Below, in pieces: positions 1 through 64,000 of a stretch of DNA of 64,000 nucleotides. The number at the start of each line of letters is the position of its first letter. Position 1 is the first letter of the stretch. The notes under the pieces were generated by a model. The model had not been told where the DNA came from and did not search any database. It saw only the letters and a program-made list of their open reading frames with translations. Source of the DNA: Agarophyton chilense (Eukaryota; Rhodophyta; Florideophyceae; Gracilariales; Gracilariaceae); the NCBI GenBank assembly GCA_030374765.1, contig JARGXX010000095.1:372001-436000 (forward strand). The letters run 5' to 3'. The translations under genes were made by a program, and so were the position numbers.

Positions 1-913
1 CGTCCAAATACACTAAACAAGTCTTCCACTTGTATCTTGAGAGCAAGATGTCCAGAGTACGCTGGAAAGTAGCCGGTGCATTCATTAAGCCAAAGGGCAT
101 CCTTTTGAAACGGTAGAGACCGGTGTGACACGCAAATGCGGTTTTATCTTGATCTTCTTCCGCTACACGCACCTGCCAATAGCCAGAGTTGGCGTCCAAC
201 GTGGTGAACACGTTCGCTTCTCCTAAGCTGTTAATACATTCGTCCATTCGAGGCAACGGGTATGTATCTCGAACTTTAACTGCGTTCAGTTTTCGATAAT
301 CGATACAGAATCGTAAGGAACCATCAGGTTTTGGAACCAGCACCACTGGGGAGGCCCAAGCAGATTGAGCTGCTTCGATTACTCCTTCTTCCATCATTTT
401 GCTGACATTCTCCTCCTCGATTTGGCGAGTTCGCGGTTCCGCTCTGTAGGGTGGTTGGGAGATGGGTCGTGACCCTGGGACCAAATCAATGTGGTGTTCC
501 GTAGCGGAGATCTCTCCTAGTTTTCCACTCCACATGGATGTATGCTTCTTCAGCATAGACCTGGTCTTCGTTCTGTAGTGTTCCGACACATGTGCTAAGT
601 CTAGCTCATCGAACAGGCTCTCTGGATCCTTTGCCGTTTGAAATTGATCTCCAGAGGGAGTTTGCAGTTCTTCGTCTGTGTCACGGACATGGGTTAATCC
701 CAATACTTCAGCAGTAGAAATATGAGTAGGGACCACCACTGTGGGATGAGGCAAAGCTGTTGCAACAACCTGATTCTTCGGTATCTGATAATCGTTATCG
801 GTGAAGTTACTCACTATTATCCAAAAGGGGCTACCAGGATCAACCTGAACCATGCCGTTAGCGACTAGCAATCCACGGGATTCGTACATCCATGTATTCG
901 GTTGAATTACCAT
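1..913 (-). pseudogene. Reverse transcriptase (N-terminal half) of Ty3 element A
   Basis: The minus-strand frame is open from an ATG at 913 to the window edge. It contains the usual RT blocks: a primer-grip lead-in with GSRPISQPPYR, then VPKPDGSLRFCIDYRKLN, DTYPLPRMDECINSLG, TLDANSGYWQ and RMPFGLMNAPATFQR, and it stops inside the YLDD catalytic box at base 1. The upstream 110 residues are the linker that follows the protease. It lies in the same frame as the protease at 917-1465, separated by one TGA at 917-919. It is the polymerase that copies element RNA into DNA in cytoplasmic particles. It is a pseudogene unless the TGA is read through. Confidence 0.88.
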
Positions 914-916
914 GAG

Positions 917-1465
917 TCAGTGTCGTTCTGTTCTTACTTGAACCCAAATTTGGGTTTGCACCTTCAGCATAGCACTCTTCGCTACTCGAATCCTCGGCGA
1001 GACACGTCCTCGGGATTCCCTGTATTCCATAGACGGAGAAAGTGGAGGTGCTTCAGAGCAACGACGCAATGGCTTGCGAACAATTGGTACCATTGATCTA
1101 TAATCTAGTTCCACTAGTTTTCTTGGCGAGCGAATGGCTTCGACAAACTTGTCGCAATAATCACATCGCAGTACCACTGGTGCAGCTAACTTCTTACAGA
1201 CTATGAAGTCGACTAGGACTACAAAGCGTCCCAAACGCACCACGAGTCGAACTGTTCCCAGTGTCTTCACAGCATTTTTGTTGGCATCCCGGATGTCCGG
1301 TAAAGGACCGTATCGAATACGTTCTAAGTCAGCAGGAGCGAGCTCCAATTCCCGTATAAAGTTCGGACCAGCACCTGTGTCCAGGATAGTCAATCGACGA
1401 GATAACAGATTCCTGTCAGAGCCGATGTCGGCATAGACCTTATAGTTTCTTTTAGACACTACCAT
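917..1465 (-). pseudogene. Retropepsin-like aspartic protease of Ty3 element A
   Basis: The frame encodes 182 residues. The catalytic motif is ILDTGAGPNFI near residue 29 (family consensus D-T/S-G). The flap-like continuation reads TVRLVVRLGRFVVLVDFIV, followed by LAAPVVLRCDYCDKFV where the family usually has a V-L-G-x-D/S-F/Y-L motif. In these elements the enzyme cleaves the Gag-Pol polyprotein. It sits between Gag (frame change at about 1.5-1.7 kb) and RT (same frame after one TGA). The first residues may be missing because the true upstream junction with Gag lies in 1466-1736, which has no open frame. Confidence 0.75.
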
Positions 1466-1736
1466 GAGGTAACTTTCCCGTTTTTACGGACAAGTATAAC
1501 GTCTCCAAGGACGATGTAACTCACAGTCAAACTGTACTCCTTTTCCGTCCGGCGGATTGATTCCGTACGGCAGAAATTTGGGAGGCCTCAAGGGAATCTT
1601 GGGCTTTCAAGCGCGGGAGCAGGGAGGCGAGCTTTCCCTGGTCAGCACTACGGGATCGACTAGTGCCGACCCCCTAGGGGCTTCCTCACTTAGTTTTCCG
1701 GTTGCACCGGCTGATTCGCCTCAAAGGCGCCTCTTC

Positions 1737-3841
1737 CTACCGGGTTCCGGGTTGTGACACTTCAGCATTATGAGCAACCGGCTTGTCCGTCCGGCGCATT
1801 GGTGTCTGAGAAAACCCACTTTTGGCTTTCCAATACATGCCCGCCGGTACGCGGCTCCTTTCCTCTTCTGAGAGTGCTTCATAATTCGTCATGATACGAC
1901 TCAGATCCTTTGCAGGAAGCGTGCATTCTGCACTCAAATGGTGTTTTCCATAACATGAATAACATATCAAACCGTCACGACGGTTGGTCAACATAGGTTG
2001 TGAACGGTATGCCGTGCGAGTATCCACCCATCCGGGTTTCCCGTTCTTAAAACCTCCTTGTGGTGGCACCGTGTAGGGACGGTACATAGGGCGACGGCCT
2101 TCTATAGCCATTAGGGCTTCCTGGTCCTGAGACTCCGAGTGTGGGAGATCCACTGTAGGTACAGAAGAGTCCGTATATTCCATTAAATGGACCGCCTTCT
2201 CATTCGAATCACTCCCTTTGGGTGCCAACGACGAATCTCGTGAGTGTACTTAAGATTCCACATGTAGCAGTTTGCTGCGCTGATTAACTCTGGCGGAGAT
2301 CTTCTCCTTACCCATTGCAGTTCCAAAAGCCATTGAACGACGGGGGCTACCACGTGCTCTGGCCGCGTCTCCTTCAGCTTTCGCAAACTGAACTAACTCC
2401 AAAAAGGAGACTCTTCCATGCTTCTCTCGATATCGAGCTACCAACGACTTGATGCTCGGGTCCAGCCCGTCGATGTACAAGGTAATCTTGTCCTCCGTCG
2501 AGTGAACATTTCCACAGCGGACTGAAGCTTTGTTAAGCCTTGAGCTGTACTCAGCTTCGCCCTCCTCAGGCTTTTGGGTCACATCCCTTAGGTCCAGGAT
2601 CGCCTGACGGATCGCGTTTGAAGTCGCGTAACTGCGCAGCAAATACTGCACCGCCTCTGGCCATGAGGTAGCGCCGCCTTCATCGTCTGTCAATGATCCG
2701 CATACGGAACGATATTGCTCTAAAGCAAAACCCTTCAGGAAGTGTGGTAAAGACACAAATGCCTGTGGTTCACCCATCTCTAGAGTGTCTGATTCGGCAA
2801 CGAATCGAGTGAGAAACTTGATAACGAGAATGGGGGTTTTCCCATCAAATGTTAAATCATTAAGGCCGATCTTCAATCTTTTGATGTGATCCTTCACCTT
2901 CGCGGTTTCGCGTCCTGAGCGCTTCTTGCTCTTCACCTTCAGATGGTAGTACCTGTAATTCAGGACCTTCCGATAAAGCGGATTCGTGCACGGGAGCACC
3001 TTCAATCCTCTGTAAAGTGAGCCTTTTTTCTCATTAACTACGAAGACGTGTTCTTCTTCCGAGATCGGGACCTTCGATGACCATCATCACTGTCGTCGTC
3101 ATCTGACGTATCTGAATCATCAGAATCATCAGTACTGGAACTGAAACCCTCCGTACTTGACGATTCATCGCTCGAATCACGTGCGGACTTCCGCTTCTTA
3201 CGTCGTGACTCCGACTTCTTCAAACGAGCTTTCTCCAAAGGAGCTCCTTCCTCTTCCAGCACGACTGGTTTAGCAGCAGTCTGCGCATGAACTGCCGCCT
3301 CCAGGCGTTCTAAAAGAGGGTTAACTCGAGTGAGGACTTCCTCTACATCCACGATTAAGCCAGGTAGCGCCTCGGGCGTATTCCCGTACCTCTCCAGTAG
3401 ATGGTTCAAATCCTCAAGTAGTGTTTTCACTGATGCGGAGACCTGCTTCCCATCGTCTTGACGAACGAGTGCTTGATGCGCACTGCGTAATTGTTCGACA
3501 TCAGCGATAAGAGCAGCGATCTGCGATTCCAACGCAACCATGCGCACACGCGAAGCGCTTGACTCAGACTTGAGACGACGCACTTCCCTGCGCAAATCAT
3601 CCTCTTCTTGAGGTCCGACGACCTCAGGGTCAACTACGGCTTCTGTGGTGGGCGTGACTGCCGCTGCCACAGGGGCCGGTACATCCGAGAGATCTCGTTC
3701 ATCATTCACCGAGCGTGAGCGCGACATCGCCTGACGATACAGCCGCTCTCGGGCTTCAACAGATGAGGCGAGCCTCGGTTTTGGGGGTGGTCCCGTAGGA
3801 CTGGAGCGACCAGTACTCGACTGGCTTCGGGTCTTCGGCAT
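1737..3841 (-). pseudogene. Gag of Ty3 element A, broken into three frames
   Basis: Three consecutive minus-strand pieces form one Gag. Piece one starts best at the ATG at 3841 (MPKTRSQSS) and ends at 3038. It has a coiled-coil-prone segment and a Ser/Asp-rich then Arg/Ser-rich tail. Piece two (3005-2250) is the capsid-like domain and aligns with the Gag at 41.9-42.6 kb of element C, including the CGNV block. Piece three (2228-1737) carries a canonical zinc knuckle, CYSCYGKHHLSAEC (CX2CX4HX4C). Between pieces one and two the frame changes. Between two and three there is a single in-frame TAA at 2250-2252. Gag packages the element RNA; this copy should make only the N-terminal part. Confidence 0.8.
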
Positions 3842-4034
3842 ACTAGACCAAACCTGAGTCCAGGTGCGAACCAAATGGTGTCTTCGACTTCTCGACCACG
3901 TGTTCAACCACGATGAAATCCGCAATTGCCGGAGGTGGTTTGATAAACAATAAATGTAGTCATTCCACTTCTTCCAAGTATCAATATCGATTCCACGTTC
4001 CAGGAACGAATTGTTCAAAGCAGCTGAGCACAGT

Positions 4035-4054
4035 GGTTCTAAGTCGAGAGACCA
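4035..4054 (-). other. Primer-binding site of Ty3 element A
   Basis: Two bases inside the LTR end, the minus strand reads TGGTCTCTCGACTTAGAACC. The leading TGG is complementary to a tRNA CCA tail. Element C has nearly the same site after its own LTR (TGGTCTCCCGACTTAG, from 40836), which supports both calls. The matching tRNA would end in CTAAGTCGRGAGACCA; I did not identify it. Confidence 0.65.
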
Positions 4055-4056
4055 CT

Positions 4057-4545
4057 TGTAGTATCCGCTCTAACGGAGAGAGCAGACACCTGCGACAGCG
4101 TTCGGACTGCCGATGGGTCGCTTGCGGCGAAGTAAAAGGGGTAGTAGAGCTACAACACCAGCGAGCTAGAAGTGGGGTGCAAGGCCACTACTCGCCAGCG
4201 AGGGTGAACAGTGCAACTGTAAAACGTTGATGGAACGTAGTTACGAGACGGCTCGTGAAGTGGTTGGGGGCTGACTATCTATTATAGCTCGTCCGGATCT
4301 CCGGTTAAGGAATCCTAAGCGAGGAACAGAATAGTCATGATGCCCATATTGTCTCCTTTACTTGGAGTCGGCGCTCACCTCTGGTACACTATATACTGTG
4401 TACCAGTGTGAGTGCCCAAATAAATATATAAGTAATACCCAGTGGTCAAGGCAAACCACTGTATGGGTATAGTCCCTAATGGACGTCTAGCTACAAAGGG
4501 TAGTAAAGCCCTCCACGTGGATCGCCACCACATGCGCCGTTGCCA
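4057..4545 (-). repeat. 5' LTR of Ty3 element A
   Basis: About 490 bp that recurs, in the opposite orientation, at 50041-50535. On the minus strand it ends in TACA just before the primer-binding site and holds a TATA-rich block around 4415-4435. The outer end is set only by where similarity to the second copy stops, so 4545 is approximate. It carries the promoter and polyadenylation signals of the element. Confidence 0.75.
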
Positions 4546-5245
4546 ATATGGCATTACCCTAGTAAGGGTCGCAATTATGCGCGCGCCGTGGTAGCCCAGA
4601 GGTTCACTTTATTCTTCCGTTTGAATTTGTCCGTGCTTGGGGAAAGGAACTGAGAATTGAGTAGATCATGCCGTTTGTTTCGAGTAGAGCCCCTGTCTGG
4701 ACCCATAATTGTTGGAGTCTTTTGAAGTGGCATTGTTGATTGATGAATGATAGTTGAAAGGGTTCTACTCTGCAGCCACAAAATTGAGCACAAAGGCGCT
4801 AAGAGACTTTCTTTTGTCTCCACTATCGTTTATCTCCCTCAAACCGCTTTTTTTTTCTCTACCTACTTACTGTTTCCCCTTTATATCCACTTGAATACAG
4901 CCTTTTGGCACTTCCTGCTAACAGTGTACTAACATAGATTATCAGATCATGACCGATGATGTGCGCTGCTCGACTCTTTGTGTAGTGTTTGACTTCTCTT
5001 GTACATAATTTAGTCAGAAAACCACTTCGAACAAACGTATTCACCATATGTGTTTTGTTGTTGCACCATGTCATCACATTATTGTCCCAAAAGTACATAA
5101 TACCACTTGAGAAGAAACAACATATCCTGTCAGTGTTTGTGTTCTCTGAAGTTAGTTGTCGGGTTTAACATAAACAACTAGTGTTTTTTTTGGGATACTA
5201 TTTGGAGGTTATGAAATCGGATCTATTTTTCATACGATCTGCTGG
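4546..5245. other. Intergenic, no gene seen
   Basis: AT-rich sequence with only short chance frames on both strands. I see no protein motif, tandem repeat or RNA gene here. Confidence 0.5.
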
Positions 5246-5545
5246 TGCAGTCACAAATTTAAGAGAGTGGTAAAATATATTGGTGCAGCTGAGAGTTTGG
5301 CTGCCAATGAAGCTAAAAGTGACGGCGAGAGAATTGCTGATGCGTACAAGACACTACTGCCTATCGATATAGATGTCAGTCTAGTACACGACTCGAAGGA
5401 TTTAATTCATACTCTACGTACTTGCCGAAATTCAATAGATAGATCAATAAGAAGAGATGTCACCGTAATCATATATGTGTTTGAAAACCACCTGGTAGTA
5501 AGTATTTTATTGATTCCGGGAAAGCTTAACATAGATAAACAATGA
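5246..5545 (+). pseudogene. Copia-type RNase H fragment
   Basis: The frame, open from about 5246 through 5545, gives KYIGAAESLAANEAKSDGER, then PIDIDVSLVHDSKDLIHT and LRTCRNSIDRSIRRDVTVI and LLIPGKLN. These are the spaced blocks of the Ty1/copia RNase H domain (D-S-K-D-L, then R.SIDRSIR, then IPGKLN in place of the usual IPG..N.AD). Nothing else of a copia pol is recognisable next to it, so this is an isolated remnant. It is not derived in an obvious way from the copia element at 52-56 kb, whose RNase H is more divergent. Confidence 0.6.
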
Positions 5546-6334
5546 TTTAAGCCAAACAGTCTCTTTGTGAATGCTCTCAAGTTGATCATTTTCACTAGCA
5601 AACTACCAATTACACTAGTGTCCACACGCCCGGAGAATTGACCTCATATGAGGCCAGTTCTATTTTCCAAAAAATTAGTAAAACATGCTGGTTTCGATAC
5701 TATAGCGGCACTTTCTATTTTCCAAGTAAAATGCTAATTTTTAATCATGTTCTTACTTCTTTAAAGTACTTTCTTTGGCCTTTTTTCTTCAGTAACACCA
5801 GCTCAGTGGTTTCCAGACCACTCGGAGACTGATTAAAACATGGTTTAAACCTTGCTAAGTTTATTGTATCTCAACAACTCCTCCGGGAGCTCGACTAATT
5901 CTAAATTTCATTATGGCCTAAGAACGCATTTTTGTCTTCTTGAATATCAGACAGAATACGGTGAAATCTGTTCCAGGGATAGTTTTGTCGAAGACCATAA
6001 TATATCTAGCAAGTCGAACAATGCGGATTGAAATAGTAGGGGGCTAACAGTAAATTGAATTTTTGCTTTACACTTTTAAAAATTGCCTGTAAAAGACCTA
6101 AAAATGCATTTTGTCAAACCCACATCACCCTTTTTGACGAAGTGGTGCAGGAAATGTTATGAATGTCATGCAGATGATCTACAAAACAATCACGCGCAGT
6201 CCCATTGTGACATATATATAAACATCTATTTCAGCGTTCTTTTTGCATTCCTAACAAACGTATTTAGAATTGTATATAGGTTTGCATACTTTGCATCCTA
6301 CTTGATATGTTGAAGATGTTATAGAACCATCTAT
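5546..6334. other. AT-rich spacer left of the piggyBac remnant
   Basis: No coding signal. It contains one copy (5640-5658) of a near-palindromic 19-mer that recurs at 8505-8523 on the other side of the piggyBac pseudogene. Confidence 0.4.
5640..5658. repeat. Left copy of a 19-bp near-palindrome flanking the piggyBac remnant
   Basis: gacctcatatgaggccagt. The core CCTCATATGAGG is a perfect palindrome. The partner at 8505-8523 differs at two positions. Possible subterminal site of the dead transposon; function is inferred only from position. Confidence 0.4.
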
Positions 6335-8075
6335 CTACCTGCGCTTCCGGTTTGTCTCCATTAATTGAATTCCAGTTCTAGCCAGAGATGGGCTGTCTGT
6401 TTCATCTTCTTCCTTCGCGGTTCTTTTCATAGTTTGGATAGTATCCCAGTTGTTCTGTATTAACCCGCCTGGAAGGTTGCAATAGAAATCATGCGGTTTG
6501 AGAGTCATTGTGTTTCTATATGCAACCTTGTACAGATTCCAGGCATCGACCACGCACAGTGGGCGTGGTCAATGCCTTAAACTCTACTTTTATTATTTTT
6601 TTAGATTGAATCCTTTTTTGTTGGCAATGGCCTTGACAACAAATAAGTATTCAATCTAAAAGACCATTCTTTCACTTCAAACTCCTTTTCTATATTCAAT
6701 TCATCTTTCCAAGATTTATTATGTCTGTCAATTCTTGAAGAACTGGAATAGTACTTTTCCCAAACTTCTGGAATTGTGAGTAAAAGAGGAATTTTCCTGG
6801 TTATTTCATTTGTGGTCCTCCATCTTTCACGAAAAGTAGGAGTTTCTGGTTGGGTACTGCTACATGTGCTGATGAAATATCTCCTCTCACGGTCCATCCA
6901 GAGCACAAGCATCAACTTTCGCTCTAATCCAGGAAGGTTTGCCACAATTGAAACGTGCTGGCATCTTGACGTCATCGTAAGTTCGGAACGATGTTTATTT
7001 GAGAACCTTTTGGTGGCCGTTTTCACAACTCCAACGAATCTCATTCCTCTTTTGAAAAGTTCTTCAGCGGTCTCAAAACATGCAAAATAAGAATCAGCAC
7101 AAACAATGGGATCAGTGGTAAACCAATTTCCACCAATATCATTAGAACAGCTGTTCCGTGTACATGTTCAGAATCCTAGAGCTGGACATTCCGTAGAGGC
7201 AATGGTTAGTTCTATTTTGAGAATTATTGCACTCCTTTTGCAGCAAACTGTCTCCAATTCACAACCATTTTCAGGTTTTTTATCTAAAGCAGTGTAGTAT
7301 AGAAATCCGATTCCAATCCAATTTCCGCCGAGTCCATACCAGCGTGACATACTTTCATCCACGCAAAGTGTGCGTGACATAGTGACGAAAGCTTTTCGAT
7401 GGTCGTTGAAAGCATTCAAGAAGTCAGAAATGCATGACCATCTGGCTTCTTCGGAATTTTGATCGCTTTTAGATCTACTGAATACGATTAATTGGTTTAT
7501 ATGTTCAAACCGGTTGCTTGACATGATTTTTTGGAGCTGTGCAAAGTCAATAAATTTAGAAGAAGTTTCTTTAGACTATAGAGATCTTCTATTTGAATAT
7601 TCAAACAGTGTTATCAAATCCATCAAACCAAAAAAATTCAAAATTATACCTCCAGTAGCCTGCTTTAGACCTTTTTCTCGCACTCGGAAGTTTGTAGAAC
7701 GAAAATTTGTTTCAAATGAGCGACAGGGAACATCCACATAAAGAAACTGTGCAGAGAGAGTCCTGAAGTAGTGTTTATGGCCGAGATGAAACCTCCTACC
7801 GATCCCGTTACTTTCCATTGATGAATTTGCACTGGACCATTCAGAGTCAAGGACAAATACTCCGTTGCTCACTTGGTTGAATGAACCTCCACAAAACTGT
7901 CTTTCGTGCTACTGTTTGTCACATTAGAAAAGCTGGACGCAGTCATAGTGTGAATATCGTACCCATCCGTGATGGCGGGCTGTTCGCCATTGTTCGGAAC
8001 TTCATTAATAAAAGTAGAACCATTTACCTGTCTGTTGAGTTGGACGGTTTCTGGAGCACTGTTTTGAATCTTCAC
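6335..8075 (-). pseudogene. piggyBac-family transposase, multiply broken
   Basis: Read on the minus strand, the pieces join in family order. 7869-7665 carries an N-terminal segment (FFMWMFPVAHLKQIF). A frame change near 7670 leads to GGIILNFFGLMDLITLFEY. TAG at 7576 precedes DFAQLQKIMSSNRFEHINQL and the first catalytic block TLCVDESMSRW. TGA at 7168 precedes the block PIVCADSYFACFETAEEL (second Asp region). Then follow KTATKRF, LVLWMDRERRYFISTCSS and the hallmark RIDRHNKSW. A last frame change leads to PLCVVDAWNLYK and the C-terminus at 6335. This is a DDE transposase that once cut and pasted at TTAA sites. With at least two stops and two frame changes it is dead. The extreme N-terminal piece (7869-8075) is assigned by position only. 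Confidence 0.8.
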
Positions 8076-9336
8076 ATGATCACCAGATTTGAAATTGCAA
8101 GTTTTTAGAGTTCACAGCTTCTCTCTTACAGATAGGTCAAAGTCGATAGTGACAAAAGTGTGTCGACGATTATTGTTGAGAACAACTTCAATTTTGTCAT
8201 ACTTCCACTGGCAAATTTAGTCTTCCATTTCGTGCTAATAAAGCGTGTAAAGATGCTCTATGATTGAACGAAGTGTGTACGGGTGTGGACTCGGTTACCG
8301 ACCAAAAAAAGAGAATCATTAGATGTTGAAATGTTACAGATATTGTGACAGACCGGAGTGAAGATGGTGTTTTGAAATAGTTGTGGACGATCTTACGTGG
8401 TGTGGGAGGTTGACGCCAGAGATGAAGAGATTGTCGAAAACAGGTAGGCCCGAAAATTTAGGAATATTGATAAAGTTTACAAAATCTATCAATGTTGTAA
8501 TTATGGCCTCATATGAGACCAGTGGTCCTAAAGACTGGGATCATCCGAGAAAGACCACATTGACAGAGTGTCACATACTTACCAATAGGTGCGGCCCAAA
8601 ACGTATGGTAAGCAACTGAAAATTATCAATTTAGACCGCGGTTCTGAACCATGCTCTAAAGTGACAATCGTAAATTGACGGTAAGCTTCGAACCCTTTGC
8701 CTTCTTTATTCACATATCGTCTTGAACTCCATGAAGATCCCAGATAATTCTATCTTAATATGGTTACTACTCTCTTATGCCTTGACCGCCCCTGTTTTCA
8801 GGATGATGCCTTTCGTGTTCCGACTACCACCCTCACGCCGCCGAATATTCAAAACCAGAAATTAACATCGCTGTGCATTGATACGACCCATACGGAGCCA
8901 AATGTCGACGATATAGTAACAACTGTTGTCCTGTGGAGGGGAAGAAGATTCTGTGACGGCGTTGAATATTACTAAACCGACTCTGAGTTCAACGTTTCTT
9001 GATCATTTCCAATATATTCTCAATACTCGCTTTTCATCCTCATCTTACTGAAAAACCAACAGCAGACAAGGACGGAAACTACTTCTTTCTTCTTTGGAAG
9101 TGTTGGGCACGGTACTTTGGTATCTTTGTACCGGTGATTCCATGTATTATCTGTGCTCTTTCTTTGGAATCGTTCTATCTACTGTTAGTGACTGGTTGAA
9201 TCTGGGAATGAGTGTGTTGTAGGACGTCATGCAGTCAAATCTTATACGACGGGCGCGCATAGAATGACCATCTCCGTCCGAGAAGACATCATCCGCAAAC
9301 CTTTTGTCAAAAGCACACCCGTTAACATAAAACTTT
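8076..9336. other. Intergenic spacer, no gene seen
   Basis: Apart from the 19-mer at 8505 I see only short frames without recognisable motifs on either strand. The 5' part of the Harbinger-like transposase at 9337 probably decayed here. Confidence 0.4.
8505..8523. repeat. Right copy of the 19-bp near-palindrome
   Basis: ggcctcatatgagaccagt, 17 of 19 bases identical to 5640-5658 in the same orientation. Together the pair encloses 2.9 kb with the piggyBac pseudogene inside. Confidence 0.4.
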
Positions 9337-9861
9337 TTGCATGGCGAGTTTGGCGTCACCGATGGCGCACGGTTTGAATGTTCTCCACCAGAAGAGAGCC
9401 GGGTACAGGTTGCGGGTTTTCACGGGTTTATGGAAGGAGTTAAATTGGTAAACCTCTTCGTTTGGAACTTTCGCAGAGAACTAATTCATGCTGCCATTAG
9501 CTATCTTGGGGCGTGGGTTGATTCCAAACTTTCCGACGTTTCTGGTCTCTATTGGTCTCAACTTTCAAAGGAAATGACTCCAAATGGGTGTCGTTTGTTG
9601 ATTGACAGCGCATTCGCTTGTAACATGACCGTTACAAATGGAAGGTTTGTGCGAGCTTGCAAAGCTACTGAAAAATAAGTGTCAAGGTCCAAAGAAGGAG
9701 ACGCAATAGATATTATCTTGCAAAATTTTTACCCGTCAAGAATACAAACTGCTAAAAGGGGGTTTCAAGCACCCCGCGATCTTTTGACACATCTAATGCG
9801 CTTAGTTCATCTGATTCATTGCACCATCTGCGCATCTTCGAACTGTGCTGTCATCTCATGA
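9337..9861 (+). pseudogene. PIF/Harbinger-like DDE transposase fragment
   Basis: The frame reads GVTDGARFECSPPEESRVQV near its start, matching the first catalytic Asp region (x-D-G) of DDE_Tnp_4 transposases. It then gives HAAISYLGAWVDSKLSD, the place where the family has N.PGSWHDS, and GLYWSQLSKEMTPNGCRLLIDSAFA, the second catalytic block (D-S-A-F). A TAA at 9676 ends the frame; the same frame stays open to 9861 and could hold part of the C-terminus. No intact start is visible and the N-terminal DNA-binding region is absent. My family call rests on the spacing of the two Asp blocks and is moderate. Confidence 0.6.
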
Positions 9862-9875
9862 GTTTTAGGACTCGA

Positions 9876-10247
9876 TTACTTGACCACAACCAGATTCGGG
9901 CTGACATGATTTGTAATAATGTGTGAAGGAGAGGCAAATGCACAAAACAGGTTGGCCACAGGGTCGGTTGCGTTAGGGTCATCATGAGTTTCGGGTACGT
10001 TTCCTTTAGCGGTTGAAGAGATCGAAGGCCGCAGAAAGGGTGCTAATTGTTGGAGAATTATGTGTTGAAGATCTGCTGTGGCTGGATTTACTGTAAACAT
10101 CTGAGATTTCTTCATGACGTTAGCCACAGACAGCATGCTGGAAGACAATATTTTCATGTGCCCGACGACATCTATTCGTAGTTTGCGCTCCAAAAGTAAG
10201 TCAATCTGATTTTTTTGCTTCATTACAGCTCTTGTTGGTTGCAACAA
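9876..10247 (-). CDS. Unassigned 123-aa open frame
   Basis: A minus-strand ATG frame beginning MLQPTRAVMKQKNQIDLLLE, with a mixed hydrophobic and polar middle and a Pro/Ala-rich tail. No motif is recognised. It lies just downstream of the Harbinger-like fragment on the opposite strand, so it might be a remnant of that element's second (Myb-like) gene, but I see no Myb tryptophans. It may also be a chance frame. Confidence 0.2.
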   Translation of the reverse strand: MLQPTRAVMKQKNQIDLLLERKLRIDVVGHMKILSSSMLSVANVMKKSQMFTVNPATADLQHIILQQLAPFLRPSISSTAKGNVPETHDDPNATDPVANLFCAFASPSHIITNHVSPNLVVVK

Positions 10248-11700
10248 AGTTGGCTTCTGTGCTCCAATGTCTCGATTTTTGTTTAGGTCTGCTTCTAATC
10301 TTTTACTGCAAACGCCGATTACCTAAACCAATTACCTTATGCTGGTCACATGAACTCTGGTCGTTTTGTGTAGTAGGGTTGATGCTGTTTTATGGTTTCC
10401 CCAGAACTTTTGAGGGCGCTTTGGACTGTATATCGCGATATATGACTTTAGATCTTCGCTCTTGTCGCACGATTTTTGGATCTGCCGTACATTTTTGGAC
10501 GTAAGCAATCTTGTCAAACTTTTACTTAAGAATCTCCAGACTACGTGTAGGGGGCTCAGTTTTTGCAGTCCAGTGGTTAAAATCGGTTTCGACCAGCTTC
10601 CACTCCTTCTTAGAATGCGGTTTGTAATGCACTTATGTATCGGGGAAGCAGTCGAAGTCCACCTTCCAATAATTTAGAGCATTTTCGTGGGAGTGAGCGT
10701 TTTGCTTTCTTGATGATTCTGAGAGCGACATTAGGACGTCGTCTTGTTTTCTGGTTTGATTGAGAATTAGAGATACTCTGTAGAAGTGGCGAGGTTGCAC
10801 GGCCACAGAATGGGAAACGGTTGGGTTGGCCTGTGGTATGTGTTTTGCAGCAAATGTGACATCAAAACGCAATGGGGCCTTGAACCGAAACATCGGTGCA
10901 GATGAAACGCATGGTGGCTAATTTTTCTTTCTATATTACACTCGAATTACTTGTACCTACACTGTAACTTTAAAACTTGTTTCAGGTCATCTATTTGTCT
11001 CTTCGTCAATACGGTCTTACTCAGATGACCCCACACTAACCGTGCACACATTAAATCGACAAGAAAAGAGAATTTGTTAAAGTAGTTCTCCTGTGACGGC
11101 CATATCTTTCGAACCACCCAACCAAATTCCTTCCAACCAGGCTCTACCTGATTAGCACAAACAAACCATTGACTGTGAGAGCAACCCGAGGAAGTTTCGG
11201 CAACAACCTCCGATAGAAGCTCAAAAACAAAACATGCTTCAGTGAGCCAAAATCAACCAGTTTTTAATTCGACAAGATATTTGCGCCCTCTGGCACGATT
11301 CAGGAGGGCGACCCAACCCCAACCACGCTTTCAAACATTGCCGTCACTCCAACAGTCATCACCACCATTGCCGCCCTTGCTCGGCGACACATACGGCGCT
11401 CACTCCGAGTCTCCTGTAACAGCACGCGTCGAATTCTACGTTCTGGTCCCAACCGAATCAGTCGCCGAATATGCTCCATGAGTTCTTTTTAGGCACTGAA
11501 TTCTTGGCTTCTTTCTTTGCTCCTCAGGTTCATTCGTTGGCGGGCGTCCTCACGCAGTTTGAGTGCACTCAAGACCGCATCACTGGTGAGGTGGGACCCA
11601 GAGGTCGTGTTGATACGAATATACCCATCTTATTCCACGCTTGCGTCACGCAATAAGGTACGGCTTTGTCTGAAAAAACTAATTAACAATTCCTTCACCG
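10248..11700. other. Intergenic, no gene supported
   Basis: Short frames exist on both strands (for example a Pro/Gln-rich one at 11242-11481), but none shows domains, repeats or codon character that I would call coding. Confidence 0.35.
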
Positions 11701-12999
11701 TCACCGCACTAATCTGTCCCTATTCCTGTCTGTCATGTAGTTGTGTAGAAAAAGAAAATTGGCAGCCAATAAATCTGGGTCCCAAATGCCAGTTTTGAAT
11801 AACCCAGAACCAATGTTGGTCGTTGTATGCGAGCGAGAGTAGGCGTTGTGGATATACTGACCAACATCGAAGGCATTTAGTTTTGACTTCTGCCGTTCTG
11901 CGCGGTGCAGTTCCTGTTGTAAGAAGGACTTAACGGAGTTAAAGACCGTTACATCCAAAGGTTGAGTTACGTGTGATGTGTGTACTGGGAGGGAGATTAC
12001 GACTACTTTATTCTCCTTGAAGAGTTTCAGGGTCTTATACTGGACATGGGCCCACTATCCATCTAGAAGAAGTGGAATTTGCGTGTGTATTGGACGAAGA
12101 ATCTCGGCTTCTGCGACAAAGTTCTTCGCCCATTGGTAAGCAATTTCGGTATCAGCGCCAAAGGGATATCGTTTAAACAAATAAAATTCAAACAAAACGG
12201 CATGCAGCGATTGAACCTGTCTTTGTCCCCTCCGATAATGAGCTAACTAACCTGGAAATATTATTACAGGTTTGTACGAACTTCCGTCCGCTGAGACGAA
12301 GGGCATAAAGATTGCGCGCTTTAAGTTACCCTTCGTCGTCAGGGACTTCTGCACCAGTTTCGCTTTTTTCGCTCCAATTCTATTCTGGAGGCTTCTGCCC
12401 TTCATCTTCGCAAAAGAAGATCCCGATTGATCTGTGTTTAATATATGCCTTGCGCTCTTGATGTTATAACGCTGAACTGCGGCCGTTACTTTGGCAATAT
12501 GTTCTGTCAAAATGCGCGTGGTTACAGCGTTAAATCGTTTATCATCGATCATTTGGACGTGTTGCAGCTTCAGATTGTTTCGTGCCATGAACAATGTTAT
12601 CTACCCCACAGACGGACGATTTTCTGTAAAGGTGATTTCCTTTTGGCGACAGGCCGACTGTATAGAAAAGTAATCTTTTTCTAGATCTTTTACTCCTAGC
12701 CTTGAGAGGGGAGTATTATTCTCTGCAAAGTAAAGGATGGATTTCGTTAGATTCAGTTCATCGCTTTGTTTCAAAGTTATCGGCCGACCCTGGAATAACA
12801 GATGGAAATGTATGTCTCCAGGCTGATGCAGTTGCGTGTCTAGATAGGTATGAGACCATGAGGCGAACGCTCGACGCAAAAAACCAACTGAGACAGAGTA
12901 TTTCGCGGCGAGGGCCTGCGAAGAGACATTGTGCTCAAATCGTTCGAATATGGCCAATATGAGAGTCTCAAGATTACAGTTCATGTTGTGCTCGAGCAC
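11701..12999 (-). pseudogene. Tigger/pogo-type transposase (Tc1/mariner superfamily), one frame with several stops
   Basis: One minus-strand frame runs through the whole gene. It has an N-terminal HTH-like region (ALAAKYSVSVGFLRRAF), then a CENP-B-like second half ending NRPSVG, a stop, and ITLFMARNNLKL. The stop at 12601 (TAG) falls where the family has a Trp after the N-R-P motif. The DDE domain follows: ILNTDQSGSSF (first Asp), KPVIIFPG, LLLDG-stop-WAHV (second Asp block), then VHTSHVTQPLDVTVFNSVK and NIGSGLFKTGIWDPD. Stops also lie at 12247 and 12052. No frame changes are needed, so the copy decayed by point mutation. It would have been a nuclear cut-and-paste transposase. Confidence 0.85.
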
Positions 13000-13574
13000 A
13001 GCTAGTAATGACAGTTCAGACGGGGACTAGAATTTGCTCTTAAAGAGTAGAGCATTGGTGTATGGTAGAATGCGCGCGCCTTTTGAATTCGACATCATGC
13101 AAAGGGAACACTAAAGTCTTATATAGTGAGAGGAGATGTATCTTCATGGATGGGTCTTGGTTTTCGTGCTGAGGCAAAAAGATGGGTATTTTGTTGGTAC
13201 CGTAAAGAGTACAGTGTTCCAGCATTGCTGGAATACACGTTTACGGAGTGCCAGCAGGACCTGCTCTCTGTAGTTTACCGCTGGCGTCGAAAGCCATAAT
13301 GGAACATTAGGAACAAATAATATAGTTGTTATATTTTTTTAGTTAGTGTGCTGCTTTAAACACTGCAAGCAGTAAGCAGTGCTTAGAGTAAACCAGAAGC
13401 ACATAGTAGTAACTATCTATTAGGAATGCGTTTCAGCTCCTTTTTGGAGGTTCTAGATCTCTATAAAAAAGTGCTCTGATGTCTCCGAGTTCTCTCTCGG
13501 ACGACGTAAACTAAAAGGAACACCCAAACACACTATTTTAGTTTGGCTTAGAGCCCTTCAACTTTATCATAAGG
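13000..13574. other. Intergenic, no gene seen
   Basis: AT-rich with a TATAAAAAAG motif near 13461. The section 13420-13560 could be part of an LTR, but I found no second copy. Confidence 0.3.
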
Positions 13575-13696
13575 TGAGGCGTTTGCCGCCTGGGGTCTGG
13601 TAAGGCGACTGTCGCTGGAAGAGCAACCCCATACATTATAAAAAAACTTTTGAGGCGTATGCCGCAGTACAGGGGTCCAGTGAGGTGTTAGCTGCT
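13575..13696. repeat. Four copies of a degenerate 16-mer with hairpin potential
   Basis: The copies start at 13575, 13601, 13651 and 13681: TGAGGCGTTTGCCGCC, TAAGGCGACTGTCGCT, TGAGGCGTATGCCGCA and TGAGGTGTTAGCTGCT. In each the GGC-like and GCC-like halves can still pair, using G-U pairs in copies two and four. Frames without ATG cross the array (one is open from 13603 to 13798), so a decayed coding repeat is an alternative. Confidence 0.4.
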
Positions 13697-14535
13697 GGGT
13701 GGATCACACCCTGTAAGCCTACTGCACTAGTTGAAATACCCTCGGCGTGGGAGGGGAGGCGGTATGTGTGTACTAACGGTACTGGGTCTGTCTAGAGAGC
13801 CTCCAAAGAGTGAAAAGTCTGTGACGGTCGTAAAGACTTGGTGTAGATCTGGGATCTAGTATTAGACGAGACGCGGCTGCAGATGGTGCCGCGTAACCTT
13901 TCCCGCAAAAGGCCAGCTTTCGGTATAGAGAAAAAAACTTATCCTTTTGTTATTAACTCTTTTCAGGAAGTTTTGTAGAGATTTTACACGCCTTTTTGTG
14001 GATAGCACAGAAGTGGGAAGGGTGAAGAAATTGTTACACATCCGGCGTGTCTGACAGGGAGCCAAGATGTCTGACCCCTAGTGACTATTGACATAAGGCT
14101 TTGGTTGCGTTGGTTTAAGAAGTTTAAGAAGTTGAAGAAGATTATTTCAAAATATTTATATCTCATTTCATCTATCTGGGCCATTCAGTAACAGAAAAGG
14201 CCTTATTACGCCGAAGTTTACTGTAACGACTAGCCCACAGCGTCACACCAAAGATGGCGCCCACATGTTTTATGCGCTTTTGGCATTGTCGGATTAAAGT
14301 TTTTTGTCGCTTTAAAATGTGGACAATTAGATAACTGCATTCTGTCACTTGTGTCTACCAGAATTGCATGAGGAGTTGTTTAGCGAAACAAGAGCGTATT
14401 AAAATTGAATCAAACTGTACGTCGGAGACGCTGTGTATTTTGTTGACAGCACATCGGTGCGGCCTTTTGGAGGGCGCCGTCGGGCGCGTCACCGTCAGCA
14501 GCGTCGCACGCGCACGCGCGCGCGACGCGGTCGCC
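13697..14535. other. Intergenic upstream of the coiled-coil gene
   Basis: No gene seen. Base composition shifts from AT-rich to very GC-rich at about 14455, some 80 bp before the chosen start codon of the next gene. Confidence 0.4.
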
Positions 14536-16290
14536 ATGCGCTCCGCGACGCCCTCTTCGCCGCCCTCTTCGCCGCCGACGTCCTCGCCGCCTACGTCTTC
14601 GCCGCCGACGTCGCTGCCGCCGCTGCCGCCGCCGCTGCCATCGCGCGATGCGTCCGCAGCGCGCACGCGCCGCGTGCTGCAAGCCGCGGCCACCACGCGC
14701 CGCGAAGTGTCCACGCTCGTGAGCGCACTATCCGCGCCGCGTCCGCCGCGCGCCCCGCCTCCCGCCGCCGACGCCGCCGCCGCCGCCGCCGTCGCTGCCG
14801 TCGCAGCCGCAAAGACCGCTCGCCGTCGCGCGCTGCTACCGTCCGGCGATTCCGACGCGCTTCGCGCGCGTGCGCGCGCGCTCCAGACCGCCGTCGCCGA
14901 GCGCGATGCCGCGCTGCTCGCGCTCAAGCAGCAGCTCGGGAAGGCGCTCGTCAAGGCGCGCTACGCGCGTCGCGAGCGCGACACCGCCGTGGCGCGCGCG
15001 GCTGCTGCTCCTGCCGCTGCGCGTCGTCTCAACACCGCCTTGCTCACTGCGCGCGCCGCCGCCGCCACTCTCATCGACGACGTCGCCTCTGCTGCTGCCG
15101 CGCTTAGACGCGTGCTGCCGCACCACCCTGCCTTGGACCATCTTACCGCCGCCGCCGAGATGGCCGCTGCAAAGCTTGCTTCGCCTGTCGCCTGCACCAC
15201 GCCCTCGCTTTTGGACGACGACGATGTCAAGAGCGTCGCGTCGTTTGCGTCCTCGCTCGCAGACGATCGCGATGCCCAGCTTCACACCCTCGTCGAGCTC
15301 ATCCAGCTCCTCGAATCGCGCCTCTCCACCGCCGCCGATCTTGATCCCGCCGCCGTCGCCGCCGTCGCCGCCTCCGCCGCCCTCACCCGCGCTCGCCGCA
15401 CCGTGCATGCCGTGCGTCAACAACATCCTCACCAGCCTGCCTCCGACCCCGGCCCCGACCCCGGCCCCGGCCCCGGCTCCGGCTCCGACCGCGCGTCTGA
15501 CGCCGAGGCACGTCTGCGTGAGGCGCAGCGCCAGCTGCGTGACATGACCGACCGAGTCAACGCGCTGCAAGGCATTGCCGAGCGCGCAGTGCGCGCCGAC
15601 GAGGCGCTCGCCAAGAACCACCAACTCGAATCGCAGCTTGCTGCCGCAAAGAAGACCATCCAGCGCCTCTTGCAGCAGCGCTGCTCAAAGTCCCCGTCAA
15701 AGCTTGCCCGTGGGCGCGCCGACGCTTCGCGCGAGCCGCAACCGCACGTCAATTGGCGTCGACGTGCCGCCGAGGCCGCCGAAGCAACCGCTGCTGCCGC
15801 CGACGCTACCCCCGCCGACGCTGCACCCGCCGACGCTGCACCCGCCGACGCCGCACCCGCCGACGCTGCACCCCCCGACGCTGCGTGCGCTGTCGTTCCC
15901 GACGCACCGGGGGCACGCGTCCGTGCCCCCTCGCTGCCCGTGCTGCCGCCGGCCAGCGCAGATACCGTGCGCCGCATCCTGGATTGGAGACAGCGTGCGA
16001 GCGAAAACCACGCAGTGCTGCCGCCGCGCACCGCAGAGCATGCGCGCAGCGCCGTCGACGCCGCCGACGATCGCTTGCTCAACGGTGAGGCAAACTCAGT
16101 CGTCGACAGTTTCGGCTCCATCAGCGCCCACAGCTTGCCGGTGCAGCACGTGCTTAGGCGCCGCGACTCCTTCTTGTCGGCCGGTGGCGTCAGCGTGGGC
16201 GCGGAGCACATTGTATTGCCCAACGGCAGGAATCCTTTTGCGTCTAATAAGACTCCAAAGCTTGACGGCCTCAGGTTTTTGTTGGGCTGA
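14536..16290 (+). CDS. GC-rich Ala/Pro-rich protein with coiled-coil segments
   Basis: 584 residues from the ATG at 14536, which sits in a good context (GTCGCCATGC) at the onset of high GC. An in-frame ATG at 14368 would add 56 residues of unlike composition. The N-terminus has Ser/Pro repeats (SSPPT units), followed by long Ala/Arg-rich helical stretches with heptad-like Leu spacing (residues about 110-210 and 320-380), a Gly/Pro dipeptide run near residue 307, and five tandem PADAA units (15-bp repeats, about 15812-15886). The last 100 residues are less biased and end PNGRNPFASNKTPKLDGLRF, the likeliest conserved motif. No catalytic domain is recognised. A structural or cytoskeletal role is possible but unproven. 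Confidence 0.65.
   Translation: MRSATPSSPPSSPPTSSPPTSSPPTSLPPLPPPLPSRDASAARTRRVLQAAATTRREVSTLVSALSAPRPPRAPPPAADAAAAAAVAAVAAAKTARRRALLPSGDSDALRARARALQTAVAERDAALLALKQQLGKALVKARYARRERDTAVARAAAAPAAARRLNTALLTARAAAATLIDDVASAAAALRRVLPHHPALDHLTAAAEMAAAKLASPVACTTPSLLDDDDVKSVASFASSLADDRDAQLHTLVELIQLLESRLSTAADLDPAAVAAVAASAALTRARRTVHAVRQQHPHQPASDPGPDPGPGPGSGSDRASDAEARLREAQRQLRDMTDRVNALQGIAERAVRADEALAKNHQLESQLAAAKKTIQRLLQQRCSKSPSKLARGRADASREPQPHVNWRRRAAEAAEATAAAADATPADAAPADAAPADAAPADAAPPDAACAVVPDAPGARVRAPSLPVLPPASADTVRRILDWRQRASENHAVLPPRTAEHARSAVDAADDRLLNGEANSVVDSFGSISAHSLPVQHVLRRRDSFLSAGGVSVGAEHIVLPNGRNPFASNKTPKLDGLRFLLG
15812..15886 (+). repeat. 15-bp tandem repeat encoding PADAA
   Basis: About five head-to-tail copies of gcacccgccgacgct-like units inside the coiled-coil gene, differing at one or two bases each. 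This is an in-frame coding minisatellite. Confidence 0.75.
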
Positions 16291-18300
16291 TCTTTGTCGT
16301 GTGCCTGTTGCCTGCTCTTTTTCCATGTATCGTTTGCTTGCTCAACGTTGTATTGCTCGCCGTTCAACCTTGTACTACTTGTTTTGTTTTATGGTTTTCG
16401 ATGCACCTAATTATGTAGATCAACAATACCTCCCAATAGAGCTCACACATCCACACACTACTTGTAACTGTCGTCAAATCTACAACTGTTTTCTGTTCTT
16501 CGCGCCTTGGCCTATCGTCCATTGTACATCGTGTGCATATCGCTGCAATGCAGCTTATGCTTCTGTTTCAATTAGTGACCATTTGCAACAGCGCATTGTC
16601 CCTTTGCTGTCGTGGATTGATGCAGTACAAGCGTCCGCAGTCGTCTTCATGTACAATAGCCTGTAAGAGACACAAAACGTCACCTTTGCTCACGTGCACA
16701 CTGCCAATTCTTCTCCCTCCTTCACTTTGATCTACCGAACCTTGCTCTTTTCGCACAACAACGATTCTGTAGTGCTGACTCCGCGGTCCTTCTTCGTCCA
16801 CTGCTTGCCTACGGCTCGGGACCGATTTCGTCCATTTCGTGCCCCATTATCTGCGCTCGGTTTTCGATATAATTCATTCAAATCCCACCGTTCTTAGTTT
16901 CACGCGAAAAACATGCCAACCAGTGTTTCATGACCATCGAGCACCTCACATTGTCACGCTACTGCGCACTTGTGTTCTCTTTCACAGGTTCCGAAACAAA
17001 TTGTGAGACCAGAACGAGCACACAATCTCGTCGTGATTAAAGTGCTGACTCAACGAGAACGAGCACTCAAAGTTCCTCGTCAGGACTTCTTTTCGAATAA
17101 ATCATATGCAATCTTGACCTGAATATTCCAACGGCAACGAGAAAGGCGCTGCTGTCGACAGTGAAAGGTACATCCGAGTCTCTTTCGGCTGCACCTCTCG
17201 TCCTGGGCGGGATCACTGCTAAACCGTCTCATTATTGTATCGAGGGTGTATTTGTCTCAACTTTGCGGGGTAAACGAACCGTGTAGCGTCCGAACAAAAG
17301 ATGCGTTCGCGGTCATGTTCTAAGTAATCCCTGCCTCAACCTGCCTATGATGCGTTTTCAGCGACAACCTTGGTTGTTGAGCTCTTGTTTGTACTCGCAC
17401 TACTGTCATCGGTTTCTCAGGCGTCGATCCAAGACAACCCCGACAAATTGACAGACGCTCTCTACCGCAGTTCAGATGGCTACCTTCGACGGCGCCCGTT
17501 GGACCGGTGTCGCTGCCGACCTCCGTCTTCTCTAGCGTTCGTAAATCATGGCTTTCTTCTCTCCATGCACCATCGTAGTTGACAGCATTCAAGACAGAGA
17601 AACCATGTAGATAAAATGTGGAGTGTAAGCATTCGACCACTTTCTGACTGTTTCAGTTCGCCAAGAACGCCATGCGCTGGTGTGGAAAGTAAAGAAATGC
17701 TGCAGAAAGTATGTGTAGCAACCGTTCGTCAAAATTCCCGCTGGAATTATTCGCCAGTTCGCATGAAAGATCAGAACAAATACCCTTCGTACATCACAAC
17801 ATGTACATTGTGAGAAAAGACCAAAGACTTCGGGGAGGCGCCGCCGGGTTCTACTGGAAATAGAATCCACTGAGAACATGACGCCCGCTTCAAAGTTTCC
17901 GTCATCGAACGTTGTTGCAGTCGGCGCGTTCATGTGCATATGGGCATGAGAGATAAAAAGTGAACGGGTTGCAATCTTTTGCTGCCCCTCTCTCCCCCGT
18001 CATCTTTGTCATAACATTTCAACCTCTCCAGGCTTCTGAAATACTCTGGAATGCATATTTGTTTCAATTTCTTTGCATCGTAGAGTGAACACGAAAATTA
18101 CCATGCATATGTGATTGTTTCTCATGCCTGCGCGGCGTCCTTGTCGAAAGTGGAAGGAGAACTGGGGCGGGGGAGTGGTTATCCGTGAAATGCATATTAA
18201 GTGGGGACGCTCACATCTATGGGCGACGATCCCAGCACGGTGGTCCTGAACAGCACTCGTCAACAATAAGTTTAGTTTTACACGGAAAAAAAGCTCATAC
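16291..18300. other. Two-kilobase intergenic stretch
   Basis: No frame here shows recognisable domains on either strand. The first part should hold the 3' UTR of the coiled-coil gene and the last part the promoter of the gene at 18301. Frames of 106-116 codons on the minus strand at 17320-17939 look like chance. Confidence 0.45.
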
Positions 18301-19527
18301 ATGATGAGCCTCCGAAGCTCGGGTTCATACCCGTTTTACTTCATCCTCCTAGTGCTCTGTTCAACTACTTTCTGTCATGGATTTGTTCTTCCGTTCTTGT
18401 CTACTAGGTTGGCCCAGCAGCCCCTCGGATTCGACACCGGAGCAGGCGCCCCCAAGACATTTATATTTACGAACTTGCATTGGTGGGAGTCTGTGGATCA
18501 CCAACTGACAACAATCGCTACGTTGCTCGCGCTGGCGCAAAATACAAGCTCAGTCGCAGTGGTTCCGCAGTTTCCTTCTAAGGAATCTTCCCTGAGCTCC
18601 AACAAATCTCTGTTGGGTGACTTCTTTGACATTTCAGCCGTGAAAAGGTTACAGCCCGTAATGACCTTGGCCGAGTTTATGAGAACCAATGAGTATCAAC
18701 AGTTGAAGGCCGAGGAAACTGGATCTATTCCTTTTCCAAAACTTTCTCAAGAGGAGTACGAGGCGCGCTTAAAGGTTTTTGGGCACTTGGAGACCACTCA
18801 GGTTGCGCTCGCCATGCCTTCAATCGACCCCGAAAACACGAGTCAGAGATGCGACCGTTATGGTGGGACAATGCACCTGTCAAGTGACGGGAAAACAAGG
18901 TTTATATTCCTCGACCGAATTCATTTTCTTCACTTTTGCACCGAGAAGTTCATGCCATGGTGGTACACAATTCGACACCGCATTTCTCCCAGAAAACCCT
19001 TCGTGGACATTGCAAATCGGTATGTGGCGAAAAGCACCAGGCCTCTAACCGTCATACATGTGAATGACGTTCTCGAGCACCAAAAGGAACGCGAGGACGA
19101 AGAAATCGAGCGGTACGCGCGTCAAATTGTGGACTCGCTGAGAAACAATCAAGCGATCAGTGGAACGCTCTACATAATCTCCGCCAAGCAGGGCAAGAAT
19201 GTCAACAAGGTAATCAGTCTACTAAGGGAGGAATTCGAAACCATTCATGATTGCTCACAGATTTACAATTGTATGTCAGAGGTTCCAAGAGACATCATGT
19301 TCGGCACTCTTAGTGACGAAGAGTATCAGACTTTGTTCAAGTCTGAGGAGTCGCTGAAAATACTCGAGTGGACTCTCGGTTCGCAAGCAGACCTGTTCAT
19401 TGGAAACATATACTCGCCGTTCTCAAGGAACATTTGCCTACATCGCAAGCTACACGGGATGGGCTACTCTGCGCTGAAAGGGTTTTCCGAGCTGAGAAAG
19501 GTGTGGTCTTGGAATCTTCTTGGCTAG
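18301..19527 (+). CDS. Secretory-pathway protein, O-fucosyltransferase-like
   Basis: 408 residues. Residues 8-27 form a hydrophobic signal peptide or anchor (FYFILLVLCSTTFCHGF), so the product enters the ER/Golgi lumen. The body begins PKTFIFTNLHWWESVDHQL, an early beta-alpha unit where GT-B fucosyltransferases have a small-residue-rich loop. Near the C-terminus is LEWTLGSQADLFIGNIYSPFSRN, which resembles the donor-site block of GDP-fucose O-fucosyltransferases (S-x-A-D-x-F-I/V-G-N-x-x-S-x-F/S). Cysteines cluster around residues 183, 218, 324 and 330. The family call is by this C-terminal block only. It converges on the PDI gene with about 200 bp between stops. Confidence 0.6.
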   Translation: MMSLRSSGSYPFYFILLVLCSTTFCHGFVLPFLSTRLAQQPLGFDTGAGAPKTFIFTNLHWWESVDHQLTTIATLLALAQNTSSVAVVPQFPSKESSLSSNKSLLGDFFDISAVKRLQPVMTLAEFMRTNEYQQLKAEETGSIPFPKLSQEEYEARLKVFGHLETTQVALAMPSIDPENTSQRCDRYGGTMHLSSDGKTRFIFLDRIHFLHFCTEKFMPWWYTIRHRISPRKPFVDIANRYVAKSTRPLTVIHVNDVLEHQKEREDEEIERYARQIVDSLRNNQAISGTLYIISAKQGKNVNKVISLLREEFETIHDCSQIYNCMSEVPRDIMFGTLSDEEYQTLFKSEESLKILEWTLGSQADLFIGNIYSPFSRNICLHRKLHGMGYSALKGFSELRKVWSWNLLG

Positions 19528-19730
19528 TTACTTGCGTAGCCAACTTGTGAAGAGACAAGAATGTCACACGACCAATCTCAATAAAGTAAGGCTCTTTGGT
19601 CTCACACTAGTTAAAGACTAAAACCAAACGTTAGATTTAATAACAAAAGTACAACTCTGATAACCAAGTGGTACAAAGGAAAAAGCGCAGTGTCGATGAT
19701 AAGAAAGCGCCAAGAGTGGCCCAGCACGCA

Positions 19731-20882
19731 TCACAATTCATCTTTGGCACTCTCTGTAGACTGTTGTTTGCTCTTGCGTCGCTGTTCGTAAATCTGTCTA
19801 ATCTGCTCGGCATGCTCTTCCTCATTGGCAAACAAGACACCATTCGCTTTCATCTCCTGGTATTCTTCTTCGGATACCGTGTATGTAGTAGCTTCTTTCT
19901 CATCGTCCTGCGGTTCAATTCCAATCTCATACATGACACGGTCAGAAATGAACTGGATGATATTTTCGGTGTCCTCAAAGTCGTCATCACATGAAATAGG
20001 GGTTTTGCAGCGCGGCATATCAGCTTCATCGCAAGACGAGAAATACAGGCAGGACGGAGTGCCAGGCAGTTGAAAGCGACGAATCAAAGAGTGATCGGCC
20101 GTCACGTCTGCAAAGGCAATGGTGACATTATCAGCGCCGGTAAACGCGCTGCTAGCCTGTCGCCACTGGATGAGAATGTCCCTTAGAAAAGGGTCGTCGT
20201 TTTCGTAGAACAATACCATGAGGCGATGGGCGGGGTTTGCGTACACGAACGAATCAAAATTGTGGACTGTTAAGACAGTTGGTTCGCGAATGCCCATTTT
20301 GGTGATGCCATCGTCATAAATAGCTTGACGCTCTTGCTGATTGAGATCGTGGTGCGGGTCATGAGAAGCGCTCGAGCCGAGGTTATACGGATGCTTTTTT
20401 CGCCACTTGAGAAATTTATCACGCGGAGCGAAGTGAATGATGGGGGAGGAGTTGGTGTGATTATTGACAAATTCGGCTATGAGCTCCGCCCATCGCCAGT
20501 CCGAAAAGTGTGCAGGGTGTGAGATTTTGTCGTGCAAATCGAAACCGCGCGGGAAGAATAGGATGGTGGGGAAGCCGGTGACACTGAGCTTTTGGGCTAT
20601 GGCCGGCTCCTGATCGGCATCGGCGCGCGCCACGAGCACGGCGGGATTGTCTCGCACGGCTTTCGCGATGGCACTGATTTCGGGTGAGAGGGCGCGGCAG
20701 TGGTCGCACCAGGAGACGGTGAGGAAGAGCAGGAGCGGGTGGGAAGATAGGGATGCGGTGAAAGTTTCATAGGTTAGGGCGTCAATATAGCGGGCATGAA
20801 TGGGAGCGAGTGTGGAGAGAAGAAGAAGAAGAAGAAGAAGAGGGGCGAGCAGCGAGGGGGAATAGAGGAGAGATGACGCCAT
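19731..20882 (-). CDS. Protein disulfide isomerase-like ER protein with KDEL
   Basis: 383 residues. An N-terminal signal peptide has a run of leucines encoded by a GAA/CTT microsatellite (20818-20847). A thioredoxin domain (about residues 33-140) carries the active site VSWCDHCRALSPE, with Cys59 and Cys62, and the cis-Pro loop GFPTILFFP. A second thioredoxin-like domain (about 200-325) has FPTILFF-like and LPGTPSCLYF strands but no CXXC. An acidic helical tail ends in KDEL, the retrieval signal for the ER lumen. The role is oxidation or isomerisation of disulfides in secretory proteins. CDHC is an uncommon variant of CGHC. The length and two-domain plan resemble short PDIs rather than the four-domain a-b-b'-a' enzyme. 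Single exon. Confidence 0.85.
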   Translation of the reverse strand: MASSLLYSPSLLAPLLLLLLLLSTLAPIHARYIDALTYETFTASLSSHPLLLFLTVSWCDHCRALSPEISAIAKAVRDNPAVLVARADADQEPAIAQKLSVTGFPTILFFPRGFDLHDKISHPAHFSDWRWAELIAEFVNNHTNSSPIIHFAPRDKFLKWRKKHPYNLGSSASHDPHHDLNQQERQAIYDDGITKMGIREPTVLTVHNFDSFVYANPAHRLMVLFYENDDPFLRDILIQWRQASSAFTGADNVTIAFADVTADHSLIRRFQLPGTPSCLYFSSCDEADMPRCKTPISCDDDFEDTENIIQFISDRVMYEIGIEPQDDEKEATTYTVSEEEYQEMKANGVLFANEEEHAEQIRQIYEQRRKSKQQSTESAKDEL

Positions 20883-21252
20883 GATGAGGGAGTGAGTGAG
20901 GGAGAGGGCGGCAGTGAACGCGGAATCATGGTGGAGTAGACTGCAAAGGGTAGACTGCAGGCGGTGCGAGGGGGGAAGAGATCGGCGGTGGGAGGGGAAA
21001 TGGGGTTTGGTGGAGATACAGGGGGCTGTGTACCAAAAAAAAAGGTACAGTTACGAAGGTAGCAGCGTAGACAGAGCGGGAGGAGGAATAATGTTGTACA
21101 AGCGCTTACAGCCATGCACGCGCGCGTGGGCGGCGGTTGGCGACAGCGCAAACGGAATTTGGGCGCGTGTTGATTGGCGGCAACGAGCGCGAAGCGGCAC
21201 GACGCGACCGAAGACGGAGAGCGGTATGCGGCTGACAGCGCACACAACGCTG

Positions 21253-22014
21253 CTACATGCGACGATTGGCGACGAAGGGGGCGGTTGGTAGTGGAGAGGT
21301 GGAGGACCACGCATCCCAGCGCGAGAGGGGCGACGACGACGGATGTGGCGAAGGCGACGGTGACGGCGTCGACGACAGTGGCAGCGGTGGCGGTAGCGGC
21401 GATAGCGGCGGCGCGGCCGACAGCCCGAACGGAAGTTGGCACTGCGCGCTTGCGCCCGATACCAGCTCGAAGGGCGCCGGCGACGCGCGCTCGCACGGCG
21501 GCGACACACCCAACGCGCTGCCCCACACTGCCTCCCGCGGCGCGGGCGCGGGTGAGGGCGAGAGAACGGGAACGAGAGCGGGGGAGGAGGCGGAAGGGGG
21601 AACGACGGCGCCATTGAGAGCGGGAGCGCGAAGCGCACGATGGCGCGCTACAACGACGTGAGTCATGCTGACAACGAGGTGGAGGCAGTGGAGCGGGGGG
21701 TGAGCGCGAAAGGCGTGCTGCAGCGAAGCAGCCTCGGAAGCGGACAGAAAAGGCGCCAGCGCGTGGAAGGCTGCGCACGCGGTGGCCAACGCGGGGCGGT
21801 CAGCCGCGCAAGTCAGCGGCGTGGTCGGCGACGGCGGCGGCGCGGCCGTGGTCGCAGCCGCCGCCACCACCACAGATGCGTCCCACTTCCAGCGCCGGAA
21901 CGACGCCGCGGCCCAAGGCGGCGGCGGCAGCGGCGGCGGCGGCAGAGGCGGAGGCGGCGGCGGCGGAAGTTGCGGCGGCGGCGCGTGGCGCGGCGCGGCG
22001 CCCGGCGGCTTCAT
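21253..22014 (-). CDS. Proline/alanine-rich hypothetical protein
   Basis: 253 residues in the longest minus-strand frame that starts near the CYC1 promoter. It opens with a polyproline stretch (encoded by the GGC/CCG repeat at about 21900-22000), has a more ordinary middle (ATACAAFHALAPFLSASEAA, then LHCLHLVVSMTHVVVARHRA) and a Pro/Ser-rich end. Other GC-rich frames overlap on both strands (for example 20774-21778 minus and 21640-22194 plus), so the frame choice is uncertain. I chose this one for its less biased middle and its head-to-head position with CYC1. No domain is recognised. Confidence 0.35.
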   Translation of the reverse strand: MKPPGAAPRHAPPPQLPPPPPPPLPPPPLPPPPWAAASFRRWKWDASVVVAAAATTAAPPPSPTTPLTCAADRPALATACAAFHALAPFLSASEAASLQHAFRAHPPLHCLHLVVSMTHVVVARHRALRAPALNGAVVPPSASSPALVPVLSPSPAPAPREAVWGSALGVSPPCERASPAPFELVSGASAQCQLPFGLSAAPPLSPLPPPLPLSSTPSPSPSPHPSSSPLSRWDAWSSTSPLPTAPFVANRRM

Positions 22015-22388
22015 CGTACGCGCGCCCCCCGTCGTACGTCCGCTCTACCCGCGCGTAGCACAAGTGCGCTAAACGCTAAAAAGGCGCGCCGTCCCCCGCC
22101 AATTCGCAATTCGCCCCGCGCTCCAGTAATGCCCCCCCCCCCCCCCCCAATTCGTAATTCGTTCCGCGTCCCCAGTAACACCAACTTACAGTGATGTAAG
22201 CCGCGCTCACGAACCCACCCCCCGTTCGGCTGTGCTGCATTGCGCGCGCAACCGAGCTGCCCCTTGTGATGGCGGTGTTAGTTTCTAGCTACTAGCTAGG
22301 TAGTGTAGCTAGAGACATCTTCGTAGCAAGAGAACACTCTCAAGAGAACACTCTACTCTACAACGCGCCGCTGTCCCATCCGTCCGTC
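22015..22388. promoter_or_regulatory. Divergent promoter region between the hypothetical gene and CYC1
   Basis: 374 bp. It includes a C17 homopolymer (22132-22148), an imperfect palindrome built from CTAGCTA units (22287-22313) and a direct repeat of aagagaacactctc (22327 onward) close to the CYC1 start. If the left gene is not real, this is simply the CYC1 upstream region. Confidence 0.4.
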
Positions 22389-23234
22389 ATGGCTTCGCGC
22401 GCCTTCCGCGGATCGCTGCCGCGCGCGACGGCTGCCGCTGCCGCCGCTGCTGCTTCATCCGCTGCCGCCGCCGCTACGCTGTTCGTCGCGCGACCGCGTC
22501 TGCCGCTCCTTCTCGCCGATGACGAGGCGTTGCATGCGCCGCACATCAAGTGGCCGCACTCCTCCATGCTTGCCTCCTTCGACGCCGCCTCCATTCGTCG
22601 TGGCTACGAGGTGTATCGCAACGTGTGCTCCTCGTGTCACTCCATGAACCGCATCGCCTTCCGAAATCTCGTCGGCGTCGCCTACACCGAGGCCGAGGTC
22701 AAGGAGATGGCCGAGGATATCGAGGTCGACGACGGCCCCAACGAAGAGGGACTCATGTTTTCTCGCCCAGGTCGTCTGTCCGATACTCTGCCTGCGCCCT
22801 ACCCCAATGAGGAGGCCGCGCGATACGCCAATAACGGCGCCTTGCCGCCTGATCTCAGTCTTATTGTCAAGGCGCGCCATGGCGGCGAGAATTACCTCTG
22901 GGCGCTGCTCACGGGCTATCGTGACGCTCCCGAGGGGATCAATGTCCGTGAGGGGTTGTACTATAATCCCTACTTCCCCGGCGGCCAGATCGCCATGGCT
23001 AGGGCTTTGTACGACGGAGCCGTCGAGTACGAGGACGGCACCGAAGCCACAACCAGCCAGATGGCCAAGGACGTGTCCACCTTCATGGCCTGGGCCGCCG
23101 AACCCGAACACGATCAGAGAAAGAAGATGGGAATGGAGTGGGTGGGCGCCTTCTCCATTCTGTTTTTCTTTATGTTGTATACCAAGAGATTCAAATGGTC
23201 ACTTTACAAGAGTCGACGACTTGAGTTCCGTTGA
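22389..23234 (+). CDS. CYC1: Cytochrome c1, mitochondrial complex III
   Basis: 281 residues, single exon. The heme-bearing subunit of the cytochrome bc1 complex passes electrons from the Rieske protein to cytochrome c in the intermembrane space. An Ala-rich presequence (residues 1-45) is followed by the family start (HIKWPHSSMLASFDAASIRRG). The covalent heme site is NVCSSCHSM (CXXCH). Conserved blocks include NEEAARYANNGALPPDLSLI, ARHGGENYLWALLTGY and YYNPYFPGGQIAMA, the last carrying the axial Met. A C-terminal membrane anchor (WVGAFSILFFFMLYTKRFKW) and basic tail complete the protein. All key residues are present. Confidence 0.97.
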   Translation: MASRAFRGSLPRATAAAAAAAASSAAAAATLFVARPRLPLLLADDEALHAPHIKWPHSSMLASFDAASIRRGYEVYRNVCSSCHSMNRIAFRNLVGVAYTEAEVKEMAEDIEVDDGPNEEGLMFSRPGRLSDTLPAPYPNEEAARYANNGALPPDLSLIVKARHGGENYLWALLTGYRDAPEGINVREGLYYNPYFPGGQIAMARALYDGAVEYEDGTEATTSQMAKDVSTFMAWAAEPEHDQRKKMGMEWVGAFSILFFFMLYTKRFKWSLYKSRRLEFR

Positions 23235-23332
23235 TAAATGCGTCTACACGCTTGGTAGCCGAGTACTCTGGTCTCTAGTCAGTTTTGTTGTGTGGTAAAG
23301 AACATAAAACAACACACTGTTCTTTGTTGCTG

Positions 23333-23865
23333 TTACTTTGATGATGCGCCGTCAGCGCCCACAGCATTAGTGGCAGTGCCCATCGCAGTGGAGCTGCCAT
23401 CCGCGTTGCCTTTGGCGCTTTGTTTTGGTTCGCTATCAATGTTCATCCTGGATGACGCTCGTTTTGCCAGTCTGGCACGAATTTTGTTGAGACGCTGTTG
23501 ACATTTCTTGCACGGCTTGCGGATTCTCGGGCGCGCCATCTTGACCTTCATTTGAACGTCCCTTTTCTGAATGAGTGGCGCGCCGACGGTCGGTGCCTTG
23601 CCTCTTGCTTCGGTGCCCACAGACACCGCATTCTGTTTCAGAGCGGTTAGAATGGACCATGTGTACACAGTTTTCGAAAGAGCATTTTTGCGTTGCGTGT
23701 ACTTACCAATGCTTCGGCCAAAGAGGCATCTTCAACACGAATTTGGCGTCGGCGTTCGCGCCGCTGCGCCCGAACAGCGTGCGTCATGTGTAACCTTTTT
23801 TCTGAGGCTAGCATGGAGAGCCAGTGCGTCTTAGCTTTCTGATTCGCTTCACGTCGACCACCCAT
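23333..23865 (-). CDS. Small basic protein with one intron, function unknown
   Basis: I read this as complement(join(23333..23632,23707..23865)), 152 residues. Exon 1 runs from the ATG at 23865 (MGGRREANQK) to EDASLAEAL. The donor is GTAAGT at 23706. The acceptor CAG ends at 23633, with a TTCTAAC branch-site-like motif 12 nt upstream. The 74-nt intron is phase 0, and joining it brings two otherwise separate frames together. The product is strongly basic, with an Arg-rich patch (VRAQRRERRRQIR) and a Cys pair in RKPCKKCQQRLNKIRARLAK. That hints at nucleic acid or ribosome association, but no family is recognised. It is convergent with CYC1. Confidence 0.6.
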
Positions 23866-24057
23866 GATATCGCTGACAAGAAGCGCACGCCAAAGTCGGA
23901 ATCGGTGGGTGGTGGGTTTGAGACGAAAGCGGCGAGTACAGCGCGCAAAGGGGCACGAGTGGGGGCGTGTTTGACGAGTTGGCCGTGGACGCTCGCAATG
24001 GCGCGACAGCGCTTTCGAGTGGCGACGAAGATTCGGGAAGAATTGAGCAGGTGGGAC

Positions 24058-24107
24058 GGAGCAGGGAGCAGGGAGCAGGAAGCAGGGAGCAGGGAGCAAG
24101 TGAAAGG
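24058..24107 (+). repeat. GGAGCAG heptamer tandem repeat
   Basis: About six to seven copies of gggagca-type units, with one ggaagca variant. It lies roughly 200 bp upstream of the start of the small basic protein gene. Confidence 0.8.
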
Positions 24108-24683
24108 TGTCTAGCTAGACGGAACAAGTTCGGGATGAGACAGCTACGCTGGCGGGCGTGTACGTAACTTGTGTGTTGCTGGCAACTGTCGGCGGCTGGC
24201 GGCGTGCGATGTTGTGTCATTTGGCGGGAGCGTCTTCGACAAGCGCCGTTGTGCTCTTCGACGGCATCTACCTACCAAGGGTGGTGTCTCTGCGCGTTCA
24301 CGTTGTATTCGTGTAATTGCTGCCGGCACCGGCGTTACCCGGCCCGCGCTGTGTCACGCGCTACAGGTACACTCAGCGTCCAGCTCCGCGCACCAGTGCC
24401 CATTTGCTCATACACTGCTGCTCCACTGAGCTCCGTCTGTCAACCACCGCACCGGTATCTCACGCCAAGCGGTTGGTCCATATGTACCCGCCGCCTTGAA
24501 CGCCTCCCTCTCCATTGAGTGGCGCAACTTATCCCCCCCCCCCCCCAACTCTTCCACATATACGCCTCCCCTCCCCCTCTCCTCGTAGCCTCCTTCACTC
24601 ACGCGTTCCCCCCCCCGAGTCCGCATTCCTATTCACCCCCCTTCTCCGTCCGTCGCGCAGCGTTCGATCCATGTCGCCTCGCT

Positions 24684-25931
24684 ATGAATCCCTTCCTTCT
24701 GGCTGTTGGTGGCTACGATACCAACATCCGTCTCTTTGACTCGCTTCACAAGGAGCCTGTTCGAATGTTACAATTCTATGATCAGCAGGTTTTGCGAGTC
24801 GCCTTCTCAGGTTCTGCGCCCGTTCCTCACGCTTCCCCGTTATTTCTGGCCGTTGCAGGTTCTCCCAGTGTCGCCGTGTACGATGTAACAACCAGCCATA
24901 CTTCCCCTAATACATTCGCTGTTTTTCAAGGACATCTCGAAGCTGTTACAGCTGTTGGGTTTGAACCCAATCACAACGCGTTTGTGTACTCCGCTTCCGA
25001 GGATGGCACCTTGCAGACATGGCTCCCTAAACTTGCTGCCGCCGCTCAATCACCGTACCCCAGCTTTCATGCCCACCCTCTTCGTCACCCCATGCGCTCG
25101 GCAGCCTCTTCAAAATTTTCGCTGCCCGCCAAAATCGTCAACAACAAAGACGATGGCACTACTGTTGCAATTCACGATGCTACATATTACCCACCGCTCG
25201 ATGTGTTTTTCACCGTCGACTTTATTGGTCGTTTACGTGTTTGGAATCATCACACTGCCTCATTGAGAAGCGAGCATATTCCACACCCAAATCGTCGAAA
25301 TTTACAATGCATCGAACTCAGCCACGACTACTCAACTCTAGTCATGGCCAATTTTGATGGGTTTGTGTTCATCTACGACACCCGAAGCGTGCTTGCCCAC
25401 GATATTGCCCGACCAAATTCTTCATCTAAACCAATTACTCCACTAACAATTCGCGCCAGCAATTCCTACATTCCCCGCGTAAAGCTCAGTCGCAGTGGTG
25501 ATCTTCTTGTATGTGCCATGCAATCAGGTATCAAAATCTTCAAGATGTCTGACATTCTCACCGATCGAGCCTCAAACAAAGCTGTTTCCATGAGTGAAAC
25601 AGAGGAGCATTCTGTCATGCCGGTCCGCGAATTCACAGGTCGTCCAGGCTGGATTTGGGATGCTTCCTTCATTGAAGACAGCGAAAAATATCTCTTCACC
25701 TGCAGTAGTGTCACCCAAGTCATGATGTGGCACATCGATAATTTGGCGAGCAGCGTTGAGCTCAGGGGCTTTCCAAAACCTACCGTGTGTCTAGCCGTTC
25801 GCGAGCGCATACCATCTTCTCCTCATCCCAATACCAGTTTTACCTCTTTGGAGAAACCCTCACACACATCATTTAATGGTCGAAGCGCCGCTTGTCAAGA
25901 TGGTTTGGTTAACCACGGTCCTGTCACATAA
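24684..25931 (+). CDS. LST8: LST8-like WD40 protein, TOR complex subunit
   Basis: 415 residues from the ATG at 24684 (MNPFLLAVGGYDTNIRLFDS). The longer in-frame start at 24519 would add a Pro-rich leader and is unlikely. WD-type blades cover the protein. The order matches LST8: a first blade with A.GGYD..IR, then LAVAGSPSVAVYDV, VGFEPNHNAFVYSASEDGTL, LRVWNHH, FDGFVFIYDTRS, VKLSRSGDLLVCAMQSGIKI and finally GWIWDASFIEDSEKYLFT with VMMWHIDN. The last part parallels the RGWMWxxxFSxDSxY block of LST8. LST8 binds the TOR kinase domain in TORC1 and TORC2. This copy is divergent: it has an extra loop of about 45 residues after blade 3 and a Ser/Pro-rich tail of about 40 residues. Other small WD40 proteins remain possible. 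Confidence 0.7.
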   Translation: MNPFLLAVGGYDTNIRLFDSLHKEPVRMLQFYDQQVLRVAFSGSAPVPHASPLFLAVAGSPSVAVYDVTTSHTSPNTFAVFQGHLEAVTAVGFEPNHNAFVYSASEDGTLQTWLPKLAAAAQSPYPSFHAHPLRHPMRSAASSKFSLPAKIVNNKDDGTTVAIHDATYYPPLDVFFTVDFIGRLRVWNHHTASLRSEHIPHPNRRNLQCIELSHDYSTLVMANFDGFVFIYDTRSVLAHDIARPNSSSKPITPLTIRASNSYIPRVKLSRSGDLLVCAMQSGIKIFKMSDILTDRASNKAVSMSETEEHSVMPVREFTGRPGWIWDASFIEDSEKYLFTCSSVTQVMMWHIDNLASSVELRGFPKPTVCLAVRERIPSSPHPNTSFTSLEKPSHTSFNGRSAACQDGLVNHGPVT

Positions 25932-26336
25932 TTTTCCAGCTCTAAAGGTCAAAAACTTGTTCCCTCATGTACAATTTTGGTCGTTTGCTGATGGCAAACT
26001 GCTCAAACCACGCTCATGTACAAGAACCGCTGTTTTTCGAAAATCGGATTTCTTGAATGGAGACGAGGGAAGCAGTCCCGCTCTTCAGACATGTACCAGT
26101 AAATACTGTACGCCCTGTAAAATACGAAATCGCGCTTCCTTTTTCCATCGCTACGGTGTTTTTTCTTCATCCTTCTCGTTATGTAGCGCGCTAAACATTA
26201 ACATTCTATACCACATCAGAACCTTTATACAAAGCCAAAGCACACAGTATAATCATGGCGTGGTGAGACGAATAGCCCTTTTAATCAACCTGTCAAACCG
26301 CACACTACAACCGATCTGAACCATAACCAAATAGAA

Positions 26337-27868
26337 TTACGCCGCAGCCTTTGCCTCATTCACGCTCTTTTGAATGGATTCAGGCAGGTCTGCAGCTATC
26401 TTGTCCACCTTCGCCATATCCCCAGCGGTAAAAGACTCCTGCAGCGATTCCAAAACGTTCCAAGATACAGGCTTCGCCTTATGTCCTGGTAGCAAGTGGC
26501 GAACAGAATCACGCTCCTCAAGCAGCTCCTTCTCTGTCTTCCTCATCATCTTCGCAGAGAACTCATCAATCGGCAGGCGCTGAACACGTCGGAAGTGAGA
26601 ATCTCCCTTGCAAACGGTTGGAACTGAGTACCAAATGCCTTTGGTTATTCCATAACTTCCATCAGATACGATTCCGTTTGAAAGCCACTCTTCGTCGGAA
26701 CCTTGGTGCAAATCTCTGATCGTGTCAAGAGCAGCTGATGCGGCCGATGCTGCTGACGAAGCACCTCGGGCACCAATAACCTCAGCGCCTCGTTTCTGGA
26801 CACGCGGGATGAAGTCTTCCGTTATCCACTTCTCATCAGTGACAATTGACTTTGCCCATTTGCCACCAATGCGCGCGTGGGAAATGTCTGGATACTGGGT
26901 GGCCGAATGATTTCCCCAGATGATCACACGGTCAACGTCCTTGACAGGTACACCGGCTTTTTCGGCCAATAAAGCTTTTGCTCGAGACTGGTCGAGACGA
27001 GTCATTGCAATAAATTGTTCTGGCCACATATCCGGAGCATTCTCGGATGCAATGAGCGCGTTCGTGTTGGCAGGATTACCGACCACAAGCACTTTGGCAT
27101 TTTCCGCCGCAGATTCATTCAGGGCCTTTCCTTGCTCGGCGAAAATCTTTGCATTGGCTGCCATCAAGTCGGAGCGTTCCATGCCTTTGGTACGTGGCTG
27201 GGCTCCGATGAGCATGGCGAATGAGGCATCTCCAAAGCCTTTTCGCAGATCTGTAGTCGCAGTGACCTTAGAAAGCAAGGGGAATGCTCCATCTTCTAGT
27301 TCCATCATAACTCCCCGTAGAGGGGACATTCCTGCTTCGGTCTCGATGAGGTTTAACTCTAAAAGCTGATCTGTACCCAACATTTCCCCACTGCGAGGCC
27401 ACAAACATTACCAAAAGAAGAACGGGACAGAGATTATATGTTAGATACGGTTCATTTTGACTCTTTAACAATATAATCTTCAGCTCACGCATAACGAAAA
27501 GTAAAAATCGTGGTGGCTCGAAGAATACAATTGTTTCTTCAAAACTGATCGAAAATGGAGGATGAACTCGATGGAATCAAGAAGAGTATGGTGTGGGATG
27601 CCCCCGTTACAAATCGGAAGGGTCATCATCAACGACAGCGCTGTCGATCGCAATACTCCTTTAGCAAAACGAAAAACTTCGTTCAGTTGCAACGAGAACG
27701 GATTTTAACATACCTCGCGATGCGCATAACAAGAGCATACCCAATTTGTCCGGCAGCTCCTGTGACGGCAACTTTGAGAGGAGGGAGAAGATCGGTCTTC
27801 GTAGCAAGTCCGCGCAGCGCTTTCGAAGCGCCGAAGCGCATAGCGCTCCTTGCCGCAGTGTGCAGCAT
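26337..27868 (-). CDS. MDH: Malate dehydrogenase, likely mitochondrial, one intron
   Basis: I read this as complement(join(26337..27390,27714..27868)), 402 residues. Exon 1 starts MLHTAARSAMRFGASKALRG, a basic amphipathic presequence, and includes the NAD-binding loop VAVTGAAGQIGYALVMRIA. The donor is GTATGT at 27713 and the acceptor CAG ends at 27391, giving a 323-nt phase-2 intron. The junction yields IASGEMLGTDQ, as the family expects. Exon 2 has QPRTKGMERSDL (substrate Arg), VVGNPANTNAL, MTRLDQSRA and the catalytic His in IIWGNHSATQYPD. The enzyme interconverts malate and oxaloacetate with NAD. It is of the cytosolic-type MDH family, but the leader suggests an organelle. A further ATG at 27916 would lengthen the leader. 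A poly-Ala/Ser insert lies near the ARGASSAASAAS segment. Confidence 0.93.
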
Positions 27869-28276
27869 CTTTCTTGTGATTGTTTCTACGGATCGAGGGC
27901 AAATAGGAAGAAACAACGTTCTCAGTAATCAAGGAGGCCGATGGGTTGACCACATGCTCAGCAAAAGCGGTATCGAAGTCGGGCAATGTGTGATGCAAAC
28001 TTCGAGCTAGCAATCTTTTTATAAAATCTTCAAAGAAGGAAATTATTTACAAAATAAATGAAATTATGTTTGGAACCATCACAACATAGCGCCGCCGCCT
28101 GCAGCGCCCTCCAAGAACGGTTTCTGGAACACTTCGACGGGATTGCCCCCTTTATTCGCAATTGCGAGTCAGATTCGAGCAGAACAGGCCAGATACTTGC
28201 TAGAACGCCGCATCTTCTGAGAAGGCGGTCTAAGAGTTCAGATAACAGAGAGAGAGCGTTGGTGTAGACACTCCAG
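27869..28276. promoter_or_regulatory. Divergent promoter between MDH and PAM18
   Basis: 408 bp separate two head-to-head genes that both encode mitochondrial matrix-side proteins, so coordinated expression from a shared promoter is plausible. I see no clear TATA box. Confidence 0.4.
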
Positions 28277-28621
28277 ATGGCAACACCGGTAATTGCTGGA
28301 ATGGCGGTTGCAGGGGCTGCTTGGGCATCCCGGTACATGCTTCTTTCTTGGCGGAACTTCATAGCACGACAAGGCGCGGCGGGCGCTGTTCGGTTCCCGC
28401 GCTCAATGGCTGGCGGCTTTGCAGGGGAATTGACACGGAAAGAAGCTTTCCAAATCCTCGGCTTGCGAGAAGGAGCGTCAAAGGAACAAATTCGGGAGGC
28501 ACATCGACGGCTGATGAGACTCAATCATCCAGACAATGGGGGGAGTACATTCGTTGCCACTAAAGTTAACGAGGCAAAAGATTTTCTGGTATCAGGGAAG
28601 AGAGGTACTCGGGTTTTGTAG
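28277..28621 (+). CDS. PAM18: PAM18/TIM14, J-protein of the mitochondrial import motor
   Basis: 114 residues, the family's normal length. The N-terminal transmembrane helix (VIAGMAVAGAAWASRYMLL) anchors it in the inner membrane. The middle has RSMAGGFAGELTRKEAFQIL, the usual lead-in, then a short J domain with the HPD motif in LMRLNHPDNGGSTFVATKVNEAK. Family members stimulate the ATPase of mitochondrial Hsp70 at the TIM23 channel. The C-terminus is short and slightly different from animal DNAJC19 (SGKRGTRVL). Single exon. Confidence 0.92.
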   Translation: MATPVIAGMAVAGAAWASRYMLLSWRNFIARQGAAGAVRFPRSMAGGFAGELTRKEAFQILGLREGASKEQIREAHRRLMRLNHPDNGGSTFVATKVNEAKDFLVSGKRGTRVL

Positions 28622-29013
28622 AACTGAAGTATAGCTGTTGATGGACTATACTCGTTCACACTGACCTTTTATGGCATTCAATTCTGAGCTATCGTGCAGA
28701 AGGGAATCACTCTCGCTCATAAATGATCGAGGCCTTTCGTAGGGTAACAATTGTTTCGCGTAAAATTACAGGTAGCAATACTTGACGCGGAAGACTGCAT
28801 CACTGAAGGGTTGTTGGGGGGGACTTTACGGTGTGATGTATTCAAAATAGTCATACTCAGGACTTGGGGATCTTGGTAGCAAACAGAAGCTCGTAATACT
28901 TGAAATGGGAGAAAACTGAAATCGGTTCGAGGGATCTTGACACCTTGGAGCCTGCGAGACGAGACGGTACTATGGTGTCCGATGTATAAATTGGAAAGGC
29001 ATCTTTGCGCAAG
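28622..29013. other. Spacer between the convergent genes PAM18 and NFS1
   Basis: 392 bp holding the two 3' ends. No further gene or repeat is seen. Confidence 0.6.
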
Positions 29014-30357
29014 CTAATGTTCTTGAGTCCACTTAATTGATTTGAGGTCTATACCTTCTTGTACCATTTCCCACAGAGGGCTCATCTCTCGTAACCTCTT
29101 CACGTGCTTCTCTGCCAAATTTATAGCGTAGTCTACCTCCCTTTCAGTTGTAAATCTGCCAATTCCAAATCTGATGCTCGTGTGTGCCATCTCATCGTCC
29201 ACACCCAGAGCGCGAAGAACATAACTAGGCTCCAGACTTGCACTGGTGCACGCGCTTCCGCTACTAACAGCTACGTCTTTCAACGCCATGAGCAAACTTT
29301 CACCTTCCACGTAAGCAAAGCTCAGATTAATATTCCCAGGAAAGCGATGCTCCTTGCTTCCATTCAAAACAACATTAGGAACTCTGCTTACGACTCCGTC
29401 GTAGAGGCGAATTCCTAGACCCTTCATTCGCTCTAAATCATAATCCATTTCTTTCTGACTTATTTTGGCTGCTTCCCCCATACCGACAACTAAAGCCGTG
29501 GGTAACGTTCCGGATCGCAGACCTCTTTCCTGGCCACCACCGCTCATCTGCGGTTCAATACGAACCCGCGGCCTTCTCCGCAAATAAAGAGCGCCAATTC
29601 CTTTTGGTCCGTAAATCTTATGGGCAGATATTGACATTAGGTCAATGTTCATTTCGTTTACATCCATGGGTAGTTTACCAACCATCTGGGCTGCGTCTGT
29701 ATGGAAAAACACGCCCTTTTCTCTGCATAGTTCGCCAATTTGCTGCAGCGGTTGCACAACGCCGATCTCGTTATTGACTGCCATAACGCTGACAAGCGAT
29801 GTATCGGGACGAATTGCGTTTCTTAGTTCGTCCAGATCTAAAAGACCATCAGACTTGACAGGGAGATATGTAACGTCAAATCCGCGCTGTTGTAGCCATC
29901 GACAACTGTCTAAAACGCACTTGTGTTCTGTCTGAGTGGTGATCACATGCTTCTTTCTAGACTTATAGAACATGGCAACGCCTTTGACGACCATGTTATT
30001 GCTCTCGGTAGCTCCCGATGTGAAAATAATCTCGCGTGGATCAGCGCCAATCAAGGACGCGACCTGTTCACGTGCAGCTTCCACAGCTCGTTCTGCTTCC
30101 CAGCCATACGCATGCGTTCGAGAGTGCGGATTTCCGTAGTGGGTGGTTAGATGGGGGATCATTGTGTCTGCCACACGGGGATCTACTGGAGTTGTGGATT
30201 GCATGTCAAGGTAAATCGGGCGTGGTTTCACAACCATTGGCCTTTCGATCGGAGTACGCGTCTCCACGGCTGTTGACTCAACAGCTGTAGCTTGCACAGC
30301 CGTGCAGATTTGTCGGCGTAACTGGGATACCAGCGAAAAAAGGCGGCGAGAGGACAT
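29014..30357 (-). CDS. NFS1: Cysteine desulfurase, mitochondrial iron-sulfur cluster assembly
   Basis: 447 residues from the ATG at 30357 ([17 protein letters not shown]), which gives a clean mitochondrial presequence. An ATG-like start at 30492 would add 45 residues. A PLP enzyme (aminotransferase class V) that takes sulfur from cysteine and passes it to the ISCU scaffold. Visible landmarks: [59 protein letters not shown], the PLP lysine in [12 protein letters not shown] (Lys247), [13 protein letters not shown], and the mobile catalytic loop [10 protein letters not shown] with Cys370. The C-terminus SIKWTQEH is the typical eukaryotic ending. Complete, single exon. Confidence 0.97.
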
Positions 30358-30869
30358 GATGGATGGGTCCTCACGGGATACAGCAGTCGAAGGTAACAAG
30401 AGAGAAGATGTTACAGCCAAATGAACCTGTCCGAAGCTCAACTCTTGTAGTAAACGGATACGAGATGACCAACAGTTGTGCAGCGGATGCAAAGCGGTGA
30501 AAGTTGTCCCACAGAAAACTGGGGCGTGGCGCTATGTCTTTTTGACCGCCGAATGACCAACACCTTGGATTCTCATTTCGTTTTACACGTTTGAAACTTC
30601 TCCGTCCAGTCAGCTCGTGCCAGGTGGCCTTTCAGGCATAATCACAATGCAGAACCTCATCCCTCCACAGCCAGCCAGATATGTTACCATCCCACAGATC
30701 CCCTCTATGCTGAAAAGCAACAACGTAACATACGAGTCGACACAAATCTTCACAACTTCCGCACCTCTAGCTTGAGAGCAGCTTTGTCTTCGCGCCCGAA
30801 GTCACCCCGCCTAAGTATCATCGATTGTAAACACCCCTTCGTTCGCAGGCCGCGTCGTTTACCTCTACT
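30358..30869. promoter_or_regulatory. Divergent promoter between NFS1 and the MogA-like gene
   Basis: 512 bp between head-to-head starts. Functionally linked neighbours: molybdenum cofactor sulfuration and early cofactor steps depend on sulfur from cysteine desulfurases. I see no distinct motif. Confidence 0.4.
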
Positions 30870-31430
30870 ATGTCAGAATCATCTTTGACAACTCCGAAGA
30901 TAGGTGTGTTGACAGTCTCCGACCGAGCGTATAATGGTGGATACGAGGACAGGGGGGGCCCAGCCGTTGAGTCGTACATCAACGATCACTTTCTATCCCC
31001 CTATGACATCGTGCCACAAATCGTGCCAGACGAATTCGAGCAAATTCGAGACGCGATCAGATCGTTGGCAGACCAATGTTGCCTGGTTTTAACAACCGGT
31101 GGCACGGGACCAGCCCCTAGAGATGTCACTCCAGAGGCTACAGAAGCTGTTTGTCAAAAGCTTCTTCCCGGTTTTGGTGAACTCATGAGAGCCGTTTCTG
31201 TGCAAAAAGTTCCTACTGCCATTCTTTCTAGACAAACTGCTGGTGTGTCTGGTACTTCTCTTGTAGTTAATCTTCCTGGTAGTCCAAAGGCTATTGCGGA
31301 ATGTTTGGACCCTATTTTACCGGCAATGCCTCATGCCGTGCGTCTTGCGGGGTCCAAACAGCTTGTTCGTCTCAAGCCCGAGTATCATATCAAGGGCAAA
31401 ATGTGCTCAGAGTGCAACGTGAAGCACTAG
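30870..31430 (+). CDS. mogA: Molybdopterin adenylyltransferase (MogA / Cnx1 G-domain type)
   Basis: 186 residues. The MoaB/MogA fold is seen from KIGVLTVSDRAYNGGYEDRGG, through VLTTGGTGPAPRDVTPEAT (the substrate loop T-G-G-T-G with the D-x-T-P motif), to SGTSLVVNLPGSPKAIAECL (the P-G-S-P-K motif). These are the molybdopterin-contacting parts. The enzyme adenylylates molybdopterin before molybdate insertion. It stands alone, without the E (MoeA-like) domain found fused in plant Cnx1 and animal gephyrin, as in bacteria and some algae. The tail KMCSECNVKH has a CXXC pair. Single exon. Confidence 0.93.
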   Translation: MSESSLTTPKIGVLTVSDRAYNGGYEDRGGPAVESYINDHFLSPYDIVPQIVPDEFEQIRDAIRSLADQCCLVLTTGGTGPAPRDVTPEATEAVCQKLLPGFGELMRAVSVQKVPTAILSRQTAGVSGTSLVVNLPGSPKAIAECLDPILPAMPHAVRLAGSKQLVRLKPEYHIKGKMCSECNVKH

Positions 31431-31585
31431 CTGGTCTACCCCATGCTCTACAGCGATATCTTAATCTTCACGGTCCGCTCTTGAAATCTATAGAAGAGAG
31501 ATAGAGAGTGTTTGAACTTCACTCTTGATGTGTGCACTCTGCAACGGAATCCTTGCAACCGTGTTCTGGCGAGAACGCTCTTCAA

Positions 31586-31654
31586 GATGGCTGGTGCGCT
31601 TCGAATCGAAAAAGCGAAAAAATCCTTTTTTCGATTCGTAGTGCGCCAGCCATC
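31586..31654. repeat. Near-perfect inverted repeat between the MogA-like gene and TAF8
   Basis: Arms 31586-31614 and 31625-31654 are about 29 bp each and pair with only a few mismatches around a 10-nt loop (for example GATGGCTGGTGCGC against GTGCGCCAGCCATC). It lies about 155 bp after the MogA-like stop and about 105 bp before the TAF8 ATG. It could be a terminator-like or UTR hairpin or a very small MITE. Confidence 0.8.
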
Positions 31655-31760
31655 GTCTGCATGGGGGCATGCTTTGTGCGACAAGCGCTGCTTTTGAGGC
31701 AAAGCCGGGCCGGCAAGCAGTCAATAAGGGTGCTTCCTATTCCGAGCCGTGGCAATAACA

Positions 31761-32687
31761 ATGGCCGAAGGAGTGGACGCTTTCACGCATCATCTCATGC
31801 GCGTTGCGTGTGCCCAAATTGTGTATGCAACTGCTGAAAATGTTTCTTCGAAGAAAAGTCTCACGAAACACGCACCGAAAAAGCAACCCGTATCTGCTTC
31901 TACAATATCCGTCACCAATAGCGTTGCTGATTCTTTAGCTGACATAGCAAAGGCTTTCATTGAGCGCCTGAGCAACACGTCTACAAGGTTCACTGCACAC
32001 AACGGCCGAACCTTGTCCAACGTAATGGATGTGCTACACGCTGTGGAGTGGCTCTCACACCACACCCGGTCCGGAGTCAAGGATCTTGTAAAGTATGCTA
32101 TGTATACAGAGGTTCCGTTTCCGTACAAGGTTCCATCGTTCCCTGCTTCCGTACCAGTCGCGTCCAAGCCAGACGATCTGTATGTGAATACTGAGGAATC
32201 TAATGATTCAGCAATGAAGAGCTATGTCGAGACATGGATGCCGCCTTTCCCAAGTCCGCACACCTACATCGCAACTCCCGTGTATACTGCGAACGGAAGA
32301 AAAAAAGATGCTTTAGATGTTGGTGAAACGCGAAGAGCAGTTGAAAAATCCTTGGCGCAACTCAAAGATTCTCAGAGGAAAGACAATGATACCACTTCAT
32401 TGTTGGCCGCCGCGGCTGCTGCCGTCTTGGACAACCCTTTCCTCGCTCCTCCGGTAAGCGGAAGCAAAAAGATTTACGACGAAGACCTGGCTGACCCTCC
32501 CCGGGATTTGGTCGAATCCGGATATCCCCTTGATGCGAGTACGACAATCGATTCAAATATGAAGGATGTTTCCGAAGTTTCCGGCAAGTCTAGTTCAAAC
32601 GTGCAAAAGAAACAAAGAGTTGAGCGCATACTTGCAGAAGCGGGTAAAGAATTAGAAGATCCCGATCTTTTAACTTCTGGACACTAG
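31761..32687 (+). CDS. TAF8: TAF8, histone-fold subunit of TFIID
   Basis: 308 residues from the ATG at 31761 (MAEGVDAFTHHLMRVACAQI). The bromodomain-associated histone fold spans about residues 8-105 (SVADSLADIAKAFIERLSNT, then NVMDVLHAVEWLSHHTRSGV). The diagnostic TAF8 motif follows at about 165-190: ETWMPPFPSPHTYIATPVYT, where family members have P-x-x-P-D/S-x-H-T-Y. TAF8 pairs with TAF10 in the promoter-recognition complex of RNA polymerase II. The C-terminus is Lys/Glu-rich and low complexity. Single exon; it follows the MogA-like gene on the same strand with 330 bp between. Confidence 0.88.
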   Translation: MAEGVDAFTHHLMRVACAQIVYATAENVSSKKSLTKHAPKKQPVSASTISVTNSVADSLADIAKAFIERLSNTSTRFTAHNGRTLSNVMDVLHAVEWLSHHTRSGVKDLVKYAMYTEVPFPYKVPSFPASVPVASKPDDLYVNTEESNDSAMKSYVETWMPPFPSPHTYIATPVYTANGRKKDALDVGETRRAVEKSLAQLKDSQRKDNDTTSLLAAAAAAVLDNPFLAPPVSGSKKIYDEDLADPPRDLVESGYPLDASTTIDSNMKDVSEVSGKSSSNVQKKQRVERILAEAGKELEDPDLLTSGH

Positions 32688-32828
32688 TAGAAGCCATCGT
32701 CTTGAAGAGCAAGTTAATTTAAAAATGCAAGATTATGATTTTCGATTGAACAACAAATTGATTTCTACAATGCAGGACTATGTTTTTGGAGCGATAAGAT
32801 ACAACCAACACCTTCCACGCCCAAACGT

Positions 32829-33713
32829 CTACTTGACACGGTTCTCTAAAAGGTTAGTGGCATTCCACTGAACATTGATAAGCTTCAGACCGAATTCGTA
32901 TAGAAGACCATTTTTCTGTGTATGAAGAACTTGCACGTCCGCCGACAAAATGTCCTCGTTTGGATTTGCTGAGAATGGAATGAAATCACCTGCACTTGTT
33001 CTCGTCAATTCCTTGACTGAAGTTTGGAAGTGACCCAGAAGTTTACGCGTTCCAATGCGCCGGTAGCGATAGAGGCTGATGAGTATCCCTTGACTTTCGA
33101 CGTCCATTGTCAAGTCGCGCATGGAAATTTCATGTGTTGGGAATTGGCCCCAACCCTGCTGGTCAAGGAGGATGTGGGAGCTCTTGAACACCGGGTGCCA
33201 TAAACCCTCCCCCGCCCTTGAAATTTCGTAAAACACTCGCATGCTCACTCCATAGAAGTTCGTCTGCATGAGTTGGAAGCTCAGTTTAACAGACGATGGT
33301 TCTGATTCGGTTCTAAACCCTTCCAAGGCCGTTAGGAATACCCGCGGACTCCCTTTTGTTGCATCCGGTGTCTTTAACTCGAGTTCAACCGGCTGTCCTT
33401 TGGCGAAGATGAGGGAAAAAATGTTTACTTCGGCTGCACCTAAGAATCGCCCATCTTTGACTTCTTTATTATAGAAATCGACTCTCAGATCAACTCGACG
33501 TTGGTTGTCGTTGTCGGCGGGTAAGACTATGGGATTAGAGAATTTGGGGTTCCATTCATTTAACCTCTTCTCGGTGCGACCCAATTCCGTCCACTCTGAA
33601 CTTGAGCCATCCTTCGAGAAAACCACTGCTATGGGGTCAATCCGAAGCATTCGACCTGGAAGGCGTTTCGCGGCGATTTTGAGTTCATAGTAACGAAAAG
33701 TAGACGTATCCAT
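32829..33713 (-). CDS. Tandem C2-domain protein, copine-like N-terminal part
   Basis: 294 residues from the ATG at 33713 (MDTSTFRYYELKIAAKRLPG); an ATG at 33737 adds eight. The first C2 domain covers about 5-130: AAKRLPG...DPIAVVF, WTELGRTEKRLNEWNPKFSN and LRVDFYNK, followed by DGRFLGAAEVNIFSLI. A second C2 domain covers about 135-290: SVKLSFQLMQTNFYG, GWGQFPTHEISMRDL, LISLYRYRRIGTRKLLGHFQ. That C2A-C2B plan with these strand sequences is copine-like, but the von Willebrand A domain that follows in copines is absent. A calcium-dependent membrane role is possible. The aspartates that would bind calcium are only partly conserved (DPIAV, DFYNKE). Confidence 0.7.
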   Translation of the reverse strand: MDTSTFRYYELKIAAKRLPGRMLRIDPIAVVFSKDGSSSEWTELGRTEKRLNEWNPKFSNPIVLPADNDNQRRVDLRVDFYNKEVKDGRFLGAAEVNIFSLIFAKGQPVELELKTPDATKGSPRVFLTALEGFRTESEPSSVKLSFQLMQTNFYGVSMRVFYEISRAGEGLWHPVFKSSHILLDQQGWGQFPTHEISMRDLTMDVESQGILISLYRYRRIGTRKLLGHFQTSVKELTRTSAGDFIPFSANPNEDILSADVQVLHTQKNGLLYEFGLKLINVQWNATNLLENRVK

Positions 33714-33825
33714 AGTGTGGGCCAGGAACATACACACTGCAAGCTGGTTGTCTATTCGATGAATAAGAGTATCTTAGACCCAGCGTTTCGCGTTGCAGAA
33801 GCCTGGATGGACGCTCAACCTTGTC

Positions 33826-34470
33826 TCAACGAGGAACGGCTGTGATATATTTACCAAGGAAAACCGGTGATTCGTATGTGTTCAAGTGCCGCAGAGTCTT
33901 AGGTGCCAACAATGTCATAAAGTGGACTGAGGACTCAGTTTCATTGCTGTGCACATTTATGTTTTTGTGAGTTTTCGGATTACAGCAATGCAAGGGAACC
34001 TGTGTATACCTGCGCCACCTACATTTCCAAAGACTTCCTAGTACAAGGTTTCTACCCTTCGAATGCTTCCATGCAAGTTTTGAGCGCACCCGACCAATTC
34101 GGATCACGGTTGTGAGAAGAAAACTGTCTCCACGTTGGCAGTGCTGGCCGCCTGTGAAATGCCGGGGAAAATCGCCACCGAATAGAACATACAAATCTGT
34201 GATACAGTAAAAAGTTATTCTTGTGTATTTTTTTGTCTTGAACACAAACCGAGTTTTATTTGGACTTAAAGCTATGATGTGTTGTCCCATTTCCTTCCAC
34301 AAATTGTACTGCATCATACAAAACCATGGTTCCCCACTCAGACTTACGATAAAACGTACTGTGAACATGACTAAGAATATCCTCGATTTACTGTAAACAT
34401 AAGAAATCTTAAGACTTTTTATCTCGAATAAGACCCACTTATACCTGTCCTGAAAAAATGTAGATTCCAA
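33826..34470 (-). CDS. Unassigned 214-aa open frame
   Basis: A frame this long is unusual in AT-rich intergenic DNA, but the product is unlike any family I know. It begins MESTFFQDRYKWVLFEIKSL, has many aromatic and basic residues, and several Cys/His in the second half (GGQHCQRGD, LHCCNPKTHKN). It starts upstream of the C2 gene on the same strand. It may be a small species-specific gene, a decayed transposon part, or chance. Confidence 0.25.
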   Translation of the reverse strand: MESTFFQDRYKWVLFEIKSLKISYVYSKSRIFLVMFTVRFIVSLSGEPWFCMMQYNLWKEMGQHIIALSPNKTRFVFKTKKYTRITFYCITDLYVLFGGDFPRHFTGGQHCQRGDSFLLTTVIRIGRVRSKLAWKHSKGRNLVLGSLWKCRWRRYTQVPLHCCNPKTHKNINVHSNETESSVHFMTLLAPKTLRHLNTYESPVFLGKYITAVPR

Positions 34471-35463
34471 AGTGAAATAACATTTTCTTCGATATTGTCA
34501 TTGAAATTTATTGACTGGAGCTGCGACAACTAATATGAGCAAAAACTGCCAATGCTTGACATTGAAATAGGCAAACTCAAAAATAGAGTCATTTCTGTCT
34601 CGTAAAACGCTTTTACACTTTTATTTCTGCAGATCTACAAATTTTGTCCCGAATTTCACTGGAGATATAACTCTTTCTTTTTGAAAGATGAAGATGAAGT
34701 ACGGTTTTTAAAACTATAGCAACAACTAACTCCTTCAGACGGAGAATTTATTTTGTACACGCCATTTTTGAATGAACAAAACAATACGGTGCGGGTTATC
34801 ACAAATCCTAGGACCAAAACAACCAAACAAACCAAAGTGCGAAAGTACCAGCCTAGCTTAGTAGCGCGTAAGAAAAAACACTATAGAGATCAAATGATAC
34901 GAATAACTTCCATACAGGCTTAAATGTAGGCTTAGAACAGTCAAAGTGACCCCGAAATCGCCGTTTTCGGGAGAAAATCATCAAGACCAATAAACCAAGA
35001 TAACCGGCAACCAAAAAATGTCTCATCAAAGAAACAGGACTCACTAAGAATGACGACTTAACGACTGTACGTGGTCTATCAAATCAACGGGCTCTCAAGC
35101 TTCATACGCAACGTTTGCTTCGAGAAATGTGTTAACGTAAGTGTGGGTCAAATGAAGAGAGCGTTGCTCTAATTATATTAGAGGCGTGGCTGGAGGATGA
35201 GAAGGTTGATGGAAAGGAGTGACAGAGAGATGTAAGTGTATTTGGAGGTAATTCCAGAGGAGTCTCAAGGTCTGTTATGGTTCGTGCCTAGTTTAGTCGG
35301 AGGCGACGGGCTGAGCCCTTATATAGAAATTTCTTGTAATGAATCTCTTTTGTTTCAGAATACCCTGACCAACGTCACATTACATTTCAGTTTGGCAAAT
35401 CTTCATGGCATTCAAGATTGGCAACTATTCAATGTAATGCCGGACTGGCACATTCTAGAGGAA
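34471..35463. other. Intergenic between the gene island and the Ty3 stack
   Basis: No gene is seen. AT-rich up to about 35200, then mixed composition. It marks the right border of the host-gene island. Confidence 0.5.
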
Positions 35464-35546
35464 TGTTAATGAGCAATGATAACGGTGGGCTTTGCAAGTC
35501 GCCGGGACCTGAGAGATCTTACAGACGTCACGTGGACTGGCAAACA
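35464..35546 (+). repeat. Truncated 5' LTR of Ty3 element B
   Basis: 83 bp matching the first part of the LTR at 39167, ending at GTGGACTGGCAAACATCACC, where RNase H coding sequence begins at once. The rest of the LTR and about half of the internal region are missing. Confidence 0.75.
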
Positions 35547-37645
35547 TCACCTGGAGCAGAACGCTCACCAGCGCGGAGCGAAACTACAGTACGACCGAAA
35601 AGGAATGTCTAGCCATCGTATGGTCTGTATTGACACTCCGTCCGTACCTCGAGGGAACCAGGTTTACCATTAGGACAGACCATAATTCACACCGCTGGTT
35701 ACTCAACATGACCGATGCATCGAGTCGCCTCGCTAGGTGGCGCCTCAGGCTCTCCGACTATGACTATGAGATAACTTATAGGCCAGGCACCAAGCACCAG
35801 GCAGCAGATGCCCTCTCGCGAATCATTACCGACGGAACTGATGACACTTCATTGGACGAGCTAATGCCCACCCCCTTTACAGACGATGGACCTCAGGACT
35901 ATACGGAAACAGATGACCTTATGGGTAACGTGTAATCAGAAGACCCTGAGGTAAAGGAGAACGAAGTATACCTATTGGACTGGGAGACAGTACCTTCCAA
36001 TTCGCCACCACCTCAAGTTAATGCGATAGCCCCGGAGGAAAAAGAACTCCTCCCTATAACTATTGAGGAACTCCTACACGCGCAGGTCGAAGACGAGTAC
36101 TGCAAGGAAACAGCCCAATTGGTAGGAACCCCAGGATGCCTATTAGACTATGGCTGATTTGGACTACTATGTCGCCGCTCAACGTTGGATGGCGCACTCC
36201 AACGGGTAATACCAACTTCGCTAAAGGCGCGATTCCTGTACCTCGCCCGTTTCCCCCGCTTGCCTGGTCACCCTGGAGTCCGACGAATGTACCAGACCCT
36301 AAGAAAGTTCTTCTACTGGCCACTAATGGCGCAGGATCTATGGCAAACCGCACGGAACTGCGCATCGAGCGCACAGATCCGAGGGTATCGCCCCAACCAT
36401 CAAGCCAAATTGAAGCTCTTCCCGGCCGCAGGTCCGATGGAATTTGTCGCAATGGATATACTTGGGCCGTTTCCTAAGTCGTCCCATGGGAAACGGTTTT
36501 TTTGGTTATAACCGATAGGTTTACCAAACTTACCCGAGCCCTACCCCTAGGGAATACAACGGCCAGGGATGTCGCCACGGCCGTCTTGTCCCACTCGGTA
36601 TATCCATCTGGCATGCCACTCTACCTCCTTACGGATAACGGCAGCCAGTTTGTATCCAAATTCTTCTCACACGTTTGTGCTCCCTTAGGAATCAAACATG
36701 TGACCACCACTGCGTACCACCTGCAAACCAATGACTAAGCCGAACGCTTCAACCGCACCCTTCTGGACCGATTGGTGCACTACGTTTCGGAGCACCAATA
36801 GGACTGGGACGACTACGTTGAGCCATTTGTTTATGCCTACAACACGCAGGTGCACTCTTCCACAGGGACAACGCCTTTTGACTTAACGCTAACGAGAGCG
36901 CAGACGCCGATAGCTGTTGACTTTAAGGAGTCTATCATACCCCACAACATAACCGAAGGGATGACTCCTACCCAGGCGAAGTGCTACTCGCGCCGACGCA
37001 TTGACCGCATTCTCTAATCGTTCAGAACTGTACTAACAAAAGCCCGATGGCGCTACAAGATCAATTTCGACAAAGCCGTTTGGAACACACCGACCTTTGG
37101 GAAAGAAGAACTGGTTTACCTGGACCGGCCACCGAAGGACAGTGAGGAACTCGAGGACACTACACGGAAGCTCTTACCCCGCTCTACGGGACCATAAAAA
37201 GTCCTTAAGGCCAATGAACACACCATCACGTTACTCATTGACGGCCTACAGGACACCATGTCTATTGACCGCGTGACACGAGCCCCCAGGTCCTCCGGGC
37301 CACAAACGTCCCAGCCCCCTGGCCCAACGGAAGCACCACGACCTCATGTCGACTATCAATTCTCCACACCCCCTAAGGCAGTTCCCGAGGACTCGACTAG
37401 CCCCACGGACACGATGGTTAATGCCAACTACTATGACCCATCGCTCCCAACCGACTCCGATGGATTCGCCCCTCTGGACCACACTCTCCTTCCGGAGGAT
37501 GAACATCAACCGGAATATGTGATTGAGTGCATCATCTCCGCCGGTCGCGGAGAAGATGGAACTATGCGCTATCGCGTCCGTTAGTTCGACTACACACCTG
37601 AGGAATATACTTGGCCAGAGCCTCAAACGATTCCGGCTAATTTTA
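35547..37645 (+). pseudogene. Pol remnant of Ty3 element B: RNase H, integrase, chromodomain
   Basis: RNase H is entered in mid-domain at WSRTLTSAERNYSTTEKECL and continues to DYEITYRPGTKHQAADALSR (35830). The integrase zinc-binding region follows (FPRLPGHPGVRRMYQTLRK, then NCASSA where the family's CxxC lies). The catalytic core has AMDILGPFPKS (first Asp) and YLLTDNGSQFVSKFF (second Asp), then TAYHLQTND-stop-AERF (Glu region). The GPY-like region and a chromodomain-like end (EYVIECIISAGRGEDGTMRY) follow. Stops lie at 35933, 36155, 36508, 36736, 37016, 37195 and 37582, and there are frame changes. Dead. Confidence 0.8.
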
Positions 37646-39166
37646 TGGCCTGCAATTTGCGCAGAATCAGCCACTCGGAGCGCGACCTTCAGGAGGGGGC
37701 AACCATTGGTCAGAATAATCCAACCATCGGTCCGAATAATCCCAAAACCCCTCCCGAACCGCCTCCCGACACGACGGTTCGCCGGAGCACGACGGTTCGT
37801 CGTAGCTCCCGTATCAGGGAACAAGTTCAGTCCTTCGGAGACACCTGGGGAAGACTCGAGACGCTCTCAAGATTGGATGCCATCCAGGGGCACGCCCATT
37901 TGAGATACAAGAAAGACCATGGGAAAGCACAAGCACTACTTTATCTAACTTATTCGAGTAGCTAACAGAGGCCTAACAGCCCTTGGCATGACCCCTAGGT
38001 TCCCGGAAGCGCTCCCAACACCAAAAGGACTCACTGGGGCGGCGCAGGAGTAACTCCGTCGTCCTCATTGGAACCTGCAGGAGCGAAACCAGGATTAGGG
38101 TCACCCGAGGAGCCAAATGGACCAGCAGAACCGGCCCCAGCGAGTCAAGCACGCTTCTTCGGCGGGTATTCTCCTGAGGAACTATTGTCACCATCGGAAG
38201 CCCCCCGGTCGCTCAAATTTAGACCATACCGGGCATCCAAGTCGGCAGTAACCCGCTGGGACATCACCTGCGTATTCTGCTACCGGATATTGACCGTAGC
38301 AGTTTTCATATCCTGACCCTGGTGGACAACCGCGGCGTAGCACACCGAGCGACGCGCCCAGGAGTGAGCTTTCCTCAGGACTGTCGAAATCTCCATCGAG
38401 GCAGTAATACCAACGCGATTGCAGAATGGCATGACGCACTGCCCGCGGATTTCGTCCGATGGTATGGTCATAGCGGCCCCCGGGGAGCTCTTAAGCTACT
38501 TGGTATCCAGAGAAGCTCCCCGCTTGGTTATTCGAAGCCATGGTGCCACTGCGCACTGGTTGGTCCGCCGGGAAATGGAAAGGAAACCAGACGGAAGCGA
38601 CACAGTCCGGAGGGAGAATGGCATCCGACGGGCTTACAAGGCGATCGCGGCATCGCGCGCGACCAATGGAGGAATACCGCAACGGGAAGAAGGAAAGATG
38701 AAACCGAATCGGGCAGGATGACTTACGTGACCTTGAATGGGCGAAGTGCGCACCGTGATTCACGGCGGACAACACGGGTAGGGTGGCCAGAGGAATACCG
38801 AAGCATAAAGAAAGCGGAAAGGAAACCCCCGCCGGTGTGCGTACAGTACCTTAGGTAAACTAATTGCCAACCTGGCGCCAAAGGTGAGCTCTTACGCTCT
38901 GGTACCCCCGAGGATGGTGGCAATGCAATGCCCCGTCGTGCCCACTGGTAACGAGAGCAACTAACCGCCGGATTGGTCATAAGACGCCGACATGTCGGGC
39001 ACGGCACCGCTCGTGTCCAGGCCATTAGGACGCTGAGTATCAAGACGTTCGGACCCCGAAGGCAAGATCGGAGGTTCACCCATAGGTCCAGTTAGAGCCA
39101 GACCCCCAGGAAGGTGTGAGGCAATTTGGACTTCCCCGTGACGGTCTAATTCTAAGGAGGGAGATA
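37646..39166 (+). other. Non-coding 3' region of Ty3 element B
   Basis: About 1.5 kb between the chromodomain and the 3' LTR. Short frames on both strands show no motif. It may correspond to the longer 3' region of element C that holds an antisense block, but I could not align the two by eye. Confidence 0.4.
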
Positions 39167-39393
39167 TGTGAAGGAGCGGTGATAGCGGTTGAGCCCTGTA
39201 AGCCGCCGGGCCCTGAGGTATCTTACAGGCGACAAGTGGACGTGTCGACCTCAGGTGGACTCATGTAGATTATTATTTTTTTTTAATTAGTGTAATAGAT
39301 TATCATTATAGTGCCAAGGAGGTCTCAGCGCCTCGCCAGTATTATTTACTTGGCTCGAGTGACGCTTCTCCCTTAGAGTACGGTAGGCACCGT
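39167..39393 (+). repeat. 3' LTR of Ty3 element B (left arm of inverted repeat)
   Basis: Begins TGTGAAGGAGCGG after the polypurine tract. About 227 bp are repeated in reverse complement at 39600-39828. The true right end lies in the spacer 39394-39599 and cannot be fixed by eye. Confidence 0.75.
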
Positions 39394-39520
39394 TATGATA
39401 ATAAATAACCCCCGTTGGTATATTAGTTCCACCCTTTGGTCTTCAAGCCATCGTTTCCGTAGCTCCAACCTGTATGACTACGCAGTAAACGCCCGCCCAT
39501 TGCACTAAGTACTCTGGGAG

Positions 39521-39577
39521 TGCCGCCGTCAAGGATTCGAACCTTAGGACCCGCTCTACCACGCTACCACCGGTCGA
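39521..39577 (-). other. tRNA-like sequence lacking an anticodon arm
   Basis: In the spacer of the inverted repeat, the minus strand shows a D-arm-like GGTAGCGTGGTAGAGCGGG, followed after a few bases by a perfect T arm, TAAGG-TTCGAAT-CCTTG (39546-39530), with a B-box GGTTCGAATCC. The stretch that should hold the anticodon arm is absent, so it is not a functional tRNA. It may be a SINE head or a tRNA-derived scar. Confidence 0.35.
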
Positions 39578-39599
39578 GACCCGTACGCTGACCCAACAG

Positions 39600-39828
39600 T
39601 CATTGCGTTACACCGATTCTAAGAGAGAAGCGTCACTCGAGCCAAGTAAATACCAATGGCGAGACGCTGAGATCTCCCTAGCCCCGTAAGGCTATTCCAT
39701 CACACTAAAGAAAATAAAATTGTTCTCTAGATAGGTCCAGCTGAGGTCGGCCAGTCCACATGGCGTCTGTAAGATACGTCAGGCTCTGGCGGCTTACAAG
39801 ACCCAACCGTAATCTTTGCTCCTTCACA
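39600..39828 (-). repeat. Oppositely oriented LTR of the element B family (right arm)
   Basis: On the minus strand it begins TGTGAAGGAGCAAAGATTACGG at 39828 and follows the 39167 LTR base by base, with substitutions. It shares blocks such as GTATCTTACAG, TCGAGTGACGCTTCTC and TTTACTTGGC. It interrupts the 3' end of the transposase-like frame at 39829-40270, so it is a solo LTR or the end of a lost element. Confidence 0.75.
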
Positions 39829-40270
39829 CTGCTCTGGACTTAATGATTCAGTTGTATTGTCTTCCTGGACAACTTCTACCTTTTTAACATCGGCTTGAAG
39901 ATGTATAATTTTCTCGACGACTTGCGATTTTTGAAGTGAACTAGAAAGCGAACGCCCGATCCTACTCATTTCTTTCATTAAGTCGGCCTTTGTCTTGGAA
40001 GTTAGCGCCGTTGCTCTTGAAGATAACAGAAATGCTTGCATATATTCGTAATCATTTTGCGTCAGAGCGGAAGAGGTTCGCATGTTTAGAACGTGACACG
40101 AAGCTCTCAATCGCAGCTCCAAATGTGTTACAGCTTCTGTAGAGTTCTCAGAATTTTTTGTCCCACCATAACTAGTAGGTTCTCCACGCACTATCTCGGA
40201 AAGGGCACGAACACTGACTTCAAAATTTTCTGCAAGGGCGCAAATAAAGTTATTCGTTGTTCGAGATGTG
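39829..40270 (-). pseudogene. Split transposase-like gene, C-terminal piece
   Basis: Minus-strand frame from the TSD at 40266-40270 (TSRTTNNFICALAENFEVSV) to the LTR at 39828. It includes a helical SAP-like segment (SKTKADLMKEMSRIGRSLSS). Removing the Ty3 element and one copy of ATGTG joins it in frame to the piece at 51439-51780 (ARAFQF then TSRTTNN). The frame now ends inside the inverted LTR at 39727. Function: it belongs to the same ORF as the ADRGY-containing piece at 56274. Confidence 0.7.
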
Positions 40271-40834
40271 TGTAGTATAGTGGATCCGAGCGGGTTGTCA
40301 GGTAAGAACGGCGTGGTCAAGAATGATTGAAAGTGGCCTGGTTGCACACGTGTGCGAAGATGGCACGCCGGACGGACATGTGCAGTAGGTTACCACGTAG
40401 CATAGTTGTAGATAGTTGGCGCACCCCACCTCGTGATATTTTCGCCACGTGGGTGCAGGCGCCACTACGGACTGTAATGCGGGTTGCAGCTCGGAGGTGC
40501 ACACTACTTATGCACCTCCGCTCCCCGCCACCCTCCAAACAGTAAAGGGTAAGCACCACCATCCCAATCTAAGTATCGTTTCTATAGCATACCTGAAGCG
40601 TTATTCCGTACGGGATATCTACAGGTTTACAAGCCGTTCGGGCTCTTCGCGCGTACCTCGATCCCGCCTGACGTTCCTAACCGCCCAGTCTCCCTACGAC
40701 CGCCCGGTGCTGGCGCTCGTCTCCACGCGTCACCGTTCCCCGACCGGCCTCGTGTGACACGCACGCCCCGCTTACGGACTCCGCAAGGGGTCGCGCCTCT
40801 AGGAAACTTAAACGCCTTTCGGCGCTATCTCACA
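40271..40834 (+). repeat. 5' LTR of Ty3 element C
   Basis: 564 bp, starts TGTAGTATAGTGG and ends CTATCTCACA. It is preceded by the target duplicate ATGTG. Confidence 0.93.
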
Positions 40835-40835
40835 T

Positions 40836-40853
40836 TGGTCTCCCGACTTAGAA
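40836..40853 (+). other. Primer-binding site of Ty3 element C
   Basis: TGGTCTCCCGACTTAGAA, one base after the LTR. It is the same tRNA primer as in element A (one base difference in the first 18). Confidence 0.7.
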
Positions 40854-41066
40854 GTGGGATTCGTGTTTACCGAACGGGTTAGATCAGATCTGGAAAGGAT
40901 TCACGCGATGCAGTCTCGTGACGCAAACGTGGAGTCGACTGCACGGGTTGATGTCGAAAAATAATTGGCTCCGTCTGGCGAGCCACCCCTGCAGACCGCT
41001 TCGGACATCGCTTCGGTTGGCCGCCGGAGCATCCGCAGCACTGCACCTGCCCTGTAATTCCGCCTG

Positions 41067-43156
41067 GTGAACCCCGAGGTTCTCGTCCGAAAACCCTCGA
41101 GGCCCCCTGGGCTTTCCGCCTCCTCATCTGCACGGTACGAAAGCACCCCAGTCAGTTCGGCCGTTGCAGGGACTGCCCAGCAGTCCCCCGCTCCGATCGG
41201 ACAGGACCCTCCGAATAGCCCTCCGCGGGCGCTTACAGAACTGTGGAAGGAACTCGAACCGTATTGGCACTATAAGGTCAAGACAGAGATCGAGTCCCGC
41301 GTTCCCGTTCGGGTTGAGCGCTATCTGCACGAGCGCCTACCGGAGTTGCTCTCCGAAATCATCTCCCCGATGATCCTCGAGACCGTCGAGGAGGTGCTGC
41401 AGCAATTGACACCGATCGGGTTTAGAAAAGGAATAAGAAAGACCGACCGGCAGTTTATACGGCAACGGCGACGTTGCCACCCCTCCCAAAGTTTTCAATG
41501 GTCCGCCCGGACGTAGCCCCGGATCACGAACCCGAACGGATTCTGGAACCACATGAAGGGGGACAGCAGAGTGCCCCCATGGTCCCAGTCCGTCCGGTTA
41601 AATCACACCGAGATGATCCGAACGGACGTTCAGACAACTCTTCCTCTGATGACGTGGGAAGAGGCCTCCGTAAGAAAGGCGGTAGGGCTGACTGTAACTC
41701 CGATTCGGATCGCCACAGTCGCGCACGGAAGAGCCGTCGTCGTAGACAGAAACGACGCCTCTCCGATTCGGACACTGATTCTGACCGCTCGGATAGTTCG
41801 GATGTCGTTTCCCGTACTGACAGTGACTCTGACTCAGACCGTTCTGCTCGCAAAAGACGCTCCGATCGTTATCGTCCCCGTTCGGAGACGTCTGCACCCA
41901 GGCGCATCAAGCCCCTGAACGAACTTTTCACCAAGGTGGTGGAATACCGTACGTACCGGCTCAACGACCGTAGTCGGAAGTACAAGTCGAAGGTAGCGCG
42001 GGGAATCGCGCGCTACCAAAAGAAGTTTAATGTCCAGATGAAGGAACATTCCTTCTCCGGAGCTGATGCTATTTCATTTCTGAACTTTTTGCAGCGGTTT
42101 AAAACCGCCTGCAACCACAACGGACTGTCCGAGAGAGCAGCACTTTGGTGCTTCCAATTCTACCTGACCGGATCGGCTCACGCGTTGATCCAGTCTCGCC
42201 TCTTTGGAGAAACGGGCGCCGTTGACGTGCGGCGCTGCAAAATGCTCCGTACCTACTCGGAAGTTGTCAACTTTCTATTGACTACGTACGCCACGGATGA
42301 AGTCATTGCCGACGCCTACTAGGAGGTTACTCTGTACCACCAGTCCTCTGGGATGTCCGAAATGGAATACTCCCAGAAGATTTGGACGAAGGCCCTTCGT
42401 TGCGGCAATGTCTTTCCCGACCGGAGGTTGACGTCTATCTTCGTGGAGGTATTGCTTCCCGCTATGCGGGCGAAGGTGAGAAATCACCTCACGTCTCATC
42501 CGCACATCGGATACGACGCACTCGCCCGATACGCCGAGTCCTACGGGTACACCCACCGCTCGGCTAGACGCCAGTCCGTCCGGACCGAGACGCCGCCCGG
42601 CACGAAGCTGATCACTCCCCGAAGTTCCGCACGGAAAGTCTTGAGCGTGGGAACCCCGACGGATTCCTTTGATACCGACACGGAAGATGGCGAAGCGATT
42701 CTCGCCTTTGGGCGTGGAATCTCCGCCCCGTCGGCCCTGACGACACCGTCGTCTTCAACATTTTCCAACTCGGGCACTTACCGTACGGCACACGCTATGA
42801 CCCCAGGTACCCTTCAGATGCCTCCGATTGGTACAGCGCCGCCCGGACGATTCATGAACCGTACGTGCCGGATTTGTTTCTCACGGGAACCAAATTGCTG
42901 TCAGATGGTACCTCCGGACGTCCGGGAAGCCTTACTTGCCGCATGGGAGAAAAATTACCAACTCCGTCGTGAAGAGGGACACTGCAACCGTGACGGTCCT
43001 AATGGCTCCGCTCGGGTTTCTACTTGCGTACGCTCGGGCACTTCCGCACGGGCTACTCCATTCCGCGCTAGCTCATCCCGACCGGTTATGGTCATGAAGA
43101 ACGAACCCCTAGCTCAGCCCGTCACGGAACAGGAAAACGCCGAGGAGAGCGTGTAG
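41067..43156 (+). pseudogene. Gag of Ty3 element C
   Basis: The N-terminal frame (41067-41516) has a helical region, LPELLSEIISPMILETVEEV. It overlaps a second frame (41474-42322) that holds a Ser/Asp/Arg-rich linker and the start of the capsid-like domain (LFTKVVEYRTYRLNDRSRKY). An in-frame TAG at 42320 interrupts it. The same frame then goes on from 42353 with LRCGNVFPDRRL and ends 43156. The nucleocapsid knuckle is degenerate (CRICFSREPNCC lacks the His). The change of frame near 41500 and the stop mean no full Gag is made. Confidence 0.8.
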
Positions 43157-43224
43157 AGGCGCACGACTCTCCTAGGCCGAAAAGCCTCACCGAGACAGAT
43201 TACACGGGTATTCCCTCCGACCTG

Positions 43225-43708
43225 GTGGAGCAATACCCTGCGGACGCTTTGGATGAAACCGATCCGGCCGCGCCAGTAATGTTGTTAAACAGTTTGCACT
43301 ATAAAGTGAATTTCTCCGTCGGCTTCTCCCGATCGGTAATGTTTCCACTTACCGGTGTACTGGCACCTTCCTCCCCACTGGCGAGGACACTTGCAACCCC
43401 GTTCGGTAGATAACATTACGGATGCGTCCCGCAACCGAATGGACATATTGGGGGTCGTACCCCTCCTTGTCCTGCCTGGCGCGTTGACCGTCCGGGTTCA
43501 GTTTATGGTAGCCAGCAATCTGGCTGCCAGCTGCATACTCGGCACGTCTTTCCTAGACAAGTACGTTTTGGCGATACTACCTCCGAAACGGATTCTTGTA
43601 CTACGCCACTCGCCCCCTGTGGCGATTCAATCCGCGTCCGGGCAAAGCTCAACACCGTCCAGGACACCCATGCTACCTGCCCCAACTACCGTTCGGGAGA
43701 CTCCGTAG
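43225..43708 (+). pseudogene. Decayed protease region of Ty3 element C
   Basis: Frame pieces correspond in position to the protease of element A. The second half is recognisable (MDILGVVPLLVLPGALTVRV, then AASCILGTSFLDKYVLAI, the usual I-L-G-x-D/S-F-L end). The first half shows no D-T/S-G catalytic triad in any frame and changes frame near 43390. Catalytically dead. Confidence 0.6.
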
Positions 43709-43747
43709 AACAAGATTCGTGCTGCCCGTCCGGTTTCTATACCACCG

Positions 43748-46700
43748 ATGTCGGAATCCCATGTACTGGTAACATCCCGGGCCGCTGGCCTCATTTTTAT
43801 CCAAGGACATCACCCCTCGGCTCATAAAGAGGAATTAACCCTCTTGGCTGGCGGGGTAATGAGAATCCGACCGGACGTGGCCTTCTACGTTCAGGTGGCT
43901 AACTATTCCGACCGCCCGGTACGCCTTCACAAAGGCAAAATCATCGGCCTGGCTTTACCTTCCCCCGTCGCATTAATAACACCCGACTTTCCGTCTCGGA
44001 GCGACGAAACTGAAGAGGGGGGCCCCAATGACGCATCTCTTTCCGTTTAAGATGTGTCGAAGCCCACCGGACAGGAGCCAACGCCTGATGCAGAGAACGT
44101 CTGGATCGCAAAGGTCCAGTTGTCTCCCGAATTCGAGTCCGAACGGGAAAGGGTTATCGAGCTCCTCAAACCGTTTCGGGACATGTGGAACGGCCATCTA
44201 GGCCGTATCGCGTCAGCAAAGCACAGGATCCAATTGAAACCTGGTACGAAGCCGATCTACCAGATGCCATACAGTGCGGGTCCGGCGCGTCGCGAACTGG
44301 AACGTAAGGAGGTCACCAAGAAGTTGAAGCTTGGCGTAATTGAGCCTTTCTCGGCCGAATGGGCGAGCCCGTTCGTGTTTGCTCAGAAGAAAGACGGGAG
44401 TCTACGCTTCTGTGTGGACTACCGCCGACTAAACGAGATCACCGTTCGGGATACTTACCCACTACCGAGAATGGACGAATGCATCGATTCTCTTGGAGAA
44501 GCGAAAATATTCTCCACCTTGGACGCAAACAGCGGGTATTGGCAGACCAAAGTGGATGAAGCCGACCGGGATAAAACGACGTTGACGTCCCAAATGGAAC
44601 TGTACAGGTATGTTCGAATGCCGTTCGGTTTGAAGAACGCCCCCACCACATTGCAACGGGCCTTGAACATCATACTGTCCCGCGTCAAGTGGCAATATGC
44701 CTTGGTCTATCTTGATGACGTTATCAGCTACTCCCGCACGGTTTCGGAGCATTTCGACCATGTTCGGACCATTCTTTCATTACTCCGATCGGCCGGTATC
44801 ACTCTCCATTTGGATAAGTGCCAATTCTTCAGCGGTACTGTCGATTATCTGGGTCTCGTTATCCGTCCGGACAAGCTGCAGGTCTCCACAAGGACCCAGG
44901 ACGCTATCCGAGCGGCCAAACCTCGCACTAACCAAACCGAACTCCGTTCGTTCTTCGGACTGTGCAACGTTTTCCGATGTTTTGTTGAAAGCTTTGCCCG
45001 AATTGCGGCCGCGCTGAACCGCAAGCTCGAAAAAAACCAACCGTTCTACTTCGAGGCCCTGACCGATCCGGAACACGAGGCCTTTGAGGAACTCCGCCAA
45101 CGGTTTATACGACCCCCAATTCTGGCTATCCAGCGTCAAGATATGCCGTACGTCCTGGACACCGACGCCTGCGACAAGAAAGTCGGTTGTGTCTTACTAC
45201 AAAAGCAACCTAACGGTGGTTTACTTCCGATCGGATACTGGAGCCGCTCGCTGAATAAAGCCGAGCGGTCATATTCCACAACCGAACGGGAATGCCTCGC
45301 TGTCGTGTGGGCAATACTGCATCTCCGACCGTATCTCGAGGGAGCCCGCTTTACTCTCCTTACGGACCACCACGCTTTGAGGTGGATACTCAACCTGGCG
45401 GACGCATCTCGACGGCTAGCTCGTTGGCGACTTCGTCTCATGGAGTATGACTTCGACATAGTCCACCGGCCGGGCATAAAACACCAGGCCGCTGACGCGC
45501 TGTCGCGAATCCTGACGGACGGAAAAGACACCACTCCCCTGGACGAGGAGGTCCCATGCCTACTTCTTGCAGACCGCGCGGAAGAGAACGACGACCTCGT
45601 CGCGGACATCACCGTTGACGGTGAGGTCAAGACAGAAACTGTCCTTGACTGGCACGATGGTCAGAACCCGATCGGCTGCCTCGAGGTCATGGCCATCGTG
45701 GAGGAGGAGACAAACGTCCGACCGGTCACTTTGGAAGAGCTCATCCGAGCGCAGGCGGAGGACGAGTACTGCAAATCCGTGTGGAAGGACGTGGGTAACG
45801 GGATTACCCTCTTCGACATCAACCGTTACAGAGTTCTCGTCCGTCGCTCCCCGCTGGAAGGAGCCCTACAGAAGGCGGTACCCCGCTCGCTAGTTCCGCG
45901 CGTCCTCTGTCTTTCGCATTACCCGCGTTTGGAAGGACACCCGGGCGGGACTCGAATGTAAAACACTCTCCGAACGGACTTCTACTGGCCGAAGATGGCT
46001 AATAATGTTTATCAAGCCGCTTGGGATTGCCACTCGTGCGCTGCAATGCGCGGCACACAAAACCGTTCACAGAAGCGGCTTAAGCTCTTGCCACTTGAGT
46101 TCGTGGCAATTGACATTGTCGGTCCATTTCCGAAGTCAGTCACTGGACATGAGTACATCCTCGGCATCACCGACCGGTTCACAAAGCTCTGCAGAGCAGT
46201 TCCGCTACGGTCCACAATCGCCCCGGGGTTGCCCGGACGTTCCTAGAGAATTGGGCTTACCCGTACGGAATTCCCAACTACTTGCTCACCGATAACCGAC
46301 CTCAGTTTGTCTCGAAGTTCTTCGAGGAAATTTGCCGGGCGTTTGGCACGAAACACGTCACGACAACGGCGTACCACCCGCAGACCAATGGTCAAGCCGA
46401 ACGGTTTAGTAGGACGCTGGTTCAGCGGCTAAGGCACTACGTTGCGGATCACCAGTCTAACTGGCACGCGTACGTGCAACCACTTACGTACGGTTACAAT
46501 CTACAGATTCACTGAAGTACGGGCACAACGCCGTTCGACCTTACTCTTACCCGAGTACCTCCAAACGTGGTGCTCGACGAGCCTAGTTCCGCTACAGATG
46601 CTGCCACACCGGCCCAACCTACGCCGGGGCAGATGAAGCGTTACACATTGCGGCTGCTTAAGGCAACGCTTCAATCCGCACGGAATCGGCTGATGAACGC

Positions 46701-47282
46701 ACAGCGCCGTTACAAGGAGGACTTTGATAAGCCGTGCGGAAGTTGGAGTCATTTGCGGCCGGGGATGAGGTTTTCCTCGACCGTTCTACGACAACGCCGA
46801 CCGGTGGCGTGCTCGAAGAGCACAAACGTACCTCGCGCAAACTGTTACCGAGGACGGCGGGGAACTACAAAGCCATCTCCGCGACGGACAGCACAGTCAC
46901 GATTGATGTTGACGAGATTCACGATACCGTCAGCATCGACCGCGTCAGTCGCGTCCCTGTTCGGACAGAACCGGCCCCGGTCACCACAGAACGCGCCCGC
47001 ACGGTAACTTTTGATACGGACGACCCGTTCGCCGAGGAAGCCGTGACGGACACTACCTCGTCCTCCGCTGGAAATAATCACCGAACGGAGCCTTCACAAC
47101 CCGACTCGGCCAACACTACCCAACCGGACAGCATTGGAATTGTCGAGCAAATGCTTGACCATGGTCTGGCCGACGACCCTCCGCAAGGCCTTGTTTATCG
47201 CGTACGCTGGTACGGTTGCAATGCCGCGGAAGACTCTTGGGAAGCTCCGAACAATCTTCCGCAACACTTTATTAGCCAATAA
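43748..47282 (+). pseudogene. Pol of Ty3 element C: RT, RNase H, integrase, chromodomain
   Basis: The 1.9-kb frame 44054-45961 is intact and follows an in-frame TAA at 44048. RT blocks are CVDYRRLNEITVRDTYPLPR, TLDANSGYWQTKV, RMPFGLKNAPTTLQRAL and the active site VYLDDV near 44708. RNase H begins YVLDTDACDKKVGCVLLQ and ends GIKHQAADALSR. Integrase starts SHYPRLEGHPG, meets a TAA at 45959, then has WDCHSCAA and AIDIVGPFPKS. A frame change near 46250 leads to YLLTDNRPQFVSKFF and QTNGQAERFSR, and a TGA at 46513 interrupts the GPY-like part. A final frame (46734-47282) ends in a chromodomain (LVYRVRWYGCNAAEDSWEAP), which defines the chromovirus lineage. Confidence 0.93.
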
Positions 47283-48088
47283 TGGAAGCGCCAAAGCCGA
47301 ACGACAGGAGGCATTCCGAAATCGGACATGGCCTCCGGCCGAATCTCGCAGTTGACCTCCGATCGGTAGTCCACAGCGTGTGTGGAGCCATCTCGCGGCA
47401 AAAAGAAGGAAGGAGTGACTCCGTGCGACTCCATCAGCACCGCACCCCAACACAACCGGGCATGGACATCGACCATCACCACAGCGACAAACACTCTTGT
47501 AGACTGGGTAACTCCGGCACCGCGGCCCGCCGGGGGCCGGGCAACACGCGTACACCGATTACAACACGCCACCGGGTGCCCGCCTGCCCCCGCGGTGCCC
47601 GCCTGCATAACCGCGGCAAGCGTATACGCGCTGCGCTCCACGCCGGACCGAGCGGTTACCTACAAGGATAATCAAAAAAATCCGACGCGGAAATTACCAC
47701 TCCGTATGGCATCAAAAACGCAGAAAAATGTCCTGGCCGATATCTCAAAAACGAAGCCTTCCAGGCTCTGAAAATGGCCGATTTGGACTCTCCGCACGGC
47801 CAAAAGACTTGTGATTCTTTGAGTTGACACAAAGGCGCACTACACGCGTTACTGTATACCGAATCGGATACCGACCTAGCCGGGCATTGCTGTATCGGCA
47901 CGTGCACTCTAAGTCTGCAAACCCGCCAACCGGCGCCCACCGGTGGGACACGCACGTGGTGCACGCGCGTGGCGACGCGCGCTCAGACACCGCAATCTCG
48001 CACGTGTCGCAGCACCGTGTCCCGCGCCGTGAGGCATGACGGAGATGTTAAAATCGTTTACTCAGGTTCAACCGCAGGAAGGAATGAC
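47283..48088. other. Spacer in the 3' region of element C
   Basis: 800 bp after the chromodomain. GC-rich, with overlapping frames on both strands but no motif. Confidence 0.4.
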
Positions 48089-49935
48089 TCACATTCCTCG
48101 TTTTCCGGGCGGAGAAGACGCTTTCGAGATACGGGAACTCACCGGAAGAAACGCAAAGTCCCTGACTCTACGACGCCCACCGCGGCTGCCTCCCCGCTGG
48201 CCTCTCAAAGCACCCCTGCCGGCGTTCCCAGGACCTGGTACTGGCGACGGGGAGCCCGAACGACGCCCAGACGGCTGAAAGAGGGCACTAACCGCACTAC
48301 TGTGCGCGACACCCCGAACGGTACGACCCAGAGAGGACAGAGGCCGGGCCTGTACGGAGGCCTCGTTCGTTGGACCCCGACCAGGAGTCGGCTCTCCGGT
48401 TTCTTCGTCCCCCCGCGGCGCCGCAGCGGCCTGCGCCGCCGTCCCCACCGTCGACGGGTCCTCAGGATTCCCCGCCCGGTCCGGAACCGATGCGCCCGCC
48501 ACGACGTCAGCCGCCGGGACGCCGGAAACCCCAGGCGCTGCGGAAAATGACCCGGACCGTATCGCCGCTCGGATTCTCTGCAGCAACTCATGGGCGGCGT
48601 CATTCGCACGCCCCATTGACAGGTCCAGATGCCCAATGAGCTGAGATACCGTGGCGCCACCGGGTCGGGTTATTATGTCCCCGAAGGTATTGACGCGGTG
48701 CTGGAGGAGTTCAGCGCAGACCGCGCTGACATATGACATTAAGTCGACAGTACTGACCATCTCCGCGCTCAACAGGCTGGTGAACGCATCCACGCGGGGT
48801 ACTCACACCTCAGCCGCCATCTTTAAGGCTTCGACGACCGAATCGGGAGGCTCTTCATCATTCGCCCGGCAGGCTTCCTGCAGCGTTCATAGGGCATCAC
48901 GCTCCTCGTCGCCGACCGATGCGGATACCTGCACACCGGAACGTCGAAGAACTTCACGTTGAGCCACCCGTGCATGAAACCACCCAAGCCCGACCGGATT
49001 CGCGCTTCGGTCGCGACATGATCACCCCATCGGCGTCGGTTCAGAAAGTAGAGCCCGTCGCATGGAAGGGAAAACATCACGAGCCCCAAAAGGTTACCGT
49101 GCGGGTCGGGAATACCCTCGTCAGACAGCAAGCGCGTGACGAAGTCGCGCATACGACCTTGGTAGTCATACTCTTCCGGACAACGGAGAAACGGCATGTC
49201 ACAGCTGCCCACCGTCTCGTCGCCCTCCCAACCGGTTATTCGCGTAAGATGCCTCCAACGCGCGCCCCACGCCTCGTGGCGCGTCCGCTTCGGATTCCGG
49301 CCGGTTCGTTCGAAGAACGTTCGCTGCGTCGGTATTGCGCCGAACCGCCGCGAGTCCGAACATCTGCTCCATTCGTCCCCCGAGATCAGCGTCTCAACCG
49401 AAAACGGAGGTTCTTTCCCGGCCGGCCCACACCTACGGCCCTGCGGGCGTCGCCAGCGGTGGTCGTGCTCCTACCCATGGAGCGGGTTTCGAAACACACC
49501 GGGTAAGCCTGCGCCAGGCGCTGGATATCCGAACGGGGGTACCAGCACGCCCGCACCCACACGCCCTACCATTTGCGGCTGTATCGCACCGAACGGAAGA
49601 AACGAAGGCACGGAAGGATTCCCCGCCGACGCCGGCGGAATTCCTGTCGGTCGGGCGTCCCAGATCGCGTAACTGCCACCCTGGGAACCGAACAAACGCC
49701 CCGCGGAAGCTGCATCGTGTGCAGTTACAGGTGCCCGTCACGGTACCGGTATGTCCGCGAGGACCGGCGTCGGCTGGCGCCCCACGCTCTCCTCCCGGTC
49801 GTGGTTGACAGCCCCGTTGTTGTCGTCCATTGTCGAACCGAACGGAAGGACGCAGCCTCCTGAGTCCGTGTAGTATTCTACTATGTGGGGGAATCCGATA
49901 TGATGATTTTCCGCAAAGTCGCGGTTGGAACTCAT
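48089..49935 (-). pseudogene. Degenerate coding block antisense to pol, inside Ty3 element C
   Basis: Protein-like segments on the minus strand, switching frame, from an ATG at 49935 (MSSNRDFAENHHIGFPHIVE) to a stop at 48089. Gly/Pro-rich segments follow (VPPFGYPAPGAGLPG). Next comes a denser region around 49380-49200 (MEQMFGLAAVRRNTDAANVL) and 49200-48900 (MPFLRCPEEYDYQGRMRDFV, FSLPCDGLYFLNRRRWGDHV). The last part, 48793-48480, is helical (MSYVSAVCAELLQHRVNTFG, LSMGRANDAAHELLQRIRAA), and the end is Arg/Gly-rich. It could be an accessory gene of the element, expressed antisense, or a captured host gene. No family is recognised. Confidence 0.5.
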
Positions 49936-50040
49936 AAGTGAGTGATGTCATCAAACTTGTGATATGAAACGGCATCCCGCATAGGATGCCTAGAGGCAGA
50001 ATGTCTTAGTGGAACAAGTGGTATCACGAGTGGACTGGCT

Positions 50041-50535
50041 TGCAACGGCGCATGTAGTGGCGATCCACGTGGCTGGTTTTACTACCCTTTGTAGCTAGAC
50101 GTCCATTAGGGACCATACCCATACAGTGGTTTGGCTAAGTGGCTGACCACTGGGTATTATTTATATTTTTATTTGGGCACTCACCCTGGCACACAGTATA
50201 TGGTGTACCAGAGGTGAGCGCCGACTCCAAGTAAAGGAGACAACATGGGCATCATGACTATTCTGTTCCTCGCTTAGGATTCCTTAACCGGAGATCCGGA
50301 CGAGCTATAGTAGATAGTCAGCCCCCAACCACTTCACGAGCCGTCTCGTACCTACGTCCCATCAACGTTTTATAGTTGCACTGTTCACCATCGCCGGCGA
50401 GTAGTGGTCTTACACCCCACTTCCAGCTCGCTGGTGTTGTAGCTCTACCACCCCTTTCACTTCGCCGCAAGCGACCCATCGGCAGTCCGAACGCTGTCAC
50501 AGGTGTCTGCTCTCTCCGTTAGAGTGGATACTACA
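50041..50535 (+). repeat. Solo LTR of the element A family, nested in element C
   Basis: 495 bp matching the reverse complement of 4057-4545 along almost all its length (for example gtagctagacgtccattagg and gtaaaggagacaa). It ends GATACTACA, as the element A LTR does. I could not find a target duplication, so its left end may be eroded. It lies between the antisense block and the 3' LTR of element C, so it entered after or with element C. Confidence 0.8.
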
Positions 50536-50870
50536 GTGCGTACTCTTCGCAGCCGCCGTACCGGTCCTCTCTGGAGTCTACGCGTTGCTCCGCCCGGCGA
50601 AGAGAAGTGCTTAAATACGCCGCCGACGATCGCTCGCCGACGGGCGTGATATGACGTGCACTCCCGAACGGCTGTGGTATGGCGTGTATTTTCAAGCTGC
50701 TGTGGTACGATATGGACTTCCGAACGGGCCCGTATAACGCGACCAGTCGCTTCTAGAGCGTTTCGTGTCGGTTTGCAGACGCCACGCCGCGTCCGCTCGG
50801 TTGGCACTCAACCAGCTATTTCCTAGGATATTGGCACTCCGAGGACGTCGCGCACTCTAGGAGGGGGGTC

Positions 50871-51433
50871 TGTAGTATGGTGGATCCGAGCGGGTTGTCA
50901 GGTAAGAAGGGCGTGGTCAGGAATGATTGCAAGTGGCCTGGTTGCACACGTGTGCGAAGATGGCACGCCGGACGGACATGTACAGTAGGTTACCACGTAG
51001 CATAGTTGTAGATAGTTGGCGCGCCCCACCTCGTGATATTTTCGCCACATGGGTGCATGTGCCACTACGGACTCTAATGCGGGTTGCAGCTCGGAGGTGC
51101 ACACTACTTATGCACCTCCGCTCCCCGCCACCCTCCAAACAGTAAAGGGTAAGCACCACCGTCCCAATCTAAGTATCGTTTCTATAGCAGACCTGAAGCG
51201 TTATTCCGTACGGGATATCTACAGGTTTACAAGCCGTTCGGACTCTTCGCGCGTACCTCGATCCCGCCTGACGTTCCCAACCGCCCAGTCTCCCTACGCC
51301 CGCCCGGTGCTGGCGCTCGTCTCCACGCGTCACCGTTCCCCGACCGGCCTCGTTTGACACGCACGCCCCGCGTACGGACTCCACACGGGTCGCGCCTATA
51401 GGAAACTTACACGCCTTTCGGCGCTATCTCACA
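50871..51433 (+). repeat. 3' LTR of Ty3 element C
   Basis: 563 bp, starts TGTAGTATGGTGG and ends CTATCTCACA, followed by ATGTG. It differs from the 5' LTR by scattered substitutions, consistent with age after insertion. Confidence 0.93.
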
Positions 51434-51438
51434 ATGTG

Positions 51439-51780
51439 AATTGGAAGGCCCTGGCTAAGAACCACCCAGGGTCTTCTGATTGCAATAAAGTCACTTCCTC
51501 AACGTCGGTCATCACCTGTGCTACCTTCAAGCGCGATAAATAGGACCCTCCTGTATTGTTGGTTTCCGAACACTTATTGTGATGCTCCTTCCTCTCAAAT
51601 ACTCGATTAAGTTCTTCGACCTGCTCACGCCTATTTATATGCTTGTGCCTAGTTTTTGGTACCAAAGTAAACTTCGACGCCTTAAACAAAGTATCATTAT
51701 TATGATATACAGATTCCACACGTCCACTTTAGATTTCGCGATACACGACACCTTTTAATGGGCGCACAGATTCTTTCTTT
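51439..51780 (-). pseudogene. Split transposase-like gene, middle piece
   Basis: Lies between the Ty3 element C (left) and the copia 5' LTR (right). On the minus strand it opens just inside the copia TSD (KKESVRPLKGVVYREI), meets a single TAA at 51732, then reads SGRVESVYHNNDTLFKASKF up to DPGWFLARAFQF at the Ty3 junction. The block order GVVYREI, SGRVESVYHN, FTLVP, WFLARAFQFTSRT looks like one protein domain without gaps, which shows the insertions fell inside one gene. Confidence 0.7.
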
Positions 51781-52099
51781 TGTTATCAAAATCCTTATAT
51801 CGATGACTTGTACCACTACAATATCGATACTTCCTTTTGTCTACGAACTAAACTATCGATACGCCCATTCGTCTACGCAGCATCTTTCCTACTTATGACT
51901 GATAGACAGATTCATAGTTTTTTCTCCTAATCGGTAGGATTTGTTTTACGCGACATTGAACAATATACGGTACTGACCACGGTCAGTACGCTAGCGCTCA
52001 GTCCTCTTCGCCTGTCTCCGCGGACACACGGAGAACCTGCGTTATTCGGTAGGCACATAACCGACCCCCCCCCCGCTCTTTTCCCTGAGTGTGTGGACA
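51781..52099 (+). repeat. 5' LTR of copia element D
   Basis: 319 bp. It contains a 9-bp perfect inverted repeat, GTACTGACC-ac-GGTCAGTAC, near 51970, which is less perfect in the 3' LTR. A run of C near its end (52064-52073) differs in length between the LTRs. Confidence 0.85.
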
Positions 52100-52131
52100 T
52101 TCGCGAATTAAAACAAACGGCATCAATCATC

Positions 52132-53649
52132 ATGTCTGCCGACCCCGCAAAACCGTGTGGAACAATTTCCCTTCACAACAACTTGCAAAGAGGTCTTGCA
52201 AACTCGTTCTTAAGCTTCATGCAGACTGTTCCTCCGCTGAGCGGTGAAAATCTTCTTGAGGCAATTCGTGAAGACATTGGAGCCATGCAGCTTGTCAACC
52301 CGGATATAGTTAGCAACTACGAGATCTACAAACGAATTCGTGTGTTCTTGGAACAACGAGACATTGATGTTCCTCAGACATCTGATACTGGAAGGTTGAT
52401 GGGCAAGTTATAACAGCTATTTGGAATGATAAGGAGTTTGCCGTGCAACCTAAGCGTGCTATGGACTACTTGGACGCCGTTCGAAACGGAGATGCGATTC
52501 TTTACTCACCTGGAGGAAGCGGTTCACCTTTGGCAGCACAAATATCGTTCCAGCTTCAATTTCCACAACCTATCAATGTCGATAGAGGTTCTACAGACCG
52601 AAATGTGGGAGTAGCAGATGATAAACATGAGAAAAAGCGCGTAACGTTTTTCACCAGCCGTTACCGAGAAAAGCGCGGCAAATTCAAAGGCGATCTTGAA
52701 AAGGATTGGAATGATCATGTTTCTTCCTGCATGGACTACTGTAATCTGAAGAAGATTAACGATGATCTAAGAATTCAGTACCCGCATTTTTCTCTCGCTG
52801 GAGACGCGCTGCACTTTTTCAAGGGAGAAGTAAAGGGCTTGATTCAAAACTGGGCGTTGTTGTAGCAGTATTCAATGCTCGCTACGCTTCGGAGAAGACC
52901 AGGGAAGATATGTCTGCAAAACTAGAGGACCTCCATCTAACTGACTTCGTGACGGAAAATGTTTCTGAACGTGAAGCTTTGGACCTTCTCGTGAAAGAAA
53001 TTGATCTCCTTGCACCAATGGCTCACCAGGAAGACAGAACGGACAGACGCAAGCGCAACTTCCTTCGCGGCGCAGTTCAAGGCATTTCATTGTCCCAAAA
53101 CATCTTATCAAAAGTCAATTCCAAGCATCTATCATACATAGACTTGATGTCGGAGTTATTCAGTGCTGAAAGAAACCAACGCCAGTTCACGGCAGGACAA
53201 AACCGTGCGCAAACAGCGTAGAAGACGCAATGGGCATCTTCGGCTGATATTGCCTTTAGTCATCTCTTTCCACTGCAAACGTAGTCGAAGGACCACCAGA
53301 TTATGATCCTTCAGTTCACTTTGTCGGACAAGGACGTTACGCCAGACAATCGACCAGCCGTTCAACAGTCATACCCTCGAGGTTTGAAACTAGACCTTAC
53401 AACCAAGGACGAGTCCAGCCGCAACACACCGAAGTTCCCATGATACTCAAGGTCTGTTGGAATTGTCAGCAGAAAGGTTGCAGGCTTTTCACGTGTCCTA
53501 AACCCCGCAATGAAGCCCGTATTCACCGAAACAAACAGCTAGCGAAACAATGGTACAAACAATCTCGGTCCAAGAGAATCATCTTCACTGAACTCGACGA
53601 TGACGCCTATGCAACAGTGGAACAGCTGAAGGAATCGCTCCTTGTTTAG
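52132..53649 (+). pseudogene. Gag of copia element D
   Basis: Four frames in series. 52132-52413 opens with an ATG (MSADPAKPCGTISLHNNLQR). 52443-52865 and 52910-53221 hold helical segments (HLTDFVTENVSEREALDLLV, then GISLSQNILSKVNSKHLSYI). 53440-53649 has the zinc knuckle CWNCQQKGCRLFTC, where Cys stands in the place of the usual His, followed by CPKPRNEARIHRN. Gag makes the particle shell; this copy cannot make it whole. Confidence 0.65.
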
Positions 53650-53805
53650 GATCACTCACCCGACCCAGAACAAAGCCCAATCGGTGAAGCTGGAATTAAT
53701 GAAGGTACAGCAAACGCCAACTCAAGTGCGGCTTATATATCCAACGCGCTAACCAGTCGTGAACTCCCAACCCCAACCACTTCACCACTCCTGCATGTAC
53801 ACGAC

Positions 53806-55928
53806 ATGCCATGCAGCGCGGATGAAGGTTTTTGGATGGAGATCGACTCGGCCGCACGATCTCCAATGAAAGGCCCAAGGAACCCCCAGATATCCGTGAT
53901 TTCATACCAATGTACACATCGTTACTATCGCAATGCTCCCCTGCACGTTTTGTCCGTCACCGTATGCCTTCAAATTCGGCGACGGAAATCAAAACAGCCT
54001 AGGGCAGCTGCACGTCAGAGTACCCTTACCCACAAACGCATTCCACTCCTTTTCGATCGATGTCGTTGACGCCGACACACCGTGCCTGATTCGACTCGAC
54101 TTCCTTGATCGCTGTGGTGTCTATTTAAACAACGTGAATAATGAGCTTGTGAATCACAGTACAAAGAGTTCCGTTTCTCAATTACGGAAGAACGGTCACA
54201 TGTTTTTGTTTTGGAAGAACTCTGCAGTCTTGTTTACGAGAGCCCAACTATCCAAGTTCCATGAAAACATTTTCCATCCAAGTGCCCAAAAGCTCTATAA
54301 CCTCTTAAAACGTGCTAAATCAAAAGACACCACGACGGATACCCAAAGGATACTCCAGGACATTGCTCAAAAATTCAAATCATACCGGAAGTTCTCCGCC
54401 TCTCCCTTTCGCTTCCGTGTTTCAATTCCGGAGGCTGACATCCGTTTGAACCAAGAAATAGCCCTAGACCTCATGTACATTTCTTACAAACGACGTGGCG
54501 TATACGAAATCGTCTTCCGCGAAGAATTGGATCCGACATTGTCGCACAGCGTCCTTTATGTTCATTTTGCTCTTTCTATTGGGAACAAGGATACGGATAA
54601 TGAAGTTAACAAAGCGCGTTTCATTGCCAAAGGTCACACTGATTTCGAAAAACATCTTCTGGTACAAACGGGTACCACACTGAAGCAGTCTTCCATCCGT
54701 GTCCTCGTCGCCATTGCCGCACTATTTGGTTTCCCTCTCTGGTCACAGGACGTTTGTAGGCCTATTTTCAGTCAGCCCACCAGCTTTTGCGCGACATATA
54801 CGTAAAACCAGCAGCGGAATTTCGACTTTCGGAGAATCAGCTTTTGAAACTATTGAAGCCAATCTACGGGCTAAGCGACTCAGGTGATTACTGGAACTCT
54901 ACATTCACCAGGCACTTACGCCACGATTCGTCAATGACCCCAACAGCGGGAGACTTGTCCTTGTTCTTCAAAACAGTGAATAACAAGCTTACTGGCGTAA
55001 CTGGGGAATATGTAGATGACACAAGCAGTACTGGATATCCTGAATTTGATAACCAGTCCAGATTTACCGAAGTTCGCTTCGATTCCAAAGACAGAGAGTA
55101 CCAGAACTTCAAGTTTGCCGGAATCAATGTCCAGAAGATAGCAAATAGCTACAAACTCCACCAGACACAGTTCGTCAACCGTATCAAGCTCCTACGGCAT
55201 AAGGCCATGTATCCAGAGTTTTGATCAAAGCGGCAATAATTGGCTTGGTTAACCCAAAATAGACCAGATATTTCGGCCCCCGTCAACTCACTGGCTCCAA
55301 TTACAGGACCACTGTTCAATTTGGCCGCCATCGAATCAATTAACGAACTAATCCGCTGCACGAGAGCTACACCAATGAGATGTCTGCTTCCAAACCGTCT
55401 TAACCAGAAAAAGTACACATACGAGCGTGTATTGACAGTTGTTTCTGCAGGACCCCATCGCTGCACTCAAAACTTGGCCATTTGATCTGTTAGATGGATA
55501 AAACTTGTTTGCACAACACTATACACTACAGCAGCTACAAAAGTCAAAGACGTGTTCGATCGACCACGGGAGCATAACTATACGCTTTTTGCGACGCTTT
55601 TGACTACGCATATCTGCTGAAGCGTGAACTGCAGTCGATGTTGAATGACACTGTTCCGCTGATTATGTTGACAGACAGTGACTTTGTGTTCAAATCTATC
55701 ATTAAGGGGACAACAATGACCGAAAATCGTCTCATGCTGGACATAACGGCCGCGCGTGAAGCGTATGAAATCATAGAAATAAGCAACATCGGCTGGATTC
55801 TCGGTACCGACAATCCTGCCGATGGTTTGACAAAACATAAGCCGTGCTCTAGACTTAAACAACTTCTTGACACCTTGAATTGTTGTATCCCGGTTCAACA
55901 GTTAATACTTCGCATTGTAGACGTTTAG
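53806..55928 (+). pseudogene. Pol of copia element D: protease, RT, RNase H (integrase core lost)
   Basis: The protease shows WMEIDSAARSP and, after a frame change, FKFGDGNQNSLGQLHV and SIDVVDADTPCLIRLDFLDR. GAG-pre-integrase follows (LSKFHENIFHPSAQKLYNLL). At about 54480 the frame passes from the start of the integrase (NQEIALDLMYI) directly to RT (RGVYEIVFREELDPT), so the D,D-35-E core was deleted in frame. RT continues KARFIAKGHTD, KQSSIRVLVAIAALFGF, LLKPIYGLSDSGDYWNSTF and the catalytic GEYVDDTSS. RNase H ends GTDNPADGLTKHKPC. Several frame changes; non-autonomous. Confidence 0.85.
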
Positions 55929-55940
55929 GAAAGAATCGAG

Positions 55941-56273
55941 TGTTATCGAAAGCCTTATATCGATGACTTGTACCACTACACTATCGATACGTCGTTTTGT
56001 CTACAAACTAGACTATTGATACGCCCATTCGTCCACACAGCATCTTTACTACTTATGACTGATAGAAAAAGTCATATTTCTTTCTCCTAATCGGTAGGAT
56101 TTGTTTTACGTGAAATTAAACTGTTTACGCTACTGACCAGGGTCAGAACGCTAGCGCTCAGTCCTCTTCGCCTGTCCCCGCGGACACCCGGAGAACCTGC
56201 GTTATTCGGTAGGCACATAACCGACCCCTTCTCCTTCTCCCCCACCCCCTTCTTTTTCCCGAGTTTGTCGACA
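55941..56273 (+). repeat. 3' LTR of copia element D
   Basis: 333 bp, similar to 51781-52099 over its whole length with more substitutions than the LTR pair of the Ty3 element C. This suggests an older insertion. Confidence 0.85.
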
Positions 56274-56574
56274 CCTTTGGTATCCGTCGAGCAGAGTATA
56301 TGGCACGACAGCCTTTCTCACTTGTTTCAACCTTATGGCGTTTTCGCAGAGGCCCATCGCCAAAGATAAACGGATAATCCAGAGGCCATTTGTGATTGTC
56401 AAGAACAGTAGCTACAAGGCTTTCACTAAGAAAGTCTATTGCTTCTTGATGGCTGTAGCCACGATCTGCAGCGAAAATGAATTCTACCATTGAACGGATT
56501 GGTCCAGCAGTAGACACACCCTGCAGCAACCTCACCAGTCTCTCCCAAGCGTAAATAAATTTATCACCTCCCTA
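56274..56574 (-). pseudogene. Split transposase-like gene, N-proximal piece with ADRGY motif
   Basis: The minus-strand frame starts after a TAG at about 56575 (GGDKFIYAWERLVRLLQGVS) and runs to the copia 3' LTR (YSARRIPK). It includes IRSMVEFIFAADRGYSHQEA and WPLDYPFIFGDGPLRKRHKV. The ADRGY block with a following PF..GDG..KRHK and EKGCRA looks like a DDE-type catalytic segment I associate with transposase-like repeats of oomycetes and algae. I cannot name the superfamily. The true N-terminus is missing upstream. Confidence 0.6.
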
Positions 56575-57405
56575 GTAATGATTGTCATCAGTATGAGGGG
56601 GGGCCCCTTCGCGCCAAATCTCCCTACACGTCTGACCCGTGGCACGCAAATGCACTCCCACCCAATAATTATCGAGTGCACTTTGCTACAGTGCCGTGCG
56701 CCGCCCAAGTGCCGACCAATCAGAATACGTTATACACCTCCGACCCTCAGGCTCCAAAACAGCATATATGGTGCACTGATGATGATGAACCGGGTCAGAC
56801 AACTCGGCTCTTGAATCTAACCACAAAAAAACCCTCCAAATTTCAGGCATGGGCCACAGCACTATGATGACAAGAGACTGAGTGCTGTGATTCACAGCCC
56901 TGGGACCTAGGCAAGGCCGAGCTCGTGTGCAGGCCGCCATCGTAGTAACCCACTGAGTACCACGGATCTGGGAAAAGTCAGGTGCTGCGTGGTACACTGA
57001 TCGTTTGACGGCGATTCAGGAAGTCTTGAGGGTTTCCCAGACCTTATACCAGCAGACCTTGCTGGTATAAGGTCTGGGGCGGACGCCGTGTCGTACCTCT
57101 GGGGGCTGGAAAGCGCTTGCTCCACTGCGTGTCAGGGAGTATTTCCGTGAGTAATAGCAAACCCATCCCAACAACCGGACGCGGGTTAAAGGGCATACGG
57201 CTTGAAAACCGGCTGGGCACACTTCGTCCGTCAATTTTCAACAGAAGTGTGTCGAGAGTGCCTGTGCTGCGCATGAGTTGCATTGGGTAATAAATATGTC
57301 TTGCAGCTTTTTTTTTAATTAAAACAGCTGCATGCAACCAGCCCCGGTGGGTGCAAAGCAACAAACTGCAACCAAAGATCAAACGTTTTTCTTCACACGG
57401 TTTAG
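56575..57405. other. Spacer between the split gene and the Helitron
   Basis: No gene is seen. A perfect inverted repeat around ggtataaggtctggg / cccagaccttatacc lies at 57036-57077 (arms 15 bp, short AT/GC loop). Confidence 0.45.
57036..57077. repeat. Perfect 15-bp inverted repeat
   Basis: cccagaccttatacc followed, after agcagaccttgct, by ggtataaggtctggg; the agca/tgct of the loop also pair. The stem is almost 20 bp. It lies about 350-500 bp before the Helitron coding region, and its role is unknown. Confidence 0.8.
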
Positions 57406-57575
57406 TTGTGTTTGTTTTTTATATTACATAAACTTTGTCGTAGATTCGAAGAGCTAGCACAAGCTCAAAATAAAATGAATAAAGAAGAAGAAGAGAGACA
57501 AAACTATGGAGGCGTGAGAGATGGAGACGAAGAAGAAGAGGTTCTGGAGAAAACAGAGGCGCGACAATCGCAGGA

Positions 57576-60500
57576 GTGGAAGGACCCGAAAGAGTAACGG
57601 TTACTGTCGAAGATGCTCCAGATGAAGTACAAGTAAACGAAACTGGTCAGCATGTGCAAGATCCAGTCGTCGTCGCGGATTTGAACGAAGATGAAATCAT
57701 TACAGCTCCAATCATCGGTGGATCACTTCCAAGTACCACGAGAACCACTGAAAACCATCCTCGGGCTAATGTCGAAGAAGAGATGCCTGCTCCGATGGAA
57801 GTTGAAGAAGATGAAATCACTCCAGCTCCCGCACCATCCGCTGAGTCAGAGCTTCAGCAGGTTCCTACTTTTGCTATTCATTCAGAAGAACAACAATCGC
57901 TCCAAGAGCTTGATTCGACCGTCATGCTGTTTGCCGAACGTCCAGATCGTGGATTGTATCGCGTTTACTACGCATGGGATTCCGATGCTGCTCAAGCATG
58001 GATTGATCCAGCCACTCGTGCAAACATTCCTGAGTTTGAGACGTTGTCCACCGTAGGAACCCGCAGATGCAGAAGATGCGGTGAGTTTTCACACACCTAT
58101 GGTTCGTGTCCGTACGAAGACTGGACGTTACGAATTCATAGTTGCAAGTGGTGTGGGTGTGTGCTTTTAGGAAAAGAGGTACATGGAGTCTGTTGTGGCA
58201 TGAAACGAAATTCAGGATGGGGCGTCACATTTCGTAGACGCCATACTAATGAAGAAATACGAAGCATATACCGTTCAAGAGCATTCTACTCGAACTCCTT
58301 AAACTTGAATACGCTTTTTGCCACCACTCAAGCGTTTATGGACATGTCCTATGTCACAGGATGTGGCCCTTCGTTTCTCAGACTAGAAAAAACTGCAGCA
58401 CTCGCTCTCCCGGCACACAGACAGAGCAGCACGCGGTATAGTTTTCTTTGGGGCGCAGGGCCTCCTTCTCTGGATCCTGCTCACTATACACGAGCAAACC
58501 TGCGAGCGTTTATCCAAAACATCAACGTGAAACACATGGTTCCGAGACTTTACGAGGTGATTCAGCCCAAACCTGATGTGGTGCGAGAGCGGTATCGAGC
58601 GATGCTGACAACGGAGCAAATGCAGGCACAAGAAGAAAATACGGTTGACGTAAGCTCGCAAGCTGCGAACGAGGGAGTGATAGTGCGCGGATATGAGGGC
58701 ACCAGAACTGCAACAGTGTCTGGTGACAACGTAGGTGCAGGTCCGATGTCCGAAGATGCTCCTGGAGCTGGACCATCCATGATGAGAACCTTCGTAGTCG
58801 ATCCAGGCGGTCTGTACCATATCGAGGCCCAGGTGCCTCAGTTGACTGAAGGCACAGTTACGGAAGAACACGCAGCTATCACAGGCGACACGGAGCAAGC
58901 AGGGGCTGCAGTAAACTCAAACAGCAACCCCCGAGTGCGGTATAAATTGCTGAAACCGTCTTCTATGCTAGCAGAGAGAGGTACATTTCCCCTTCTGTAC
59001 CCGTATGGCGACGAGCATAAACCGTTTGACCTGCGTTTGTATCTGCAAGCACGAAATGGTACGCAAGAAAGCTTAGGGCTCGGTTTCGATCAGTGGAATC
59101 TTCAGAAGCTTACTTGGGCACAAAATGCAAAGCGTCGACTGTATTCAGATAACTTTTTGCTTAATAGTGGTCCATTAATGCAAATGTGGTTGCTTCGCAC
59201 ACAAACGAACATTGAAGACATGCGACTTCAATACCTAGAACGGCAGCAGCAAGCACGCATAGTTCAAGAGACGGAAATCGTTCAAGCGCAAAATCAATCG
59301 ACTGGCGGAATGACTGACGCGCAATTCAGGCTTATGGGACGCATTTTGCTTCCTGATGACTCAGTGAACTCTTCTAAGTACTGGAAAAGTAAACGACAAG
59401 ATGTGCAAGCGATTGTGGCAAGAAAAGGACCCCCTTCGCTATTCATCACCGTCACAATGAACGTATGGCGAGCGGATGTGAAGCGTTTAGGCATGGATAC
59501 GACTCATCGGAGTGCTTTCACAGCACCAGCTAATCGTCCACGCCCGTTTGACCGCCCAGACTTGATTGCCAGAGTTTACAACCAGTACATCAACGATATT
59601 GTGAAAGACCTCGAAAAGAATTCAGAACAGTTATTTGGGTCCAAGTGCTTGGGACTTGCAGCAAAGCTGGAGTTTCAAGAACGAAACGTACCGCACCATC
59701 ACATCCTGCTATGGTTAGAAGGAGGTGTAAATAGAAAACGTAGATGCCATTGACAGTCTGATTCGAGCCGAAGTACCAAGTCCAGGGGAAGATGACGAAC
59801 TGCGCGCCCTCGTTTTATCTATGCACCGCCACCGCCACTCTTCATATTGTCGTAATCGTGCAGGTCGTTGCCGATTTGGGTACGATAGCACAATGATTGT
59901 CCAAGAAACATACATCGAAGAAGGAACAAACCGTGTTGTTTACCGAAGAAGAAATGAAGAAGATCTCAAAATCGTGCCATACAATCCTACACTCACTAAG
60001 AAGTACCGCTCACACATCAATGTAGAGCGCACGCAGGGTGGAGGAGCGGTAGCGTATCTCATGAAGTATGCTTTTAAGCAGCCCAAAGCACAAGAAGTTG
60101 CTCTGAATGTTAGCAACCAGAATGAATCGGGTACAGATACCCAACAAACAGCTGTGGTGCAGAATGAAATCCGTGCCTACATGCGGGCACGTGTGGTGGG
60201 TGCCGTGAATGCTGCTTGGCGAATCTTTGAGTTTCGTCACGTCTCCATTCTGCCCACTGTGGAGCGACTTGCAATACATTTGGAGGGAGAGAGAACTTTT
60301 GTTCTTCGCAGCCCTAATGACATTCACACGGCTTCACAGCCATCAACACTGGAACGGTACTTTCAGAGACCTGAGACATATGCCAGTCTTGATTACCTCT
60401 CCTACTATGAAAAGGTGCGCCTGTATCGAACCCTCCCAACTAGTGTACTCAATCAGTTTGATGGAGACAGTTCTCAAGTGCCGAGAGACGATTGTGATCC

Positions 60501-62589
60501 GTCGATGTATGTCGTGGAGAGGTCAGAAGAGAATCAGTGCGTCTCCAGAATTCGAGCCGTCGTTCCTGCCCAAATAGAGCTTTTTTTCACTGCGTTTATT
60601 ACTTATGAATCGCGCCTCAAGTCAAGTTCTTACGAAGATGCGAGGACCATTGACGGACAGCAGCTTTCCACATTTCGGGAAGCAGTGATCGCAAGCGGGC
60701 TGCTCAGTGACGGTACCGAGTTTGCCATTGCGTTTGAAGAGGCAGTTCAAATATACAGCACTTCATCTGAACTGCGGCGTTTGGTAGTTACGCTGTATCA
60801 GCAAGGCGCAGATGCAGAGAAAATGGTTGTTGATCACTGGGAGGCGCTGTGCAGCGATATTCACGCCGGGGATGAACAACAGCGAAAGCTGGAAATGTAT
60901 CGACGAATTATTAGCATATCTGACCACCATGGAGGTCGTTTGCTCCGTGAGCATAGCTTCTTTGTTCAATATATCCAGCAAAATGAGGAACAAACTGAGA
61001 CTGATCGTGCAGTAGTCACTCGCCAATTAAGAGTGGTGCGAAATGCAAGCACACTGCAATCCAGGTATAATACATCGAAACCAACACAAAAACACGTCCT
61101 GGATACGATTGTGAATGCTTTAGAACTCCGACAGCAGTCCGATCAAGATCGTCTGACCACTCCTGGAAACGTTTTCTTTATACAAGGATCTGCAGGCACT
61201 GGAAAGACGTATATGTTGAATTTGTTGCGGGATATATGTGAATCAAAAGGAATGCTAGTTGAATCGACAGCTACAACGAGAATCGCTGCATCCCTTTACG
61301 AGGGAGGTCGCACATTGCACAGTCTGCTTGGTTTGGGTGTGGGAGATAAAGACAGTACTAGTACACAATTTTCACTGTTGTCCAAGTACGGTCCTCGGTC
61401 TCAACGAGCGGAACTTTTGCGCAATCCAGAGCTACTCGTACTTGACGAGGTTTCGATGCTCTCCAGAAGGTTGTTTGAGCTCATGGACGTGCTACTCAAA
61501 GACTTTCGAAGTTCTCAAACACAAACGCAACCGCCATGTTTCGGTGGACTGTCTATAGTGTTCGCCGGCGACTACTCACAGTTTCTTCCTGTTGTGCCTC
61601 AGTCGTACATGGAGCCTGAGGCGGGTGGGAACGTTCAAAGAGTGTATACAATCATTTTGAACGAGCTGCCATGGAAAAGCAATCTCTGGACAGATTCCTC
61701 TGTGCAAGTTCTTTATCTCAAAGAACAAGTTCGCCAAGAAGATGATCCGGGGTTTGCGGCTTTTTTGCGTGCCGTTGCGCGCAACACCATCTCGAGTACT
61801 ATACCACCTCCACTTCAGTCTACTGGAGTGATGCAAACCGCATATACGTTTGTGTGGAAGTGGGTCACGACGCGGCGCAAAGAAGATGTAGATCTCAGCA
61901 AAATGATAATTGCATCCACGAATCATTTGGTGGATGAACACAATACTGCTGCCCTGAATCTTTTTCCGGGTGAGCAAATCACTTTGCAATCCGCAACTAC
62001 AATAGAGCCACTTCGAGCGCAGACTGCTGAGTCGGATATTTCGGACACTATTGTGCCTGAGTTTGCCTATGAATATGCTCATACTGGTATACCTCCACAC
62101 AACCTGTGCCTCAAAATTGGTGTTCCTGTGATGGTTATTCGAAACGTTCTGCATCCAGTGTTGGTAAATGGAAAAATGTTTGTCGTAGTTCGTGTGGATC
62201 AGTTTACGATGCATGTGGCAAGGTTCAACGAAAACGGTCAAGTAATCGAGTCACAAGTGCTGCATCGCATTGATTTTAAGTTTTCCTTTGCAGACATTCC
62301 TATGATTCGAAGACAGTTCCCCATTCGACTTGCATTTGCAGCAACAGTTCACAAAAAACAGGGCAAAACTCTGAACGGTTTAGTTGTTGATGTGCGATCA
62401 AATTTCTTCTGTGCAGGTGAGCTGTATGTGGCGCTGTCACGAGTGCGAAGGAACGAGCATGTGTGGTTACTGCATGACTCTAGCCTTACGCCTGGCAATC
62501 CCCAGACGATACATCCGATGCCAGTTCCACTAATCAATCCAGTGCTTCCTGAGGCTATAGAGTTTTGCAATCCTCACCCCACTACGTAA
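57576..62589 (+). pseudogene. Helitron RepHel protein: HUH replicase plus PIF1-like helicase, one frame change
   Basis: Frame one (to 59753) has an N-terminal acidic region, a Cys-rich zinc-like part (CRRCGEFSHTYGSC, CKWCGCVLLGKEVHGVCCG), the block FPLLYPYGDEHKPFDLRLYL, and the HUH metal site (VPHHHILLWLEGG near 59692). Near 59728-59740 the frame moves by one base. Frame two continues ENVDAIDSLIRAEVPSPGED and gives CRNRAGRCRFGYD and the Rep tyrosine motif YLMKYAFK near 60055. The PIF1 helicase has Walker A GSAGTGKT (near 61190), Walker B LLVLDEVSML, FAGDYSQFLPVV and the C-terminal FAATVHKKQGKTLNG and LYVALSRVRR. All key residues are present. Together about 1,670 residues. No ATG is obvious at the start (57576 is GTG), so the true 5' end may be upstream or spliced. 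Confidence 0.93.
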
Positions 62590-62780
62590 ATATGCATCAG
62601 TGCTCAAACACTCAGCCAAAAAAAATGTTATGCTTTTCTATTTGTTTGCGTGTAAACCTGTTTTGATCTTCAAACTTTTCCCATTCCGGATTAGAGACGC
62701 ACGGAGCCATAAAAAGCCAAATCACCAAGATAGTTTGAAACCAATGCATTCTCGTGCTACAAAGAGATATCCGGCGCCAC

Positions 62781-63062
62781 TGTGCGTGCCGCGGCCGCTG
62801 CTAAGGCGCGCAGCGCCTTTAGCGGCCGTCAAGTTGCAAAGTACTTGCCTGTACGTCGCTAGCGGCCGTCAAGTTGCATAGTCCGTCACTTTAAGTCTAC
62901 ACTGCAAGTAATAGTATTGGCGGCAGTGCAAACGGAAATATGTGCGTGCTGCGGCCGCTGCTAAGGCGCGCAGCGCCGCTAGCGGCCGTCAAGTTGCTAA
63001 GTCCGTGCCTGTACGTCGACACTGCAAGTTACAGTTTCGGAGGCAGTTTGAACGGCATAATA
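62781..63062. repeat. GC-rich hairpin repeat pair downstream of the Helitron gene
   Basis: An 82-bp unit at 62781-62862 recurs at 62941-63022 with few changes (tgtgcgtgc-gcggccgctg, ctaaggcgcgcagcgcc, agcggccgtcaagttgc). Each unit folds into a strong stem (GCGGCCGCT...AGCGGCCG around GGCGC-GCA-GCGCC). The intervening 62861-62940 resembles 62977-63060, so units overlap. A third, weaker copy of gtacgtcgacactg lies at 63224-63237. Confidence 0.8.
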
Positions 63063-63369
63063 TGCTACAAATGCCCCATTGCTTTTAAAATAAAATGTCC
63101 TTAACCAAGCTCACCATACATTTCAGAGCTCGTTTCACGATATATCTTTAATATATCGTGCACCAGCTAATGCTAAACGGCACAGCGCTCCGAGTAGCCG
63201 ATACCCTTCTATGATCCATCACTGTACGTCGACACTGTCAATAATAGAATCTTCAGCAAGCTTGGCCTTATATCTCTGCAAAAGGCTACGCGTAGAGCTA
63301 CAAACGCTACTAAAAGCTCAAGAATAGTATAATAAGCCTTATAGAAACGAAATAGTCGAGGAGAACAAC

Positions 63370-63404
63370 CGCGGCGCGCAGCGCCGCCTGCGGCCGAAGG
63401 CCGC
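63370..63404. repeat. GC-rich double hairpin
   Basis: GGCGC-GCA-GCGCC followed by GCGGCC-GAA-GGCCGC. The same core as in the 62781 repeats appears again within AT-rich DNA. A candidate Helitron 3' structure, but no CTRR end follows at the usual distance. Confidence 0.6.
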
Positions 63405-64000
63405 TTTCTCTTGTGAACTCTTCTGTAATGACTGGCTAAAAATACCGGGTTAGAGCCGGAAAGATAGGGTTATTGACCGGACCTCACGCCTTCTTCAGGT
63501 TATAGACGTTTCTCATTAGGGTCAGTTGCGCAACTGCTCGGGTACGCAGACATTGGTGATCGTCATCTAAGCTGAATATTGTCTGCCCTGGTATCAATAG
63601 AAATAAACTGTTGATCACCGACAGCTCATCCTCCAGCTCAGTCACTAGCGATTTTGATCTACGATGAAGATTGGAACACCCATCGCCACACTCTTCTACT
63701 CTCTGCCGACGTTGCACTGTGCAGCTGAGAGCCTACCAGACTTCCATATATCGTTTCCTCTTAATTCCAATCTGAAAAAAGAATTCGTGGTTTTCTGGAG
63801 AAGTCATGGTCGTGACAGATGTAGAATGAGAGGCAGCTAGGACATGTAAAACGATAATACCTTTCATCTCAAAGACAGTAGCGGATGCTGACCTTGAGCA
63901 TTCAAGACACGGTTGAAATTGGTTGCAATCTTTGAAAGAACATAGCTAGGCAAAAAGACCTCAAATGTAGCCATTCGCGACAAATTTGATTGGCATACAC
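63405..64000. other. Right edge, nothing assigned
   Basis: One 77-codon minus-strand frame (63484-63717) without motifs. I see no other gene, repeat or RNA. Confidence 0.4.

Follow-up and report, generated by a model that had tools for sequence, protein, structure and literature searches.

The split gene in the window, by which we mean the whole 64,000-nucleotide stretch of Agarophyton chilense DNA analyzed here, is very probably a dead copy of a cut-and-paste transposase with a piggyBac-type core and an embedded nuclease, which later received three insertions and was truncated at its 3' end (Table 1). Judged from sequence and structural models, a piggyBac-type transposase with an inner lambda-exonuclease-like domain appears to be an unusual combination, and we did not find it described. 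The case is built on the predicted architecture, conserved residues, terminal inverted repeats (TIRs), target site duplications (TSDs), the multi-copy state of the family, nested insertions, and near-neutral divergence.

Table 1 Pieces of the split gene and the elements that interrupt or adjoin it (window positions).
Feature	Position	Strand	Details and evidence
Foldback (inverted-repeat) element	39167..39829	.	211-nt arms 79% complementary; adjoins the truncation; genome repeat
Gene piece 3	39829..40270	-	TSRTT motif and SAP-like region of nuclease; tblastn, translation, relatives
Ty3-type LTR retrotransposon	40271..51433	+	LTRs 40271-40834 and 50871-51433; TG..CA ends; RVT_1 and RNaseH
Gene piece 2	51439..51780	-	One TAA; terminates in WFLARAFQ motif; tblastn, translation
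copia-type LTR retrotransposon	51781..56273	+	LTRs 51781-52099 and 55941-56273; TG..CA ends; RVT_2 3.2e-12
Gene piece 1	56274..56568	-	Second catalytic Asp block ADRGY and PF-x-GDG; tblastn, translation; block kept in relatives
Helitron-like element	about 56568..63414	+	Third insertion into the gene; Helitron_like_N and PIF1; termini within a few bases
Upstream gene piece	63419..64000	-	N-terminal DNA-binding region and first catalytic motif SLDDDH; tblastn with L016, P0002-P0006

A first-pass annotation had read three minus-strand frames as pieces of one gene split by a copia and a Ty3 element, and this reading stands: with the homologue L016 from the same genome as tblastn query, residues 192-289, 286-403, and 396-545 align in order at 56565-56275, 51782-51435, and 40290-39829. 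In the minus-strand translation, pieces 1 (56571-56275) and 3 (40269-39829) are open, and piece 2 (51782-51439) contains a single TAA (at 51732 according to that annotation); the WFLARAFQ motif of piece 2 probably marks the start of the lambda-exonuclease-like domain. The tblastn match of the upstream piece covers 63419-63983 and then continues past the window end to C95:436307 (64307 on the window scale). Stops and a frame change mark this piece as decayed, and the whole gene is therefore not in a single frame. Farther out, near C95:437030, is a 53-bp remnant that resembles the terminal repeat of the family (79-81% identity), and TTAA directly precedes the expected 5' end of the window copy at about C95:437050. 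At the other extremity the gene breaks off against the foldback repeat, and a tblastn search of C95:352001-411829 with six family proteins (E <= 0.01) found no C-terminal half, i.e. no nuclease core, third Asp, or Cys-rich end. A Pfam search of piece 3 itself gave no match, so its SAP assignment rests on relatives.

Each piece has two DNA matches in the same genome (79.8 Mb, 135 contigs), the window and contig C98, where an uninterrupted paralogue (362033-363015) matches pieces 1, 2, and 3 at 88, 82, and 85% DNA identity. There the pieces sit back to back (362033-362242, 362239-362580, and 362584-363015), and AAAGA and CACAT are each single at the joints, as judged by eye in sequence L007. Because C98 holds each target sequence once, it represents a paralogous empty site, and the copia and Ty3 insertions were both clean. 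The frame is thus preserved at these two joints, as first proposed, but not over the whole gene, given the upstream stops and frame change. The accompanying estimate that in-frame joints would occur by chance one time in nine used the wrong null, since a clean insertion into any coding sequence restores the frame on removal, regardless of any importance of the gene to its host. Frames of 100-150 aa abound in the window, and three unrelated ones might have seemed continuous by chance; the odds of this are negligible, however, because one uninterrupted paralogue spans all three with both target sites single, which led us to reject a chance alignment, and because their order is retained in protein homologues (tblastn). 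For the Helitron joint we found no empty-site paralogue, as the C98 copy stops short of it.

The target duplications given in the first-pass annotation agree with the LTR boundaries and their TG..CA ends: TCTTT (51776-51780) and CCTTT (56274-56278) for the copia element, with four of five bases equal, and ATGTG on both sides (40266-40270 and 51434-51438) for the Ty3 element. The copia LTRs differ at 35 of 319 sites (K2P 0.119) and the Ty3 LTRs at 21 of 563 (K2P 0.038), and this larger divergence suggests that the copia insertion is the older one. The third inserted element encodes the Rep-like HUH domain and PIF1 helicase of a Helitron, with matches to PF14214 (Helitron_like_N, 3.9e-27) and PF05970 (PIF1, 1.6e-35). 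Its right end is placed at 63414, where 28 of 39 other genome matches stop (best 40 of 55 candidates scored), and its left end at 56565 or 56568, where 31 of 49 others start. Helitrons have a 3' end of CTRR following a hairpin; the copies found here end in CTTG or CTTGT, preceded by a GC-rich palindrome. The foldback repeat belongs to a family with at least 84 genome matches (best 40 of 1487 candidates scored) and showed no evident target duplication when its window locus was inspected by eye.

Some other features of the window lie outside the gene. Pieces of a possible second Ty3-like element occur at 36034-37965 (+), 71% alike to the first over 72 nt. The regions 14000-16000 and 20000-22000 are GC-rich (66% and 63%, respectively) with short tandem repeats, and GC skew is strong at 20-22 kb.

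The protein of piece 1 has 18 genome matches, by our reading at 17 places, window copy included, one of which (on C4) is only 28% identical. Seven of 13 loci (L016-L021 and L025) span P0002 from residue 304 or before to residue 1338 or beyond in tblastn, and the other six are partial. Among these seven, L016 is in a single frame and six have frame breaks. The L016 frame measures 1058 aa from stop to stop (1024 aa from the first start codon) and terminates within the Cys-rich part. An A. chilense protein, P0001, is 99% identical over 69% of the L016 query. The database homologues of L016 have 1209-1391 aa and include one from Chondrus crispus and one complete transcript frame; two further protein searches added P0009-P0015. 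Scoring in these searches was limited to the ~8000 candidates with the most shared words, which makes this a minimum list. Phage records yielded no family relatives, and none of 16 pattern matches in viral contigs was confirmed as one.

Several copies bear TIRs of about 175-193 bp, beginning CCCCGT, and TIR searches of the genome gave 14 and 10 matches. L016 and L017 match at 93% across 5.87-5.88 kb, and L021 and L025 at 91% across 4.8 kb, in elements of 4.9-5.0 kb. Two copies on C111 (1043854-1044090 and 1141429-1141665), ~98 kb apart in opposite orientation, retain nearly identical part sets and perhaps reflect a segmental duplication.

Paired duplications were read for the four copies L016, L017, L021, and L025 (TTAG, ATAA, ATAA, and TTAT) and for two candidate copies recognized by their TIR pairs, with spacings of 3.4 and 2.9 kb (CTAG and TTAC); each of these two has one altered repeat start (CCCTG and CCACG, by eye). 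All six paired sites are 4-bp NTAN duplications and none is the TTAA of piggyBac. At single ends we read TTAA for the window copy and L027, ATAT for L018, GTAA for L056, TTAT for L057, CTAA for L058, and, depending on the choice of repeat start, AGTA or GTAC for L059.

The relatives with open frames (1024-1391 aa) have a predicted piggyBac-type RNase H-like core, and the full-length ones a Cys-rich C-terminus. The transposase-type reading and SAP-like stretch of the first-pass annotation are borne out. In the structural comparison, the predicted fold matches piggyBac well above Tn5, and the model contains both the RNase H-like core and the piggyBac DNA-binding domain fold. A plain Foldseek search with the whole model placed lambda exonuclease first (E 0.062), with piggyBac outside the best 50 matches. 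The Asp residues in SLDDDH and ADRGY are conserved in all 15 proteins and that in KGGVD in 7 of 15, i.e. in all those reaching the region; the three are predicted to be the catalytic residues of one core, for comparison with the DDD triad D268, D346, and D447 of T. ni piggyBac (passages of PMC7351741). The piggyBac superfamily has a C-terminal Cys-rich zinc-binding domain; for comparison, the Cys pattern CxxC..CxxC..CxxCW..H occurs in 5 of the 15 (P0002-P0006), and P0008 and P0015, which also reach this end, fit a looser pattern only.

Sequence similarity to piggyBac is very weak. The best Pfam DDE_Tnp_1_7 score, 18.2 bits, is under the curated cut-off of 22.4, and the profile picks up 4 of 16 members at E <= 1. 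A profile built from four aligned stop-free frames of ordinary piggyBac from the same genome, where PF13843 has 119 matches, ran in register with the family up to and including the first Asp, though the probability was 12% (1.7% with a smaller profile). Sequence searches of the PDB with a single protein or a profile as query returned nothing useful. Since the fold supports piggyBac while strict TTAA and the Pfam cut-off do not, we place the family as a piggyBac-like lineage rather than file it as a piggyBac member. The window also contains a fragment of an ordinary piggyBac (6637-7698, minus strand; PF13843), a family separate from the split gene.

Between the second and third Asp, at the position of the piggyBac insertion domain, lies an insert predicted to be a lambda-exonuclease/YqaJ-type nuclease. 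The modeled lambda-exonuclease fold covers most of the insert, with the SAP domain of the relatives inside it. Residues E, D, and ExK, which we take to be the catalytic residues of the YqaJ/lambda-exonuclease family, are kept in 9 of 15 proteins, again all those reaching the region. P0002 exceeds the curated cut-off of the Pfam YqaJ profile (25.3 versus 22 bits) and has a precomputed match as well; among 16 members, 4 reach E <= 1, and L016 and P0008 stay under the cut-off.

These observations bear on how the family should be classified. It could be an ordinary member of the piggyBac superfamily in which the insert is an overgrown insertion domain, structural or DNA-binding and without catalysis of its own. 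The insertion domain of piggyBac contacts target DNA at the same place (passages of PMC7351741), and SAP, a DNA-binding fold, sits within the insert; against this stand the extent of the predicted exonuclease fold and the retention of E/D/ExK in proteins 23-52% identical to P0006, a pattern that a relic with a structural role alone would not be expected to show. We consider this reading possible but unlikely. To be taken just as tentatively is the proposal of a separate sister lineage of piggyBac whose transposase, through a resection nuclease built into the insertion domain, couples excision with restoration of the donor by recombination in one protein, with a TA-centered target relaxed from TTAA. 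Far less probable is that the family belongs to another YqaJ-carrying superfamily, for instance ISL2EU, with convergence as the source of its likeness to piggyBac. ISL2EU is likewise a DNA transposon encoding a YqaJ nuclease; in passages of PMC4482050, however, this nuclease has its own ORF next to that of a THAP/HTH DDE transposase, the TSDs are 2-bp AT, and the TIRs usually start with GG, whereas the family has one protein, 4-bp TSDs, TIRs starting with CCCC, and the predicted piggyBac match.

The first-pass annotation had also left room for an undescribed superfamily or a host-domesticated gene. The former is half correct: the fold is piggyBac-like, but with its embedded nuclease, its NTAN target, and so little sequence similarity to piggyBac, the family is a divergent variant of which we found no description. 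Within titles and abstract openings of the piggyBac, YqaJ, and red-algal transposon literature, the transposase-nuclease fusion was undescribed; Repbase, with 1181 Chondrus crispus entries in 2015 (passages of PMC4455052), lay outside this search, so an entry for the family may exist there. Domestication, with later breakage by retrotransposons, could draw on the Chondrus homologue named 'PiggyBac transposable element-derived protein' in UniRef, on the complete 1372-aa frame of P0002 in a transcriptome, and on piece 1, whose differences from C98 lean to third codon positions (10/16/22). Pieces 2 (14/16/13) and 3 (25/19/23) show no such lean, the sum over the three is 49/51/58, and L016 and L017 differ by 59/61/66; these values come close to what neutral decay would give, and the window copy looks neutrally decayed. 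Because a single genome contains many scattered copies, some of them flanked by TIRs and TSDs, and because of this nearly flat divergence, we rejected domestication, to which we give scant credence; the lean of piece 1 goes against the rejection.

The best-supported mechanism is cut-and-paste by the piggyBac-like core at a 4-bp staggered, TA-centered target. The core would cut at the TIRs, and insertion would occur with a 4-bp stagger at NTAN, the central TA being the sole firm requirement. Cut-and-paste elements gain copies through host break repair. As for the embedded nuclease, it probably acts on the break that excision leaves in the donor, where it would trim or resect 5' strands or else process ends; resection would shift repair to homologous copying, e.g. 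from the sister chromatid, and the donor site would thereby retain the element. That the protein is catalytically active, that it resects DNA, and that it influences repair are all deduced from predicted domains, and end processing or plain DNA binding are alternative roles for the nuclease.

Phage enzymes of the lambda-exonuclease family are free-standing trimers. Compared with the lambda exonuclease/YqaJ enzymes (PF09588; PDB 3sm4, 1avq, and 3syy), the predicted nuclease of the family is fused within a transposase and interrupted by SAP. Relative to piggyBac and piggyBat (PDB 6x67 and 9c0f), the family differs by this embedded nuclease and SAP, by NTAN instead of TTAA, by its long TIRs, by a sequence under the Pfam cut-off, and by a spacing of 627 residues between the second and third Asp in P0006 versus 101 in piggyBac (numbering of PMC7351741). 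ISL2EU combines a PHIS-type transposase with its separate YqaJ ORF, and the functions of the extra ORFs in ISL2EU and its kin are described as still unknown (passages of PMC4482050). The family, by contrast, shows neither a separate YqaJ ORF nor a 2-bp AT duplication and has one continuous frame; a transposase with a YqaJ nuclease inside its catalytic core would make the purpose of transposon-borne YqaJ directly testable. PiggyMac (Pgm) of Paramecium is also piggyBac-related, and a conserved TA is its cleavage landmark (passage of PMC8086355); passages of the PiggyMac literature, including this one, do not mention a nuclease insert. PiggyMac is domesticated and benefits its host, whereas the family is a mobile, decaying transposon. 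An enzyme of piggyBac type whose target is relaxed to NTAN would be useful for understanding both the specificity for TTAA and the domesticated relatives in ciliates that depend on TA.
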